From Crossaster papposus (taxonomy: Eukaryota; Echinodermata; Asteroidea; Velatida; Solasteridae): 64,000 nt of DNA. Under the pieces are notes generated by a model. That model had not been told where the DNA came from. It worked only from the letters and a program-made list of their open reading frames with translations, and searched no databases. The stretch covers positions 992,001 through 1,056,000 of the forward strand of contig JBAIAA010000751.1 in NCBI GenBank assembly GCA_037893245.1. The letters are read 5' to 3'. Position numbers and translations under genes: made by a program. Below, in pieces: positions 1 through 64,000 of the stretch; the stretch's first letter is position 1; every line of letters starts with the position of its first letter.

Positions 1-159
1 TAACAAGCCACAAGTCAGTTCCAATTAAAAACGTTGGTTCATTCAAATTAATTGTTTGTGAGGTAATTTGGCCAGATGACAGCTAGCTTCACTGCAAACA
101 GTTTGTGAATGGGTTCGGGGACCAATTTCATAAAACATGTACGCGCACAAATTTGCTTA

Positions 160-340
160 GCATGAACATTTTTCCTTGGCAAAAACAGGGTTACCAAATT
201 TTTAGGTGATGTTAATGGTTTGTGACTGGTATTCATCTGTTCTTGTTGTTGTTAATAGCATGAAAAGTACATGGTTTGGGATGGTAACCTCTTTTTACCG
301 AGCAAGACATTTTGTGCTCAGAAAATGGTTGTGCTTACCG
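160..340 (+). repeat. dispersed repeat, copy 1
   Basis: This stretch is diverged but clearly alignable to 58917-59080 in the same orientation. Both share the words TTTGTGACTGGTATTC, a GAAAAG-rich middle and a TTTTGTGCTMAG end. No coding potential was recognised. Positions 1-434 otherwise hold nothing I can name and may be intron or 3' flank of the minus-strand gene next to it. Confidence 0.5.
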
Positions 341-434
341 TGTTTTATGAAATTGACCCCATAATGGCAAGAACCTATCTTGCGCAACCCTCTACTCTAC
401 ATCGTGTCCCTAAGATCCTAGATCCACAACTGAC

Positions 435-748
435 CTTCCCCATCAAACCTGTAGCAACCGTCTTCCCTTTGCCCGCCCAGCAGCTCTCGGATGTGCTTCA
501 GCTTCACCGCACCGTCTCCGCTCTGGCAAAGTGCCAGCACCCCCAACGAGTACTGGAAGTGGTTGTTGAACCCTTCCCGGGGGAAAACTCGCATGTTGTG
601 TTCTAGTAGCTCCACCAGGTCGTTGCCGTAGAAATCCTGTGTGTCGTGGCAGGTGGACTCCAGTGCTAGGACGTACATTGCCAGGCGGCCTACCGATATT
701 TTGGCCAGGCGGGAGTGACGCTGGGAACTGGTACCACAGCCACTTAGT
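435..748 (-). CDS. exon 3 of the intrinsic factor-like gene
   Basis: The acceptor is ttttttacag|ACTAAG and the donor is GATGGGGAAG|gtcagt. It encodes ISVGRLAMYVLALESTC, then YGNDLVELLEHNM and FQYSLGVLALC, the most family-typical part of the gene. The following exon was not found in positions 1-434. The 484 bp intron between this exon and exon 2 (749-1232) contains an open frame on the minus strand that I could not tie to the family. Confidence 0.7.
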
Positions 749-3700
749 CTGTAAAAAATCCCAACAAAATACATTTGAATTTTTTTAAACAGATTATATT
801 AACAAGATGCAACTAAACAAAAATATGGTTCAACTTAAAAGGATGGGTTTAAATTCAGGGGAAACTGGATCAGCATTTAACAGCTACCAAGTTGAATGCT
901 TGAGCCGATGCACTGCACTTGAACATCAATCCGAGATGGGCCAAAGCCGGTATCTGTGGGTAGCACACCCTGATATTCCCGGCCTCGCTTGCTGCAAACC
1001 GGTCGCTGCCCGATACTTTCGTGAGATAAGTGGACCTGCACCTCAGCACTGAATCAACTCTTCCACTGGGAAGGTTCAGTCCCTCGGTCATCCAAACCAG
1101 GATATCATAAATCTGCCAAAAGTGTTTGCCACTTTGCCTTAAATGTTCCATTAAGCGGGATTTCCTCCATCGTGACAAAATAAAGTACAAAATAAAAACA
1201 GAAAGAATATTTTTTTAAACCAAACTCCGTACTTAGCAAATCGCCCAAGCTCAGCCAGGAGCTCAATCTCAAGCTGTTTGATTCCTAGCTGTGTCTTGAG
1301 TGCATTCTCGTGATACCAGCTCTCATTGGCCAACTGCATTGCCATGACAACAGAGGAGGTGCTGACGCCACCATTCCAGCCCCAGTCTTCATCCTGTTGC
1401 CGTAGCAACCACTTGGCTGCATTTACACGGGCACAGGTGACATCATCATCTACACAGGCGGTGGGCGGGCGTTTGGATAGGACTGTCCCCTGTGGAATAA
1501 AGGTTCAGTTTAATAGTCTTATAATTTGTCCAATACATTGCTGTTTTATGGTTTGACAGCACAGTCCAGTCTTTTGCATGTGTTCCTATGTGGAACACAA
1601 TTCTGCACACAGCTTCACTGTATACCAAAGATCGTAGAGCGCCGCTCTATGGTCTTTGGTGTATACACTATATATGCACAAAGACAAAGTATGTGCATTT
1701 TTGTGCTGCTAAACAACTGACCCAAATAGTGACTTCTACATATGAGGGTTAAAGAAAAGAAAAGTATACCTTTTGTAACCATCCAAAAATTTAACCAACC
1801 AAGTTATTGTTTAAAAGCTTACTTTACTTTAAAGGTTGAATATACCTTTTGAAACTATTCAAAAAGTAACCAACCAAAATACTGTTGAAAAGCTAAAATT
1901 GTAAAGATATTTTGATTCTAAACTCCGTGTAAAATTATCTTGTCTGACATGCTGTCATTTTTAAGAAAATGACAAAAGAATGTCAAATGTGCGTCTTAGA
2001 GATGCACATTTAGGCATTTCCGCAAATAGTGCGCACAAGTGTTCAAACGATGTGCGGCACATACATGTACGTTGGTGCTACTATTGGTCAGTTCTGTGCG
2101 TGACATGCGAGTAGCAGCAATTCGTTGGCTGAGAACGCACCCTAAACGCATATTGTGGTCGCAATTCAAATTTGTTACTCTGCAAATTTAGAATTGCAAT
2201 CAAAGTCTTAGAATATTGTTTTCTCGGAATATGTATCATTCACAGAGCTAAAACTTTACAAGGTTAGTTGTCAAACACCTGTCTTTATATTTTGAGCGCT
2301 TTTGGTGCTTCATACGATAAAAATGCACAACTGACGGTCTAATTGTCCCTTTAACCCTAACCCTACCTAATGCTACTTTTTACTACTAGTAGTAAAAAGT
2401 AGTATGCAGTACTCACCTACAAGTGTGCAATGCCTGTAGTAATTTTTAGTATTTGGTACTTCACCCCTAATTGCACTCGTAGTACTTTGTAGCATTAGGT
2501 CCCTCTGCTTGCTGGGTGTGCATGGCCCATGTATTCTGTGTAGGGTGTTCTAAACTCTACAGCAAAAATTGTCACTTGGGACACAGCAATGGGTCAAGGC
2601 TGGACTACTGCATTTTTTGCCAGGTAAGTATTACTGACCTGTATTGCCACTATTAGTATTTTGTAGTTGGCAGTATCTGTACTCTGTCAGTACACACCCA
2701 ATCATCAGTCACAGAGAGACCCAGTGCTACAAAATACTAAGTAGTATTCTGTAGTACGCAGTTCTTTAGCCCAAAGTAAGGCCTAGGGGGTTAGGGTTAA
2801 AGACTCAAAAATCTCTGTGAAAATATTCCTTCCTGCATTAAATTTCATTTTTATAGAAAATATTTATATAATGTCATTTCCAAAGCTGTGTCTCAAAGAT
2901 ACATAAAAAGAATCCCATGCCTCGGCTCGGTGATGTTAAAATAATCCTGGCACAAAATGGTTAAACAGTTCGCGCCGGTTTTTTTTCAAGTTACTAACAG
3001 TAAGACCACTGGCGGGATTTATTTTTTATAAACAAAAATTGTTTGTTTATTCAGTGAAATATTCCAGTTTTGATAAATGCAGCTACATGTACTACAGTAC
3101 AAGATGCTAACACTTAGTTTATTAGCACCGTTATTTGCTTGTTTTTGCCAACATTCTTTCTCATAGGGCATTTTTTCTCGATGCATTTAGGGCGCCATAT
3201 TACGTCAACCGCTACCCGGCATAAAATCTGACACGTGTATACGTCATCCGTTTAACTACACACCGGGTCGGGGACAATTGTACGAGCCCAGCTGAAAAGC
3301 AGCCTTTCAAGAATTTCAAAGGAGACTAAGAAACAATAGTTGGAAAATTTGAATGCAAAGAAATTACTGGAAGCAGCTGATAATTCTCGACTGTTTTGAT
3401 TCAATGAAGACGATGGAACTAGGGTGCTGACTGCTGAATAGGCCTGATACCACAATATAGCGTATACAAGTCCACCGCGCCAACCGACAAAGCATGTTTG
3501 GCAACGACGACGTATATTCACACCCACCGCGTGTATGCAATGTCAGTCGTGTATACCTGTCCTCTGCAGCGCTGTAGTACTAGTACTAGTCGTAATAGGT
3601 ATCGGGACAACTCGTACCCGGGACAACTCGTACCCGGGACAACTCGTACCCGGGACGACTCGTACCCGGGACGACTCGTACCCCAAATTTGTGACCCGGG

Positions 3701-4584
3701 ACAACTCGTACCCGAGACGACTCGTACCCGAGACGACTCGTACCCGAGACGACTCGTACCCGGGACAACTCGTACCCGGGACAACTCGTACCCGGGACAA
3801 CTCGTACCCGGGACAACTTGTACCTTGTTAGTACTTTTCTTATGACAAATCAGAAGATGTGGAAAACCAGTGGAGACAATCACACAAGCAGGAGATTGTT
3901 CTGGAGAGATTCTGGCAGCTGTCCGATGATCGCGGAGTTCGCCCGAATTTGGAAGGAGCTATCAATGAGCTTTATTTATTTGATGTTCATTTATTGCGAA
4001 AACTTATTATAAAAATGTTACACAATGTCACCTTCAAGTTCAACAGTTTGTATGACATTAAAGCTCTGGGGCGGAGTTTGCTCGTAACTTATTTGATCTT
4101 CATATATTGCAATTCTAAATAAGAGTACCCAGTCGGCTACACTATGTTTAAAAAAACGCGTGTCTTGGCGAGGTAAAATAAAAAAATATCCAAACACGCG
4201 TTTCAAATGGGCATGTAGATACACCATTGGTAATTGCTTGAATTATTATGAATGGGTGGATTTGGGATGTTGTATTTTATAGTAAATATCATTTAACTGA
4301 CATGTCCGAAGTTTTACAATCATGGATGCCGAGAAAAGTACGAAAAACAGCATTCGTTTTCAACCGGCATCGGGCAGTTATTCGTTCTTCGTTTTAAATC
4401 TTGGAAAATTGTTGCTAACTGGTTTAAACTAAGATAAGATCGGTTAATTGACATTTTATAGACTTACCATACCACCCCCATGATCTCCTATGCCCGGACC
4501 CCACAACCTTCTTGGAGGCTTAGCATGAATGGTGGTCGACGACAACGCCAGCAAGAACAGAGAAATTAACACAAAACCCTTCAT
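435..4584 (-). CDS. secreted intrinsic factor/transcobalamin-like protein, 5' part (three exons)
   Basis: Three minus-strand exons join in phase: 4584-4468 (signal peptide), 1489-1233 and 748-435. Each has GT-AG borders. The first junction is phase 0; at the second, exon 2 leaves two bases and exon 3 supplies one. After the leader there is a Cys-containing segment, then AAKWLLRQQDEDWGWNGG and a helix with VVMAMQLANESW, then GRLAMYVLALESTC and FQYSLGVLALC. This helix pattern with paired cysteines (LALESTC...LGVLALC) matches the alpha6/alpha6-barrel domain of the cobalamin-binding intrinsic factor/transcobalamin family, which binds vitamin B12 extracellularly. The C-terminal beta domain would lie beyond the left edge. 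The family call rests on motif recall, not alignment; another alpha/alpha toroid protein is possible. Extra exons inside the 3 kb first intron are not excluded. Confidence 0.65.
1233..1489 (-). CDS. exon 2 of the intrinsic factor-like gene
   Basis: The acceptor is ttccacag|GGG and the donor is GCTAA|gtacgg. The reading frame is open for 85 codons and contains two Cys (CVDDDVTC) and the barrel-type motif WLLRQQDEDWGWNGG followed by an amphipathic helix. Two bases are left over, completed by the first base of the exon at 748. Confidence 0.7.
1621..1665. repeat. 45-bp hairpin-forming inverted repeat
   Basis: Two arms of about 21 bases (core CCAAAGATCGTAGAGCG against its near complement) meet at a 1-2 base loop. 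The AAAGATCGTAGAGCGCCGC word also opens a larger inverted repeat at 10133-10222, so this is probably a minimal relic of the same mobile family. Confidence 0.6.
2349..2802. mobile_element. MITE-like element with telomere-like inverted ends
   Basis: The left end CTTTAACCCTAACCC is the reverse complement of the right end GGGTTAGGGTTAAAG. The interior is rich in GTAGTA/TACTAC words, including a perfect local palindrome near 2380-2403. No target duplication was found. It sits in intron 1 of the minus-strand gene. The rest of that intron (1666-2348 and 2803-3599) shows nothing recognisable. Confidence 0.45.
3600..3828. repeat. 16-bp minisatellite, about 13 units
   Basis: The unit is GGGACAACTCGTACCC with A/G variants (gggacgact, gagacgact), interrupted once at about 3683-3698. 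The CCCGGG junctions make each boundary palindromic. The open frames here in all phases are a by-product of the 16-bp period. It lies in intron 1 of the minus-strand gene. Confidence 0.9.
4215..4390 (+). repeat. dispersed repeat shared with 13596-13765
   Basis: The words ACACCATTGGTAAT, ATGGGTGGATTTG, AAGTTTTACAATCATGGATG and TTCGTTTTCAACC occur in the same order and orientation in both places. No ends or target duplications are visible. The function is unknown. Confidence 0.6.
4468..4584 (-). CDS. exon 1 of the intrinsic factor-like gene (signal peptide)
   Basis: ATG at 4584-4582 opens 39 codons beginning MKGFVLISLFLLALSSTTIH, a classic signal peptide (Lys, hydrophobic core, polar end, cleavage probably near HA-KP). 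It is followed by a Pro/Arg/Gly-rich mature start. It ends in ATG|gtaagtc, a strong donor at 4467, in phase 0, matching the phase-0 start of the exon at 1489. Confidence 0.75.
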
Positions 4585-6247
4585 TGCGGAGAGAAAAGTC
4601 TTTGACTGTCGTCGCACAGGAACACAAGCAAGAGAGGGTTGAAATGCTGTTGTGTATCCTCTACTCTGCTGTATCCTCGATCATCCTATTTCTGCGCACA
4701 TAAGGGTTTGCAACCGAGTAGCTTAAAACTAAAAGAGCAACCACTCTTTTCATCAACAAAACTTATATTGTTGGCTTACGATCTTCCACCATGCCGATTA
4801 ACAAAGCAAAATTATCTTTATTTGTAGCGACAAGCGGGGAATTCCAAAGCGTGCAGTTTTGGCGTTCAGAAAAAAATCCTGCCTAAATCTGCGCAGTGGG
4901 GCGCTTCATGGAAAATCTACGGTGTCCGGGCCATGCAACTCAAGAACAACTTTTTGTACTCCTTGATTTTGGAAAATATATTAGCTTGAACATTTTTAAC
5001 ATAATTATTTCCTCTTTTTTTTTCAATGCCAGTACACTTTTCGTTATTTCAAGATTAATTCGACATAATGGTTGAATTCTCAATAGATAATTGTTAATTT
5101 TGTTTTTACCCCAGTTTGTATTGTTATCATTGAAGAAATGTATTAATAAAGTTGGAAATGTACATTAATATTTAAATAATTAATTCAATTTTTGTTACTT
5201 TAAATATAGTAGGTTTAGCTCTACACGAGTGTTCACGAATCATACTCTCAGTCAAACTAAAGACTGCCGTGCTCTGAATTCATACTAAAATGGCTTTTTA
5301 TGTTCTTTAGGCAATACAAAATAGTTTTACAATATTACAAAATAATCGTCACCTCAGACGTTCCAAGCCTCTCGTTCTAATATTAATAATCTTTGTGATA
5401 ATGGTTTATACAAGGTACACCCAGGACCAAGTTGTGCGTTGTATTGTTCATTTCAAGTAGCAATTGGTTCGCTGAGTTTTTAGAAGGGTGCATCAATAAA
5501 CTCAGTTGTTGATTAGGCCTGAATTAAATAAAAATACAAATAAACCTCATAATATTTAAATGCCTTAATAAATTGACCCCTTCTTAGATTTGGTAACCTG
5601 AACTATCTTGATAGATGTATGTCATATATGTCATATATTGATCATCCCAATCAACAGAGAAAATTGTCAAGATGTCAGATTTTAATAGGTATGACAGAAG
5701 AAAATTCCAAAATAATATTAGAAAAAAGATCTTAAACCCCCTTAAAAAAATTAATGAATTATATAGGACACGGTAGCTATAATACTGACGACAGAGGGCG
5801 AATAACAAAGTTTACCGTGCGGTCATCATCTTTTCGACTTCTGCAGGCCCGAAAGCCTCTACCAACAATTGTACCTAGTAAATTAGCTGTAAAAAGCAGA
5901 TTTTTTTTCATTTTTTGCCCGACTTACCGTTAAAGCATTCACTTTACATAATTGTTCGGTGGTTGTGAAAGTTCATGCATCAAAGAATACGATCCTAGTG
6001 ACGGTACATCATTTTTAAGACGCGCACGTTGCCAAATTGAAATTAAAGGCGAGTGCGCAGAAATAGGACCGCGCAGATTTAGGGGGTTTGACGACATGTA
6101 CTACTAGCCCTCTATTCCCGGTTGGACGACGTCTTCATTGCACTACGACGAGTATGACTACTACATGTACATTGAAAGGCTAGGCATGCGCTTATGAACA
6201 AGTTATGAAGCAGAATCAGTGTCAAAAAGATCAGACGTGTTTTTTTT
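4585..6247. other. intergenic, no feature recognised
   Basis: AT-rich DNA upstream of the minus-strand signal-peptide exon. The first 150 bases presumably hold its promoter and 5' UTR, but no TATA element or other motif is convincing. Nothing else was seen. Confidence 0.5.
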
Positions 6248-6460
6248 ACAACTCGGATGCTTTCCTAATTCGGATGCATTCCTAATTCGGATGAGTTTTG
6301 CAAACTCGGATGCTTTTCTAATTCGGATGCTTTTTGTAACCTCGGATGCTTTTCTAATTCGGATGCTTGTATAACTCGGATGCTTGTTTAATTCGGATGC
6401 TTTTCTAGTTTGAATGCTTTTTGTAAACCCAACATATTCGCAAATCGGATGCTTTCCCAG
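6248..6460. repeat. degenerate 17-bp minisatellite
   Basis: Repeats of the unit AATTCGGATGCTTTTCT with variants (aactcggatgc, gatgcttgtt), about 12 units. It abuts the left end of the 6464-8312 inverted-repeat element. Confidence 0.8.
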
Positions 6461-6463
6461 ACA

Positions 6464-8312
6464 GGTGTCGTGCCAAAAGGTGTCCGGTGCGAAATAGTGT
6501 CCGGTCCGCCATGTGATTGGTCGAGCGCCTATGACGTCACATTGTTTACGGAAGCTTGCCAAATACTGTCCGCGCTAAGTGTGCATCCTATTGCGTGCTT
6601 GCTGTTGAGCTGAGAAGACGTGTTACAGATAAGATCGCGTTTTATCCTGAATTTCCTTTTGCCATATATTTAAAAGCTTTCCTTTTTATCTGTGATTGCT
6701 AAGGATTTGTGTATTTGTCTAGGCCTAACTAACTTATTAATAGTTCATTTTATAACGTTATTTTGTCCAAGAACTTGTGTGTGTTTTTCGTGGGACTGTT
6801 CTGTTTCAAAACACGTGCACGTACGCATACTCGTAATCGTATTAACGTTGGTGTGGTGACTTTTTTTAAATTTACGATTTATTCACTGCACATTCCCGTT
6901 TGATTTTTCACATTTTTAACACCTTTTAGTACTTACTTGTCTTAACATTTGTCACTTGTAACATCAGGCCTAATTATCAGAATATTTGCATGCAAATAAT
7001 GTAGATCTCTCATTCTGCATAAATCTCTATTATGTATTAAAATGAACTTGTTCATGTTGTAGATTCACCAGTGTGTCAAGTGCCAGGGGATGGAGAAGAT
7101 TAAAACCGCTGCCCCGGAGCTTCAACCCATCCCTGTAGTTGGCCCTTGTGCCATGTTTATTGGCGACAAGTTGTGTTGGTTTATTTATAATTATTCCTCT
7201 TACATATTATAATTATACTGTACATGTTTTCCTGTAAAGTTTGCATATTAAAATTAAATTTGAAACAAGTTTATTTGTTCAAAGGGTCTTAGAGATAGTA
7301 AAAATGTTCACTGTACTGTTTTTTTTTCCCAGAGAGAAAGGAAGTTACAGTATCGAATGAGTAACTCAATAAAAAAAATAGAAACCAAACACAATGATGT
7401 ACTGTCTATTCATGCCAATTACCGTTTACTTATACTGTGCGTTTACAAATCCTGCTAAAAACTGTCCCATCCTGCCAAATACTGTCGGTTTATTAATTAA
7501 TACAGATCCTGCTAAAAAGTAAACTGTCCCTCGAGTCTAGTCCTGCAATACTGTCCGTTTATAATACAGATCTTGCCAAATACTGTCCGTTTATAACACA
7601 GATCCTGCTAAACTGTACCATAAGTCCTGCCAAATACTGTCCGTTTATAATACAGATCTTGCTAAAAAATGTCCGATCCTGCCAAATACTGTCCGTTTAT
7701 AACACAGATCATGATAATTGCTATTGCTAAAACTGTACTACGACTAGTACGAGTCCGAGTCCTGCCAAATACTGTCCGTTTAAAATACAGGTCCTGCTAA
7801 AAACTGTCCGTTTATAATACAGATCCTGCTAAAAACTGTCCCATAAATACTGTCCGTTTATAATACAGATCCTGCATGCCAAAATACTGTCCATAGAGGG
7901 CGCGCGCGCGCCCGGACACTATTTTGCATCGGACACTATTTGGCACGTATTCACTGACCTCTATACATGGACAGATCATCCATTGTTTCATTTTGAAGTC
8001 GGCATGCAGAGAAGTGCAACATGGCGGACCCACGAAGTCACTCTGTGAGCCAATGAAATGTCCAGGTGTAGAGTTCAGTTGGTTGGTAAATCCACTGACC
8101 TCTACAACTGGACATTTCATTGGCTCACAGCAGTGACGCCATGTTGCACTTCCAGTTCGCGCCGACTTCAAGTGTTAGCACAGCAGAATATGGACAATGA
8201 TCCGTCCAGGTGTTGAGGTCAGTGCACGTATTACATGCCAAATAATGTCCGGCCTCTACTGCGCATGCCCAGCGGACACTATTTCGCACCGGACACCTTT
8301 TGGCACGACACC
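6464..8312. mobile_element. inverted-repeat DNA element with 40-bp perfect TIRs
   Basis: The 40 bases from 6464 (GGTGTCGTGCCAAAAGG onward) are the exact reverse complement of 8273-8312. No transposase was found. The inside from about 7440 to 7900 is a tandem field of TGCCAAATACTGTCCG and TCCTGCTAAAAACTGTCC words that resemble the termini. No clear target duplication was seen. A hAT-type MITE is inserted at 7952-8224. It is non-autonomous and its superfamily is undetermined. Confidence 0.75.
7952..8224. mobile_element. composite hAT-type MITE, copy 1
   Basis: The ends are CACTGACCTCTA and its inverted counterpart GTTGAGGTCAGTG. It is flanked by a perfect 8-bp duplication CACGTATT (7944-7951 and 8225-8232), as expected for hAT. 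It is made of two inverted-repeat-bounded halves of about 125-130 bp joined by a short spacer. The 8-bp duplication is seen directly; the hAT assignment is inferred from it. Confidence 0.85.
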
Positions 8313-8436
8313 GGCACTAGGGTGGCCCTGATAGGACAGCACACATCGCAGATTCATGGAGTCGAGGCTGCACAAGCACAACGTACATCCGTAAACAGAA
8401 CTTCCGCATTCATGACCCTGTGACCAGCATGTACAT

Positions 8437-9310
8437 CAGGGGTGCGTTCCGCTTACGCGAACGTTGCCAACGTTGGCCAACGTTTGCGTTGTTCGCTTGA
8501 GTGGAACGCAATGTGCGCCAATTATGTTGGCGAACGTTAGCGAAAACGGCGAACGACATTCCGAGCTGTTCGCTGTTGGCCAGTGACGTATTTTAATGAT
8601 GGCGAAGCGGTTAGCAGACGGCAGGGTTCTTTTCACGGTTTTTATTTACGTTTTATACTTTTCGTTATAAACGGTGGATTGTTTTGAGCATTCACAGGGA
8701 CCTTTTAAAGAAAAATAATGAGTTGGACAAAAGCAGCGAACCAAACGATGTCACTTTCACTGGGCGCCGCCATTTTAAAAACGTAGTTTTTAAAATATCG
8801 TTCCACTTCAACTAACGCCAACTCAAAACGTTGGCGAACGTTCGCGCAAACAGTTCGCGTAAGTGGAACGCACCCCTGGGGTGCGTTCCACTTACGCGAA
8901 CTGTTTGCGCGAACGTTCGCCTAAGTTTTGAGTTTGCGTTAGTTAAAGTGGAACGATATTTTAAAAACTACGTTTTCAAAATGGCGGCGCCCATTGACAG
9001 ACACATCGTTTGCTTGGCTGCTTTTTGTCCAACTCATTATTTTTCTTTAAAAGATCCCTGTAACTTCTCAAAACAATCCACCATTTACAACGAAAAGTAT
9101 GAAACGTAAATCAAAACTGTGAAAAGAACACTGCCGTCTGCTAACCTCTTCGCCATCTTTAAACTACGTCACTGGCCAACAGCGAACAGCTCGGAATGTC
9201 GTTCGCCGTTTTCGCTAACGTTCGCCAACATAATTGGCGCACATTGCGTTCCACTCAAGCGAACAACGCAAACGTTGGCCAACGTTGGCAACGTTCGCGT
9301 AAGCGGAACG
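8437..9310. mobile_element. pair of inverted MITEs forming an 870-bp palindrome
   Basis: The first unit begins CAGGGGTGCGTTCC and ends GGAACGCACCCCTG (8437-8878). A second copy follows in opposite orientation and loses its end at 9310. The two arms of about 433 bp pair around position 8877 with only scattered mismatches. The CAGGGGTG terminus is hAT-like. The open frames in both arms are mirror images and non-coding. Confidence 0.8.
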
Positions 9311-9569
9311 GCGACAAGGCCGCCGCGCCACGCGCCACGCGCGCGCACGTGTACGGCCGGGGGGCCGGGGGATAGGGCTGCCGGGTGGCCGTTAGACTTG
9401 ATGACAAGTCGTTAGATAGTCGGGTTTAATCCGTGTATTTCAGTCGAAGTTTATCGGCACGGCTGGTTTAAGACTAGTAACGTGCCGAGTTGCGACATAT
9501 CTAACTTCGAACTCTGCAAATTGGGAACGAGGCAACCGCAACCTCCCCCCTGTATATACCGAGTGGACC

Positions 9570-10084
9570 CACTGACCTCAACACCTGGGCCCAATTTCTT
9601 GGCTCTGCTAACCACAGAATTCCGCGCTTACGGTCACCATTTTCCGCTAACTGCGCTAGCAGAAAATATTTGCGCTAACCCCGTAAGCACAGAATCCTTA
9701 GTTACGGGTTGTACGCATGCTCAGAGACCGAAATTCCTCGCTAACGCGTGAAATACGTTTACCGTAAGCACCGAATTTTCTGCTATAGTAAGCATGGATT
9801 CTTCGCTAACGGTAAGCAGAACCAAGAAATTGGGCCCAGGACGGATCATTGTCCATATTCTGCTGTGCTAACACTTGAAGTCGGCGCGAACTGGAAGTGC
9901 AACATGGCGTCACTGCTGTGAGCCAATGAAATGTCCAGTTGTAGAGGTCAGTGGATTTACCAACCAACTGAACTCTACACCTGGACATTTCATTGGCTCA
10001 CAGCAGTGACGCCATGTTGCACTTCTCTGCATGCCGACTTCAAAATGAAACAATGGATGATCTGTCCATGTATAGAGGTCAGTG
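9570..10084. mobile_element. composite hAT-type MITE, copy 2 (inverted, with nested insertion)
   Basis: This is the same element as 7952-8224 in reverse orientation. It is flanked by a perfect 8-bp duplication AGTGGACC (9562-9569 and 10085-10092) and split near its left end by the element at 9587-9840. Confidence 0.85.
9587..9840. mobile_element. small inverted-repeat element nested in a MITE
   Basis: The ends are GGGCCCAATTTCTTGG and its reverse complement, with an interior of GCTAAC/GTAAGC words. The uninterrupted target is seen in the sibling MITEs. The flanks CCTGG/CCAGG could be a 5-bp duplication with one change, but this is unresolved. A related fragment (rc TGCTAACCACAGAATT) lies at 17574-17592. 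Confidence 0.7.
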
Positions 10085-10132
10085 AGTGGACCGCTATTAC
10101 CGACTTGGCACCAAGTCTAGGTGGCCGTAGGC

Positions 10133-10222
10133 AAAGATCGTAGAGCGCCGCAAGGCGGCGCTTCATGCATGGAGTGGCCGTGGGGGCCGCCTACAGCGCT
10201 TTACGATCTTCTACGATCTTTG
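10133..10222. repeat. inverted repeat with AAAGATCGTAGA ends
   Basis: CAAAGATCGTAGAGCGCCGC at the left pairs with CTACGATCTTTGG at the right, with internal GCGGCGC and GGCCGC palindromes. The end sequence is shared with the hairpin at 1621-1665. Confidence 0.55.
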
Positions 10223-10471
10223 GTCTAGAGCCGCCCATTTATGATAATTACCCCTAACCATCCTAGAAACAAAAAACATTCGCCGGCGCCGGGGCCGCCG
10301 CGCTAGAATAGGCAGGCGCACCCAGTATAGAGCCCATAGAGCTATATTAAATTTAATATAGCTATGAATAGTGCAAAGCGCGAGAAGTCACGTGAGCGTC
10401 AATTCGAATGGTCTCGCGCTTACTCAAGTACGCGCGGGGAATTAATAATCGAACACGCCAACTATTCGTGA

Positions 10472-10820
10472 TTATAACACCTCACTCACAGATTCTGTGT
10501 CTTGATTGGCCGAGAGCGCGGCACGTGTCTATTGCTATTTTTACTATTTTTTACTTGTGCTATCCAAAAAGACTATACCACGCAAAAAGGACTATGCGCA
10601 TAGCAACACACGAAATATGCGCATAGCAACGAAAGCGTGACTGAAACCCAGACGTGTGTTTCGGTGCATTGCGTAAACATTGCTCTATCACTTTCGCACC
10701 CGTTCATCAAGGCAACAAAGTACACGTATGATCGAGAGACGTATAATTCGGAGATTTTTTGTCATTTCTATACTTTCAGGAAGCTTAAATTGTGCAGAAT
10801 CTGTGAGTGAGGTGTTATAA
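10472..10820. mobile_element. 349-bp MITE-like element
   Basis: A 26-bp perfect inverted repeat beginning TTATAACACCTCACTCACAG bounds a non-coding interior. No certain target duplication was found. A second palindromic element starts two bases downstream. Confidence 0.65.
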
Positions 10821-10822
10821 AA

Positions 10823-10990
10823 CAAATATTGACTGCTTTATTTCGCGGTATAGTAAAACTAGCCTCCCTCGGTGATCCATGGAGCATTCTATTTTCCCTC
10901 GGCTTCGCCTCGGGAAAATAGAAATAGAATGCTCCATGGATTACCTCGGGAGGCTAGTTTTACTATACCACTCAAAGCAGTCAATATTTG
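10823..10990. repeat. 168-bp fold-back palindrome
   Basis: Arms of about 75-80 bp (CAAATATTGACTGCTTT... and its complement) fold around CCCTCGGCTTCGCCTCGGG, itself a small hairpin. It is non-coding. Confidence 0.75.
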
Positions 10991-12277
10991 TATACTAGCT
11001 ACGTCATAAACGCTCACTTCACAGTACACACACGCAGACTATACCACTAGCACTGCGCGTTTAGCCAATAAGCACAGCGCTATGCGGGGGGGGGGGGGGG
11101 GGGGTGGGGGGGCGGAGGGGGGGGCCCTTCGAGACTGTGATTGCGCAATGCTGACGTACCGTCCATTCTCAAAATAGGGGGGAACAATTTTCTCACGCAA
11201 AAAATAAAGGGTTTTTGGCATCCAATCTTAGCATCTTGTCTTTTGTAGTTGTAAAAGGTTGTTATTTACCTTAATTTTTATCATCCAATGAAAAAAATTG
11301 TATTGAAAATGAAAAAAGCAGTCGAAAAAATTAAGCGTTGACGTACCGTTGATGCGCGTGGAGATTGTGCACAAATACTCAAACGACGTTGACAAATACC
11401 TCCCCTAAAAAGGGCAATAATAATCGATAAATTGTGAAAAATCGTGCTTCGAACCCACTCACTTTTTTCCATGGATATGTTAAAAAAGGATGTAGCAGTT
11501 ATATACTGAATTTTTAAAAAAATCTGCCTGTGAACCCCTTGCGTTTTATCGTGTTGTTTTCGAACGAAAATGGCAGAAAATGACATCGCCCCAAAACAAA
11601 TTCGTGTAGATCGTGCCTGTGTACCTGGCTTTGCGGACGTTATATGAATCACTGAATTCGGGGAGCGAGCGCGGAGAAAATTTGTACGTGTTTTAATCTG
11701 CGCTTCGAGAGGGCGATCTATACGTATTTACTGTGTGAGATGTGTGGCTCATGAGCGTGGAAGAACGAATGAGATACATTTCAACGTTGGTGGCGCACTT
11801 TGTTGGGCCCCCCCTCCGCCCCCCCCCCCTGGCGCTATGTGCAGAGTGACGTACGTGCGCGATTATGACGTGCACAGGATTGCGTTTTGTTGTCAAGCGC
11901 TCTTTCAAAAATTATAAATAAAGTTATATCGTACCAAATACATTTTTAGCTAAAATGGATTTTTTTTATCTTATAAAATACTAATTACCCACTTAGCAAA
12001 TGTCGATGAAAATGTAATATTACACTGTATATGAGGCGCAAATTAAACTCTCAAATTTGAGAATATCGATGACGAGCAACAACTTGGAAACGGCAAAACA
12101 CCATGAATTATGAATTATGCATGAGCGTGTCCAGACTTTCCACCAATGAGATGAGCCGTCCGGCCAGCTGTTTTCAGAAAAAGTTTTGGATTCACGAGAA
12201 GCGGACGTGCGTTTTTCTGTATCTCTTATCGCGAATACCTGTACAACAGCTGATTTTAAGATCGGTTTGGCTGAAGA
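10991..12277. other. intergenic with inverted G-run/C-run pair
   Basis: A G-rich run at about 11086-11128 and a C-rich run at about 11806-11830 are embedded in complementary flanks (GCGCTAT... and its complement). They may be the ends of a degraded element. 11840-12277 is the 5' flank of the large plus-strand gene; no promoter motif is convincing. Confidence 0.4.
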
Positions 12278-12320
12278 ATGGGCTGTCACGAGTCCAAGAA
12301 GCAAAAGCGGCGTGCTCGAG
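12278..12320 (+). CDS. exon 1: N-terminal lipidation-type peptide
   Basis: ATG at 12278 gives MGCHESKKQKRRAR before a gtaagt donor. Gly2, a small residue at position 6 (Ser) and Cys3 fit N-myristoylation with neighbouring palmitoylation, and the basic cluster fits membrane association. These are consensus-based inferences. Intron 1 (12321-13986) holds the second copy of the 4215-4390 dispersed repeat. Confidence 0.7.
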
Positions 12321-15300
12321 GTAAGTTTCTGACCCCGGCCCGTGGCAAATTTCACAGACGCACACTGAATCGTTCATTATTTTTACGTACTACAAGTTCT
12401 CACGAAAGAGCAAGGAATAAGATCCCATATTTTGTTGATATATTATTATTATTAAGATACAAAGACAATTGTGGCCCAAGGTATTGAGACTTGAGAGTCG
12501 TTTTAAAATCCTGTGCGAAGTACGAACGTAGGCCTAACTGTAGACCCATGAACGTGGCGATATTTACGGGTCTAAAGTAGGACGTACTGTAGTTTAATTA
12601 GATTGTTGATTTTATGTTGTTGCTAGCACGCAGCAGCAGCAGCAAGATCACGTGTTTCATATCGCAAATTTATGACCTCACAATTCGCCCATTATGGCAT
12701 TATGATTTCCCTTGTAAAAACATTATCATAAAGGGCAAGCCCGTCGATAGCAACATGCACAATCTCAAATTTTCCCCTTTGCGATAACGTTTTACATGTA
12801 CATGCAATGTTGTACAATATACTATGTATAAAATGGGTAGGGTTTAATAGTCCAAGTTTGTATGGAGTTAATCTAAGTTTTTGGTAGAATTGAGTGATAA
12901 AAATGTATTAGAATGAAATAAAATCATTATAGGCCACGGTGAGAATTATAGTTTTACACATTTGCGTCCATTAATTCTTCCAAATAGGCACTTGGGGAGA
13001 CAAATTAGCGTAAGTTTTTAGGTAATAAGGAGACAGTGGCACATAGGGAGACATTTCAGTGTCTCCATAAGTGTCTAGCTACCCTAAACAAATATATTTG
13101 GGAGTTATTTATGTCCTAGAACGACAGATTTTGGTCTAAAAAGCATAAATCTCGAAGATTTTAGAGAATATTTTTCATTACTTTATTTTAGGTTGTGAAT
13201 TGTTTGCATGGGTCCAGAAGTTGTTTCATGTTCATTTTAGGCTCAAATGTTTAACTTGTTTCTTGGAAAATACAGGTCCTGTGGAAAAAGGAAGTTCGCC
13301 GAATTATATTGTTCAGTGCATGCATGGGATTGAATGACAAAACAATACGATTTAAATGCTCAAACTTTTACTTCATTATATTCCCAAGTTTAATTTGTCT
13401 TTTAAAATAGCTATTCCTGGCTACACAACTGATTAAGACCTTACTTAGAACCTTATGTGGTAGGGGGTGTTTGCATGTTTGTTTTTATTTGAGTGAAAGG
13501 GTTAGCATTATTTCTACTATGAAAAGAACAATCTTAAGTTCTAGGTGCACTGTGAAGTGTAATAAAGCATTCTGAAATAAGCCACAGTTAAATGTAGTAT
13601 ACACCATTGGTAATCGCTTGAATTATCAGAAATGGGTGGATTTGATTGGCTGTATTTTTTAGCAAATATCGTTTAAATTATGCTGTTTGAAGTTTTACAA
13701 TCATGGATGCAAAACAAAAGCGAGAAAAACAGCGTTCGTTTTCAACCATCGGGCCGTTGTTTTTATTTAATATTTATGTTATTTTTAGCAGCAATTGCGA
13801 AAAATGTATAAAATTCAGCTTTTGAAACAATCACAGGATTCCCAGCACAATCATTTTTTGGGATGCCTAGAATCATCATTAACTTTCAAATAAGTAAGAT
13901 TTTTCCTAATAATTCGGAAGCAAAATGTTTTGATATCTGCAAATGATGTATCTTACATTTAACCTTTTAACACTTTGTTGTCTTAGAATCTGGCAATGAG
14001 CACCAGAAGCTTTCCAGAAGTGCTTTGAAGAAGCAAAAAAAAGTAAGTTAACAATGAGAAAATTTCAGGACAATTTGACTCGTATTTGCAGTCCAGCAAA
14101 TGTATACGTTTTGTAAATTCATGTTCAAAGATACTATTTTTGTAAATTCATGTTCAAAGATACTATTTTTGATAATCAAAATAAATAATGTATTTGCAGA
14201 GATGTAGTAGAGTCCCTTAAAATCACCATTAAAATTGGCCCCATGGTTCTCTTGTATCTCCCCCTATCCAGGCTAAGGCCAAGGTGGCCAAGGCCCTGGC
14301 CGAGACCAAGGCGAAGGGTGATGCTGAGCTGAGAGCTGTAGCTTTGGCCGTAGCTGGACTTGGTGAGTTGTAACATCTCTCAGGCTTTCCACTGAATGTT
14401 TTGTAGGGAGAGACCTCATCATGAAAATATATATCACTGACCAGGAACTATGTATTGCATACACAGAATAGTCTGCCACTTAGTGATGCCCCCACACACA
14501 CAAAAAAGAAGAAGACATTTAAAAATACAAGTGCTTAATAAATATTGTTTTATTTTGGGAGCTAAAAAGTAATTTGTATTGAATATACATTACAATTTTA
14601 AAAATGTTTTGTCAACTCTGCAGGAGAGGTCCAGCTGTCTGCCATTATCAGCAAGCAAACCCCTGGGCAAACCCCTGAGCAAACCCCTGAGCAAACCCCT
14701 GAGCAAAATACCACCACCCCTGAGCAATCCCTAACCAATGAGCATACTACCCCCGAGGAAATCCTGAAGGTCAGATATTACTTTTTTGGTCAAAGTACTT
14801 ACAGTTAAAAACCTTTGAAGACTTGATTTGCCAACAAATAAGATAAAATATTTATTGACAATGTTTACTGTTTACTTTTTGTTAAGTTTGAACCAACATC
14901 AAGCTAGATAACATCCTTTACCATATCAGGCCCGTAAGACACTTTTTTCAAAGGGGGGGCGTTTTCAACAACAACAAAAAAGTCAAAAAAAAAAAATTCC
15001 TTCGGAAACACGCTCATTCTCTTATTTTAATGTTCCATTATGGTGTCATAGTTTACCTTTCTTGTTGGTCGACGCACAGAAATACCGGAAGTAGTTTTTG
15101 ACATGATTCTACAACAATCTTAACAACCTTCCACCACCAGTCCGTTGACGAGTTGCAGCGTGTGATCACGTGACAAAACATGGTCACGTGTGTAAATAAG
15201 TGTACAAGGAAATGAGAAAACACCGTTTATTTCCCTTCTATCCTTTTAATTCCAAGTCGTGATTTGCATAAATAGACTAAGTAACACCGTTATGTCAGAT

Positions 15301-18300
15301 TATTGTTTCAAAACCATGTCTTAATCAGTACTAAAAATCCGGGTTAAAAATCAACTGTCGTAGCAACACTAAAGCACATGTCCGTTCGTGCATAATAAGT
15401 ATGCGCAGTAGTCTGTTTGCGCATTAATGACGTCAGCCTAGCCCTTAGTTGGAACTTTGAGGAACATTGTAGCAAATGCATAAATGGTGTTAGGAAGTTA
15501 CAATGGATCAAACTGTAGAGACTACTACAAACTGTAGTTGCTTAAGTCAATTAGGTTGTTTCTCTCTCTGCTTTGAGTACTCATGTACAACCACAGACTT
15601 GGCTTTAATAAGTCTATCACACATAAGACGTCACATGACATCGATATCCCACACACATTCGCACTCGGAAAACAACAAGTACAAATATCCTAACATGGAA
15701 ACCCCGGCCATCTCGTTTGTTTAAACAAATAAAAACCTGAACGCACATCAGCAAATCTGTAATTTGGAACACAAATAACCCGCAGACGGGATTATTCCAC
15801 CTACAATACATTATAACATTTGAAACAAACCAGCCACAACGTAGCCGCTATACTCATAAACAAAGGGCCGACCAAAACATATTTGTCCAAATACCGCACA
15901 CGGTTTGACCATATGTTTCTTTTTCAAACACCAAAAAAAACGTCTCTTTCCATCACCGCACACGGTTAGATGTTTTGATTTTTTCTTAAACAACTATCAA
16001 AAGATAGAAGAAAAAATTATCTAAAAGCCCATACCTCATTTAACTATTTTCCAAAATAGGAAAATATAAATAATGGCTTTTTCAAACAAAAAACAAACAC
16101 ACTTTTAGCCCAAATCCACAACATGAGTTCACAACCCATGCTCTGTTTTCCGCTCTATCGCATCCGAGCACCCATTGGATAATAAGATGACCAATCACAA
16201 CACGGTATCATCCACCGGGCCACGCCGTTTTGCACGCTACCCATCTTACGTACGCAAACTGTACATATATACCCCAGAGAATACCAACAAAACCAGGGAA
16301 ACATCCCTCCTAAAACATCTCATCAACCAAAACAAACCAAACGGTTTTTCTTGCCTACAATGTGCCCCACAATCCGAATATATTCATTATATTCATATAC
16401 AATTTCCGCATAGGAAAGCCATGGCAAGAAATAAACCGAAAAAAGGTAACAATGAGATCACTTAACCAACAAATATCAAACCTCTTCTCTGGCAAATGCG
16501 AACGCAAAAACGCCAATTCCAATCAGCAACCGAGCCATAAACAACCGGACCGTAACAATTAAAACACCAAGCAGTAAAAAAACACAGTTGTAACCCAACA
16601 TACTGCTCTCTATACAAGAGAAATAATACGGACCCAATATAAATAATATGGCTAAGTTCCAAATACCTGGAATTCACGTTCATTGATTGTAACCACACCA
16701 AACCCACACACCTTGCGAGTTAGACCCGATTCCTTACCATGGAATCACCTACCTGCAACTGACGAGTGTCATAACAGTAAAGACACGAAAGCACTGCTAT
16801 TGCTAACACAAGAGAATTTGCGATTACAATTCTCCCCTCGCACCCCAAATAAAATCACATTTGATTTATCTTATACCATACGGTCATCTAGTCTTTAGTG
16901 TTCGCCCACTCCATTTATTTCGGACATAACGGGCCTAGACTATTTCGTGCTTAAATTAAGCCATACAAGTCACAGAGAGAGGAATGTCACTGGATGGGAA
17001 AGCGCCATCATTCTCTTAACCAAAAACGCAATTTTTACCTTAAAAAAAAAAAAAAAAAAAAAAAAGATTTTCAAAGGGGGGGCGTTCGCAACCGTCGCCC
17101 CCCCCCATCTGACGGGCCTGCATATGACCAAACAAATTTTGCAAAAATATAGGGCATTTTAAGAGGCTGATAGATAACATCCCAAATATTGAGATTATAT
17201 TACCTTTTATTCACAGGAAATGAAGAAAGAGACAAAGGAGGAGATGAAGTCCCCCAACGGAATGATGACTACTGATTTCTCTGTCGCAGCTGCCATTACT
17301 GATGCAGTTGCCAAGGTGATCAATGACGATGCCGTGATAAAGAACGAGGACCTGAAGGCCATTCTGGGGCTGACCCAGGTGAATAACTTACCCACCCCCC
17401 CCCCCCCCCCTCCCCCCCTCCCCCAAACAATAATAATAATAAATAAATAAATAAATATAACAAAATTAACTTAAATAAAATCTCACTATTTTCTTGATTT
17501 ATGTGCCTACATGATTTAAAAGCACATACATTTTCTGCTTGTGCTGTTAATAGAGAATTGTGATTCTTGGTGCAGAATTCTGTGGTTAGCAAGTGTACAA
17601 ACTCGGACATATTGTCCAGGTTCCAGTATAAGGGTGCTATAATGATACTTGGTATAAGTACAGCCAGGTTTCACTTTACCTCACACAAGTATATGATTTT
17701 CTCATTATTTTTAATTTCTTATTAACGAGCCTTGATTTCCTTTATTTGACAGTCTACCCTGGCCACTGAGCGTCCTACCAGCTCCGCATCCATTGAACCT
17801 AGACTGATCGTTGTCAATGAGGCTGACATCTGCATTGACAACACCGTGGACAAACCACCTACTGAAGTGAGTAGATGACTTTATTGTAATATTTAACTTC
17901 AGTAGTTTGCTATGAATAGAAGTAAGTAGTGATAGTGATGGTGATAGTGGTACAAAGGGATGGGATGACGATAATGGTGATGAAAATGATGAAGGCAACA
18001 ATGATGAAGGTTTATTTGAGGACCAGTGGATAACTAATGGTTGATCTGTGATGTAGGTTGTACCTACACACTTATACTGAAGTCAAAACATCTCAAGTCA
18101 AAGCATAATTTTAAACTCCTTGCTGTACAATATATGGGTGTATTGGTTCTTAGCGAAACAATCTTCCTTTTTAAGTATAGGCTATACCCCTGAATTAACC
18201 TATCACAGTAGAACTGTGTCAACGCATGCAGCTTGTGAAATATCAATGCAGAATTTGCAAAAATCTGAGACAAAATTACCGGACAAAATTCCCTAAGGTT

Positions 18301-21300
18301 AATTAACAGTTATAATAATGATGATTGGTTAGTTTGAATGAAGTAAAGCTGATAAACAGTTGGTGCTTGAACTGCTGACTTTTCAAATGTGATCTATGCA
18401 GGCACTGATCAAGGAGCCTACCATCACTGACAAGGATATACAAGCTACTGTTGCCTTGATGAGTGAGAACAAAGATGTAGAAATCAAGGTAGAGAATGAC
18501 GAGGATACTGATCTGGTTTGAGATTTGTTCTATAAAAAACCTTTTCCTGAAATAGTTGTACTAATCACAGAACAGTCCTGTGAGAGTTTCGGATCACTTT
18601 TTATACTAAACGCCACACATCAGCATATGTTCCTCTTCATTAGACCAGTGACATCATTTTGTAATAAAACAATATTCGACCTCATCTACAACCAAAACTA
18701 CAACCAAAACTGCCGGTTGACAAAGACTCATTCAAGGGAAATAAATCTCAGGTTTTTTGCTGGACTGAACGCGACAGTTCCGGATCACGCATTGCCTGTC
18801 ATTCAAACAGCGCACATTGACCAATAATATTACGAGTTTTGGTCAGGTAACTTAGCAACAGTTGCTACAGGCATGGTTCGTGACCACGCCCACTAGCTCA
18901 GCTATAGGGCAGGCTGCATACATTATACTATGGTTATACGTTTCTGCATGCATCACATCAAAGGTGATCCGCAACTGTCACATCGCAGAAAAAAATACGG
19001 CAATTCAGTTAATTCACATTTCCAATTTCTTTTTAATCTGTGATACTTGAGATGTCCTCCCTTGCAAGAAAACCAAATATATAGTTTACTATATCGTTTA
19101 CTAAATTTCTAAATTTTCTAAAATTACTAAATTTCTTTTCCGAATATTGCAAAATAATAGACGTTGAAATTTGTGGGGGAAAAAAATCAGGTTATACACT
19201 TGAATTAAATCTAAGTTAATCAAATTGATCCAGAACTGTCGCACCGACTGTACACATTAGAAATCTGTGAAACACAAGCCAGTAAATATGATGTGACATA
19301 GAATTCATTTTGATTTCACACCGTTTTATTTTATCATCGCATACAATGTTTAATTTGTGTAACTGTTATTATGATTAGACACTAGTCCAGGATTGGATGC
19401 TTTTTCACTCTTTTAAACCAGGACTCTTCCAGCAGCCTGAAAGTGGAGGCTGATAACCTGGTGAAGGCCGTCTTTGCCAGTCTGGACAAAGATGAGATGA
19501 ATGCACCTCAGCCAGAAGGGCTAGAGTCTGCAGCGGATGAGGTAAGTCAACATCAAAGTAGACAAGCATCAATTACATCAATTGCATTATAACTTCATTG
19601 GCACATATGTTTACTAGGCTTACTAAGATACTAGGCTGGGCATCCACTACTGGCCGATATTCCTTCTTATTCCTCCATGGTATAACTGTACCGGCCAGCC
19701 TGTAGCTCGGCCGGTGGGTTTTTTCCTCTTGGTACCGGCCGAGACTCTGACTGAGGCACTTACACGCTTTGGAGATTCTTTGTGTTCAGGCTCCATTATA
19801 GCAGATTCCTATCTAGGACCAAACAATGAGGCGTGTTCATAATTCGCTTTCTCCTCCACTGGTCCACAAAAGGCCTAAATACATTTATTTAATACTTATA
19901 ATGTAATGTGTGCAGTGCTTCATGACAACCAATTAATTTGTGAAAATGCCATGTAAAGAAATTTAAAGATGCAGTCAGGAAGCTTGTTTACGCCATGCTT
20001 ACACAATATACAATAATTCTGCTTAAAACCCTTTTGTTGAACTCTGGAGGCTAACATGCTGTGTTTTGCTTGAGAGACTCTGATTGTGCTCTAATGTGTC
20101 GACGAGATATACTGCAGTAAGACCAGCCTTGTACCAGCCGAGAGGGGCAAAGGGGCTGGCCAATTAAAAAAAAGGCCGGTAATGGATGCCGGGCCTAACT
20201 TTAAGATTTTAAATTGTTGTAATTTTGTTATATATCATGATTAGACAGTCCATGATTTATACTAAACGCCACACATCAGCATATGTTCCTCTTCATTAGA
20301 CCAGTGACATCATTTTGTAATAAAACAATATTCGACCTCATCTACAACCAAAACTACAACCAAAACTGCCGGTTGACAAAGACTCATTCAAGGGAAATAA
20401 ATCTCAGGTTTTTTGCTGGACTGAACGCGACAGTTCCGGATCACGCATTGCCTGTCATTCAAACAGCGCACATTGACCAATAATATTACGAGTTTTGGTC
20501 AGGTAACTTAGCAACAGTTGCTACAGGCATGGTTCGTGACCACGCCCACTAGCTCAGCTATAGGGCAGGCTGCATACATTATACTATGGTTATACGTTTC
20601 TGCATGCATCACATCAAAGGTGATCCGCAACTGTCACATCGCAGAAAAAAATACGGCAATTCAGTTAATTCACATTTCCAATTTCTTTTTAATCTGTGAT
20701 ACTTGAGATGTCCTCCCTTGCAAGAAAACCAAATATATAGTTTACTATATCGTTTACTAAATTTCTAAATTTTCTAAAATTACTAAATTTCTTTTCCGAA
20801 TATTGCAAAATAATAGACGTTGAAATTTGTGGGGGAAAAAAATCAGGTTATACACTTGAATTAAATCTAAGTTAATCAAATTGATCCAGAACTGTCGCAC
20901 CGACTGTACACATTAGAAATCTGTGAAACACAAGCCAGTAAATATGATGTGACATAGAATTCATTTTGATTTCACACCGTTTTATTTTATCATCGCATAC
21001 AATGTTTAATTTGTGTAACTGTTATTATGATTAGACACTAGTCCAGGATTGGATGCTTTTTCACTCTTTTAAACCAGGACTCTTCCAGCAGCCTGAAAGT
21101 GGAGGCTGATAACCTGGTGAAGGCCGTCTTTGCCAGTCTGGACAAAGATGAGATGAATGCACCTCAGCCAGAAGGGCTAGAGTCTGCAGCGGATGAGGTA
21201 AGTCAACATCAAAGTAGACAAGCATCAATTACATCAATTGCATTATAACTTCATTGGCACATATGTTTACTAGGCTTACTAAGATACTAGGCTGGGCATC

Positions 21301-24300
21301 CACTACTGGCCGATATTCCTTCTTATTCCTCCATGGTATAACTGTACCGGCCAGCCTGTAGCTCGGCCGGTGGGTTTTTTCCTCTTGGTACCGGCCGAGA
21401 CTCTGACTGAGGCACTTACACGCTTTGGAGATTCTTTGTGTTCAGGCTCCATTATAGCAGATTCCTATCTAGGACCAAACAATGAGGCGTGTTCATAATT
21501 CGCTTTCTCCTCCACTGGTCCACAAAAGGCCTAAATACATTTATTTAATACTTATAATGTAATGTGTGCAGTGCTTCATGACAACCAATTAATTTGTGAA
21601 AATGCCATGTAAAGAAATTTAAAGATGCAGTCAGGAAGCTTGTTTACGCCATGCTTACACAATATACAATAATTCTGCTTAAAACCCTTTTGTTGAACTC
21701 TGGAGGCTAACATGCTGTGTTTTGCTTGAGAGACTCTGATTGTGCTCTAATGTGTCGACGAGATATACTGCAGTAAGACCAGCCTTGTACCAGCCGAGAG
21801 GGGCAAAGGGGCTGGCCAATTAAAAAAAAGGCCGGTAATGGATGCCGGGCCTAACTTTAAGATTTTAAATTGTTGTAATTTTGTTATATATCATGATTAG
21901 ACAGTCCATGATTGGATGCTTTTTCTTTCTTTTGTATATCAGGACTCTTCTAGCAGCCTGGAAATGGAGGCTGCTACCCTGGTAAAGGCCGTCTTTGCCA
22001 GTCTAGAAAAAGATGAGATGAAAGCACCTCAGCCAGAAGGGCTAGAGTCTGCAGCTGATGATGAGGTAAAGTCAACATCAAAGTAGACAAGCATCAATTG
22101 CATCATAACTTTATTGACATATGTTCACCAAAGATACTAGGCTGGGCATCCACTGCCGGCCTGTAACTGACGTACCGGCCAGCCTGTAGTTCGGCCGGTA
22201 AGTTTTATTATCTTTATACCGATCGAGGTACTGGCCGAGACTCTGACTGAGGCGGCTTACCCATTTTGGAGATCCTTTGCAAAGGGGCTGACGGTAAAGA
22301 AACTGGTCGGTAATGGGTGCTGGGCCTAACTTTAAGATGTACAATTTCAATTTCTTATTAACGAGCCTTGATTTCCTTTATTTGACAGTCTACCCTGGCC
22401 ACTGAGCGTCCTACCAGCTCTGCATCCATTGAACCTAGACTGATCGTTGTCAATGAGGCTGACATCTGCATTGACAACACCGTGGACAAACCACCTACTG
22501 AAGTGAGTAGATGACTTTATTGTAATATTTAACTTCAGTAGTTTGCTATGAATGGAAGTGAGTAGTGATAGTGATGGTGATAGTGGTACAAAGGGATGGG
22601 ATGGTGATAATGGTGATAAAAATGATGAAGACAACAGACAAGTTTATTTGAGGACCAGTGGATAACTAATGGTTGATCTGTGATGTAGGTTGTACCTACA
22701 CACTTATACTGAAGTCAAAACATCTCAAGTCAAAGCATAATGGGTGCTGGGCCTAACTTTAAGATGTACAATTTTTGTAATGTTATATATCATGATTAGA
22801 CAGTCCATGATTGGATGCTTTTTCTTTCTTTTGTATTATCAGGACTCTTCCAGCAGCCTGCAAGTGGAGGCTGCTAACCTGGTGAAGGCCGTCTTTGCCA
22901 GTCTGCACAAAGATGAGATGAATGCACCTCAGCCAGAAGGGCTAGAGTCTGCAGCGGATGAGGTAAGTCAACATCAAAGTAGACAAGCATCAATTACATC
23001 AATTGCATTATAACTTCATTGGCACATATGTTTACTAGGCTTACTAAGATACTAGGCTGGGCATCCACTACTGGCCGATATTCCTTCTTATTCCTCCATG
23101 GTATAACTGTACCGGCCAGCCTGTAGCTCGGCCGGTGGGTTTTTTCCTCTTGGTACCGGCCGAGACTCTGACTGAGGCACTTACACGCTTTGGAGATTCT
23201 TTGTGTTCAGGCTCCATTATAGCAGATTCCTATCTAGGACCAAACAAGGAGGCGTGTTCATAATTCGCTTTCTCCTCCACTGGTCCACAAAAGGCCTAAA
23301 TACATTTATTTAATACTTATAATGTAATGTGTGCAGTGCTTCATGACAACCAATTAATTTGTGAAAATGCCATGTAAAGAAATTTAAAGATGCAGTCAGG
23401 AAGCTTGTTTACGCCATGCTTACACAATATACAATAATTCTGCTTAAAACCCTTTTGTTGAACTCTGGAGGCTAACATGCTGTGTTTTGCTTGAGAGACT
23501 CTGATTGTGCTCTAATGTGTCGACGAGATATACTGCAGTAAGACCAGCCTTGTACCAGTCGAGAGGGGCAAAGGGGCTGGCCAATTAAAAAAAAGGCCGG
23601 TAATGGATGCCGGGCCTAACTTTAAGATTTTAAATTGTTGTAATTTTGTTATATATCATGATTAGACAGTCCATGATTGGATGCTTTTTCTTTCTTTTGT
23701 ATATCAGGACTCTTCTAGCAGCCTGGAAATGGAGGCTGCTACCCTGGTAAAGGCCGTCTTTGCCAGTGTAGAAAAAGATGAGATGAAAGCACCTCAGCCA
23801 GAAGGGCTAGAGTCTGCAGCTGATGATGAGGTAAAGTCAACATCAAAGTAGACAAGCATCAATTGCATCATAACTTTATTGACATATGTTCACCAAAGAT
23901 ACTAGGCTGGGCATCCACTGCCGGCCTGTAACTGATGTACCGGCCAGCCTGTAGTTCGGCCGGTAAGTTTTATTATCTTTATACCGGTCGAGGTACTGGC
24001 CGAGACTCTGACTGAGGCGGCTTACCCATTTTGGAGATCCTTTGCAAAGGGGCTGACGGTAAAGAAACTGGTCGGTAATGGGTGCTGGGCCTAACTTTAA
24101 GATGTACAATTTCAATTTCTTATTAACGAGCCTTGATTTCCTTTATTTGACAGTCTACCCTGGCCACTGAGCGTCCTACCAGCTCTGCATCCATTGAACC
24201 TAGACTGATCATTGTCAATGAGGCTGACATCTGCATTGACAACACCGTGGACAAACCACCTACTGAAGTGAGTAGATGACTTTATTGTAATATTTAACTT

Positions 24301-27300
24301 CAGTAGTTTGCTATGAATAGAAGTAAGTAGTGATAGTGATGGTGATAGTGGTACAAAGGGATGGGATGACGATAATGGTGATGAAAATGATGAAGACAAC
24401 AGACAAGTTTATTTGAGGACCAGTGGATAACTAATGGTTGATCTGTGATGTAGGTTGTACCTACACACTTATACTGAAGTCAAAACATCTCAAGTCAAAG
24501 CATAATGGGTGCTGGGCCTAACTTTAAGATGTACAATTTTTGTAATGTTATATATCATGATTAGACAGTCCATGATTGGATGCTTTTTCTTTCTTTTGTA
24601 TTATCAGGACTCTTCCAGCAGCCTGCAAGTGGAGGCTGCTAACCTGGTGAAGGCCGTCTTTGCCAGTCTGGACAAAGATGAGATGAAAGCACCTCAGCCA
24701 GAAGGGCTAGAGTCTGCAGCTGATGATGAGGTAAGTCAACATCAAGCAGGCCGTGCAGACAAGCATCACCTTCATTAACACATGCTCACCAATTATACTT
24801 ACTTAGCTCTAGACAGCGCTTTAGGACAATGGCAGGAATTAAAAAAAACAGAACGTAGAACACTAAATAACTTCAAACTTGGCACTGCATATTCTAGACA
24901 GTTTAGCGTAAGTTTTACGGCATTAATAATAACATTATAATAATATTAATAATAATAATAATAGTAACTTAAGATTTATATAGTGCCCAACTGCTTATAC
25001 ATGAAATAAATCATGCTCCCAGGTGCTTATTATGGAAGTTAAGAAAACCTATGATTAAAATACAAACTATTAACCAGAACATTATTAAAATTTAAACATA
25101 CAAAATATCAACTAAAACCCAAATTTATATTTAATAAAAATTTAAATTCACTGAGAAAAATGCCATAACAATACACGAATATCTCACAATACTAAAAACC
25201 CTTGTATGTAAAAACAGTTTGAGAAACTTTAAAAACAGCCATAGCCTATAGACATGTGAGCAATTAGGTTAAAAAAGCTTGCTAAAAAAAAACCGATTTA
25301 AACCCGATTTAAATTTCCTGAGAGTAAGTAAGTAGTTTACTTCATATATTTGAATAACAATTTATATCATTTTTCTAAGATTTATATATTCATAATATTG
25401 ATTACTTAAAGTGATAGCTATGGACTGTCTGCATAAACATGAAATGAAGCTTCATAAACACTCAGAAAAGTTCATACATTCTTTTGGTACATAGCGTTAT
25501 GGGGACAACCCATAGGGTTTGTGTGTAAACTGAAATCTCTCTAATCTCAAACTCAAAACACTCAAAAATTTTAAAATTATCAGGATGACCCTAATTTGTC
25601 CTCTTCTTCATTTTCTTTCATTATACCCTAACCCGATTTTACCTTGTTCTACCTTTACTGAACACCCAACGCGCTATGGGGACTCGAAAATGTCCCCACT
25701 ACTCGATCTGTCTTTTCCAAACAAAAGAGCCTGTCCCCCAAACGCGGTGAGTGCCTACCCTGCATCTGAAACACACCAATGATGGGCTATATGCCTCATA
25801 CAGTGGCAATGGTCATGTGCCTGTGTGCACAGAATTCTCAAAAGTCGGACATGACTTGTCTTTGATGGTTATAGATTACTGCAGCAGAGCAGGCAGCCAT
25901 TTTGGAGCAGGAGGCTGCTTATCTTGTGGATGCTGTCTTTGACAGCTTGGATAGAGAAGATGAAGAGGAGGCAGAGACTACACCACCAGTCATTGATGAC
26001 ATGGTGGGTTCAATTCTATGTTTGGATATTATTACAATGTTTATCGAAATTCTAGAACGAAATGAATAACAGCTATATGAATAAAGTTGTGAAACAAAGT
26101 TGTATGCGTTAACAACAAAAAACAAATTATGCAAAATTAAGTTCATTACTAATACAATGAAAGTCAGATCTGAACTTATGTCACATGCTATTATACTGAC
26201 AGCTTGACTTACGATTATTGACTTATTTCACATGTGACAGCTGACTAATTGGGTGATTGACTTGATTATAACTCTGAGACACTGAGATGATTGAACAACT
26301 CAATATTTGATACTTTTTTAACACTATAAACTCAGTTTTGTTCAGAGAGATTATGTGAAGAAAAAAATCGAACCCAAGACCTCCTGCTTTTTAGCATGTT
26401 GTACATCATTGTTTAAATATGTCAACATTGAAATGAAATATTTGGTATTTATACCTATAGCAGCCTATGGGTGTGTCAGTAGAAGCATCTTCTAATCTGG
26501 TGGAGGAGGCGGCCCGAATCGTAAATGCTGTCCTAGCCCGTGCTACTGCAGACTTCCAGTCTGAAGGGCAGATCAATGCTTCAAACATAGAGACATTTGA
26601 CATGGTAAGTTATAAATACAAAGAAATTTGTCAGATTCTTACAATTCTTTCCAAAATTGGTAATACTCAAAAAGCATGCAGTTTACATCACTAATCTTAT
26701 TTATGCATATTTTCCTAGACCGGCAGTTATTACTGCTAAGAGTTAATAGCGCCCTCTGGCCTCCTACCCATAGTGCCCCTTATTATGTATTTCTCGTGCG
26801 CATCCTCTCTTCTCTTAGCGGCAGGTCGGGTAGGACGTGTTTATAATACGCTGATATTGTCTTTTCTGCTACTGTTATCGCTTAAGAGTAGTATTTAATT
26901 AAAGTTGAGATAAAGTTCAGTTGTATAGTGGTGTTTTTGTCCGACTCAGTTTATTTATTAAGAAATAAAATGTTTTCGCGCATATTTCGCCAATAATGAA
27001 CGTCGTGCGACATTTATGCAGCATTCGTACATATGTCGCGCGATTATCTTGCGAAAGGCTTGCGTTTGCTTCTTTGGCAAAGTCACCTGTTCTCAAGAAG
27101 TACGCGAACAGTTCGTAAATCGCTCGGGAAATGATCGGAACGAACTTCGCTCCTTTCGCGAGACATGCGCGATACATTCTCCAAACTGTCGGAATCTGTT
27201 TGGGGTTTTACAAAGATTTTGCGAAACATCACGCACGTCATGAGTAGGTCGTGCGCATATGACGAAGCTTTTAAGACATTTTCGAGATCAAATCACGAGC

Positions 27301-30300
27301 AAATCACAACCCGGAATGCTAGAAGCAAATTTTTTGAAATCCCCGCCGAACTAAAAATGACTCCCGCGAACAATTGACGACGCTTCTGAACCCCCGCGCA
27401 TGTTTGGCGAACTTTTGAACTTAGAATACCAATGCTGGACTTTGCCATTTATTCGGCATTCGCATCCTTCTCAAATCGTTCCCGTGCCCCGTAAAAAACC
27501 CATGCACCCTATAGTGCTTGAGAGAAAAAGGACGTGCACGAATCATACATGCTGCAGGGCACAATTGGTAGGAGGCCAGAGGGCGGGTCTAAATTGTAAT
27601 TGTAACCTATAACCAACTACCTATGTTTGCAATTTTGATGATCCCCCTCTTCTATATGGGAACGGATTTCTGTGAATGATAATTTTCCTCCTCGTAAATT
27701 TTAGCAGCCTCATGATGATTTCCAGGATGAATCCCAAAAATACAACCTGGACCAACAGGCTGCAGAAATGGTTGATGCCGTGCTAGCCAGCATTGCCACA
27801 GAGGACAAGGTCCCAACTCTGTCAAAGACAACAGACACTGATGCAGTAAGTTAAGACACAATTAAGTTACTAGCTGTACTTTTTAAAATTTGATCAAACC
27901 TGAAAGTTCAGCAACCCTCAATTGTGTCTTTTTATCAACAGACTTCCAACACTACATCAGTCGACACAGCTGAGTTGACACGTATCATCTTGAATGGGTT
28001 GAAGAAATCAAGCATCAACCTTGTTCGCCTGAACTCTGAGATGTCCACTCAGACTTGTGAGATGTCCATTCAAACTGATGATGTAAGTCAAACCAACATA
28101 AATAAAGTCACTATACAGCTAAAATACTTTGACATTAGGGAACTATACTTGAAAACTAAACCTACAGATACAACTTTTGGGATAACTTTTTTCTTGACAT
28201 TTTTTTTCAGATCAAAAGTGAGGAGGCAAGTCCATCAAAAAAGCCTTCAGCTGTATCTAAGATTAAAGCAGCCTTCAAGTCGGCATCCAAGAAAAGCCGA
28301 ACGGCTCTTCTGGGCAAAAAGGATAAACAGAACGTGGATACAAAATCCAGTGGGAGTGGCAAAGACATCAAACCTGACAAGGCTTCTGGCAAAGGCAAGA
28401 CCAAGTTGGCTGATAGTAAGAAGCCTGCCCGCGATGTGAAGAAGTCTACAAGCCGTCGCAAGAAGTCTCCCACTGTTGCTCGTAAGAAGTCTCCCACTGT
28501 TGCTCGTAAGAAGTCATCAACTGAGCTAAAAGCCCGCAATGCATCAAGCAGGATGCTAAAACTCAAAGAGGCTGCAAATAACACATCTTTAGGTTCCACA
28601 GCCTCCAGCTCCAAGGGCAAAGAGATCTCCACTAAGAAGTCAGAGGCTTCCAAACATTCTCAGAAGTCTGCTACTGCAGCAAGAAATACTACCAAGAGCA
28701 AACCTAAACCTGCCGAGAAGTTGAAGGCTTCTAAGAGCTCTTCCAGTCAACGCAAAGGTGACAAACACAAATCACCAAACAACTCTGCAAGTGCCCATAC
28801 AGCAAGCAACAAGGAGTGTACCGTATCTGCCAACACTTTGCCAGAGGAAAAGCAGCAACCCAAAACAGCAAGTGTTGCTAGTAATGCAACAAAATCATGT
28901 GACAAGTCAACTATGAAATCCAAGTCATCTCGCAACGTGAAGCCAGGCCGAGTGAGCTTCCAAGCACCACAGGACGTTGCCTCATCAGCCCATCACAAAG
29001 TAATGCAGACCTCCACTGTGGAAAGTAAGGACGGTAACATTGCACTCACATCCACTGACCATCCAGGCACTTCCAAGCTGAGTGCTAAGCGCCAGAAGCA
29101 TTTTGGGAAAGGTAAAATGTCCATCACGTGCGATGTCACTCCCCGCAGAGCCAACTCTGCACGCCAGGCCCATGGTCAAAAGACATCCTTGGCCATGCTT
29201 GCAGAAGCCAGACCCAGTACAGTGTTGGCTACTCAGATGGAATCTGCCAGCAAAATGGATCATTTATCTCTTCCGGAATCTGACAGCAGTGCCATGGGTG
29301 ACAACACTAAGGTGATCAGGGAAAACAGTGTCACACATCCACTATCTTTGGAAGACCAACCATTGGATGGACTACAGCAGGATGCTATTACTGCAGTGAA
29401 TGATAACAGTCAAGAACATCAGCAGCAGGTTCAGGTGCAAATTCAGCTGTTGCGTGGCAATAATACCAACACTGTTAACCATTCAACAGAGGATTCTGAA
29501 AGTACCAGTGAAAAAAATCCTCTCAGTAGAGCTTCAAAGATTCCAACTCCGACAAAGATGGCTTCCAACAAGCCATCAAGTGATACTCTGTGCGGCCCTG
29601 GTCACCTTATCAGAGATGCGGCAGGTGCTCTGGAGAAGCAGCGACAGATAAAGAGTAGAGCGACCACTCCCTCCACCACTCCCGGTCATCTTACACCAGT
29701 ACCAAGCGAGTCCCGGCAGAGCACTTCAAAGATCCCAAACAAGAACTACATCGTGGATTCTAGAACTCCTGGTGAGAGGAGTCCTCTCCATCAACAAGCC
29801 TCAAAGATTCCAACCCCGACAAAGATGGCTTACAACAAGCCATCAAGTGATACTTTGTGCGGCCCTGGTCACCTTATCAGAGATGCGGCAGGTGCTCTGG
29901 AGAAGCAGCGACAGATAAAGAGTAGAGCGACCACCCCCTCCACCACTCCCAGTTATCTTACACCAGTACCAAGCGAGTCCCGGCAGAGCACTTCAAAGAT
30001 CCCAAACAAGAACTACATCGTGGATTCTAGAACTCCTGGTGAGAGGAGTCCTCTCCATCAACGAGCCTCAAAGATTCCAACTCCGACAAAGATGGCTTAC
30101 AACAAGCCATCAAGTGATAATCTGTGCCGTCCTGGTCACCTTATCAGAGATGGGGCAGATGCTCTGGAGAAGCAGCGACAGATAAAGAGTAGAGCGACCA
30201 CCCCCTCCACCACTCCCAGTCATCTTACACCAGTACCAAGCGAGTCCCGGCAGAGCACTTCAAAGATCCCAAACAAGAACTACATCGTGGATTCTAGAAC

Positions 30301-31369
30301 TCCTGGTGAGAGGAGTCCTCTCCATCAACAAGCCTCAAAGATTCCAACCCCGACAAAGATGGCTTACAACAAGCCATCAAGTGATACTTTGTGCGGCCCT
30401 GGTCACCTTATCAGAGATGCGGCAGGTGCTCTGGAGAAGCAGCGACAGATAAAGAGTAGAGCGACCACCCCCTCCACCACTCCCAGTCATCTTACACCAG
30501 TACCAAGCGAGTCCCGGCAGAGCACTTCAAAGATCCCAAACAAGAACTACATCGTGGATTCTAGAACTCCTGGTGAGAGGAGTCCTCTCCATCAACGAGC
30601 CTCAAAGATTCCAACTCCGACAAAGATGGCTTACAACAAGCCATCAAGTGATAATCTGTGCCGTCCTGGTCACCTTATCAGAGATGGGGCAGATGCTCTG
30701 GAGAAGCAGCGACAGATAAAGAGTAGAGCGACCACCCCCTCCACCACTCCCGGTCATCTTACACCAGTACCAAGCGAGTCCCGGCAGAGCACTTCAAAGA
30801 TCCCAAACAAGATAAACATCGTGGATTCTAGAACTTCTGGTGAGAGGAGTCCTCTCCATCAACGAGCCTCAAAGATTCCAACTCCGACAAAGATGGCTTA
30901 CAACAAGCCACCAAGTGATACTCTGTGCGGCCCTGGTCACCTTATCAGAGATGCGGCAGATGCTCTGGAGAAGCAGCGACAGATAAAGAGTAGAGCGACC
31001 ACCCCCTCCACCACTCCCATTCATCTTACACCTGTACCCAGCGAGTCCCGTAACACTCCAGAGATCCCAAACAAGAACAACATCATGGTATCTGGAACTA
31101 CTGTTGAGAGAAGTCCTCTCCGGCGAGCCTCAAAGATTCCAACTCCGACAAAGATGGCTTCCAACAAGTCATCTAGTGATACTCTCTGGAGCCCTGGTCA
31201 CCTTATCAGAGATGCGGCAGGTGCTCTGGAGAAGCAGCGACGAATAAAGAGTGTGGCAACCACCCCCTCCACCACTCCAGGTCATCTTACACCTGTTTGC
31301 GGTGCTGGGGAGTCTCCCCGTCAGGAGAATGCTGAGGTGCAGCTTGGCTGCACTCAGCGCCAACATTAG
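12278..31369 (+). CDS. candidate PKA-anchoring/microtubule-tip scaffold protein (about 20 exons, about 1,790 codons)
   Basis: Exons (+): 12278-12320, 13987-14042, 14272-14362, 14624-14769, 17217-17378, 17753-17866, 18402-18515 (end uncertain), 19422-19541, 21078-21197, 21943-22065, 22389-22502, 22843-22962, 23708-23830, 24154-24267, 24608-24730, 25893-26003, 26461-26604, 27705-27845, 27942-28082, 28211-31369. All junctions join in frame; from exon 5 on every junction is phase 0. The product starts MGCHESKKQKRRAR (myristoylation/palmitoylation-like plus basic). It continues through Ala- and TPEQ-rich exons into repeated amphipathic helices matching the PKA RII-anchoring consensus. Then come two TQT/IQT motifs, a Lys/Ser-rich basic region with three RKKS sites, and seven SKIP-bearing repeats. 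What is seen: exons, frames, motifs. What is inferred: an AKAP-like, EB1-binding cytoskeletal scaffold. No named orthologue is recognised. Exon 16's acceptor and exon 7's donor are the weakest points. Confidence 0.75.
13596..13765 (+). repeat. dispersed repeat shared with 4215-4390
   Basis: Same word order as the copy at 4215-4390, with scattered differences. It is located in intron 1 of the large gene. Confidence 0.6.
13987..14769 (+). CDS. exons 2-4 of the scaffold gene
   Basis: Exon 2 (13987-14042) encodes a short basic peptide ending ALKKQKK. Exon 3 (14272-14362) encodes an Ala/Lys-rich helix (AKAKVAKALAETKAKGDAEL). Exon 4 (14624-14769) encodes four near-perfect Q-T-P-G/E units followed by TTTPEQ. 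Phases are 1-0-1-0 and all splice sites are canonical. A 29-bp exact tandem duplication sits in the intron at about 14109-14168. Confidence 0.75.
14927..17120. mobile_element. 2.2 kb inverted-repeat element in intron 4
   Basis: CAGGCCCGT at the left pairs with ACGGGCCTG at the right. The flanks carry CATAT on both sides (14922-14926 and 17121-17125), a possible 5-bp target duplication. Subterminal CAAAGGGGGGGCGTT words occur near both ends in the same orientation, and a long A-run is at about 17042-17065. No transposase frame was recognised. Confidence 0.55.
17217..18515 (+). CDS. exons 5-7 of the scaffold gene
   Basis: Exon 5 (17217-17378, 54 codons) carries AAAITDAVAKVINDDAV, a helix that nearly fits the RII consensus. 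Exon 6 (17753-17866, 38 codons, type B) encodes TERPTSSASIEPRLIVV and is the model for exons 11 and 14. Exon 7 (18402-18515 if the gtttga donor is used, or to 18488 with gtagag) encodes ITDKDIQATVALMSENKDVE plus an acidic tail. All are phase 0. A C-rich run follows exon 5 at 17394-17424. Confidence 0.7.
18600..21911 (+). repeat. exact-looking 1656-bp tandem duplication containing exons 8 and 9
   Basis: 18600-20255 is repeated as 20256-21911. Exon 8 (19422-19541) and exon 9 (21078-21197), their introns and the upstream 780-bp segment match at every place I compared. Either the duplication is very recent or one copy is an assembly artefact. Confidence 0.85.
19422..24730 (+). CDS. tandem exon array (exons 8-15) encoding repeated RII-type helices
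   Basis: Six type-A exons (8, 9, 10, 12, 13, 15; 120 or 123 bp) encode DSSSSL + VEADNLVKAVFASLDKD-like helices + an acidic tail ending ESAADE or ESAADDE. Two type-B exons (11, 14; 114 bp) repeat exon 6. The order is A A A B A A B A. Helix residues fit Axx(L)(V)xx(V)(F)xx(L), the published PKA RII-anchoring pattern. All are phase 0, so gain or loss of units keeps the frame. Introns after type-A exons share CCGGCC-rich segments. The binding role is inferred. Confidence 0.75.
21078..24607 (+). repeat. 1765-bp tandem unit (A-A-B exons), two copies
   Basis: Exons 9/10/11 and 12/13/14 are offset by exactly 1765 bp each (21078 to 22843, 21943 to 23708, 22389 to 24154), and exon 15 starts a third unit at 24608. 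Copies differ by scattered bases, for example CTA/GTA in exons 10 and 13 and GTT/ATT in exons 11 and 14, so this step is older than the 1656-bp one. Confidence 0.85.
24950..24965. repeat. (AAT)n microsatellite in intron 15
   Basis: A short AAT run. The remainder of intron 15 (24731-25892) is AT-rich with no recognised feature. Confidence 0.6.
25893..28082 (+). CDS. exons 16-19 of the scaffold gene
   Basis: Exon 16 (25893-26003) encodes EAAYLVDAVFDSLDRED, exon 17 (26461-26604) EEAARIVNAVLARATADF, and exon 18 (27705-27845) QAAEMVDAVLASIATED. The first two are strict RII-pattern matches and the third is close (Met at one core position). Exon 19 (27942-28082) encodes AELTRIILNGLKK and then STQTCEMSIQTDD, a doubled TQT/IQT motif of the kind bound by dynein light chain LC8. 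Exons 17 and 18 both open at tandem AGCAG acceptors. Exon 16's acceptor sits in a cagcagagcag tract and is uncertain. Confidence 0.7.
26749..27586. mobile_element. inverted-repeat element in intron 17
   Basis: GCGCCCTCTGGCCTCCTACC at the left pairs with GGTAGGAGGCCAGAGGGCG at the right, giving imperfect TIRs of about 30 bp. The right part (27360-27500) is homologous to the sequence interrupted at 54121-54155 / 56499-56620. It is non-coding. Confidence 0.65.
28211..31369 (+). CDS. last exon of the scaffold gene: basic region plus seven 89-residue SxIP repeats
   Basis: The acceptor ttttttttcag|ATC opens 1,052 codons to the TAG at 31367. The first 440 codons are Lys/Ser-rich with three RKKS sites and read as disordered. 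Seven repeats start at 29531, 29798, 30065, 30332, 30599, 30866 and 31127 (267-bp period, 261 for the sixth). Each has ASKIPTPTK, a PGHLIRDAAGALEKQRQIK helix-like stretch, TTPSTTP and, in the first five, TSKIPNK. That makes 12 S-K-I-P motifs with nearby basic residues and prolines, the form used by EB1-binding plus-end tracking proteins. Units 2+3 are nearly duplicated as 4+5. The function is inferred. Confidence 0.85.
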   Translation: MKSEEASPSKKPSAVSKIKAAFKSASKKSRTALLGKKDKQNVDTKSSGSGKDIKPDKASGKGKTKLADSKKPARDVKKSTSRRKKSPTVARKKSPTVARKKSSTELKARNASSRMLKLKEAANNTSLGSTASSSKGKEISTKKSEASKHSQKSATAARNTTKSKPKPAEKLKASKSSSSQRKGDKHKSPNNSASAHTASNKECTVSANTLPEEKQQPKTASVASNATKSCDKSTMKSKSSRNVKPGRVSFQAPQDVASSAHHKVMQTSTVESKDGNIALTSTDHPGTSKLSAKRQKHFGKGKMSITCDVTPRRANSARQAHGQKTSLAMLAEARPSTVLATQMESASKMDHLSLPESDSSAMGDNTKVIRENSVTHPLSLEDQPLDGLQQDAITAVNDNSQEHQQQVQVQIQLLRGNNTNTVNHSTEDSESTSEKNPLSRASKIPTPTKMASNKPSSDTLCGPGHLIRDAAGALEKQRQIKSRATTPSTTPGHLTPVPSESRQSTSKIPNKNYIVDSRTPGERSPLHQQASKIPTPTKMAYNKPSSDTLCGPGHLIRDAAGALEKQRQIKSRATTPSTTPSYLTPVPSESRQSTSKIPNKNYIVDSRTPGERSPLHQRASKIPTPTKMAYNKPSSDNLCRPGHLIRDGADALEKQRQIKSRATTPSTTPSHLTPVPSESRQSTSKIPNKNYIVDSRTPGERSPLHQQASKIPTPTKMAYNKPSSDTLCGPGHLIRDAAGALEKQRQIKSRATTPSTTPSHLTPVPSESRQSTSKIPNKNYIVDSRTPGERSPLHQRASKIPTPTKMAYNKPSSDNLCRPGHLIRDGADALEKQRQIKSRATTPSTTPGHLTPVPSESRQSTSKIPNKINIVDSRTSGERSPLHQRASKIPTPTKMAYNKPPSDTLCGPGHLIRDAADALEKQRQIKSRATTPSTTPIHLTPVPSESRNTPEIPNKNNIMVSGTTVERSPLRRASKIPTPTKMASNKSSSDTLWSPGHLIRDAAGALEKQRRIKSVATTPSTTPGHLTPVCGAGESPRQENAEVQLGCTQRQH

Positions 31370-31894
31370 AAAACCAAAGTAAAATGCTGTGGGCAGTTCC
31401 TCTCTATACATGTTTACTTTATGCCACATCCGTAATAAGAATAGACAATTTTATGCCAAATCAAAAAGATTTTTTCTCCCGACTCTCATGGCAGTGTTAG
31501 AGGTCTTGCTTTTTTAAATTTGTACTTTACTTGCACCTGGCATCATTTGTAGCCCCTTTTTCCTGCCCATATCTACCTAGATATTTGTACGGACACTGCT
31601 GTAAAAAATATTATTTTCAACCCAATACAATTTTTAGAGACTCGCATAAAATTGCCATACTACGTCAGTACTTTTAGTCCGGTTTTCCTTCGCTTCCAGT
31701 AAAGTCATTTTATAAACTCAATTTCCTTCAATTTTTTTTGGTTTCAGAAAAACAAAAAAACATTAACTTATTTACGGATGTGACACAACTATCTGTATCC
31801 TGAAATGGGCTAATAGGTATGCAATCCTTTTGAAAAAAACTCATAAAGATGCATTGATGACTTCTGAATAATGCATTGTTTGTCTTCCAACTTC

Positions 31895-31900
31895 AATAAA
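31895..31900 (+). terminator. polyadenylation signal of the scaffold gene
   Basis: AATAAA about 526 bp after the stop, followed by GT-rich sequence (TGTTTGTACCATGTG). 31370-31894 would be the 3' UTR. 31901-32360 shows nothing recognisable. Confidence 0.55.
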
Positions 31901-32367
31901 ACATGTTTGTACCATGTGCCCTACCTGTGTAAAACAAATACTGGATCTATGGTAAATACTATTTAGAGAGGAACTGCCCACAGTTATCTTGTGTGTGTGC
32001 GTGTTTGGTTGTAAGTGTATGGTTTCAGATAAAATACTTCATCAGTTTCTGATACGCAACACCTAATGCTTGGATTTCTTGCACATTATCCTTACATCCA
32101 ACTGGTATAACCAAACACGCACATGCAAGTCTTAATTGAAGTGAATAGCAACTTTGGCTTATTCAGTCATATTTCTTTTGCCAAACTGATCTATAGAAAT
32201 GTGGCTGACATAAAACACAACACCTTTTTTGGTCAACTGACATGCACATCCACAATTATACTCACATTTACAATCACAATGTAATATTAACTTATATGTG
32301 GTTTTATCAGTTGTACATTGCTGATTTCTAAAAGTGGTCATACGGTTACTTGTACTTTTTCATATGT

Positions 32368-33320
32368 CCACCCTTACACCAACATTTTCCCCACCTCTAC
32401 CATTACAAATTTTTTTCTTCTAATTCTACCCTTTAAAAAAACTTTTCCCACCTCTACCTAAAAGAACTTTTAATTTCCGTCTCTACCCCTAATAATGAGA
32501 CTTTTTGTAACACTACCTTAACAAAACCTATGTCCATCTCTGCCTAAAAGAAACTTTTTTTCCAGCTGTATCTTACAGAAACTTTGTTTCGTATTTAAAC
32601 CTAAAGGAAACCGTTTTCATCTTTACTCAAAAGAAACTTTTGTTCCTGTCTCTACCAAAAAAGATCTTTTCCATCTCTACCTGAAGAATTTTTTTTTTCG
32701 TCTCTACCTAAAACTAACTTTCTTCACAATTATACACAAAGAAACTTTTTCATCTCTACCTACAACAAGTGTTTTCTTTCGTCACTACTTAGGGGAAACG
32801 TTTTCCTTCTCTAACTAAAATAAGTTTTTTTCTGTTTCCACATGAACAAAACTGTTTCCATCTTTACCCATAAAAAACTTTTTTCTAACTGTACCTAAAA
32901 TAAAAATTGTTTAGTCTTGACCTATTTTTTTTAAACTTAACTCTACCTTAGAAAATATTTTCTTTCTCTACCTCAAAAAACGTTTTTCATCTCTATTTAA
33001 AAGGAACTTTTTTCCATCTATACCTAAAAGAAACTTTTTCCTATCTGTACCCTGAAAGAAACTTTTTTTATTTCTCTACCTAAAATATTTTTTTAGCTGT
33101 ATCTTACAGAAATTCGTTTCGTGTTTAAAACTAAAAGAATCTTTTCCATCCTTACCTAAAAGAAACCTTTTTACAACTTTCCGTTGACCTAAAAGAAATG
33201 TTTTTCTCTCTCTACATAAAAAAACAAAACATATGTACCTTTGAAACTTTTAGCTAATTGTACCTAGTAGGTTTCTACCTTTAAAAGAAACTTTTTCCAT
33301 CTTTACCTAAACGAATTTTT
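32368..33320. repeat. degenerate CTACCTAAAAGAAACTTTTT satellite, part 1
   Basis: Dozens of diverged copies of a unit of about 27 bp (CTCTACCTAAAAGAAACTTT plus TTYCAT). There is no coding potential. Confidence 0.85.
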
Positions 33321-33395
33321 TTCTTCTCCTTTTTCGGTGGAAAACCCATACACTTTGTGCATGTTTCGTTTTCGGGTTCACTTTTTCCATGAAAT

Positions 33396-33596
33396 TTTGC
33401 ATACACTGAGACTTTGCACCTATTTTGAAATCATGATGACGTCATCACATGTCATGCGAGTGTGACGCCGTTTTAAGTTCTGGAGATACAGAACCTTGAA
33501 AAATGACCTTTAAAACTACGTCACACTCGCATGACGTGTGATGACGCCATCATGATTTCAAAATAGGTGCAAAGTCTCAGTGTATGTACATCTCCA
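33396..33596. mobile_element. palindromic MITE-like insertion inside the satellite
   Basis: Arms of about 70 bp (CATACACTGAGACTTTGCAC at one end, complement at the other, with CACACTCGCATGACGTG inside) flank a short centre near 33473-33520. It is non-coding. Confidence 0.7.
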
Positions 33597-33639
33597 GAAC
33601 TAAAAGTTCAAACTTTGTATAAGAGTAGACCAGTATGTG

Positions 33640-34090
33640 TTATAGATGAAAAGTGAAAAAAGTTGAACAAATGATATAAAAAAAGGAATGAAAAAGAGTG
33701 AAAAGTGGGGAAAAAATGAAAAGTAGGAAAACAAGTAAAAAAAAAGTGAAAAAAGTGAAACGTGAAAAAAAGGGAAAAAGTGAGAAAACAAAATTAAGAA
33801 AAAGTGGAAAGAGTGAACAAAGTGAGTGAAAAGTGAAAAACGAGGAAAAAAGTTGAGAAAAAGTGAAACTGAAAAAAAGAGAAGTGAAAAAGTGAAACGT
33901 GAAAAAATGGAAAAGAGTGAAAACAAGTTAAGAGTGAAAAAAGTGAGTGAACAAAAGTGAAAAACGTGGAACAAATTTGACATAAGTGGACAAAAGTGAA
34001 ACTGAAAAAAAAGTGAAGAAGTAAATGGGTAAAAAAAAAAAAATTAAGTGAAAAAGAGAAGTGAAAAGTAAAAACTGAAAATGTTAAAAA
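33640..34090. repeat. purine-strand block (AAAAAGTGAAA repeats)
   Basis: About 450 bases almost entirely A/G on the plus strand, built of GTGAAAAA words, between two halves of a pyrimidine-richer satellite. The long open frames on the opposite strand (Phe/Ser/Leu-rich) follow from this composition and are not genes. Confidence 0.8.
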
Positions 34091-34144
34091 AACAATGATT
34101 GTTAATTGAACAGACATACTCTAGTTAAACGTTTGTCTGTATAG

Positions 34145-35480
34145 TCTACCAAAACGAAACTTTTTGTTTGCATCTATCTAAAAAAAACACCCTTTTTTCT
34201 GTCCCTACCTAAAAGAAATGTTTTCTCTATTCCTACCTAAACAATTTGTTTTCTCCATCTTTACCTAAAAGAAACCCTTTTTCTGTCTCTACCTAAGCAA
34301 TTGTTCTCATCTGTACCAAAAAAGAAACATTTGTTTCTAACTGTATCTAGAAAAATCTTCTTTTTTTTATTTTATCAAAAAGAAACTATTTTTCTTTCTC
34401 TACATACCTATACAAAAACTGTTTTCCATCTCTACCTGAAATAAAAAAATTCTGTCTCGACATAAACGAAACTTATTCCATTATGTACCCTTAAATAAAC
34501 TTTCTTCTAACTTTGCTTTTTTTGTAAGTGCACCTAAAACTTTCAGTTTTGATAAAAAATTTCCATCTCTACCTAATAGAAACCTTTTTCCATTTCTACC
34601 TAAAGGAAACTTTTCCCATGTGTACCATATCTACTTTAAACAAACTTTTTTTAAACAGTACCTAAAAGAAACTTACATTTCTATCTTTACCTAAAATATT
34701 TTTTTCTTTCTATCTCTTTACCAAAGGAAACTATTTTTATATTTTTACCTAAATGGAAATGTTGCCCTCCCTACCCTTTTTCCATCCCTACGGTTTTTGT
34801 ATGTGGGATTGTACCATGACCACTAACACAACTAAATCAGTCTATAACGTAACTTTAACTTCCTTCTAACTGTACCTAACAAACATTTTTTTGTAACTGT
34901 ACCTAAAACAAACACAAATTATGACTCTACCTAAAGGAAACCATTTCTGTCTCTATCTAAAAGGAACTTTTAGATGAGATGGAAACAGTTTCTTTTTAGG
35001 TAAAAATACAAAAAATCTTTTAGGTAGAGAACCTAAAAGATTTTTTTCTCTCACCTAAAACTTACAAACTGTTTCCATCTCTACCTAAAATATATTTTTC
35101 TATGTAGGCCCATACCTAATAAAAACAGTTAAAATTCATGTGTACCTGAAGGAAACTATTTTTCATTCTATCTAATAGGGACTTTTTTCTATCTCTATCT
35201 AATAGGGACTTTTTCTAAACTACCTAAAAGAAACTTAATTTTCCATCTTTACCTAAAACTAAAAGAAACTTTTTTCTCTATCTCTATACCAAAGGAAACT
35301 ATTTTTCTATCTTTACCTAAACGGAACTTTTCCCATCCCTATCCCTCAGAACTTTTTTTCCGACTGTATCTTACAAAAACCGTTTTTTCCGTCAGTACCG
35401 AAAATAATTTGTCCCACCTCTACACATAAAGAAACATGTATACCATTAGAAGAAAACTTTCCCATCTCTAACCATTGGAC
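34145..35480. repeat. degenerate CTACCTAAAAGAAACTTTTT satellite, part 2
   Basis: The same unit as part 1. A short segment at about 34960-35045 is in inverted orientation. The non-satellite phrase TGTGGGATTGTAC...ACCACTAACAC occurs at about 34802-34830 and again at 35519-35550, showing duplication of larger blocks. Confidence 0.85.
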
Positions 35481-35619
35481 TGTCGGACAATCTGACAGTT
35501 GTAGGGTGGTATTTTTATGTGGGATTGTACGGTAACCATGACCACTAACACAGGTAAATCAGTCTATAGCATGAAACCAATAGGAAAGGCCTTGATTATT
35601 ATGAAACAAATCTAAGTAA

Positions 35620-36015
35620 TGTTCATGCTAACTAATTTCATCAAAAATGTAACTCCCTCAGCAATGTATAAACTGCAACACCACTCAAAGTTAACATCAC
35701 TGAAATCTAAAATTTCTAATTTTATTTCATTCTTACCAAAGTTGCAATTCCACCCAAAGTTACAATTCCACAGTTTCTGCATTACCAGCTGCAGTTTAAC
35801 TGTAACATCACAGTAAATCGTGAAAACATTGAGAACAAAAAAGTGAAAAAGAGTTAAAAGTAGGGAAAAATTTCAAAAAGTAAACAGTACCTGAATTCCA
35901 TCTTCACTGTAGTTTCAGCAACAGGTTTGCACTCAACCTCATCAACACCGCTAGAGGTTTGTGTAGTGCTGTTTATTGTATAGTCTGTTGGGATTTCTGA
36001 AAAATGTGTATGTTA
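35620..36015. repeat. CCAC/GTTACAATTCCA repeat region, left part
   Basis: Short recurring words (AAAGTTACAATTCCAC, CAGTTTCTGCA). 35888-35985 is a diverged duplicate of 38212-38310 (GTAAACAGTACCTGAAYTCC through CTAGAGGTTTGTGTAGTG). No coding potential was seen. Confidence 0.6.
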
Positions 36016-37084
36016 GGAGCATTTTGGGGTAAAAGTTGGAAACCAGACTTTTTAGCATAATTCAGGTAGGCCTATGCTGAATCCAATAGACCCGGTTTCC
36101 AAGCTAAGTTTTGATTTTTTGACCGTCTAATTTTCATTAATACCTGCCGTGTTATATATTTGTTCTCATATTTAGGTATATTTATTTTTTATTTTTTTTG
36201 AAAAGTTTATTTTGCTGACTCTACTTCCACATCCTAACCTCAATAACATTTCTAAAGCAGATAATTGACTCAATAATTATGCGAACATAGTAATGATCTA
36301 AACTGACTACTATTATACCCTATACAGTTGGGCGCATTTAACTTAATTGTCTCCAGATATCTTTAAGTAGTCTTGCCAAACCTCAGTATTGATGAGCTTC
36401 AAGTTAACCAAGTTGCTTACTGGCTCAGTTACCCTGAAAATGAAAAACCATGTGAACAATAACTGGGAAGTTTGCCCAGCAAACAAAAACTGGGGAAAAT
36501 GTGGTGTCCGCAAATTGGGCTAAAAAGTATGTGAAGGGTTGCCTAACGTTAGGTAACCCTTCACCTACTTTTTAGCCCAATTTATGGACACCTTGTTTTC
36601 CCCCGTTTTTGTTTGCTGGGCTAAATATCACATGCAATCATTGTTCACATGATTTTCCATAAAGTTTTAATAGGGTAGCTGAGCCAGTAAGCAACTAGGT
36701 GAATTTGAAGCTAATCGATACGGATGTTTGGCAAGACTACTTGATGATATCTGGAGACAAGGCCAATGCACGCAACTTTATAGGGTAATTTTAGATCATT
36801 ACTATGTTCTCATATTTTTTTTAGTCACTTATCTGCTCTAGAAAATGTTATTGAAGTAAAGATGTCTAAGTAGAATCACCAAAATAAACATTTTAAAAAC
36901 AAAAAGAAAAAGAAAATATACCCAAATATGGGAACAAATATATTACACGGCAGGTATTAAAGATTTATGCAAATTAGACAGTCAAAAATTCAAAATTTCG
37001 CTTGGGAAGCAGGTTTATCGGATTCAGCATACCTGAATTGTGCTGAAAAGTCTGGTTCCCAACTTTTATCCCAGAATGCTCCTT
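36016..37084. mobile_element. 1.07 kb fold-back element
   Basis: Practically the whole element is one inverted repeat. AGGAGCATTTTGGGGTAAAA at the left pairs with the right end, and pairing continues with mismatches to a centre near 36547 (GGGTTGCCTAACGTTAGGTAACCC). Arms are about 530 bp. No frame was recognised. Confidence 0.8.
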
Positions 37085-37139
37085 AATTGATCCTTATTCA
37101 GGGCCCTTTTCCCCCAGAAATCCCACTAGAATAATAGTA

Positions 37140-38720
37140 TGTCCGTCCCTGACATCCAACCTCCTTCCAACTGTGATACCACATTAACAGCAACTGAATT
37201 TGCATATTCAAAACTGCAACTCCATCCGCAGTTTATTAACTGTAAAACCAACAGCAGTTGATGTATTTTGATCTCCCGCTTCAATACTGTAACAAACACC
37301 AACATTTGTTTTTCACAAACAAAAACTGAAATTCCATCTTCAGTGGCAAAAGCTGCAATACCAGCAGCAGTTTATGAATAACTGCAGTAGGATCAGAAGT
37401 AATGGTGGTGGTGATTGAGTAGCAATTAGTTTATCCACCGATAGAAGCATTGTTCAGAATTAGTTTGTTTCGAGCCAAGATCACTATGTGCACAATGCCA
37501 ACTGTGCATGTACTTAGTGACTTGCTCTTTGGTTCCATGGAAGTATCTCAGAAAGTGTTGCCTGCTGTACATTTCTTGTTGGAAATTATTGTAGAGAGCT
37601 GCATGTACTCTATCTCAACTGCTCCTAAAGAAACTCTTTATTCCCAAACTGGTGCAAGATCTGTTTTGGGAGAAAGTGTTTCTAAGGGTTCAGACATGTA
37701 TCTTTAGTAAATGTACAGCCATGGTCACCTCGTATATTGTGATTTTCTGTATACTTAAAGGGAACATCAAAAGCAATGAAGATCTAATGCTTGTCCTTGA
37801 TACAGTGATACAAACTACCAACTTGTACTGTTCATGAGAACTAAACACTTACCGGTACATGCAAATAACACCATCAGTCCCCCAAGGTTCGAGTACTATC
37901 TTCTAACCTGGAAAGAAGCATATAGGCCCTATTGGTTCTTATGATCACATCGTGCACCACTAAGTTTGATTTCTGGTCATCCATTAGGCTTCTCATAACC
38001 AGTCTAGCCCAACTGATCGTCTAGCCCAACTGATCATCTTGACCAACATACATCAGTCATGTGACAGAGAAACCACTCAACATTTGTGGGAATCTAGAGA
38101 TCTTTCCAAGATTTCTTCTAACATTTTCCCACAGATGTCTTGTAATGGTAATTAGTGCCATCAATCCATCTTTATGGACACCACTGTTTTTCCACCCAAC
38201 AGTTTATCGTAAACAGTACCTGAACTCCATCTTTACTGTAGTTCCAGCAGCAGTTTTGCACTTAACCTCAAAACCACTAGAGGTTTGTGTAGTGTTGTTT
38301 ACCTTATGTCCATCCCTGACTTCCAACCTCCTTCCAACTGTAATAACACCAACAGTTTACCACATTAACAGCAACTGCATTTCCATCATCAGTACTGCAA
38401 CTCCATCTGCAGTTTTTATGCTGTTAATCCAATTTCCTTCAACTTCAAAACTGTAACAGCATCAACAGTTTTTTCAAAGAAATCAGCAATTGAAATTCCA
38501 TCTAGAGCTGCAGTTCCATTAGGCAGCTGATGCAATAACTGCAAACCATCATCAGTTATTATGCTGATTACTCTTTGATTTTCTCCATTTTTACAACTGT
38601 AATAACACCAACAGTTACAGTGAACAGTAACCAATGATCAGTTTTAACCATACTGCAGATTCCATCTGCGGTTTGTAAATATACTGCAAACCCAATCAGC
38701 TGTTGTGAACTGTTCACTTT
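37140..38720. repeat. degenerate TGCAGTT/AACTCCATC repeat region
   Basis: Loosely repeated words such as AACTGCAACTCCATC, CAGCAGTT and AACACCAACAGTT, with no fixed period visible by eye. Frames here are short and look accidental. Confidence 0.5.
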
Positions 38721-41380
38721 CAAATGCTCACGAAAGTGCTTATAAAGTACTGTTTAGGGATTTAGGGTCCGCTCAACCCGTTTGCTCAAATTTGCGCCAA
38801 CTGCCCCCCCCCCCCCCCCCCCCCAAACTGCCATTCTCGGCCATAAATGTGTCCTCGAAAAGTCACCTCAAAAGGCCCTCTCCACTAACATCTGGCCTTT
38901 TTGAGTGATGATGCTTGAAGACAACTGCCCAATCTCAGTGCGTGTTGTGACACCTCTGGCCTATGATTGGATGACAGTGCATCAGTCCTCTGTTCTGACT
39001 GGCCAATCACATGCCCTCCACTGTAACATCTCACATGTGATTGGTTGGCTGATGGTGAGACTAGATGCACAAACAATTGACAATGTGTCAATTTGCTATC
39101 CAGAGCGAGGTAACTTTAGATAAAACCTTGCTGCTGTGTACATCCATAAGTCTAGGGACTAATACCTGTACAAATACCATAACTCTTGCTATTGGTAACA
39201 TCATTATTAGGTGATTTGTACACAAATGCATTGATCCATTTTGACCCTTCTTATCTCCAATGAGGTAACAAGTTCTGGAGTTTCCAACATCAAATCCAAT
39301 CCCATTTGGGTCAGAAAAATCAATCATTTAGAGGTTTCTAAAAGAAGTAAATCCCAAAATGAAAACACCCGGTTATCATTGTGTTCCATTACAAAAGAAA
39401 TTACTAAATGGTGATTTACTTCAGTACATCAATAATAAATTGATGTTTTCCCCCTAGCCGGTCATGATCACTGTGCTTGCACTCTGGTAATGGTGCAAGT
39501 ACAATTACCTCAGGTTAAAAAACATCTCGCCTTTGAGGATGGATTACCAACAAAAAACAAAAAAATAATAATAATAGTTTACTCAGTTTTGTACAACTAC
39601 AGCTCAAATTTTGTTTTTATTTCTGCCTGCTTAAAGCAGTTATTACGTGCAGATTGCACATTTCATTTCCGTCAGACCCACTGGTTAGCGATACGCTGCT
39701 GAAATAGTACAATACAATGTGTACTTTTTCTCCTGTCTTTCCGACTCCCAAGTAGTCGGGAGACATACCCAGGTGTACATTTTATCATACTACCCTAGAG
39801 CTGGGGTATCAAACTTTAATTAAGTTATGGACATATAATCATCATAAAATAATTTGTCTATTCCAAATTCAGGAATATCTGTTTTTGAAGATTTTTAACG
39901 CCACAATTGGACATGCACATGTTAAGCCACTTAACATTCATTTTAAGTTTGTTGTTTGCAATGCTTGCCAAAGCCACGTTTTATAAATGTTAATGTCACA
40001 TATCTTGGTTGCAAGATATACAGAAGCAAAGGGGTTAAATACAAAATATTGCCTTAAAAGTGCCATGTTTTGTAACACCATATTCAACAGTCTCACTGAT
40101 TTCATCTTTCATTGCACTTTCAAAAACAGAGATTTTGTATTTGCAGTTCAAGTTACATCCATGTTATTAAGGGCTGTCTTTGTATTTATAAGTGTATTTA
40201 TTACTTGAACAGTGTATTTATAAAAATCATACTTTAATATTTATACCATGCTTTATTAGGGGAACAAACTTCTCTGGTTTTTATTGCAAAAGGAAAGTAC
40301 AAATGCGAAATGACTGAAATCAAAGATGTGTATCATGCCTAGAACATCAACACTGGTATTTGTGTAATCAATGTTCTTGATTTGATCTACATCTGATCCA
40401 AGCAAGGTAAAAACTGTTCTTAAGCTGGGTGCAAGAAAATCAAAACCAGTTAATAAAGACTGCTTTGGATCAGACAAATTAAAAAAAAAAAAGGAAATAA
40501 AAGAAATCATGTAATTTGGTAAAAAGTAATGAACAAATAATTTGTGGCAAGCAATACACCTTAAGTGGCAAAGGTGTTTTTTATAGAAACTTTTTTATAC
40601 TTCGCCTGATGAAAGGCAATATTTCAGGTTGGCCATTTCATATAAGTTGTCCTAAGAATTTTATTCCAACTTTTTTTAATGGAATGAGAGAAATCTTCCT
40701 CAAAAGTAACAATCATACAATTTCAACTTAAAAAAACCACCAATTTATTTAACAACAAAAAATCATGTACAACAATTGTTTTTATTTAATCTTGGGTCAG
40801 GGGAAATTAACAAGAACAATTATGTCATTGTGTAATTTCCACAATTTTTACTAAACAAAATCATGCTCGAAAACTAGTAATAGTAGATCAGGAACACATA
40901 TTTACAAATTCATCTATCTTAGGACAACTTTTATGATAAACCGGACATCATGAATAGAAAAAAACCCACAATGTTTCTCCATTAGGAGTTTTCCAATGCA
41001 TAGAACTTTGCAGTTTTTGGTAAGACTTAGGATGGCCAATGTATACCTGATACAAATATTTTTTTTATAAAAAAGGGTCTGACAAAATAAATAAATTTAA
41101 AAGAAATTGTCTGATTTGTTTTAATTTATTTTGTGTGAGTTGTTTTGTGTACTGTCCCAGTTTACTGTGACAATCCCGGGCATTAGAACTAAATCACTGA
41201 TTCCGTTGAATGACATAGTTTAAGTTGAACTACTGGTTAATTCATTTTTTTTAAATACGAATAACACATTGCCAAATTTTTAATTGAAATTCATAAAAGT
41301 AGGTGGGAGAGGTGGGACACGAACATTTTCTTCAATCTCGCTGAGTATAGACTACAGTGTACAAAAAAAGGCAATACAAA
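38721..41380. other. intergenic, no gene recognised
   Basis: A C-run lies at about 38805-38824. 38920-39080 has a local inverted repeat around ATTGG/CCAAT words. A minus-strand frame at about 39206-39320 (GIGFDVGNSRTCYLIGDKKG) could be a stray exon but has no support from neighbours. The rest is AT-rich. Confidence 0.4.
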
Positions 41381-41427
41381 TAGATAGTGGGTTTTTGGCC
41401 GGCACCAACTTTAATAAGGGAATAAAA

Positions 41428-41569
41428 TTGTGTTCGAGAGGTTTTAATCACTCTGTTTAATACCGCTTGAGTCTGGGTGCTGATATTCGGCTCGGGTAAT
41501 TATCAGCACCCAGACTCCAGGCGGTATTAAACAGAGTGATTAATACCGACCGAACACACATTTATTTCC
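41428..41569. repeat. 142-bp fold-back palindrome
   Basis: Arms of about 63 bp (GTGTTCG...AATCACTCTGTTTAATACCG, then GAGTCTGGGTGCTGATA) pair around TTCGGCTCGGGTAA. It is MITE-like and non-coding. A G-run lies at about 41981-41992. Confidence 0.8.
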
Positions 41570-42400
41570 ATTCATAAATACCTTTTTTGTAAAATTCAGC
41601 TAAAAAGGCCCCAAAATCACAGAAAATTGTCGCAAGTAAATTTCGGTGTTTCGCCAATCTGTTTGTTTTCCCCTATCCATGTTCAAGGGCCACTGTCAAA
41701 TGACATGTTTCCGCCTCTGTCGCTCTACACAAAACATGCAATAAAGCGTATTTACTATGAACCATACTAAATGGCCATCACTGCATTGGCAACCTCGTTC
41801 CCAGAGTGTCGAACTGTACGCTATTTTCACATGAACTTTTCAGGCTCGGTCAAGAGGTTTGCATTATTTTATTGCTTTTTTTTCAATGGTTTTAAATTAC
41901 AATTTATTTAAAAGTGGTTTTAAGTATAATTAATTTCTCATCCCAGATTTCCTGATCTCCGAAACCCACCTTTTTTTTGGGGGGGGGGGGGAACAATTTA
42001 TCTTCTTTCACAAAAGTAATAACTCTAGAAAGTATGACGTCACAACAAAAATAGCGCCGAGAAAGCAGACGATATTTTTACATCAACATTTCAGGCTTTG
42101 CCAAGAAGATTATATGTATTAATCCATCTTGTATGGATTTAAATTACAACTCATTTAAAAAAGGGTTTAAACATAATTATTCTCTTTACCCCAAATTTCC
42201 CTGAGCTTCATAACCCACCCACTTTCGGGGCAACAATTTTTTGATTAAAATATATATTTATCGAAAATGTGACGTCACTCCAAATACGGAATGACGCGCA
42301 ACCAGTCGCGCAACCAGTCGCGCAAACGCCGAGATAGGAATAATGTTGTCCATGTGCGGAGGCAACTTTTGTTGCCAACTGGGTTTAAACACTTCCAGCC

Positions 42401-42719
42401 CACTGACCTCTATTATATACATGGACAGATCATCATTGTTTCAATTTGAAGTCGGCATGCGGAGAAGTGCAACATGGCGGACCCACGACGTGACTCTGTG
42501 AGCCAATGAAATGTCCAGGTGTTGGTACGATACGTATTACGTAATGTTTATAAATACAAAATGTACAGAGTAAATCCACTGACCTCTACACCTGGACATT
42601 TCATTGGCTCACAGCAGTGACGTCTCGGGTCCGCCATGTTGCACTTCCAGTTCGCGCCGACTTCAAGTGTTAGCACAGCAGAATATGGACAATGATCCGT
42701 CCAGGTGTAGAGGTCAGTG
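42401..42719. mobile_element. composite hAT-type MITE, copy 3
   Basis: CACTGACCTCTA at the left and TAGAGGTCAGTG at the right, flanked by a perfect 8-bp duplication TTCCAGCC (42393-42400 and 42720-42727). It is the same two-half structure as 7952-8224. The spacer between halves is longer and different (about 42520-42573). Confidence 0.9.
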
Positions 42720-45517
42720 TTCCAGCCATGTCTTTATCGTCCGTTTAATACCGGCCACGTGACGGGCTCTCGACCAATATGAATGCCTAAACTGTCACAG
42801 GTATTTATGAATGTTAATTTAATAAGCAGCGCCCTCTAAAACGGGTTTACGTTCTTGTCGAGCTATATGCGAAGTATATAGTGAGCACTCCTGGCTTGTA
42901 ATCGGCGGTACGTGTTTACAAAAAGAATTCTATAATATTTTGTTTGTCGGTTTTAAAGGCCCCGCAGGAAAATATTTGTGCCATCGACAAATTGGGCAAT
43001 TAGCCTCTGTCATGACCTTTCTAAAAGGTCAACGCGCGGAAAATTGTCAAGATGGCGGCGCTAAACAACAGCAACACGTGTGTCGTCAATGTCAGAACTT
43101 AATGGCTTACGACGGAGCTCTAAAGGCTGTGGCTATTTCGGAAGAATAAACCGTAGGCATAAGGCTGAATGTCACCCAAAACCGTAAAATTACGAAAGAG
43201 AAAGGAAAAGCGACTGAAAAAATGGTCAGTTGGTGAAAGTGTGCTGCGCTATACGTACGTGCGTAGCTATAGCTGTACTTCGACGTTTACATTGTTTATA
43301 AACAGTTAATGTAGGGCCGATTTTCCTCATGCCAAACTTCTTTGTTGACAAACTGCAAATTAATTGTACCTTTACCATTTTAATGTTATTAATGCTTGAT
43401 ATTTACCCTCTGTTAACAATTTAGGTGTAAACTTAGTCTGAAAAAACCCCAAAACGGTGGTTGAGTCCACAAATTTGTCACACAATCGACCGTGTGTTCC
43501 ATAATTAGTCGTGGCGCAATTAAACAATTTTTTGGAAAATCCAAGTTTATATTTACGAACTTCTTTTAGTAATGTCATTTATGACCCATGTAAGGTTCCA
43601 GTCAATAAAAGGGTGAAAGATAGATTTCACAGGCGTCTACATTTAATGGTTTTTAAATTAACATTGCAGGATCAATGTTGAGGAGTAACGTCCATATAGT
43701 AATTATGTAAACAAAGTGCTTGTGTGTAAAGCCCCAAATTTATATTTGATGTCCAAAAAAAATGCAAAAAGAATATTGCTTGTATGAATTGGCCCCAGAA
43801 TTTGTTTACTGTATTGCATTCATATGGCATTCAAATAAAGCTTCACTGAGTTTTTGTGCCACTGAAAAAAAAATGTTAAAATTTTGGGCCTAACTGGTTT
43901 TCTAAGGAGCCTAAATACACGGCGGGTCTTTTCAAGTGCAGGAAAGCAAATCTAGTTTTATGATTGGCCATTTTTTTATTAAGTATTTCCCGCAATTCAC
44001 TAACTTTCTGTTGTCTTTCCTCCATGGTATAGCTAATTACGTTAGTCTTACGCGGGAGCTCGGCAGCCATATTGACAAATTTCCGCAAAACGCCCTCTTC
44101 GGTTGATTTTCGTCATTTTATGACAGAGGCTAATGCTCGACTTAGAGCCAGCGCGCCCTGCCAAAAATACAGCAGTTCGCGGCCGCAAAGACGCGAACCG
44201 TGCGCAGTCGAATTGTCTTATCCGTCGAGTTGTCTTAGCGCGCTCCGATGCATCAACGATTTTTGATCGGGGTCGAAAAATGGATAACTTATGTGTCAAA
44301 TACCAACAATTTAATTAAAAACCAACTTTATTTAGTGCACTGAGCTTTGCTTGTTCTGTCTGAGCTGAAAGATTGACAATTCTGCCGGTTTAAGCATCGA
44401 ACTTGTGGTCCGAAGAAGGCACACCGCACATCCGGGAGTTTTTTCATGTTTCGCTTCTTAAAATGGCGCCCAAAACTCTCGATGCCGTGCCTCGATTTTG
44501 GGGGCGGAGTAATCTATCTTGCGTCATGATAGAGCTATTCTCATGGTCGGAGGCTGTTCCACCTATTGCACACGCCGTCGTGCAAAGGGGTAGCCCTCCA
44601 TTCAATGTCTACAGGGAATTACGTGTTTTCTATATTTTTTTACAGCAATAACAAAATGCATACTTTTTTTTTCGGTGTATCGTGGGAGATTTTGTTACTT
44701 TATAAAACAATAACATTTGGAAATATTTCGGTGTAGCCTACTGTTTAATAGACATTGGACAGTAATTAATTATTTAGATTGTTTTTGCATAGACCACAAC
44801 ACTATTCATTGCTACTCATTCCCTTTAAGTCCAGAGGGGGTGATAACTAACAGCCACCACTGACCAATCAGAGACAAGAAACACTGGGCCCAGTGACGTC
44901 ATGCCGACCGCAAGAATAGCTCCATGTAGCATACTGGAATGAAAGTTTGAAATCAAAAATACGATTTTCAAATACTTATTTTAGGCAAATATAATCTTTC
45001 CAAGTTAAATTACTTTTTTCTTCAGGTTTTTACACATTGGGTAGTAGTTCATGCAATATAAATTGTCTCGCCTTATCAAAGTCAAAGTTTGAAGATACTT
45101 AACCAACCACGTCTCGATCCCGGCCCAGCGGGCGCGGCCGGCCAGTTGAAAGCAAAAACATCCCTAAATCTCATTGGTCAACAGTTTTGGCCAGCAAGGT
45201 CACATAATAATTGTGAAGGGACAATGTTTCTCATACTCGGGCGCATCGGCAAAATTATATTTTTGTTCTTCAAAATTTCATTACTGGGTGTCAAGGTGAA
45301 TGTGTCCGTGATTTTTTTCGATTTTCGTTTCCGAACAAATTTTGAAAAAAAATTGTAATTAGCAGGATTTTACACATCGTTAAAAAGTGGTTATTATTGG
45401 TAATATTATGTCAGATTGCGTGCTCCAATTCAGTTGTGCATTCGGGGCCCACCACGAATTAGTTAATTACGATTTGTTTCCGTGCGATATCTTTTTCGAA
45501 AGCTCATAACAAATACA
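42720..45517. other. intergenic with two weak candidate first exons
   Basis: 43876-44076 on the minus strand opens MAAELPRKTNVISYTMEER, a plausible N-terminus near CG-rich DNA, but no donor or downstream exon was found. 44463-44651 on the plus strand opens MAPKTLDAVPRFWGRS with the same lack of support. Nothing else was recognised. Confidence 0.3.
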
Positions 45518-45761
45518 TGAATGTACTGTGTATGCAAATAACACAGAGTGACGACACCTATTTTGTTAGTAGAAAAACTCATATTTTTTACTTTGCACAA
45601 TTTGAAGAGTCTGATGCAGACGAGACTGCTAGTTTGGAGGAGACAGCAATTAAGACACGGTCAAATCTTTGCCGAAATGAGTCCTAGTTTTACATGTAAA
45701 ATGCACATCAAGGAGAAAGGGGATTCATGCGACATCTGCAGCAAAACCTTTACATTAAAAT
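45518..45761 (+). pseudogene. zinc-finger gene fragment, 5' part, split by the DIRS element
   Basis: Homologous to 59187-59390. It has the acidic-exon DNA (GAGTCTGATGCAGACGAGAC) and the first finger start (CDICSKTFTLK) before being cut at 45761. Unlike the 59 kb gene it keeps about 55 bp encoding both cysteines of finger 1. It continues at 51391. Confidence 0.85.
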
Positions 45762-45823
45762 TCCCCAATTACATAAAGGTACTTACCGGCAATATAATTG
45801 GAATTATATGAGACAATGGAGGA

Positions 45824-45970
45824 GAGACTCACCGAGTATAGTTTTGTTGTATTGCGATCTAGACCACCCTTAAAAGCTAATGGAACGTCCCTCATTAGCA
45901 TAAGAAAAGGTTTCTTACCAAAGGTAGTGGTGTGATGATGCTGCGTTCTCCTAAGGAATCTGTGTCTTTT
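45824..45970. repeat. left inverted terminal repeat of the DIRS element
   Basis: About 147 bp complementary to 51223-51368 with two mismatches seen (GATCTAGACC against GATCTAAACC, CTCATTAGC against CTCGTTAGC). Such low divergence implies a young insertion. Confidence 0.9.
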
Positions 45971-46070
45971 TGAAGCTAGCGGTAAAGTAAAACATCATTG
46001 GCAACCAACTAGAATAACTCGGGCGGGTTATCTGCAGAAAGAAACTGAAGAGAAAATTAGGGAGGGAGGT

Positions 46071-46165
46071 CGAGTCTCTCCTCCATTGTCTCGTATAATT
46101 CCAATTATATTGCAGGTAAGTCCCTTTATGTAATTGGGGAATTATATTTCGCCAATTCCGTCGAA
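46071..46165. repeat. internal complementary region of the DIRS element
   Basis: The first part is the complement of 45762-45835 (GTCTCTCCTCCATTGTCTC...) and the second part is the complement of 51366-51390 (ATTATATTTCGCCAATTCCG). This joins the two outer tips as in the circular-junction template known for DIRS1. The recombinase frame runs into it. Confidence 0.9.
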
Positions 46166-46812
46166 CACAGCACCTCCAAAGTTTGACGAAGGAAGTTGTC
46201 TGTGGTAAAATCTTGCAAAGGTAGAGGCTGACGTCCAGTCTGCTGTTTTCATAATTTCATTCGATGAAACCCCAGCTCGAGCTGCGGGTGAAGTACTTGC
46301 ACTCCTTGTGGAATGCGCTTTAAAATGTGAGGTATCAATCCCTGATTGCAACATAAAGTCCTTCAACCACCTAGAAATTGTAGAGGGAACCACTGGATGG
46401 AAGGGCTTTGAATGTGAAAGGAAAAGCTGGGTCATTCTGGAAGGACCAGTACCTCTGTGACATTGGGTTCTCTGAAGATACTCTTCTAAAGAACGGACTG
46501 GGCCATGGGGCAGAGATTTCTGTGAGGCTGGAACCTAGAAATCTCAATCCGATGGAAGGGTTTACTGACTGAAGCACATTTTGAGGGCTTAACAAGCAGG
46601 AAACTGTACTTCCCATCAGTGGATCGAGTCATGTGATCGATGTCAATAGCTGTTGGGGAAGATCGGCGACTGGCGGTTACAAGTGCAAGAAGCATAGCTA
46701 ACTTGAGAGTTAACTGCCTTAATGACAAACGACGATTGTCAGGAAGAGACTTAACAAAGTTAAGGACCTTTCCGACATACCATGTCAAGTTGTACTTCGG
46801 TCTAGGTGGACG
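46142..46812 (-). pseudogene. DIRS tyrosine recombinase, C-terminal part
   Basis: Frames 46788-46486 and 46435-46142 carry the family signature: LALVTASRRSSP (first Arg), HSTRSAS (His-x-x-Arg) and FARFYHR (catalytic Tyr). A frameshift near 46,498 separates the two. The N-terminal half lies beyond a 647-bp insertion. Confidence 0.85.
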
Positions 46813-47459
46813 TAGCCTTTTGACAAGGCCTCGTGACTCTGGCTAAGCGGCTGAGATGAGTCTAGATACCCGGGGTGAACGCGCGACCGAGTGACGAATG
46901 TCACGAGGCCTTTTGCAATGTAGGTTTCACTGCTCGGCATGAATTATTCATAGATACATATTAGCGTGCCAATACGCCCAATCAGAACGGCGATCTCCCA
47001 GTTGGCTTCGTTCGTGATTCGTTTAATATCAAAGCATGTAAGAAAAGGTACAAAAACGTATATAAATTTTGCTTCTGAGTTGAATATAATATGAATGATA
47101 AATACAAGATATCACATTTAAATCTATTTTACATGCAAAATTGCAATAAATTATGAAGCAACTAATGATTTGAGCTAAATATTGTAAGTGACATGATTGG
47201 ACATTCCCTGTTTGTAAAATGAACTAGTCCAACTCAAATATAAGCTGACGTCACGCGGAGATACGTTCGCGGATTGGACGCTACCATTTCGGTAGCGATT
47301 CCAGTCGGCCGGAAACAAAGGTTAACATAAGAAATCCAAACCAGATTGATAAAGGCCACTTGTCTGGGTAATTCGCACTGGCGTTCACTCAGGTTTTCGC
47401 GATTAGTCTCTTTTTAGTCGCTCGGCGTCTATCAGACATGTGGCCTTGTTTAAAGGCTA
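46813..47459. mobile_element. 647-bp non-autonomous insertion inside the DIRS recombinase
   Basis: The ends TAGCCTTT..ACAAGGCC are mirrored at 47436-47459 and flanked by a perfect 9-bp duplication AGGTGGACG (46804-46812 and 47460-47468). The host frame is continuous on both sides once insert and one duplicate are discounted. The 9-bp duplication fits Mutator-like elements; the superfamily is inferred. No ORF was seen. Confidence 0.85.
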
Positions 47460-48773
47460 AGGTGGACGAAGCCCGAAAATACCTTTAAGGAATCTTCTCA
47501 CTAAATGAGGCTGACCAATAGGAAAACCATCAATAAAAGAGTAAGCCGATGAAATTGCAGAACGATAAACATTTATCGTCCTGTATAGGCCCTCATCAAA
47601 CAGCTGCTGAAGAAAATCTAAACAATTTGCTATAGAAGTTTGAACGGGATCAAATTTCCTTTGTAAACACCAGCTTGCCCATCTTTTCCAGGATGAATTA
47701 TATTGCTTATTAGACTGTGGTCTCCATGAAGCAAGGACAGTGGTTGACACCTCGTGTGAAAACCCCTCTGAAGAGAGATTCGCCCTGATAACTTCCATGC
47801 GGCCAGTTGGAGGCTGCCTATCAGTGGATGTACTTGAGACCGATCGTGGGGAAGCTGAAGGAGATCCCTTCTCCTGGGAAGGAGTAGAGGCATTTCTACT
47901 GCAAGCTCTAACAGTCTGGGGTACCAGGCCTAGCTGGGACTTCCACACCGGAGCGACAAGAATCACAGTAGCTTCCTCCTCGCTGATCTTTCGAAGAATC
48001 TTCAGAAGAAGCGAAAACGGAGGGAAAACATAACCGTTTATGTTCTTCCAGCTGAGAAGAAGAGCGTCGACTCTCCAGGCCATGAGGTCTGGTTGCCATG
48101 ACACAAAGGTCTCCAGCTGCGTGTTCAAACGAGACGCGAAGAGGTCTACTGATGGGATGAAATCCAGGGCACTGGAAATCTTGTTGAATATTTCTGGGAG
48201 AAGCTGCCATTCTGTGCGATCGTCGAAAACCCGTGACATCATGTCTGCCGTGATATTTTGAGACCCTGGTATGTGATGTGCTACTAGAGTGATGTTCCTC
48301 TCGAGACACCAAACCCAAATATTGACAGCGAGTTTCGACAGTGGAACCGAATGAGTTCCCCCTTGGTGATTGATATAAGCAATGGCCGTGGAGTTGTCCA
48401 TCTGAAGGAGAACATGAAGGTCCCGCCGTTCTTTGAAAAAAGATTGTATGGCGTACCAAACTGCAAGCAGCTCGAGGTAATTGATATGATGGAGTTGTTC
48501 TTGCGACGTCCAACGGCCTCCTATCTCGGATAGAAGACAAGCGCCCCATCCCAACATTGACGCATCTGTTTGAAGGGTCACATCTGGTGTCAGATGAAGA
48601 AATAGCCGACCGTTCCAGGCATGAAGGAAACGAATCCATGTTCTCAGGCTCAGCTCCTCTCGAGAATTCTGCGAAAGAGAAACTGTGGACTCGTAACTGT
48701 TCTCCCTGCGGAGAGCGGAGATTTTGTCTTCCTGAAGCCTGCGGTAAAAAAAAACGAGCCTGAAGTACTGCAA
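47460..48773 (-). pseudogene. DIRS RNase H and recombinase N-terminal part
   Basis: RNase H motifs are in order: LQTDASMLGWG, ELLAVWYAIQSF, QMDNSTAIAYIN and ITADMMSRV, giving the D-E-D-D set. A spacer rich in Ser/Thr/Pro follows, then a helical core-binding domain (NKQYNSSWKRWASWC) of the recombinase. The frame ends artificially at the 9-bp duplication at 47460. Confidence 0.88.
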
Positions 48774-49678
48774 GGATTGTTGAAAATAGCCTGCCTAATA
48801 GGCTGGAAAGTTGTCGAACAGTGACTTGTTCTGTTTCCAAAATCTGATGACTTGCTGGATCTTTTCCTGGTTTAAAGAGAGGGTCATATCCAAGGAGTTG
48901 ATAACAAAGCCGAGGTATGTAATATCTTGACTAGGGACGATACAAGATTTTTCATCGTTGATGATGAAACCCAAATTACGAAGAAGATTGGTCGTCACCT
49001 GAGTGTTTGTCATACATCCATGGAAGGATGATCCAAGGACCAGAATGTCATCCAGGTAAAATATACAGCGAATACCACATTCTCTGAGGTGGAAAGCTAC
49101 TGGTTTAAGAATCTTAGTAAAAGTGCGGGGGGCACTTGACAAACCGAAAGGAAGACAAGTAAATTGATAAATGACCTCATTCCAGATAAAACGAAGAAAT
49201 CTTCTGTGACCAAAATCAATAGGAACTGAAAAATAAGCATCCTTCAGGTCTATTTTACACATCCAATCTCCGTGTGCTAAAAGATCTCTCATTGAAGAAA
49301 TGTTCTCCATCTTGAAGTGTTGGTGCACAATAAATTTATTTGACGTAAATTAACTACTGGACGAAGATCCCCGAAAGATTTTGGGACCATGAACAGAGTA
49401 GAAATAAACTGTCCTTGTACAGGCTGTTCAATGGTAACGGCAACTTTATCACGCATTTTCTGTATCTCTAGGTTAAACATCGAAGCGTGTTTTTTAGATG
49501 GAGCGTGGGTTACAGGAACGAAAGACTGAAACGGAGTAGAATTGAAGCTTAAACAGTAACCATTAAGGTCTGAATGATCCAGGGATCGTGAGTTAATTTT
49601 AACCAAAAATTTGAAAAAAAATCTCAAACGACCTGCTAGGGGTACAGAAAATGCTGGATTGGCACGTACGTTAGGCAA
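48774..49678 (-). pseudogene. DIRS reverse transcriptase
   Basis: RT motifs seen: GDLRPVVNLRQIN, CKIDLKDAYFSVPI, LPFGLSSAPRTFTK and the catalytic IFYLDDILVLG. Frameshifts at about 49,335, about 48,840 and in a T-run near 48,750 break the frame, so this copy cannot make an intact protein. Confidence 0.88.
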
Positions 49679-49692
49679 ACAAGACTGAGCAT

Positions 49693-51130
49693 CTAGTTTT
49701 TTAAGCCAGACTTCTCTAAAGTGCTGTTGGCCGTCCTAAAATTTCTGGATCTCTGGAAATCCTTGGGCTGTTGGTAACCTGAACCATGGTAACCCCTACC
49801 TTGGTAACGATTAAAGGATCCCCGTGATGGTCGACGTGATCTGAAGGACCGGGAGGCAAATTGGTATGGCGAGAAACGCCTATCCTTGGATGGGTTAGAC
49901 TGCAGAGTCTTCCCACCAGTGACTTTGGAGGCCAGCTTGCTGACTTTCTCTGTTTCCTCAATGTCCTTCATCAAGGATGATCCGAAGAGTTCACCTAAAG
50001 AAGGAGGATTCTTCTTCAGCACGTCAAACTTGCGGTCAACAATGTCGTCAAACGCATGTTGTCTAGCTAAGGCCAAACCCTGACTGCCAGAGCCTAGTAA
50101 AATAATGGCCGAGGAAAGATCCTGAACAAGATCTTTAGGAACTTCATTGGGGCATTCGGCATCAGTAACTGCGTCAAAAAGGCGAAGCAATGGTTTGACA
50201 GCATCAAGAATGTAATTATGAGAGGCTTTAAACTTCTCGTCACAAATAATGGTTGACGAATTTACCTGTTTGAAAACCTTCTTCAAACCGGGAGGAAGTT
50301 CCGGGGCCGAGAATAATTTATCCTGGTCCACAGGCACGTTATACGGTGAAATCTCCTCTTTGTAATCCTCAGAGGACAACTTGTGAGTTCTCAGTTCTTC
50401 CCACCACTGGGTCACCTTCTCGGAGATCGGGTTACCTGTCTCTTTCTTGTGGGGAAGACGAAAAGGCTCTCTTCCAGTTCCAGCAGTTTGAGCGGTTGAA
50501 GTGGAGAATTCGTCGTCATGACGGCGACAATATCAAGATGGCAGCCGTCATCAGATGGAGGGTGCTGTGCAAGTACTGGGGCCGGAGGGATGGGCGGGGC
50601 GTGTCGTTGACGAACATTTCCGAAAGTAGTCGGAGGCTGGTCCGAAAAATCGCCGTGCAAAAATTGCTGGGGAACTTACTGCATAGGAATGCCCCACTGA
50701 TTGAATGCGCAAGGTATATTTGTAGATGCCCCTGGACCACCCGGGGAGCACCCCAGGGAGCTGTCGGTGGTTGAGGATACCAGTATAGTACCCTGACTGA
50801 GCAGGAAACGGTTGAATACTAGGTGCAAATTGCGGCTGGTGGTGAGCCGATGGGCGTGACGCACCGGTACCAGACGGAGCTGGGGCCGTTGAAGGCTGCC
50901 TAGGCAGATCAGTAGAGAGGGGCTTGGGGCATGAAAGCCCAGTGCCCATAGGGCCTAAAGCCGTCAGCCCACGGAGGAGCTTGGGCTTGGTCCACCAAAT
51001 TTACCCCAGACGGGGCTATCTCCTTAGCCGCCATGGCTAAAATATCCGCTGGAGGCGAGGAGGGTTTCTCATCAGGGGCTCGAGAAACCGTGCATGGGGC
51101 TGACGAAAAACTTTGTCGAGACTTCGGCAT
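49693..51130 (-). pseudogene. DIRS gag-like region
   Basis: The best frame (50415-49693) begins MTQWWEELRTHKLSSEDYKE, has a helical middle (KPLLRLFDAVTDAECPNEVP, LVQDLSSAIILLGSGSQGLA) and ends in an Arg/Ser/Gly/Tyr-rich tail, the usual DIRS/Ngaro gag pattern. Upstream to a possible ATG at 51130 is Pro/Ser-rich coding that changes frame at least once. Confidence 0.7.
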
Positions 51131-51222
51131 GCTCAGTGAGTGATATGGCTAATGTAACGCTAAAATCCCGGGTAGAAGTGAAGAACGCGAGCAAAATAAA
51201 TCGTGGTGGTCAGACCAAAGTC

Positions 51223-51368
51223 AAAGACACAGATTCCTTAGGAGAACGCAGCATCATCACACCACTACCTTTGGTAAGAAACCTTTTCTTATGCTAACGA
51301 GGGACGTTCCATTAGCTTTTAAGGGTGGTTTAGATCGCAATACAACAAAACTATACTCGGTGAGTCTC
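51223..51368. repeat. right inverted terminal repeat of the DIRS element
   Basis: Complement of 45824-45970, followed by the tip CGACGGAATTGGCGAAATAT and the AAT at 51388-51390 shared with the target site. Confidence 0.9.
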
Positions 51369-51390
51369 GACGGAATTGGCGAAATATAAT

Positions 51391-51488
51391 CTAACCTCAA
51401 GGGACATCAAATATCCCACACTAATGAGAAACCGTGCACATGCGATATATGTGGAAAATCATTCACGCACAATGGAGACCTCAAGCGA
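51391..51488 (+). pseudogene. zinc-finger gene fragment, 3' part after the DIRS element
   Basis: Resumes exactly where the fragment at 45761 stopped: rest of finger 1 (SNLKGHQISHTNEKP) and most of finger 2 (CDICGKSFTHNGDLKR). Homology to the 59 kb gene stops at about 51488, so this copy was truncated apart from the DIRS insertion. Confidence 0.85.
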
Positions 51489-53085
51489 GACCCAGGCCTG
51501 CATGTATGAACTGTACACATGCAGCGACGCAGGCTAGGCCTGCACCCTTGCACCATAAAACAGTCGTTGGTGGTCGCTCGAAAAGCCATTTTCGTGTCCC
51601 CCGTCTTCGCATAGTGTGCTCTTTATGTGAGTCGGGTGCTGTACGGTCGGGACGTCTATGTAGTTTATATTGACCGAACGTTGTGGGCATCATTGTTTTG
51701 AAAAGCTGGTCGAAATTGCTCGGATTTGCAACCCCAAATAATCGTGAGTACCAATAAAGGGGTTGTTCTAAAACCCCCTCGACCCCCTCGACCCCCTCGA
51801 CCCACGACCCCTCGAGGTACGTTCTGAAACCCGGAGTTCGTATACGGCCGGAGTTCGAATACGGCCCAGTTCGAATACGGCCCCGGTCTAGTATAGGCCG
51901 TTTTCCAAACCCCTGGCTTTGGCTCCGTATCCGGCTACAGCCCATTGCTAAACTGTATAAATGAAGCCTAATGAAGCCTGAACGAAGACAAATCTGGGGT
52001 TTGGAAAACAGCCTGAGTTAAAACGCATGCTGCGCGCGCGCCAGCTGCACACAATAATTACTGAACACGGAGGATCGGCTGAACCATGCTGAACTAAACC
52101 ATGGAGGAATGACTGAACTGAATTGCAAGATTTACACCCTGACATAATTTCTAAAAACCATGTTTTTTTGTTGCAACAAAAATATATTTTGTTATTTCAT
52201 TGAGTGCCAAAACATGATGTACATGTACATAACCTCGCAAAACGTGATGCCAAAGAACGACACAATATTCTATAACTAAAATCTGTGGGATCTTTTTTAT
52301 CTTCAGTTATATTGTTCACAAGCAGCTCAAGTGAAGTACTTCAGTATTGTCAATCAAATATGCTTAATAACTTGCCTCATATTAGACATCTCAGGTATGT
52401 CTTCTTGTAAATAAAAGTTCCAGTTTTAATGTACCGGTAGCTCGAATACGTAAATTAATTTTTTTCAAAGGTTATGGTGCCACAACATGCGTACAGTATT
52501 AGGCCCAAAAACATATTTGTTTGGGCTTATTCAATGAGATATTAAAGAGACATTGGAACTGACACATGCTTTTTATGGTGCATTTACAAGTGATTGAAAA
52601 TTTGAATTGAATTAAACTGTTTTGTATGGACATGTATTTTCTTGTGTTAATATTGTTTTAATAACCTCTTTATTCCCCCATTTTTGATGTCTCTATCTAA
52701 ATCTGGTGGTGACCCCTCCCTTCCCCTTCTTTACAAAATAAATACATTTGCGTCCCAACAAACTAAGTAAATTATTTTATTGGGTTTATAAAATCGAAAA
52801 AATTATTACCTGGAAAATTGGAAAAATAACAATGTTATGAAATAATTCAGTTTTGCTGATATAATGTGGACAAAGTAGATGAGGATTTGTTTTCTTTACG
52901 TATTTATTGAATCATACAATCTTGTTGGAAAAATAGTAAATCTCGGGCAATGTAGCCTGTTTAAAAGTCTTCATTTTCTCAAGAAACGTTGATGTACTGG
53001 GGGGCCCAAAAAAGTGCGCCACCAACGTTGATTTGTATCTCATTCGTTTTCCATGCGCGCTCGAGCTCACCAGCCGAACATTGTA

Positions 53086-53330
53086 GGTCGGGGCCATTGA
53101 TCTCCATTATATAATGGAGATCAATGGTCGGGGCGGACATACGTCACAGGCCGGTAGTCACGTGATGACAACCAGCGCGCGGTAGTCACGTGATGACAAC
53201 CAGCGCGCCGATGAAAACAATGTATGACGACTGCACTGCAGCATGCAAGACTAGACTGCACGCGCGATCATCATCGGCGCGGTACGTGTACACGCGTTAG
53301 AATAAAGGTTCCCGGATGTCCGCCCCGACC
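53086..53330. mobile_element. small element with GGTCGGGGCGGACAT ends
   Basis: GGTCGGGGC/GGACAT at the left is mirrored by ATGTCCGCCCCGACC at 53316-53330, with TGTA on both sides (53082-53085 and 53331-53334), a possible 4-bp duplication. The left end is split by the palindrome at 53095-53126. Inside, a 28-bp unit with TAGTCACGTGATGACAACC is tandemly doubled (53153-53208). Confidence 0.6.
53095..53126. repeat. 32-bp perfect palindrome flanked by 8-bp direct repeats
   Basis: CATTGATCTCCATTAT is followed immediately by its exact complement. GTCGGGGC stands on both sides (53087-53094 and 53127-53134). It looks like a minimal insertion into the end of the surrounding element. Confidence 0.85.
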
Positions 53331-53657
53331 TGTACAGTAAATACGTATATATCGCTACCCCGAGCGCACCATTGAAACACTACATGTACCGTACGTCGCG
53401 CGCCATGCAGCAAAACGACACGACAGGAATTCGAATTCGGGCCGTAAACACTGGTTCGCAATTGGGATACAATCTGATTTTGGGTCGGGCCGGCCTTGCG
53501 AAACAGTTTGTACATCATGCGTGCGTAGTGTGTGGTATAGAGTGCAAGTTAGTCGAGGGGTCGTGGGTCGAGGGGGTCGAGGGGGTCGAGGGGGTTTTAG
53601 AACAACCCCCAATAAAGCCATAACAGTTCTTCTTTAACATGTATAGAAGGATTGTAG

Positions 53658-53830
53658 GTCAACTCGCCCCCTGACCGACTCGCCCCTTACCTACTCGCCC
53701 CTTACCAACTCGCCCCCTGACCGACTCGCCCCCTGACCGACTCGCCCCTTACTAACTCGCCCCCTGACCGACTCGCCCCCTGGCCAACTCGCCCCCAGGC
53801 CGACTCGCCCCCTGACCGACTTGCCCCCTC
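53658..53830. repeat. 16-bp minisatellite (GACTCGCCCCCTGACC)
   Basis: About 11 units, with 14-15 bp variants (gactcgccccttac). The same unit occurs in inverse orientation at 58028-58195. Confidence 0.9.
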
Positions 53831-54155
53831 GTTTGATTTATGGACCTTGTACGATTGTACATGTATAATTATTCGTTACCATAAAATTCGTCATTTTGAG
53901 GAATAAAAACGAACTCTCAACTTAGACATGACCGTATTACTACATGTAATAAATAAATTATATATAAAATATAGAAATTACGATTTTATTTTGTACAGTG
54001 TAAATCAATTACATGTGCAAATACGTTTATTTAATAGGCCTATGTTTTTTTCTTGAAGTACCATGCACCAACAAGAATATAGTAAACAAAACTAGTAAAC
54101 TGTGATGGACTGCGGACTGGACTCCCGCGAACAATTGACGACGATTCCGAACCCC

Positions 54156-56498
54156 CCCAGTGGTCATTTTACCCGATATTACCCGGGTTGTAACGAGTAA
54201 TAACGCTAGTTATTACTGGGTAACATACCGATATTACCCGGGTTGTAACGAGTAATAACGCGTTATTACGGGTAATATCACCGAGTAATAACGGGGAAAT
54301 AGTAGACGAACATTTCCCCGTTATTACCAGCCGATATTACCACATTTACCCACTGTTACCCGGGAGAATGTTACCGATATTTCTGGCATCGCATTGTTAT
54401 TACCACCCGATATTACCTTTTACCCGATATTTCTGGCATTGCATTGTTATTACCACCCGATATTACCTCTTTTACCCGATATTTCTGGCATCGCATTGTT
54501 ATAACCACCCGATATTACCCCATTTACCCGATATTTCTGGCATTGCATTGTTATTACCACCCGATATTACCTCTTTTACCCGATATTTCTGGCATTGCAT
54601 TGTTATTACCACCCGATATTTCTGGCATTGCATTGTTATTACTACCCGATATTACCCCATTTACCCGAAATTACCAGGGAGAATATTACCGATATATTAC
54701 CATTACCACCCGATATTACCCCCTTTACCCAATATTACCAGGGATAATGTTACCGATATTTCTGGCATTGCATCGTTATTACTACCCGATATTACCCCAT
54801 TTACCCAATATTGGTTAATTTGTTGGTTAATTGGTTAATTATATTGGTTAATATTACGATACTACCGGAACAATACTACAATGTATACACATATAAACAT
54901 CAATGACTCTTCTGAGCCTACAATCTTAGCGTGTACTTAAATGCTATATATGTGCCCAATATCACCGCTGTCTGTAATCACAGCTAGTTTGCAATTAATT
55001 TGTTGTTAATTTATTTGTGTGTTGGTTTTTTGGCAAATTTGTTTCTTTCAGACTTGGAGTAAATAAATATTACACAATTATCTCTACGAAAACACCTTAA
55101 ACGTATCGCTATTTCGCAAAACATAACGTTCATGTAGAAAAAAAGTGACAAAATTGTTTCACCAAGGTTTATCACGCCCACTTGGGGTCAACATGTAAAT
55201 TGAGGTCACCCGATATTACCCTATTTACCCAATATCAGAGAATGTAACTGATATTTCTGGCATTGCCGTGTTATTACCACCTGATATTACCCCATTTACC
55301 AAATATTACCAGGGAGAATGTAACCGATATTTCTGGCATTTTCATGTTATTAACTCGGTAAATTGTTACCCATTACCTCTTATTACCCTGTTATAACTCG
55401 CTAAAATGTCGGTTTCAACAGGGTAATAACAGTAATCTTTGAACTTGGAAATTATTAGCTTGGATTGCTATAATTTTACTGTTATTACCCCCCCCCCCCC
55501 CCGGTACTCAAGTTCCCAATGTTATAACCAATTCAAGCCTTTCACCATTACCCACATTACCTGTATTATCCTGTTGTTACCCGTTAAATTGTCGGTTTCA
55601 ACAGGGTAATAACAGTAATATTTGAACTTGAAAATTTTGCTGGAATTGCTACTAATTTTACTGTTATTACTCAAGTTCCCAATGTTATAACCAATTCAAG
55701 CCTTTCATCATTACCCACATTACCTGTATTATCCTGTTGTTACTCGGTAAAATGTCGGTTTCAACAGGGTAATAACAGTAATATTAGAACTTGGAAATGT
55801 TACTGTTATTACTCAAGTTCCCGATGTTATAACCAATTCAACCCTTTCACCATATTACCCATATTACCTGTATTATCCTGTTGTTACTCGGTAACATGTT
55901 GGTTTCAACAGGGTAACAACAGTAATATTTGAACTTGGAAATTTTGCTAGGATTGCTATAATTTTACTGTTATTACTCAAGTTACCAATGTTATAACCAA
56001 TTCAAGCCTTTCATCATTACCCACATTACCTGTATTATCCTGTTGTTACTCGGTAAAATGTCGGTTTCAACAGGGTAATAACAGTAATATTAGAACTTGG
56101 AAATGTTACTGTTATTACTCAAGTTCCCGATGTTATAACCAATTCAACCCTTTCACCACATTACCCATATTACCTGTATTATCCTGTTGTTACTCGGTAA
56201 CATGTTGGTTTCAACAGGGTAATAACGGTTATATTTGGACTTTGAAATTTGGTAGACCGGTGCACCATTTTTCAAGAGTTTTTCTCATCAGAAACAGATC
56301 CTGTCGGTCTCAAGGATCAATTAGATCCAATCCTTATATTAAAAAAACAAATATTAAGGAATTTATAACAATTTCATTATCACACCGGTAATATCATTTG
56401 GGTAATAACACGGTAATATCGGTAAAATTTGGACTTAGTCAAATTTTGGGGTGATATTACCGGTAATATCGGTAACCGGTAACAACTTGCCCACTGGG
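54156..56498. mobile_element. 2.3 kb element made of GGTAATATCGGGTAA-type repeats
   Basis: The ends CCCAGTGG and CCACTGGG bound it. It splits a sequence homologous to 27360-27500 exactly between ...GAACCCC and CGCGCATG, proving an insertion. The left half has CCCGATATTTCTGGCATTGC units of about 51-62 bp. The right half has units of 144-183 bp beginning GGTTTCAACAGGGTAA at 55411, 55594, 55757, 55901, 56063 and 56207, with a 306-bp higher-order period at the end. The frames across it are repeat-derived and non-coding. A C-run is at 55489-55502. Confidence 0.85.
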
Positions 56499-58027
56499 CC
56501 CGCGCATGTTTGGCGAACGTTTGGAACCTCAAAATACGAATGTTGGACTTTGCCATTTTCGGCATTCGCATCCTTCGCTAATTGTTCGCGTTCCCCGCGA
56601 AATCCCACCCTAAAGCATGCAGAAAAACGGTCTATGGATGTGTCTTAAAAAAGTTCGTGCTTTTTATGTCCTGAATATTCTCAGGTCTAACACGACATAC
56701 CAAACGTCTTAGAAACCAACATGTATAAATCAACACCATCGGACATACAAAATACCCGGGAAAACGAACATGCAGTCCCCCTTCTCCAAAAGTAGCAACA
56801 TCATTGGTCAAATTAGCGACTTTATTGTATTCATTTCACTGATGTCAGCTCTTTGATCTAGGTTGTTCACCATCTTTCACCCCGTTTGGCGGACTGATCA
56901 GAGGGAGCCGACAGTTTTGTGGAGCTACGGGCGGGCTTAACACCAAGTTCAATCCCTCATTAGCTTACGGTAACAAAGAATGATCATGGAGTGATTGACA
57001 GATTCTCTATCGCTTCCTTAAAAAGCCCTATTGGGTTGGAAAGCAGTAAACAAAATCGCATCAAATTATGCGATCAACTTGTTGTAGTTTGAGTTATACT
57101 GAGTTACATGTGGTTTTAATTCTATAATTTGTATCATTTGCCCTCGTAGAACAACTAAAAAGACGATGTGGGTAAACTTTTCCCTTGAATAATTCTCTTG
57201 CATAAATCTCGATATTTTTTATCTGAGTTTTAGAAAATACCTTTTGATGTTCGTTTCAATGTTCGGTGGTGGAAATTAATGACAAAGCAGTAGGCCTAAA
57301 TCCTCGAAGCCAAAAAAGTTAAACTCATAACTATTTATTTATACATATATATATATACATGTGTAGTTTCCAAGATCTCTGCCTTATATGTTAATGATGT
57401 TTACTCACTTTTGACCTCTGTGCACTGCGCGCATTCAGTGACCCCGCTTTATTTGCATGCGAAGCGTGGGCGCGCAAGGCATTATGGGGCGATTTTAGAA
57501 ACGTGTTTTGTAGTTTAGCCGATGGAGCTGATAATCCATTTTTTACCTTATTTTGCCTTGATTATATTGACGTATTCTACCGTGACATCATGTGATATTT
57601 ACCTGTGCATAATGGACAAACCTTCGGAAACTTAGCGAAGCTTCGTGAACCTTGTGAACGATGTGAAATTCGTGAACCTTTGGTGATCTTTGTGACCGAA
57701 CTTTGTGACCGCATGTAGACGCAATTCATGTAGACTATCGATATCGTGAGTAGCTTGTGATCATCGAACTATTATAAACTGTGATGTGAATCTTCTATAT
57801 TGTTACCACATGTTCAGAATACTCAAGAATAAATGTGATAAGAGGCAGATATGAGTAAAGTGATTCAGTGTGTCCACCGGAGCTTAGAACTTACAACATG
57901 TATATAAAGAAAATTTTTTGGGGGGGGTAATCATGTTTGGTTCTTGTTTTTATGATGTTTTTTTCTTCGGAGCGCGGGGGGCACAAACGGGATGAGCACT
58001 CACGACTTTGAAGGAAACAATTATCCA
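56499..58027. other. intergenic, no gene recognised
   Basis: 56499-56620 continues the sequence homologous to 27395-27500. A TA-rich microsatellite lies at about 57345-57358 and short GTGAACC/TTCGTGAAC repeats at about 57640-57690. Nothing else is supportable. Confidence 0.5.
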
Positions 58028-58195
58028 GGGGGCGAGTCGGCCAGGGGGCGAGTCGGCCAGGAGGCGAGTCGGCCAGGAGGCGAGTCGGTCAGGGGGCGAG
58101 TTAGTAAGGGGCGAGTCGGTCAGGGGGCGAGTCGGTCAGGGGGCGAGTTGGTAAGGGGCGAGTATGTAAGGGGCGAGTCGGTCAGGGGGCGAGTG
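58028..58195. repeat. 16-bp minisatellite (GGTCAGGGGGCGAGTC)
   Basis: About 11 units, the reverse complement of the minisatellite at 53658-53830, including the same short gtaaggggcgagt variants. Confidence 0.9.
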
Positions 58196-59186
58196 CGCTT
58201 TCCAAAATATTTTGTCAAGTAATTGGCCTGTTTTGGGCAACTTTTGTGGTCACAACTTCTTTTTTATTTGCAATAACGCGGTTGGTGCGTTAGAACCACA
58301 GACATATTATAAACCTATAGACCGCCAGTCGTGTGCACAAAACCGTGATTTGCAAAGTATGGGCAAAATGACGCGTAGGCTGCACGGCATGCGCGTGTGG
58401 CTATAAAAAGCCAAGCGCGTATAATTACGCGCCTATCGTGCAACGCACTTTGCACGCGCGTTCATATAATCGTGTACACTATCTTTCGTTCGACGGGCAA
58501 CGCACAGGGCGCTCATTACGTTCTGTGCGCATACCGGGCAACGCGCTTAACACAAAAAGGGCCTAAAAGTCTTTATTTGAAAGTATCAAGATTGACACTG
58601 GATATGCCTAATCTACATGGCCTATGGCGTACCCCTATGTAATTTTCTTTTAAATCGATAAATGCTTTCTTATAATTATTTTCCTGGAACAGTTCGGGTG
58701 TGTACAAAATCCCTATACCGAGGGCTAAATTTGCCCATAGTTGGTATTTTAGTCAGGTGCCGCGAAATCACGAAATCATCATGTAGTTTTGAATAGGACC
58801 TGGCGGTCTATGTGTTTATATGTCTGTGATTAGAACGACAGACAAAATCCAAAATTCGAAAAAGGAGTGAAAACGCCCCAATTATTGGGTCTAGAATAGC
58901 ACCAACATTTGTTTAGTTGAAACAATTTCCATGGAAAAAACGAGGTTACAAACCAAAATTTCAGTTGTTATTCATTGTTTGTGACTGGTATTCTGCTGGT
59001 TTTTGTTTTGAATGAAAAGCATGTGGAGTTTTGACCGTTTAACCCTTTTATTACGCAAGACTTTTTTTGTGCTAAGCACTTCTGTGGGATGAGTCGACGG
59101 TGCGACGAGTCAAGTGGGGCGATGAGTCGAAAAATAATTGTACCCCTTAAAAAATTAAGTACCTTAAACAATTTACCCTAATTACG
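58196..59186. other. intergenic, with dispersed repeat copy 2 at 58917-59080
   Basis: 58917-59080 is the relative of 160-340. CG-rich GCGCGT words occur at 58370-58560. GATGAGTCGACGGTGCGACGAG at 59087-59120 resembles a decayed minisatellite unit. No gene was seen. Confidence 0.45.
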
Positions 59187-59280
59187 CCGCTAAATGTACT
59201 GTGTATGCAAATAATTACAGAGTGACGACACGTATTTATTTAGTAGAAAAACTCACTTTTTGCTCTTTTCTTTTCTTTGC

Positions 59281-59386
59281 ACAATTTGAAGAGTCTGATG
59301 CAGACGAGACTGCTAGTTTGGAGGAGACAGCAATTAAGACACGGTCAAATCTTTGCAGCAAATCTGCAGCAAAACCTTTACGTTAA
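59281..59386 (+). CDS. possible acidic upstream exon of the zinc-finger gene
   Basis: FEESDADETASLEETAIKTR is open up to a stop at 59386, in a different phase from the fingers. A pyrimidine tract (ctcttttcttttcttt) precedes it. The paralogous fragment at 45598 keeps the same DNA. It may be a real exon needing a splice into the finger frame, or a by-product. Confidence 0.35.
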
Positions 59387-61788
59387 AATCTAACCTCAAG
59401 CGACATCAAATATCCCACACTAATGAGAAACTGTGCCCATGCGACATATGTGGAAAATCATTCACGCACAATGGAGACCTCAAGCGACACCAGATGACCC
59501 ACACCAATGAGAAACCGTACACATGCGACATCTGCGGAAAATCATTCACGCACAATGGAAACCTTAGGCGGCACCAGATGACCCACACCAATGAGAAACC
59601 GTACACATGCGACATCTGTGGAAAATCATTCATGCACAATAGAAACCTCAAGCAACACCAGATGACCCACACCAATGAGAAACCTTACACATGCGACATC
59701 TGTGGAAAATCGTCCAATCAGAGTGGAACCCTCAAGCAACACCAGATGACCCATACCAATGAGAAACCGTACACATGCGACAATTGTGGAAAATCATTCA
59801 GGCAGAGTGGAACCCTCAAGCGACACCAGATGACCCACACCAATGAGAAACCGTACACATGCGACATCTGTGGAAAATCGTTTAATCAGAGTAGAACCCT
59901 CAAGCAACACCAGATGACCCATACCAATGAGAAACAGTACACATGCGACATCTGTGGAAAATCATTCACGTACAATGCAAACCTTAGGCGACATCAGATG
60001 ACCCACACCAATGAGAAACAGTACACATGCGACATCTGTGGAAAATCATTCATGCACAATGGAAACCTCAAGCAACACCAGATGACCCACACCAATGAGA
60101 AACCTTACACATGCGACATCTGTGGAAAATCGTTTAATCAGAGTAGAACCCTCAAGCAACACCAGATGACCCATACCAATGAGAAACAGTACACATGTGA
60201 CATCTGTGGAAAATCATTCACGCACAATGGAAACCTCAAGCAACACCAGATGACCCACACCAATGAGAAACCTTACACATGCGACATCTGTGGAAAATCG
60301 TTTAATCAGAGTGGAACCCTCAAGCAACACCAGATGACCCATACCAATGAGAAACCGTACGCATGCGACATTTGTGGAAAATCGTTCAGGCAGAGTGGAA
60401 CCCTCAAGCGACACCAGATGACCCACACCAATGAGAAACCGTGCCAATGTGACATCTGTGGACAATCATTTGCACGTAATGGAGACCTCAAGCGACACCA
60501 GATGACCCACACCAATGAGAAACCGTACACATGCAACATCTGCGGAAAATCATTCACGCACAATGGAAAACTTAGGCGGCACCAGATGACCCACACCAAT
60601 GAGAAACCGTACACATGCGACATCTGTGGAAAATCATTCATGCACAATAGAAACCTCAAGCAACACCAGATGACCCACACCAATGAGAAACCTTACACAT
60701 GCGACATCTGTGGAAAATCGTCCAATCAGAGTGGAACCCTCAAGCAACACCAGATGACCCATACCAATGAGAAACCGTACGCATGCGACAATTGTGGAAA
60801 ATCATTCAGGCAGAGTGGAACCCTCAAGCGACACCAGATGACCCACACCAATGAGAAACCGTACACATGCGACATCTGTGGAAAATCGTTTAATCAGAGT
60901 AGAACCCTCAAGCAACACCAGATGACCCATACCAATGAGAAACAGTACACATGCGACATCTGTGGAAAATCATTCACGTACAATGCAAACCTTAGGCGAC
61001 ATCAGATGACCCACACCAATGAGAAACAGTACACATGCGACATCTGTGGAAAATCATTCATGCACAATGGAAACCTCAAGCAACACCAGATGACCCACAC
61101 CAATGAGAAACCTTACACATGCGACATCTGTGGAAAATCTTTTAATCAGAGTAGAACCCTCAAGCAACACCAGATGACCCATACCAATGAGAAACAGTAC
61201 ACATGTGACATCTGTGGAAAATCATTCACGCACAATGGAAACCTCAAGCAACACCAGATGACCCACACCAATGAGAAACCTTACACATGCGACATCTGTG
61301 GAAAATCGTTTAATCAGAGTGGAACCCTCAAGCAACACCAGATGACCCATACCAATGAGAAACCGTACGCATGCGACATTTGTGGAAAATCGTTCAGGCA
61401 GAGTGGAACCCTCAAGCGACACCAGATGACCCACACCAATGAGAAACCGTGCCAATGTGACATCTGTGGACAATCATTTGCACGTAATGGAAACTTCAAG
61501 CGCCACCATATTATGACCCACACCAATGAGAAACCGTACGCATGCGACATCTGTGAAAAATCGTTCAATCGGAGTGAAACCCTCAAACGACACGAGATGA
61601 CCCACACCAATGAGAAACCGTACGCATGCGACATCTGTGGAAAATCATTCACGCACAATGGACACCTCAAGCGACACCAGATGACCCACACCAATGAAAA
61701 AACCGTACGCATGCGACATCTGTGGAAAATCATTCAGTCGCAGCAACTACCTGAAAAACCACAAGATGGACCACACCGACAGCGATGA
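59339..61788 (+). CDS. C2H2 zinc-finger protein with about 28 tandem fingers
   Basis: The frame is open from 59339; the true start is unresolved, since no ATG fits and an acceptor such as TTTGCAG|CAA at 59357 is likely. Fingers follow C-x2-C-x12-H-x3-H with the unvarying linker HTNEKPY in place of the usual TGEKPY. Finger 1 has lost its first Cys (reads LQQICSKTF). Fingers 3-14 and 15-26 are near-identical copies 1008 bp apart. Finger 26 has one extra residue (HHIMTH). An extra A in the A-run at about 61697-61702 shifts the frame in finger 29, so the protein ends with an unrelated tail and stops at 61788. The role is nuclear DNA binding; the target is unknown. Confidence 0.85.
60524..61531 (+). 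repeat. second copy of a 1008-bp (12-finger) internal duplication
   Basis: Corresponds to 59516-60523. The same order of finger types (THN, MHN, NQS, RQS, NQS, TYN, MHN, NQS, THN, NQS, RQS, ARN) is repeated with very few changes. Confidence 0.9.
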
Positions 61789-61821
61789 GAGAGTTAGATA
61801 ATTTTGTGATCAAACCCAACT

Positions 61822-61827
61822 AATAAA
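61822..61827 (+). terminator. polyadenylation signal of the zinc-finger gene
   Basis: AATAAA 34 bp after the stop codon, close for a 3' UTR but the only candidate nearby. Confidence 0.45.
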
Positions 61828-62037
61828 ATTGAGTCACAAGTCGCCAAAGCTACTTTTGATTAATCACCGTCACTGCCAACAAGTAATATTTGCAGTGTTT
61901 AACAAGTTTGACATTTACACCAACAACTGCAACAGCCTGATCTGTTGTTATGTTGCATAGGAGGGATTATGCAGTATGCCTCATTTTGTATAAAAGCAAT
62001 GGCAGCATGAGTCATATCATAAACAATACCGTTTAAG

Positions 62038-63491
62038 CTGAGACTAAAATACCTAAAGAGATAGGAAGCAACGATCGACTCCCATTGTCACGCATTCGAC
62101 CGTATCCAACAGAGTCTGATGCGCCTGTGCATCTTTCGACGACAGCGGCGCTATTCGCGTCTTGACATCCAACATCGCGACCATAATCGAGAAATGCTAG
62201 CCCCGAAAACATGCGATATTTCGACGCATTTTTCACGACAAATAGTCGGCGAAGTTATAATTTTAATTGATGTAAGTTTCAATCCGATAATTCTTTACAT
62301 AAATATGTGCTTTGGGTTTATATTAAGTTACGTATAAAAGAGAAAATAAACCGATACCGCGACGATGTTTCGTCGTTTTACTTCCGTGTGGCTTTGTATA
62401 CGAATTCGGAAGTCCATATTTTCGGCGATGTTGCCCTTAAAAATGACCCATTTGTGCTTCAATTCACGCAATACTGGTGATATATAATTTGTTTGTAGAA
62501 GCTGTTTCATAAAATTTGAACTTTGGACCGTGTCATGTAGTTTTTTTTTGTACGTTTTTAAAACATTACCAGATTTTCAGGGATTCATCACAAAAAGTCC
62601 AGAAATCAGGAAAAAATACGATTCTGTTCATTTATGATCTATATTTCACATTTTAAGTAAAAACTGTGACTAGTTTGCATCAATTAAAGTTGCAATAATC
62701 ATTAAAATATCAAAAACTAACATGATAGATACATTTTAAATATGTTCCTGTGTGCACTCAATGCATTGAAAATAGAATATTATATTCCATATTCCTATAA
62801 TTTAGGTCAACAAATTGTGTATTTTTGGGCAAAAATGGTTTCCAACCTGTTTCCAATGTGTATTTAAAAGGGTCGTGATGTTATACAAATACCTGGTTAT
62901 CATACTACCTGTACATGTATTGCCTAGGTCTTATTATTACCTTATTTAAAATGGATTGAATGTATTTTATGTATATTGTTTGTTACACAATGGACATTGG
63001 TAGTGTTTGCGTGATTTTTCTTTCGGTTTTGGGTCAAGATTTTCTTTGCCGTTATTTTCTGGTTCAACTTCAAGAATCTCATCGTTTTCGCTGCTTAGCC
63101 ACTCGTTTTCTGATCCGAGAATCTCCGCTTGTTCGGTGTCAGTCCAGTTGCCTTCTCTTAGAACATTATTTAAATCTATTTATGCCCAATTTACAAAGTC
63201 ATTTAGATCTGCTAGTGCCATGTCGCTTTTTAATACGAAGAGTTTTTTAATCACGTTGTTTACAAATAGCTGTCAAATTTCTGAATAGTCTGGGTCAGTA
63301 ATAGGTCGCCATAAAGTACTCTGAACATGCGCACAAACGCTCAACTCCTAATTTGGGCCAACGAAACAGAAGCGACTTGCTCGCCATCGAGTGGATCGCG
63401 TAATTAGCATAACAATACCGCATAGGACGCTGTGCACAGACAGAGCCGTCTGAAGTGCTTCTTCCTATCTCTTTAGGTATTTTAGTCTCAG
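62038..63491. mobile_element. 1.45 kb DNA transposon relic with 8-bp target duplication
   Basis: The TIRs begin CTGAGACTAAAATACC and run about 30 bp. The perfect flanking duplication CGTTTAAG lies at 62030-62037 and 63492-63499. An 8-bp duplication suggests hAT or P type. It carries a decayed minus-strand frame at 62967-63221. Confidence 0.85.
62967..63221 (-). pseudogene. decayed ORF inside the 62 kb transposon
   Basis: 85 codons starting MALADLNDFVNWA, then an in-frame TAA, then an acidic stretch (ENEWLSSENDEILEVEPENN) and a basic end leading to HYQCPLCNKQYT and a stop. The C-x2-C start looks like the first half of a zinc finger, as at the N-terminus of some transposases. No family is recognised. 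Confidence 0.45.
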
Positions 63492-63499
63492 CGTTTAAG

Positions 63500-64000
63500 A
63501 GTAAGTTTTGCTCACTGTGAGTCGAGGTTGTAAGTTTTTTGATAAGCTTCTTTGATCTTGTTGGCGAATAATTTTGTTTTGAATTTCTTACCTCTTTTGA
63601 AGACGAACTGCCTTTGTTTTAATATTAGGATACATAAGGGTCGTCATGTTTTTATTAGTGAACAACACATTTTTATATAAATTAGTTTTATTAACGTTAA
63701 ACGCTCGTCTCGATTATCGATTACTTTACCGCAACTATATCTTTGAGTATGAACGTAAATATTACCGTATACATGTACATGTATCAAGTGTTTTGGTTTT
63801 AATTTATTGTATTTGACGTAAATGGGGTCTTGGGGATTGACTACACAAAATGTATAACCGTGTACTGCAGAGTTATGGTATCTAAGAGATCGGTTTGTTT
63901 TCCGTTGAAAAACATTTAGTGAGCAAAAAAGATGACGTCGAAAAGGTTTTCATGTTGAATGTTCCTTAATAAACTTCATCGTACGAGAGCCTCTCTTCTT
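63500..64000. other. right flank, nothing recognised
   Basis: AT-rich DNA with no frame, repeat or signal I can support. Confidence 0.5.

Follow-up and report, generated by a model that had tools for sequence, protein, structure and literature searches.

Whether a single protein could tether protein kinase A (PKA) to a membrane and also capture growing microtubule ends is the question raised by positions 12278-31369 of the window, by which we mean the whole stretch of 64,000 nucleotides analysed here. A preliminary description had proposed such a hub, with a lipidated start, PKA-RII-type helices, LC8-type motifs and SxIP motifs, and this interpretation as a whole is partly supported by our analysis.

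One gene and its copies

Twenty exons, all on the + strand, join between 12278 and 31369 into a single open frame of 1798 amino acids, with GT-AG borders that are in phase throughout. The start codon is the ATG at 12278, which opens MGCHESKKQKRRAR, and the TAG stop at 31367-31369 is followed by a candidate poly(A) signal, AATAAA, at 31895-31900 (+ strand). The source is most likely an echinoderm, as its mitochondrial genetic code is that of echinoderms. Its genome of 1.02 Gb holds six further copies, in which the retained exons follow each other as they do here; four of the seven copies are intact and three are partial or frameshifted. Between the two copy groups, identity is 97.86-98.03% in exons versus 87.9-89.9% in introns (four cross-group pairs). 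The chain is one gene, as had been assumed: it is seen again in the copies, and its exons are far better conserved than the introns. A division into several separate genes is rejected by this recurrence. The protein is under purifying selection, since its exons are about 98% identical while the introns are 88-90% identical. Pooled dN/dS is 0.18 in exon 5, 0.69 in exon 18 and 1.04 in exon 17, and exon 16 shows four amino-acid changes and no silent one; the figures for exons 16-18 weigh against PKA docking, though the changes fall mostly outside the helix core.

The copies, near-identical as they are, differ in their numbers of putative docks. The window copy has six exons of the helix type that we call type A and the others have one to three, while SxIP motifs number 12 in the window copy and two to six in the others where exon 20 is read in frame. 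Copy Q198, whose 5' flank is collinear with that of the window copy, has one type-A exon and six SxIP motifs. The reported set of eight helices and 12 SxIP motifs is thus true of the window copy, which is just one variant among the copies.

Two details of the exon chain deserve caution. Exon 7 (18402-18515) has a weak-looking donor in the window copy, CTG/gtttga, versus gtat in copies P856, P955 and Q255, and it may be skipped, since it was not found in the intact copies P740a and Q198. Bases 18600-20257 are repeated 1656 nt downstream with no mismatches over 1658 nt; because these units hold exons 8 and 9, which are the same letter for letter, the pair either arose by duplication very recently or is an artefact of assembly.

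Pfam searches with the 1798-residue protein returned matches below the curated cut-offs only, all of them unrelated, and a scaffold with no recognised folded domains is the best explanation of the product. N-terminal acylation follows a known rule: an MG start, a small residue at position 6, and a cysteine and basic residues nearby. All of these are found in the product of exon 1 (12278-12320), with Gly2, Cys3, Ser6 and a polybasic run that exon 2 (13987-14042) carries on. The start MGCHESKK(Q/R)KRRAR occurs in six of the seven copies, so that the lipidation-type beginning noted earlier is present, and it fits N-myristoylation together with palmitoylation.

Motifs of the C-terminal exons

Exon 20 (28211-31369) begins with a basic Ser/Lys-rich part and continues into SxIP repeats. 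It contains every one of the 12 [ST]xIP motifs of the protein, versus 0.92 on average when the exon is shuffled, which confirms the number first reported. The 12 motifs arise from a tandem repeat of 267 nt (89 aa) at 29529-31293 (+ strand), present in 6.6 copies and containing SKIPTPTK and SKIPNKN. As expected by sequence of an SxIP +TIP, the surroundings of the motifs are basic and rich in Ser and Pro, and favourable residues follow; a MACF-like context is found in the SKIPTPTK half of the repeat and not in the SKIPNKN half. All 21 repeat units of the five copies read retain SKIP, and 18 of them have SKIPTPTK. The EB1 ligand SKIPTPQRK of MACF, which resembles SKIPTPTK, has been measured: PMC12695022 gives KD values of 34 uM (9-mer) and 3.5 uM (11-mer) for SKIPTP followed by basic residues, and a millimolar KD for SKIPTP alone. 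A PDB sequence search with the SKIP repeat gave no match. That the SKIPTPTK repeats are EB1-ligand-like is supported by this likeness, and RRASKIPTPTKM is a candidate EB1-ligand peptide of the gene.

All five copies read have RRASKIP as their final SKIP motif; we take this to be a PKA consensus, and its serine is the serine of the SxIP motif. PKA-like sites as such are not enriched in exon 20 (seven, versus 7.3 expected).

Exon 19 (27942-28082) encodes an amphipathic segment followed by STQT and SIQT, seven residues apart. The TQT and IQT motifs reported for this exon are therefore present; they are kept in all six copies that possess it, among which the exon 19 protein is identical. As two short motif matches, they are weak candidates for LC8 binding.

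Helix exons and the case for PKA docking

The strict RII pattern occurs in ten of the 20 exons (3, 5, 8, 9, 10, 12, 13, 15, 16 and 17), among them all eight to which it had been assigned. Residues 1-746 contain 12 strict matches, two of them alternative registers of the exon 16 and exon 17 helices, versus a shuffle mean of 2.3, and none of 2000 shuffles reaches 12; with redundant exons collapsed, there are seven matches versus a mean of 1.15, a number reached in 4 of 5000 shuffles. Since shuffling abolishes helix periodicity, this excess indicates helices of this spacing and not RII binding. The eight helices are also not eight independent cases, as six of them are tandem copies of one exon, the type-A exons 8 (19422-19541), 9 (21078-21197), 10 (21943-22065), 12 (22843-22962), 13 (23708-23830) and 15 (24608-24730). 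Of 21 type-A exons, 20 share LVKAVFAS unchanged; the broken exon of copy P955, which the column count leaves out, keeps LVKAVFA. Exon 6 (17753-17866) is of a second type, type B, with copies in exons 11 (22389-22502) and 14 (24154-24267). Two exons had been listed as near-fits: exon 18 is one, missing by a single Met, while exon 5 (17217-17378) is a full fit, VAAAITDAVAKV. The Ala/Lys-rich exon 3 (14272-14362) has one strict match, ELRAVALAVAGL, that was absent from the earlier list.

Resemblance to known AKAP helices is concentrated in exons 16 (25875-26003; EAAYLVDAVFDSL), 17 (26461-26604; NLVEEAARIVNAVLARATADF) and 18 (27705-27845; QQAAEMVDAVLASI). Against the 2drn AKAP helix they score 30, 31 and 30 in one register (P 0.003, 0.001 and 0.003), versus a maximum of 24 among 489 control 20-mers from residues 166-240 and 747-1180, and they lie within the range of AKAP-against-AKAP scores (17-32). 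The three exons are related to each other and so are not three independent cases, and of three AKAP helices it is Ht31 alone that they match well; exons 17 and 19 match the AKAP7 helix marginally (P 0.028 and 0.031). The type-A helix, the main case of the preliminary description, scores no better against the three solved AKAP helices than shuffled versions of itself do (P 0.14-0.51). A helix profile run against 177,635 PDB sequences found bacterial HU and TetR proteins and FI20010p1 and no AKAP peptide. Of the AKAP-like helices proposed, those of exons 16-18 are supported by their resemblance to Ht31, and the type-A helix is not supported. Single-helix PDB sequence searches gave one unrelated designed chain for exon 17 and no match for exon 16, and no Pfam AKAP family appeared up to E 10, a search in which HMMER filters may lose very short families.

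Among eight window helices tested, the hydrophobic moment over 21 residues falls below P 0.05 against shuffles for exon 17 alone (0.028); the values are 0.14-0.16 for exons 16, 18 and 5, 0.37-0.38 for type A, and 0.008 for Ht31. The best 14-mer moments are 0.42-0.63 in the window helices versus 0.55-0.69 in three AKAPs. Structure prediction of exon 17 gave a helix with pLDDT 88-89 at residues 11-30 (mean 71). From the resemblance to Ht31 we infer that exons 16-18 are the most credible PKA docks.

The SxIP evidence outweighs the RII evidence, the type-A helix lacks an AKAP-like score, and the helix-profile matches are ordinary helices, all of which favour an EB1-binding +TIP scaffold whose helices bind a partner other than PKA (each other, or a coiled coil), the resemblance to RII anchors being a by-product of short amphipathic helices. 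Against it, exons 16, 17 and 18 differ from one another and yet each retains a core that resembles Ht31, at one shared register, and we regard this explanation as doubtful, though the likeliest of the rivals. It is improbable, in our estimate, that the helices dock other dimers of the D/D fold, such as ropporin, SPA17 or other R2D2 proteins, in a ciliary or sperm scaffold and not a PKA anchor. PMC8339350 describes R2D2-type proteins across Metazoa and a binding of SPA17 to AKAP18 that is weak and becomes nanomolar as a heterodimer with ROPN1L; in this genome, weaker D/D-like matches lie on C302 and C408 (E 0.04-0.41). The best D/D match is nevertheless a type II PKA (RII) docking exon with a classical RII start, and neither the EB1 motifs nor the acylation point especially to cilia. 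An EB1 homology exon is also encoded in the genome.

A possible membrane scaffold and known AKAPs

The explanation that we prefer, at a probability of about 0.45, builds on what is established here (one gene, its conservation, the motif excess and the copy-number differences) and takes the locus as a member of a gene family for a membrane-tethered AKAP/+TIP scaffold of variable valency. Dual acylation and the polybasic start would attach the protein to a membrane; a run of amphipathic helices, one to an exon and presumably copies of one ancestral exon, would dock PKA regulatory dimers; and the C-terminal SKIPTPTK repeats, by their likeness to the measured ligand, would engage the EB1 homology domain, so that microtubule ends would grow in contact with the part of the membrane that carries PKA. 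The numbers of docks would change as exons and repeats are duplicated in tandem. On sequence grounds, such a role at the membrane, as a link between PKA and growing microtubules, is plausible. As the RRASKIP serine is that of SxIP, anchored PKA could act on it and release EB1; the fuller proposal of a self-gated membrane AKAP acting directly as a +TIP as well, in which cAMP controls microtubule capture and duplication sets numbers of PKA and EB1 docks that differ between near-identical copies and perhaps even between alleles, seems to us unlikely. Least probable is that the protein changes fast, is specific to its lineage and does not act as a scaffold, its motifs being generated by repeat expansion: the ranges among copies (one to six type-A exons, 2 to 12 SxIP), the three partial or frameshifted copies and the lack of any Pfam family above its cut-off favour this, but the exons are conserved despite introns diverged by 10-12%, the exon 19 protein is invariant and SKIP persists in every unit read.

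Each part of the proposed scaffold has known counterparts. The small membrane AKAP smAKAP (AKAP19) binds RI through a single helix and, to our knowledge, has no SxIP motif. PMC13025221 describes its N-terminal myristoylation and palmitoylation, its R-binding helix and a feedback of PKA phosphorylation on anchoring. The likeness lies in the acylation-type N-terminus and candidate R-binding helices; the 1798-residue protein has no match to the Pfam smAKAP family. AKAP13 (AKAP-Lbc), a large Rho exchange factor, is approached by exons 16-18 in its Ht31 helix, in one register, but no Rho exchange factor domain was matched in the 1798-residue protein by Pfam. We know of no acylated MGC start in AKAP9 (AKAP450/CG-NAP). 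AKAP9 connects EB1 and microtubules to type II PKA (PMC13025221, PMC6861388) and acts with an EB1-binding myomegalin complex at the Golgi and centrosome (PMC6861388). The PKA-EB1 link proposed here would be shared, whereas AKAP9, as described there, uses a multi-protein complex; if our reading is true, one membrane protein would do what the AKAP9-myomegalin route does with several. MAP2 binds the microtubule lattice and not SxIP-type tips, and we know of no acylated start in it. It was the first AKAP described, microtubule-associated and RII-binding (PMC13025221). The likeness, if our reading is true, is that of an AKAP joined to microtubules. MACF is a giant spectraplakin. In its EB1-binding SxIP peptide, too, SKIPTP has a basic residue next to it (PMC12695022), but here the motif stands in a tandem repeat.

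No protein of this combination was found among the matches listed in the open-access literature on AKAPs (AKAP220 and AKAP450 among them) with EB1 or SxIP, on RII signature helices, on invertebrate AKAPs and on lipidated AKAPs, and none was listed for multiple RII helices; six papers there name both AKAP and SxIP. Within that scope the combination claimed as undescribed was not met in print, while each part was already known. If the preferred reading is true, dock numbers changed by duplication would form a natural variant series for valency in a signalling scaffold. Exon 4 (14624-14769) carries short TPEQ repeats, and its length varies among the copies.

A gene in seven copies

The candidate scaffold gene lies at window positions 12278-31369 (+ strand) and comprises 20 exons with GT-AG borders and matching phases, which join into one uninterrupted reading frame of 5397 nt encoding 1798 aa; 3' of it, at 31895, lies a putative poly(A) signal. 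A search of the genome (1.02 Gb, 1841 contigs) located six more copies on contigs C751 and C296 of the same assembly, which we named according to their contig position: P740a (751-765 kb), P740b (777-789 kb), P856 and P955 on C751, and Q198 and Q255 on C296. Under the gene models used, four of the seven copies are intact (the window copy, P740a, Q198 and Q255). In the stretches fetched, exon 1 of P740b and exons 18-20 of P955 are absent, and one type-A helix exon of P955 is without a donor; exon 20 of P856 is frameshifted, its repeats being open in another frame, with 8 SKIP there. Isolated pieces of ~92 nt from the beginning of exon 20 also occur at C751:748434-748524 and C296:281490-281580, in the opposite orientation to the nearby gene copy.

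The preliminary description regarded these exons as one gene rather than several, and the copies bear this out: the order of exons 1-6 and 16-20 is the same in all of them wherever these exons exist, and exons are better conserved than introns. In four between-group copy pairs, the identity of exons 1-6 and 16-19 was 97.86-98.03%, compared to 87.9-89.9% for the comparable introns, excluding introns that reached 4000 nt, differed greatly in length or were not more than 70% alike; the two within-group pairs counted had 98.5 and 99.0% in exons and 97.9 and 94.5% in introns. Judged from such sequence comparisons, the candidate scaffold gene is under selection. The pooled dN/dS values of the window copy versus the others, which are non-independent since one copy is counted against its relatives, were 0.34 for exons 1-4, 0.18 for exon 5, and 0.40 for exon 20 (first 430 aligned codons, frameshifted P856 included), with higher values in exons 18 (0.69) and 17 (1.04). 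In the same comparison, exon 16 has four amino-acid changes and no silent ones, and exons 6 and 19 have zero amino-acid changes. Exon 17 is altered at two positions of its helix core (V to I and T to I); all its other changes are in the flanks.

Candidate anchoring helices

The strict pattern of PKA-RII anchoring helices has 12 matches in residues 1-746, two of which are second registers of the exon 16 and exon 17 helices, versus a shuffle mean of 2.3 (12 reached in 0 of 2000 shuffles); with duplicated exons collapsed, the values are 7 versus 1.15 (reached in 4 of 5000 shuffles). Since shuffles lose helix periodicity, this excess indicates such helices and not RII binding as such. Regarding the 21-residue hydrophobic moment of eight window helices, only exon 17 fell below 0.05 (P 0.028), the type-A helices (exons 8, 9, 10, 12, 13 and 15) having P values of 0.37-0.38.

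As a harder test, ten helices were compared with three AKAP helices having confirmed PDB chains, in thirty comparisons with 1000 shuffles each. Against Ht31, the AKAP13 helix (PDB 2drn), exons 16, 17 and 18 scored 30, 31 and 30 at one common offset (P 0.003, 0.001 and 0.003), where 489 20-mers taken from residues 166-240 and 747-1180 reached at most 24 and AKAP helices scored 17-32 among themselves. These three values would hardly arise by chance, though the three exons are mutually related. The P values near 0.03 that exons 17 and 19 gave with AKAP7 could be chance among thirty comparisons. The exon 5 helix scored 8-13 against the three AKAP helices, and three forms of the type-A helix scored 10-17 (P 0.14-0.51), within the shuffle range. 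The proposal of RII-type helices is partly supported, by the pattern excess and by the resemblance of exons 16-18 to Ht31, but not for the type-A helix, which is no closer to the three AKAP helices than shuffles are. A five-helix profile searched against PDB returned HU, TetR and FI20010p1 (E 0.27-1.9) and no AKAPs. AlphaFold2, given a six-sequence alignment of exon 17, predicted a single helix at residues 7-43 (pLDDT 88-89 at residues 11-30; mean 71).

Exons 8, 10, 15, 16, 17 and 18 have L, A, V, A and V in common at fixed positions and equal phase, as expected if they descended from one exon, and we infer such an ancestral exon for them. As to candidate partners, the genome has an exon for the RII start [39 protein letters not shown] and one with EB1 homology, and weaker matches resembling docking/dimerisation-type domains are found on contigs C302 and C408.

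The SxIP tail

Exon 20 carries 12 [ST]xIP motifs within a 267-nt repeat. The twelve motifs initially described are present, with a count specific to the window copy: P740a and P740b have 5 each (in exon 20 for the latter), Q198 has 6 and Q255 has 2, excluding P955 (without exon 20) and the frameshifted P856. Repeat units were read in these five copies, leaving out P856, and located by a pattern just 3' of the first motif, so that a unit without that stretch would escape the count. Among 21 units, the first motif is SKIPTPTK in 18, SKIPTPTN in 2 and SKIPTLTK in 1. Nine units have SKIPNK(N/I) as their second motif and six have PEIP; the other six did not match the pattern, five of them being last units without a second motif and one (P740b) having PEIP by eye.

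MACF peptides are reported to bind EB1 at ~10 mM (SKIP), ~2 mM (SKIPTP), 34 uM (SKIPTPQRK) and 3.5 uM (KPSKIPTPQRK) (PMC12695022). The window motif being SKIPTP followed by TK, micromolar EB1 binding, multiplied by the repeats, would be a fair guess. RRASKIP occurs in the last unit of all five copies read and in a further two units of P740a and P740b; the remaining units carry QRAS, SRAS, QQAS or QRTS in place of RRAS. RRAS is a PKA consensus, here placed on the SxIP serine; counted together, PKA-like sites show no enrichment in exon 20 (7 versus 7.3).

Known AKAPs include smAKAP with lipidation and the microtubule AKAP MAP2 (PMC13025221), as well as AKAP9, linked to EB1 (PMC13025221, PMC6861388). 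No described protein that combines an MGC start with both a series of AKAP-like helices and direct SxIP repeats was found in literature searches of an open-access library, where absence is no proof. Each element by itself is known; if the binding is real, their union in one protein may be new.

Variation among copies and neighbouring loci

The number of type-A exons varies from six in the window copy to three each in P740a, P740b, P856 and P955 (one P955 exon broken), two in Q255 and one in Q198. Window 18600-20257 repeats 1656 nt further with zero mismatches. Q198 may be an allele of the window copy because they share a 5' flank, which matches window 1-10359 in pieces at 94-99.8% identity. 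Counting against this, the window 3' flank instead matches the flanks of the Q255 and P740 copies, and has no match of at least 400 nt to the stretch compared on the 3' side of Q198 (C296:187001-197000). More broadly, C296 (187-292 kb) matches parts of C751 (935-1056 kb), inverted and in pieces, at 87-99.8% identity, a pattern that would fit either an alternative haplotype or segmental duplication.

Beside the scaffold gene, an exon-like frame at 418-798 (-) matches Pfam Cobalamin_bind (E 4.1e-14) and suggests a cobalamin-carrier-like gene; the frame at 1151-1504 (-) had no match in the Pfam scan. A retroelement at 47457-49349 (-) matches RVT_1 (reverse transcriptase, E 1.5e-23) and, weakly, RNase H-like domains, the adjoining frames (46486-46842 and 49693-50532) having no Pfam match. 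An 816-aa open frame at 59338-61788 (+) contains C2H2-type zinc-finger units in tandem, as judged by eye. In COX1 on a mitochondrial contig of the assembly, read with NCBI table 9, AAA codes for Asn and ATA for Ile at conserved positions, so that the animal is most likely an echinoderm, table 9 being shared with flatworms. Elsewhere, contig C8 (>5.2 Mb) has two COX1-like matches (~2.87 and 5.21 Mb; 54 and 57% identity), one inside a 682-aa open frame, and could be a bacterial contig within the assembly.
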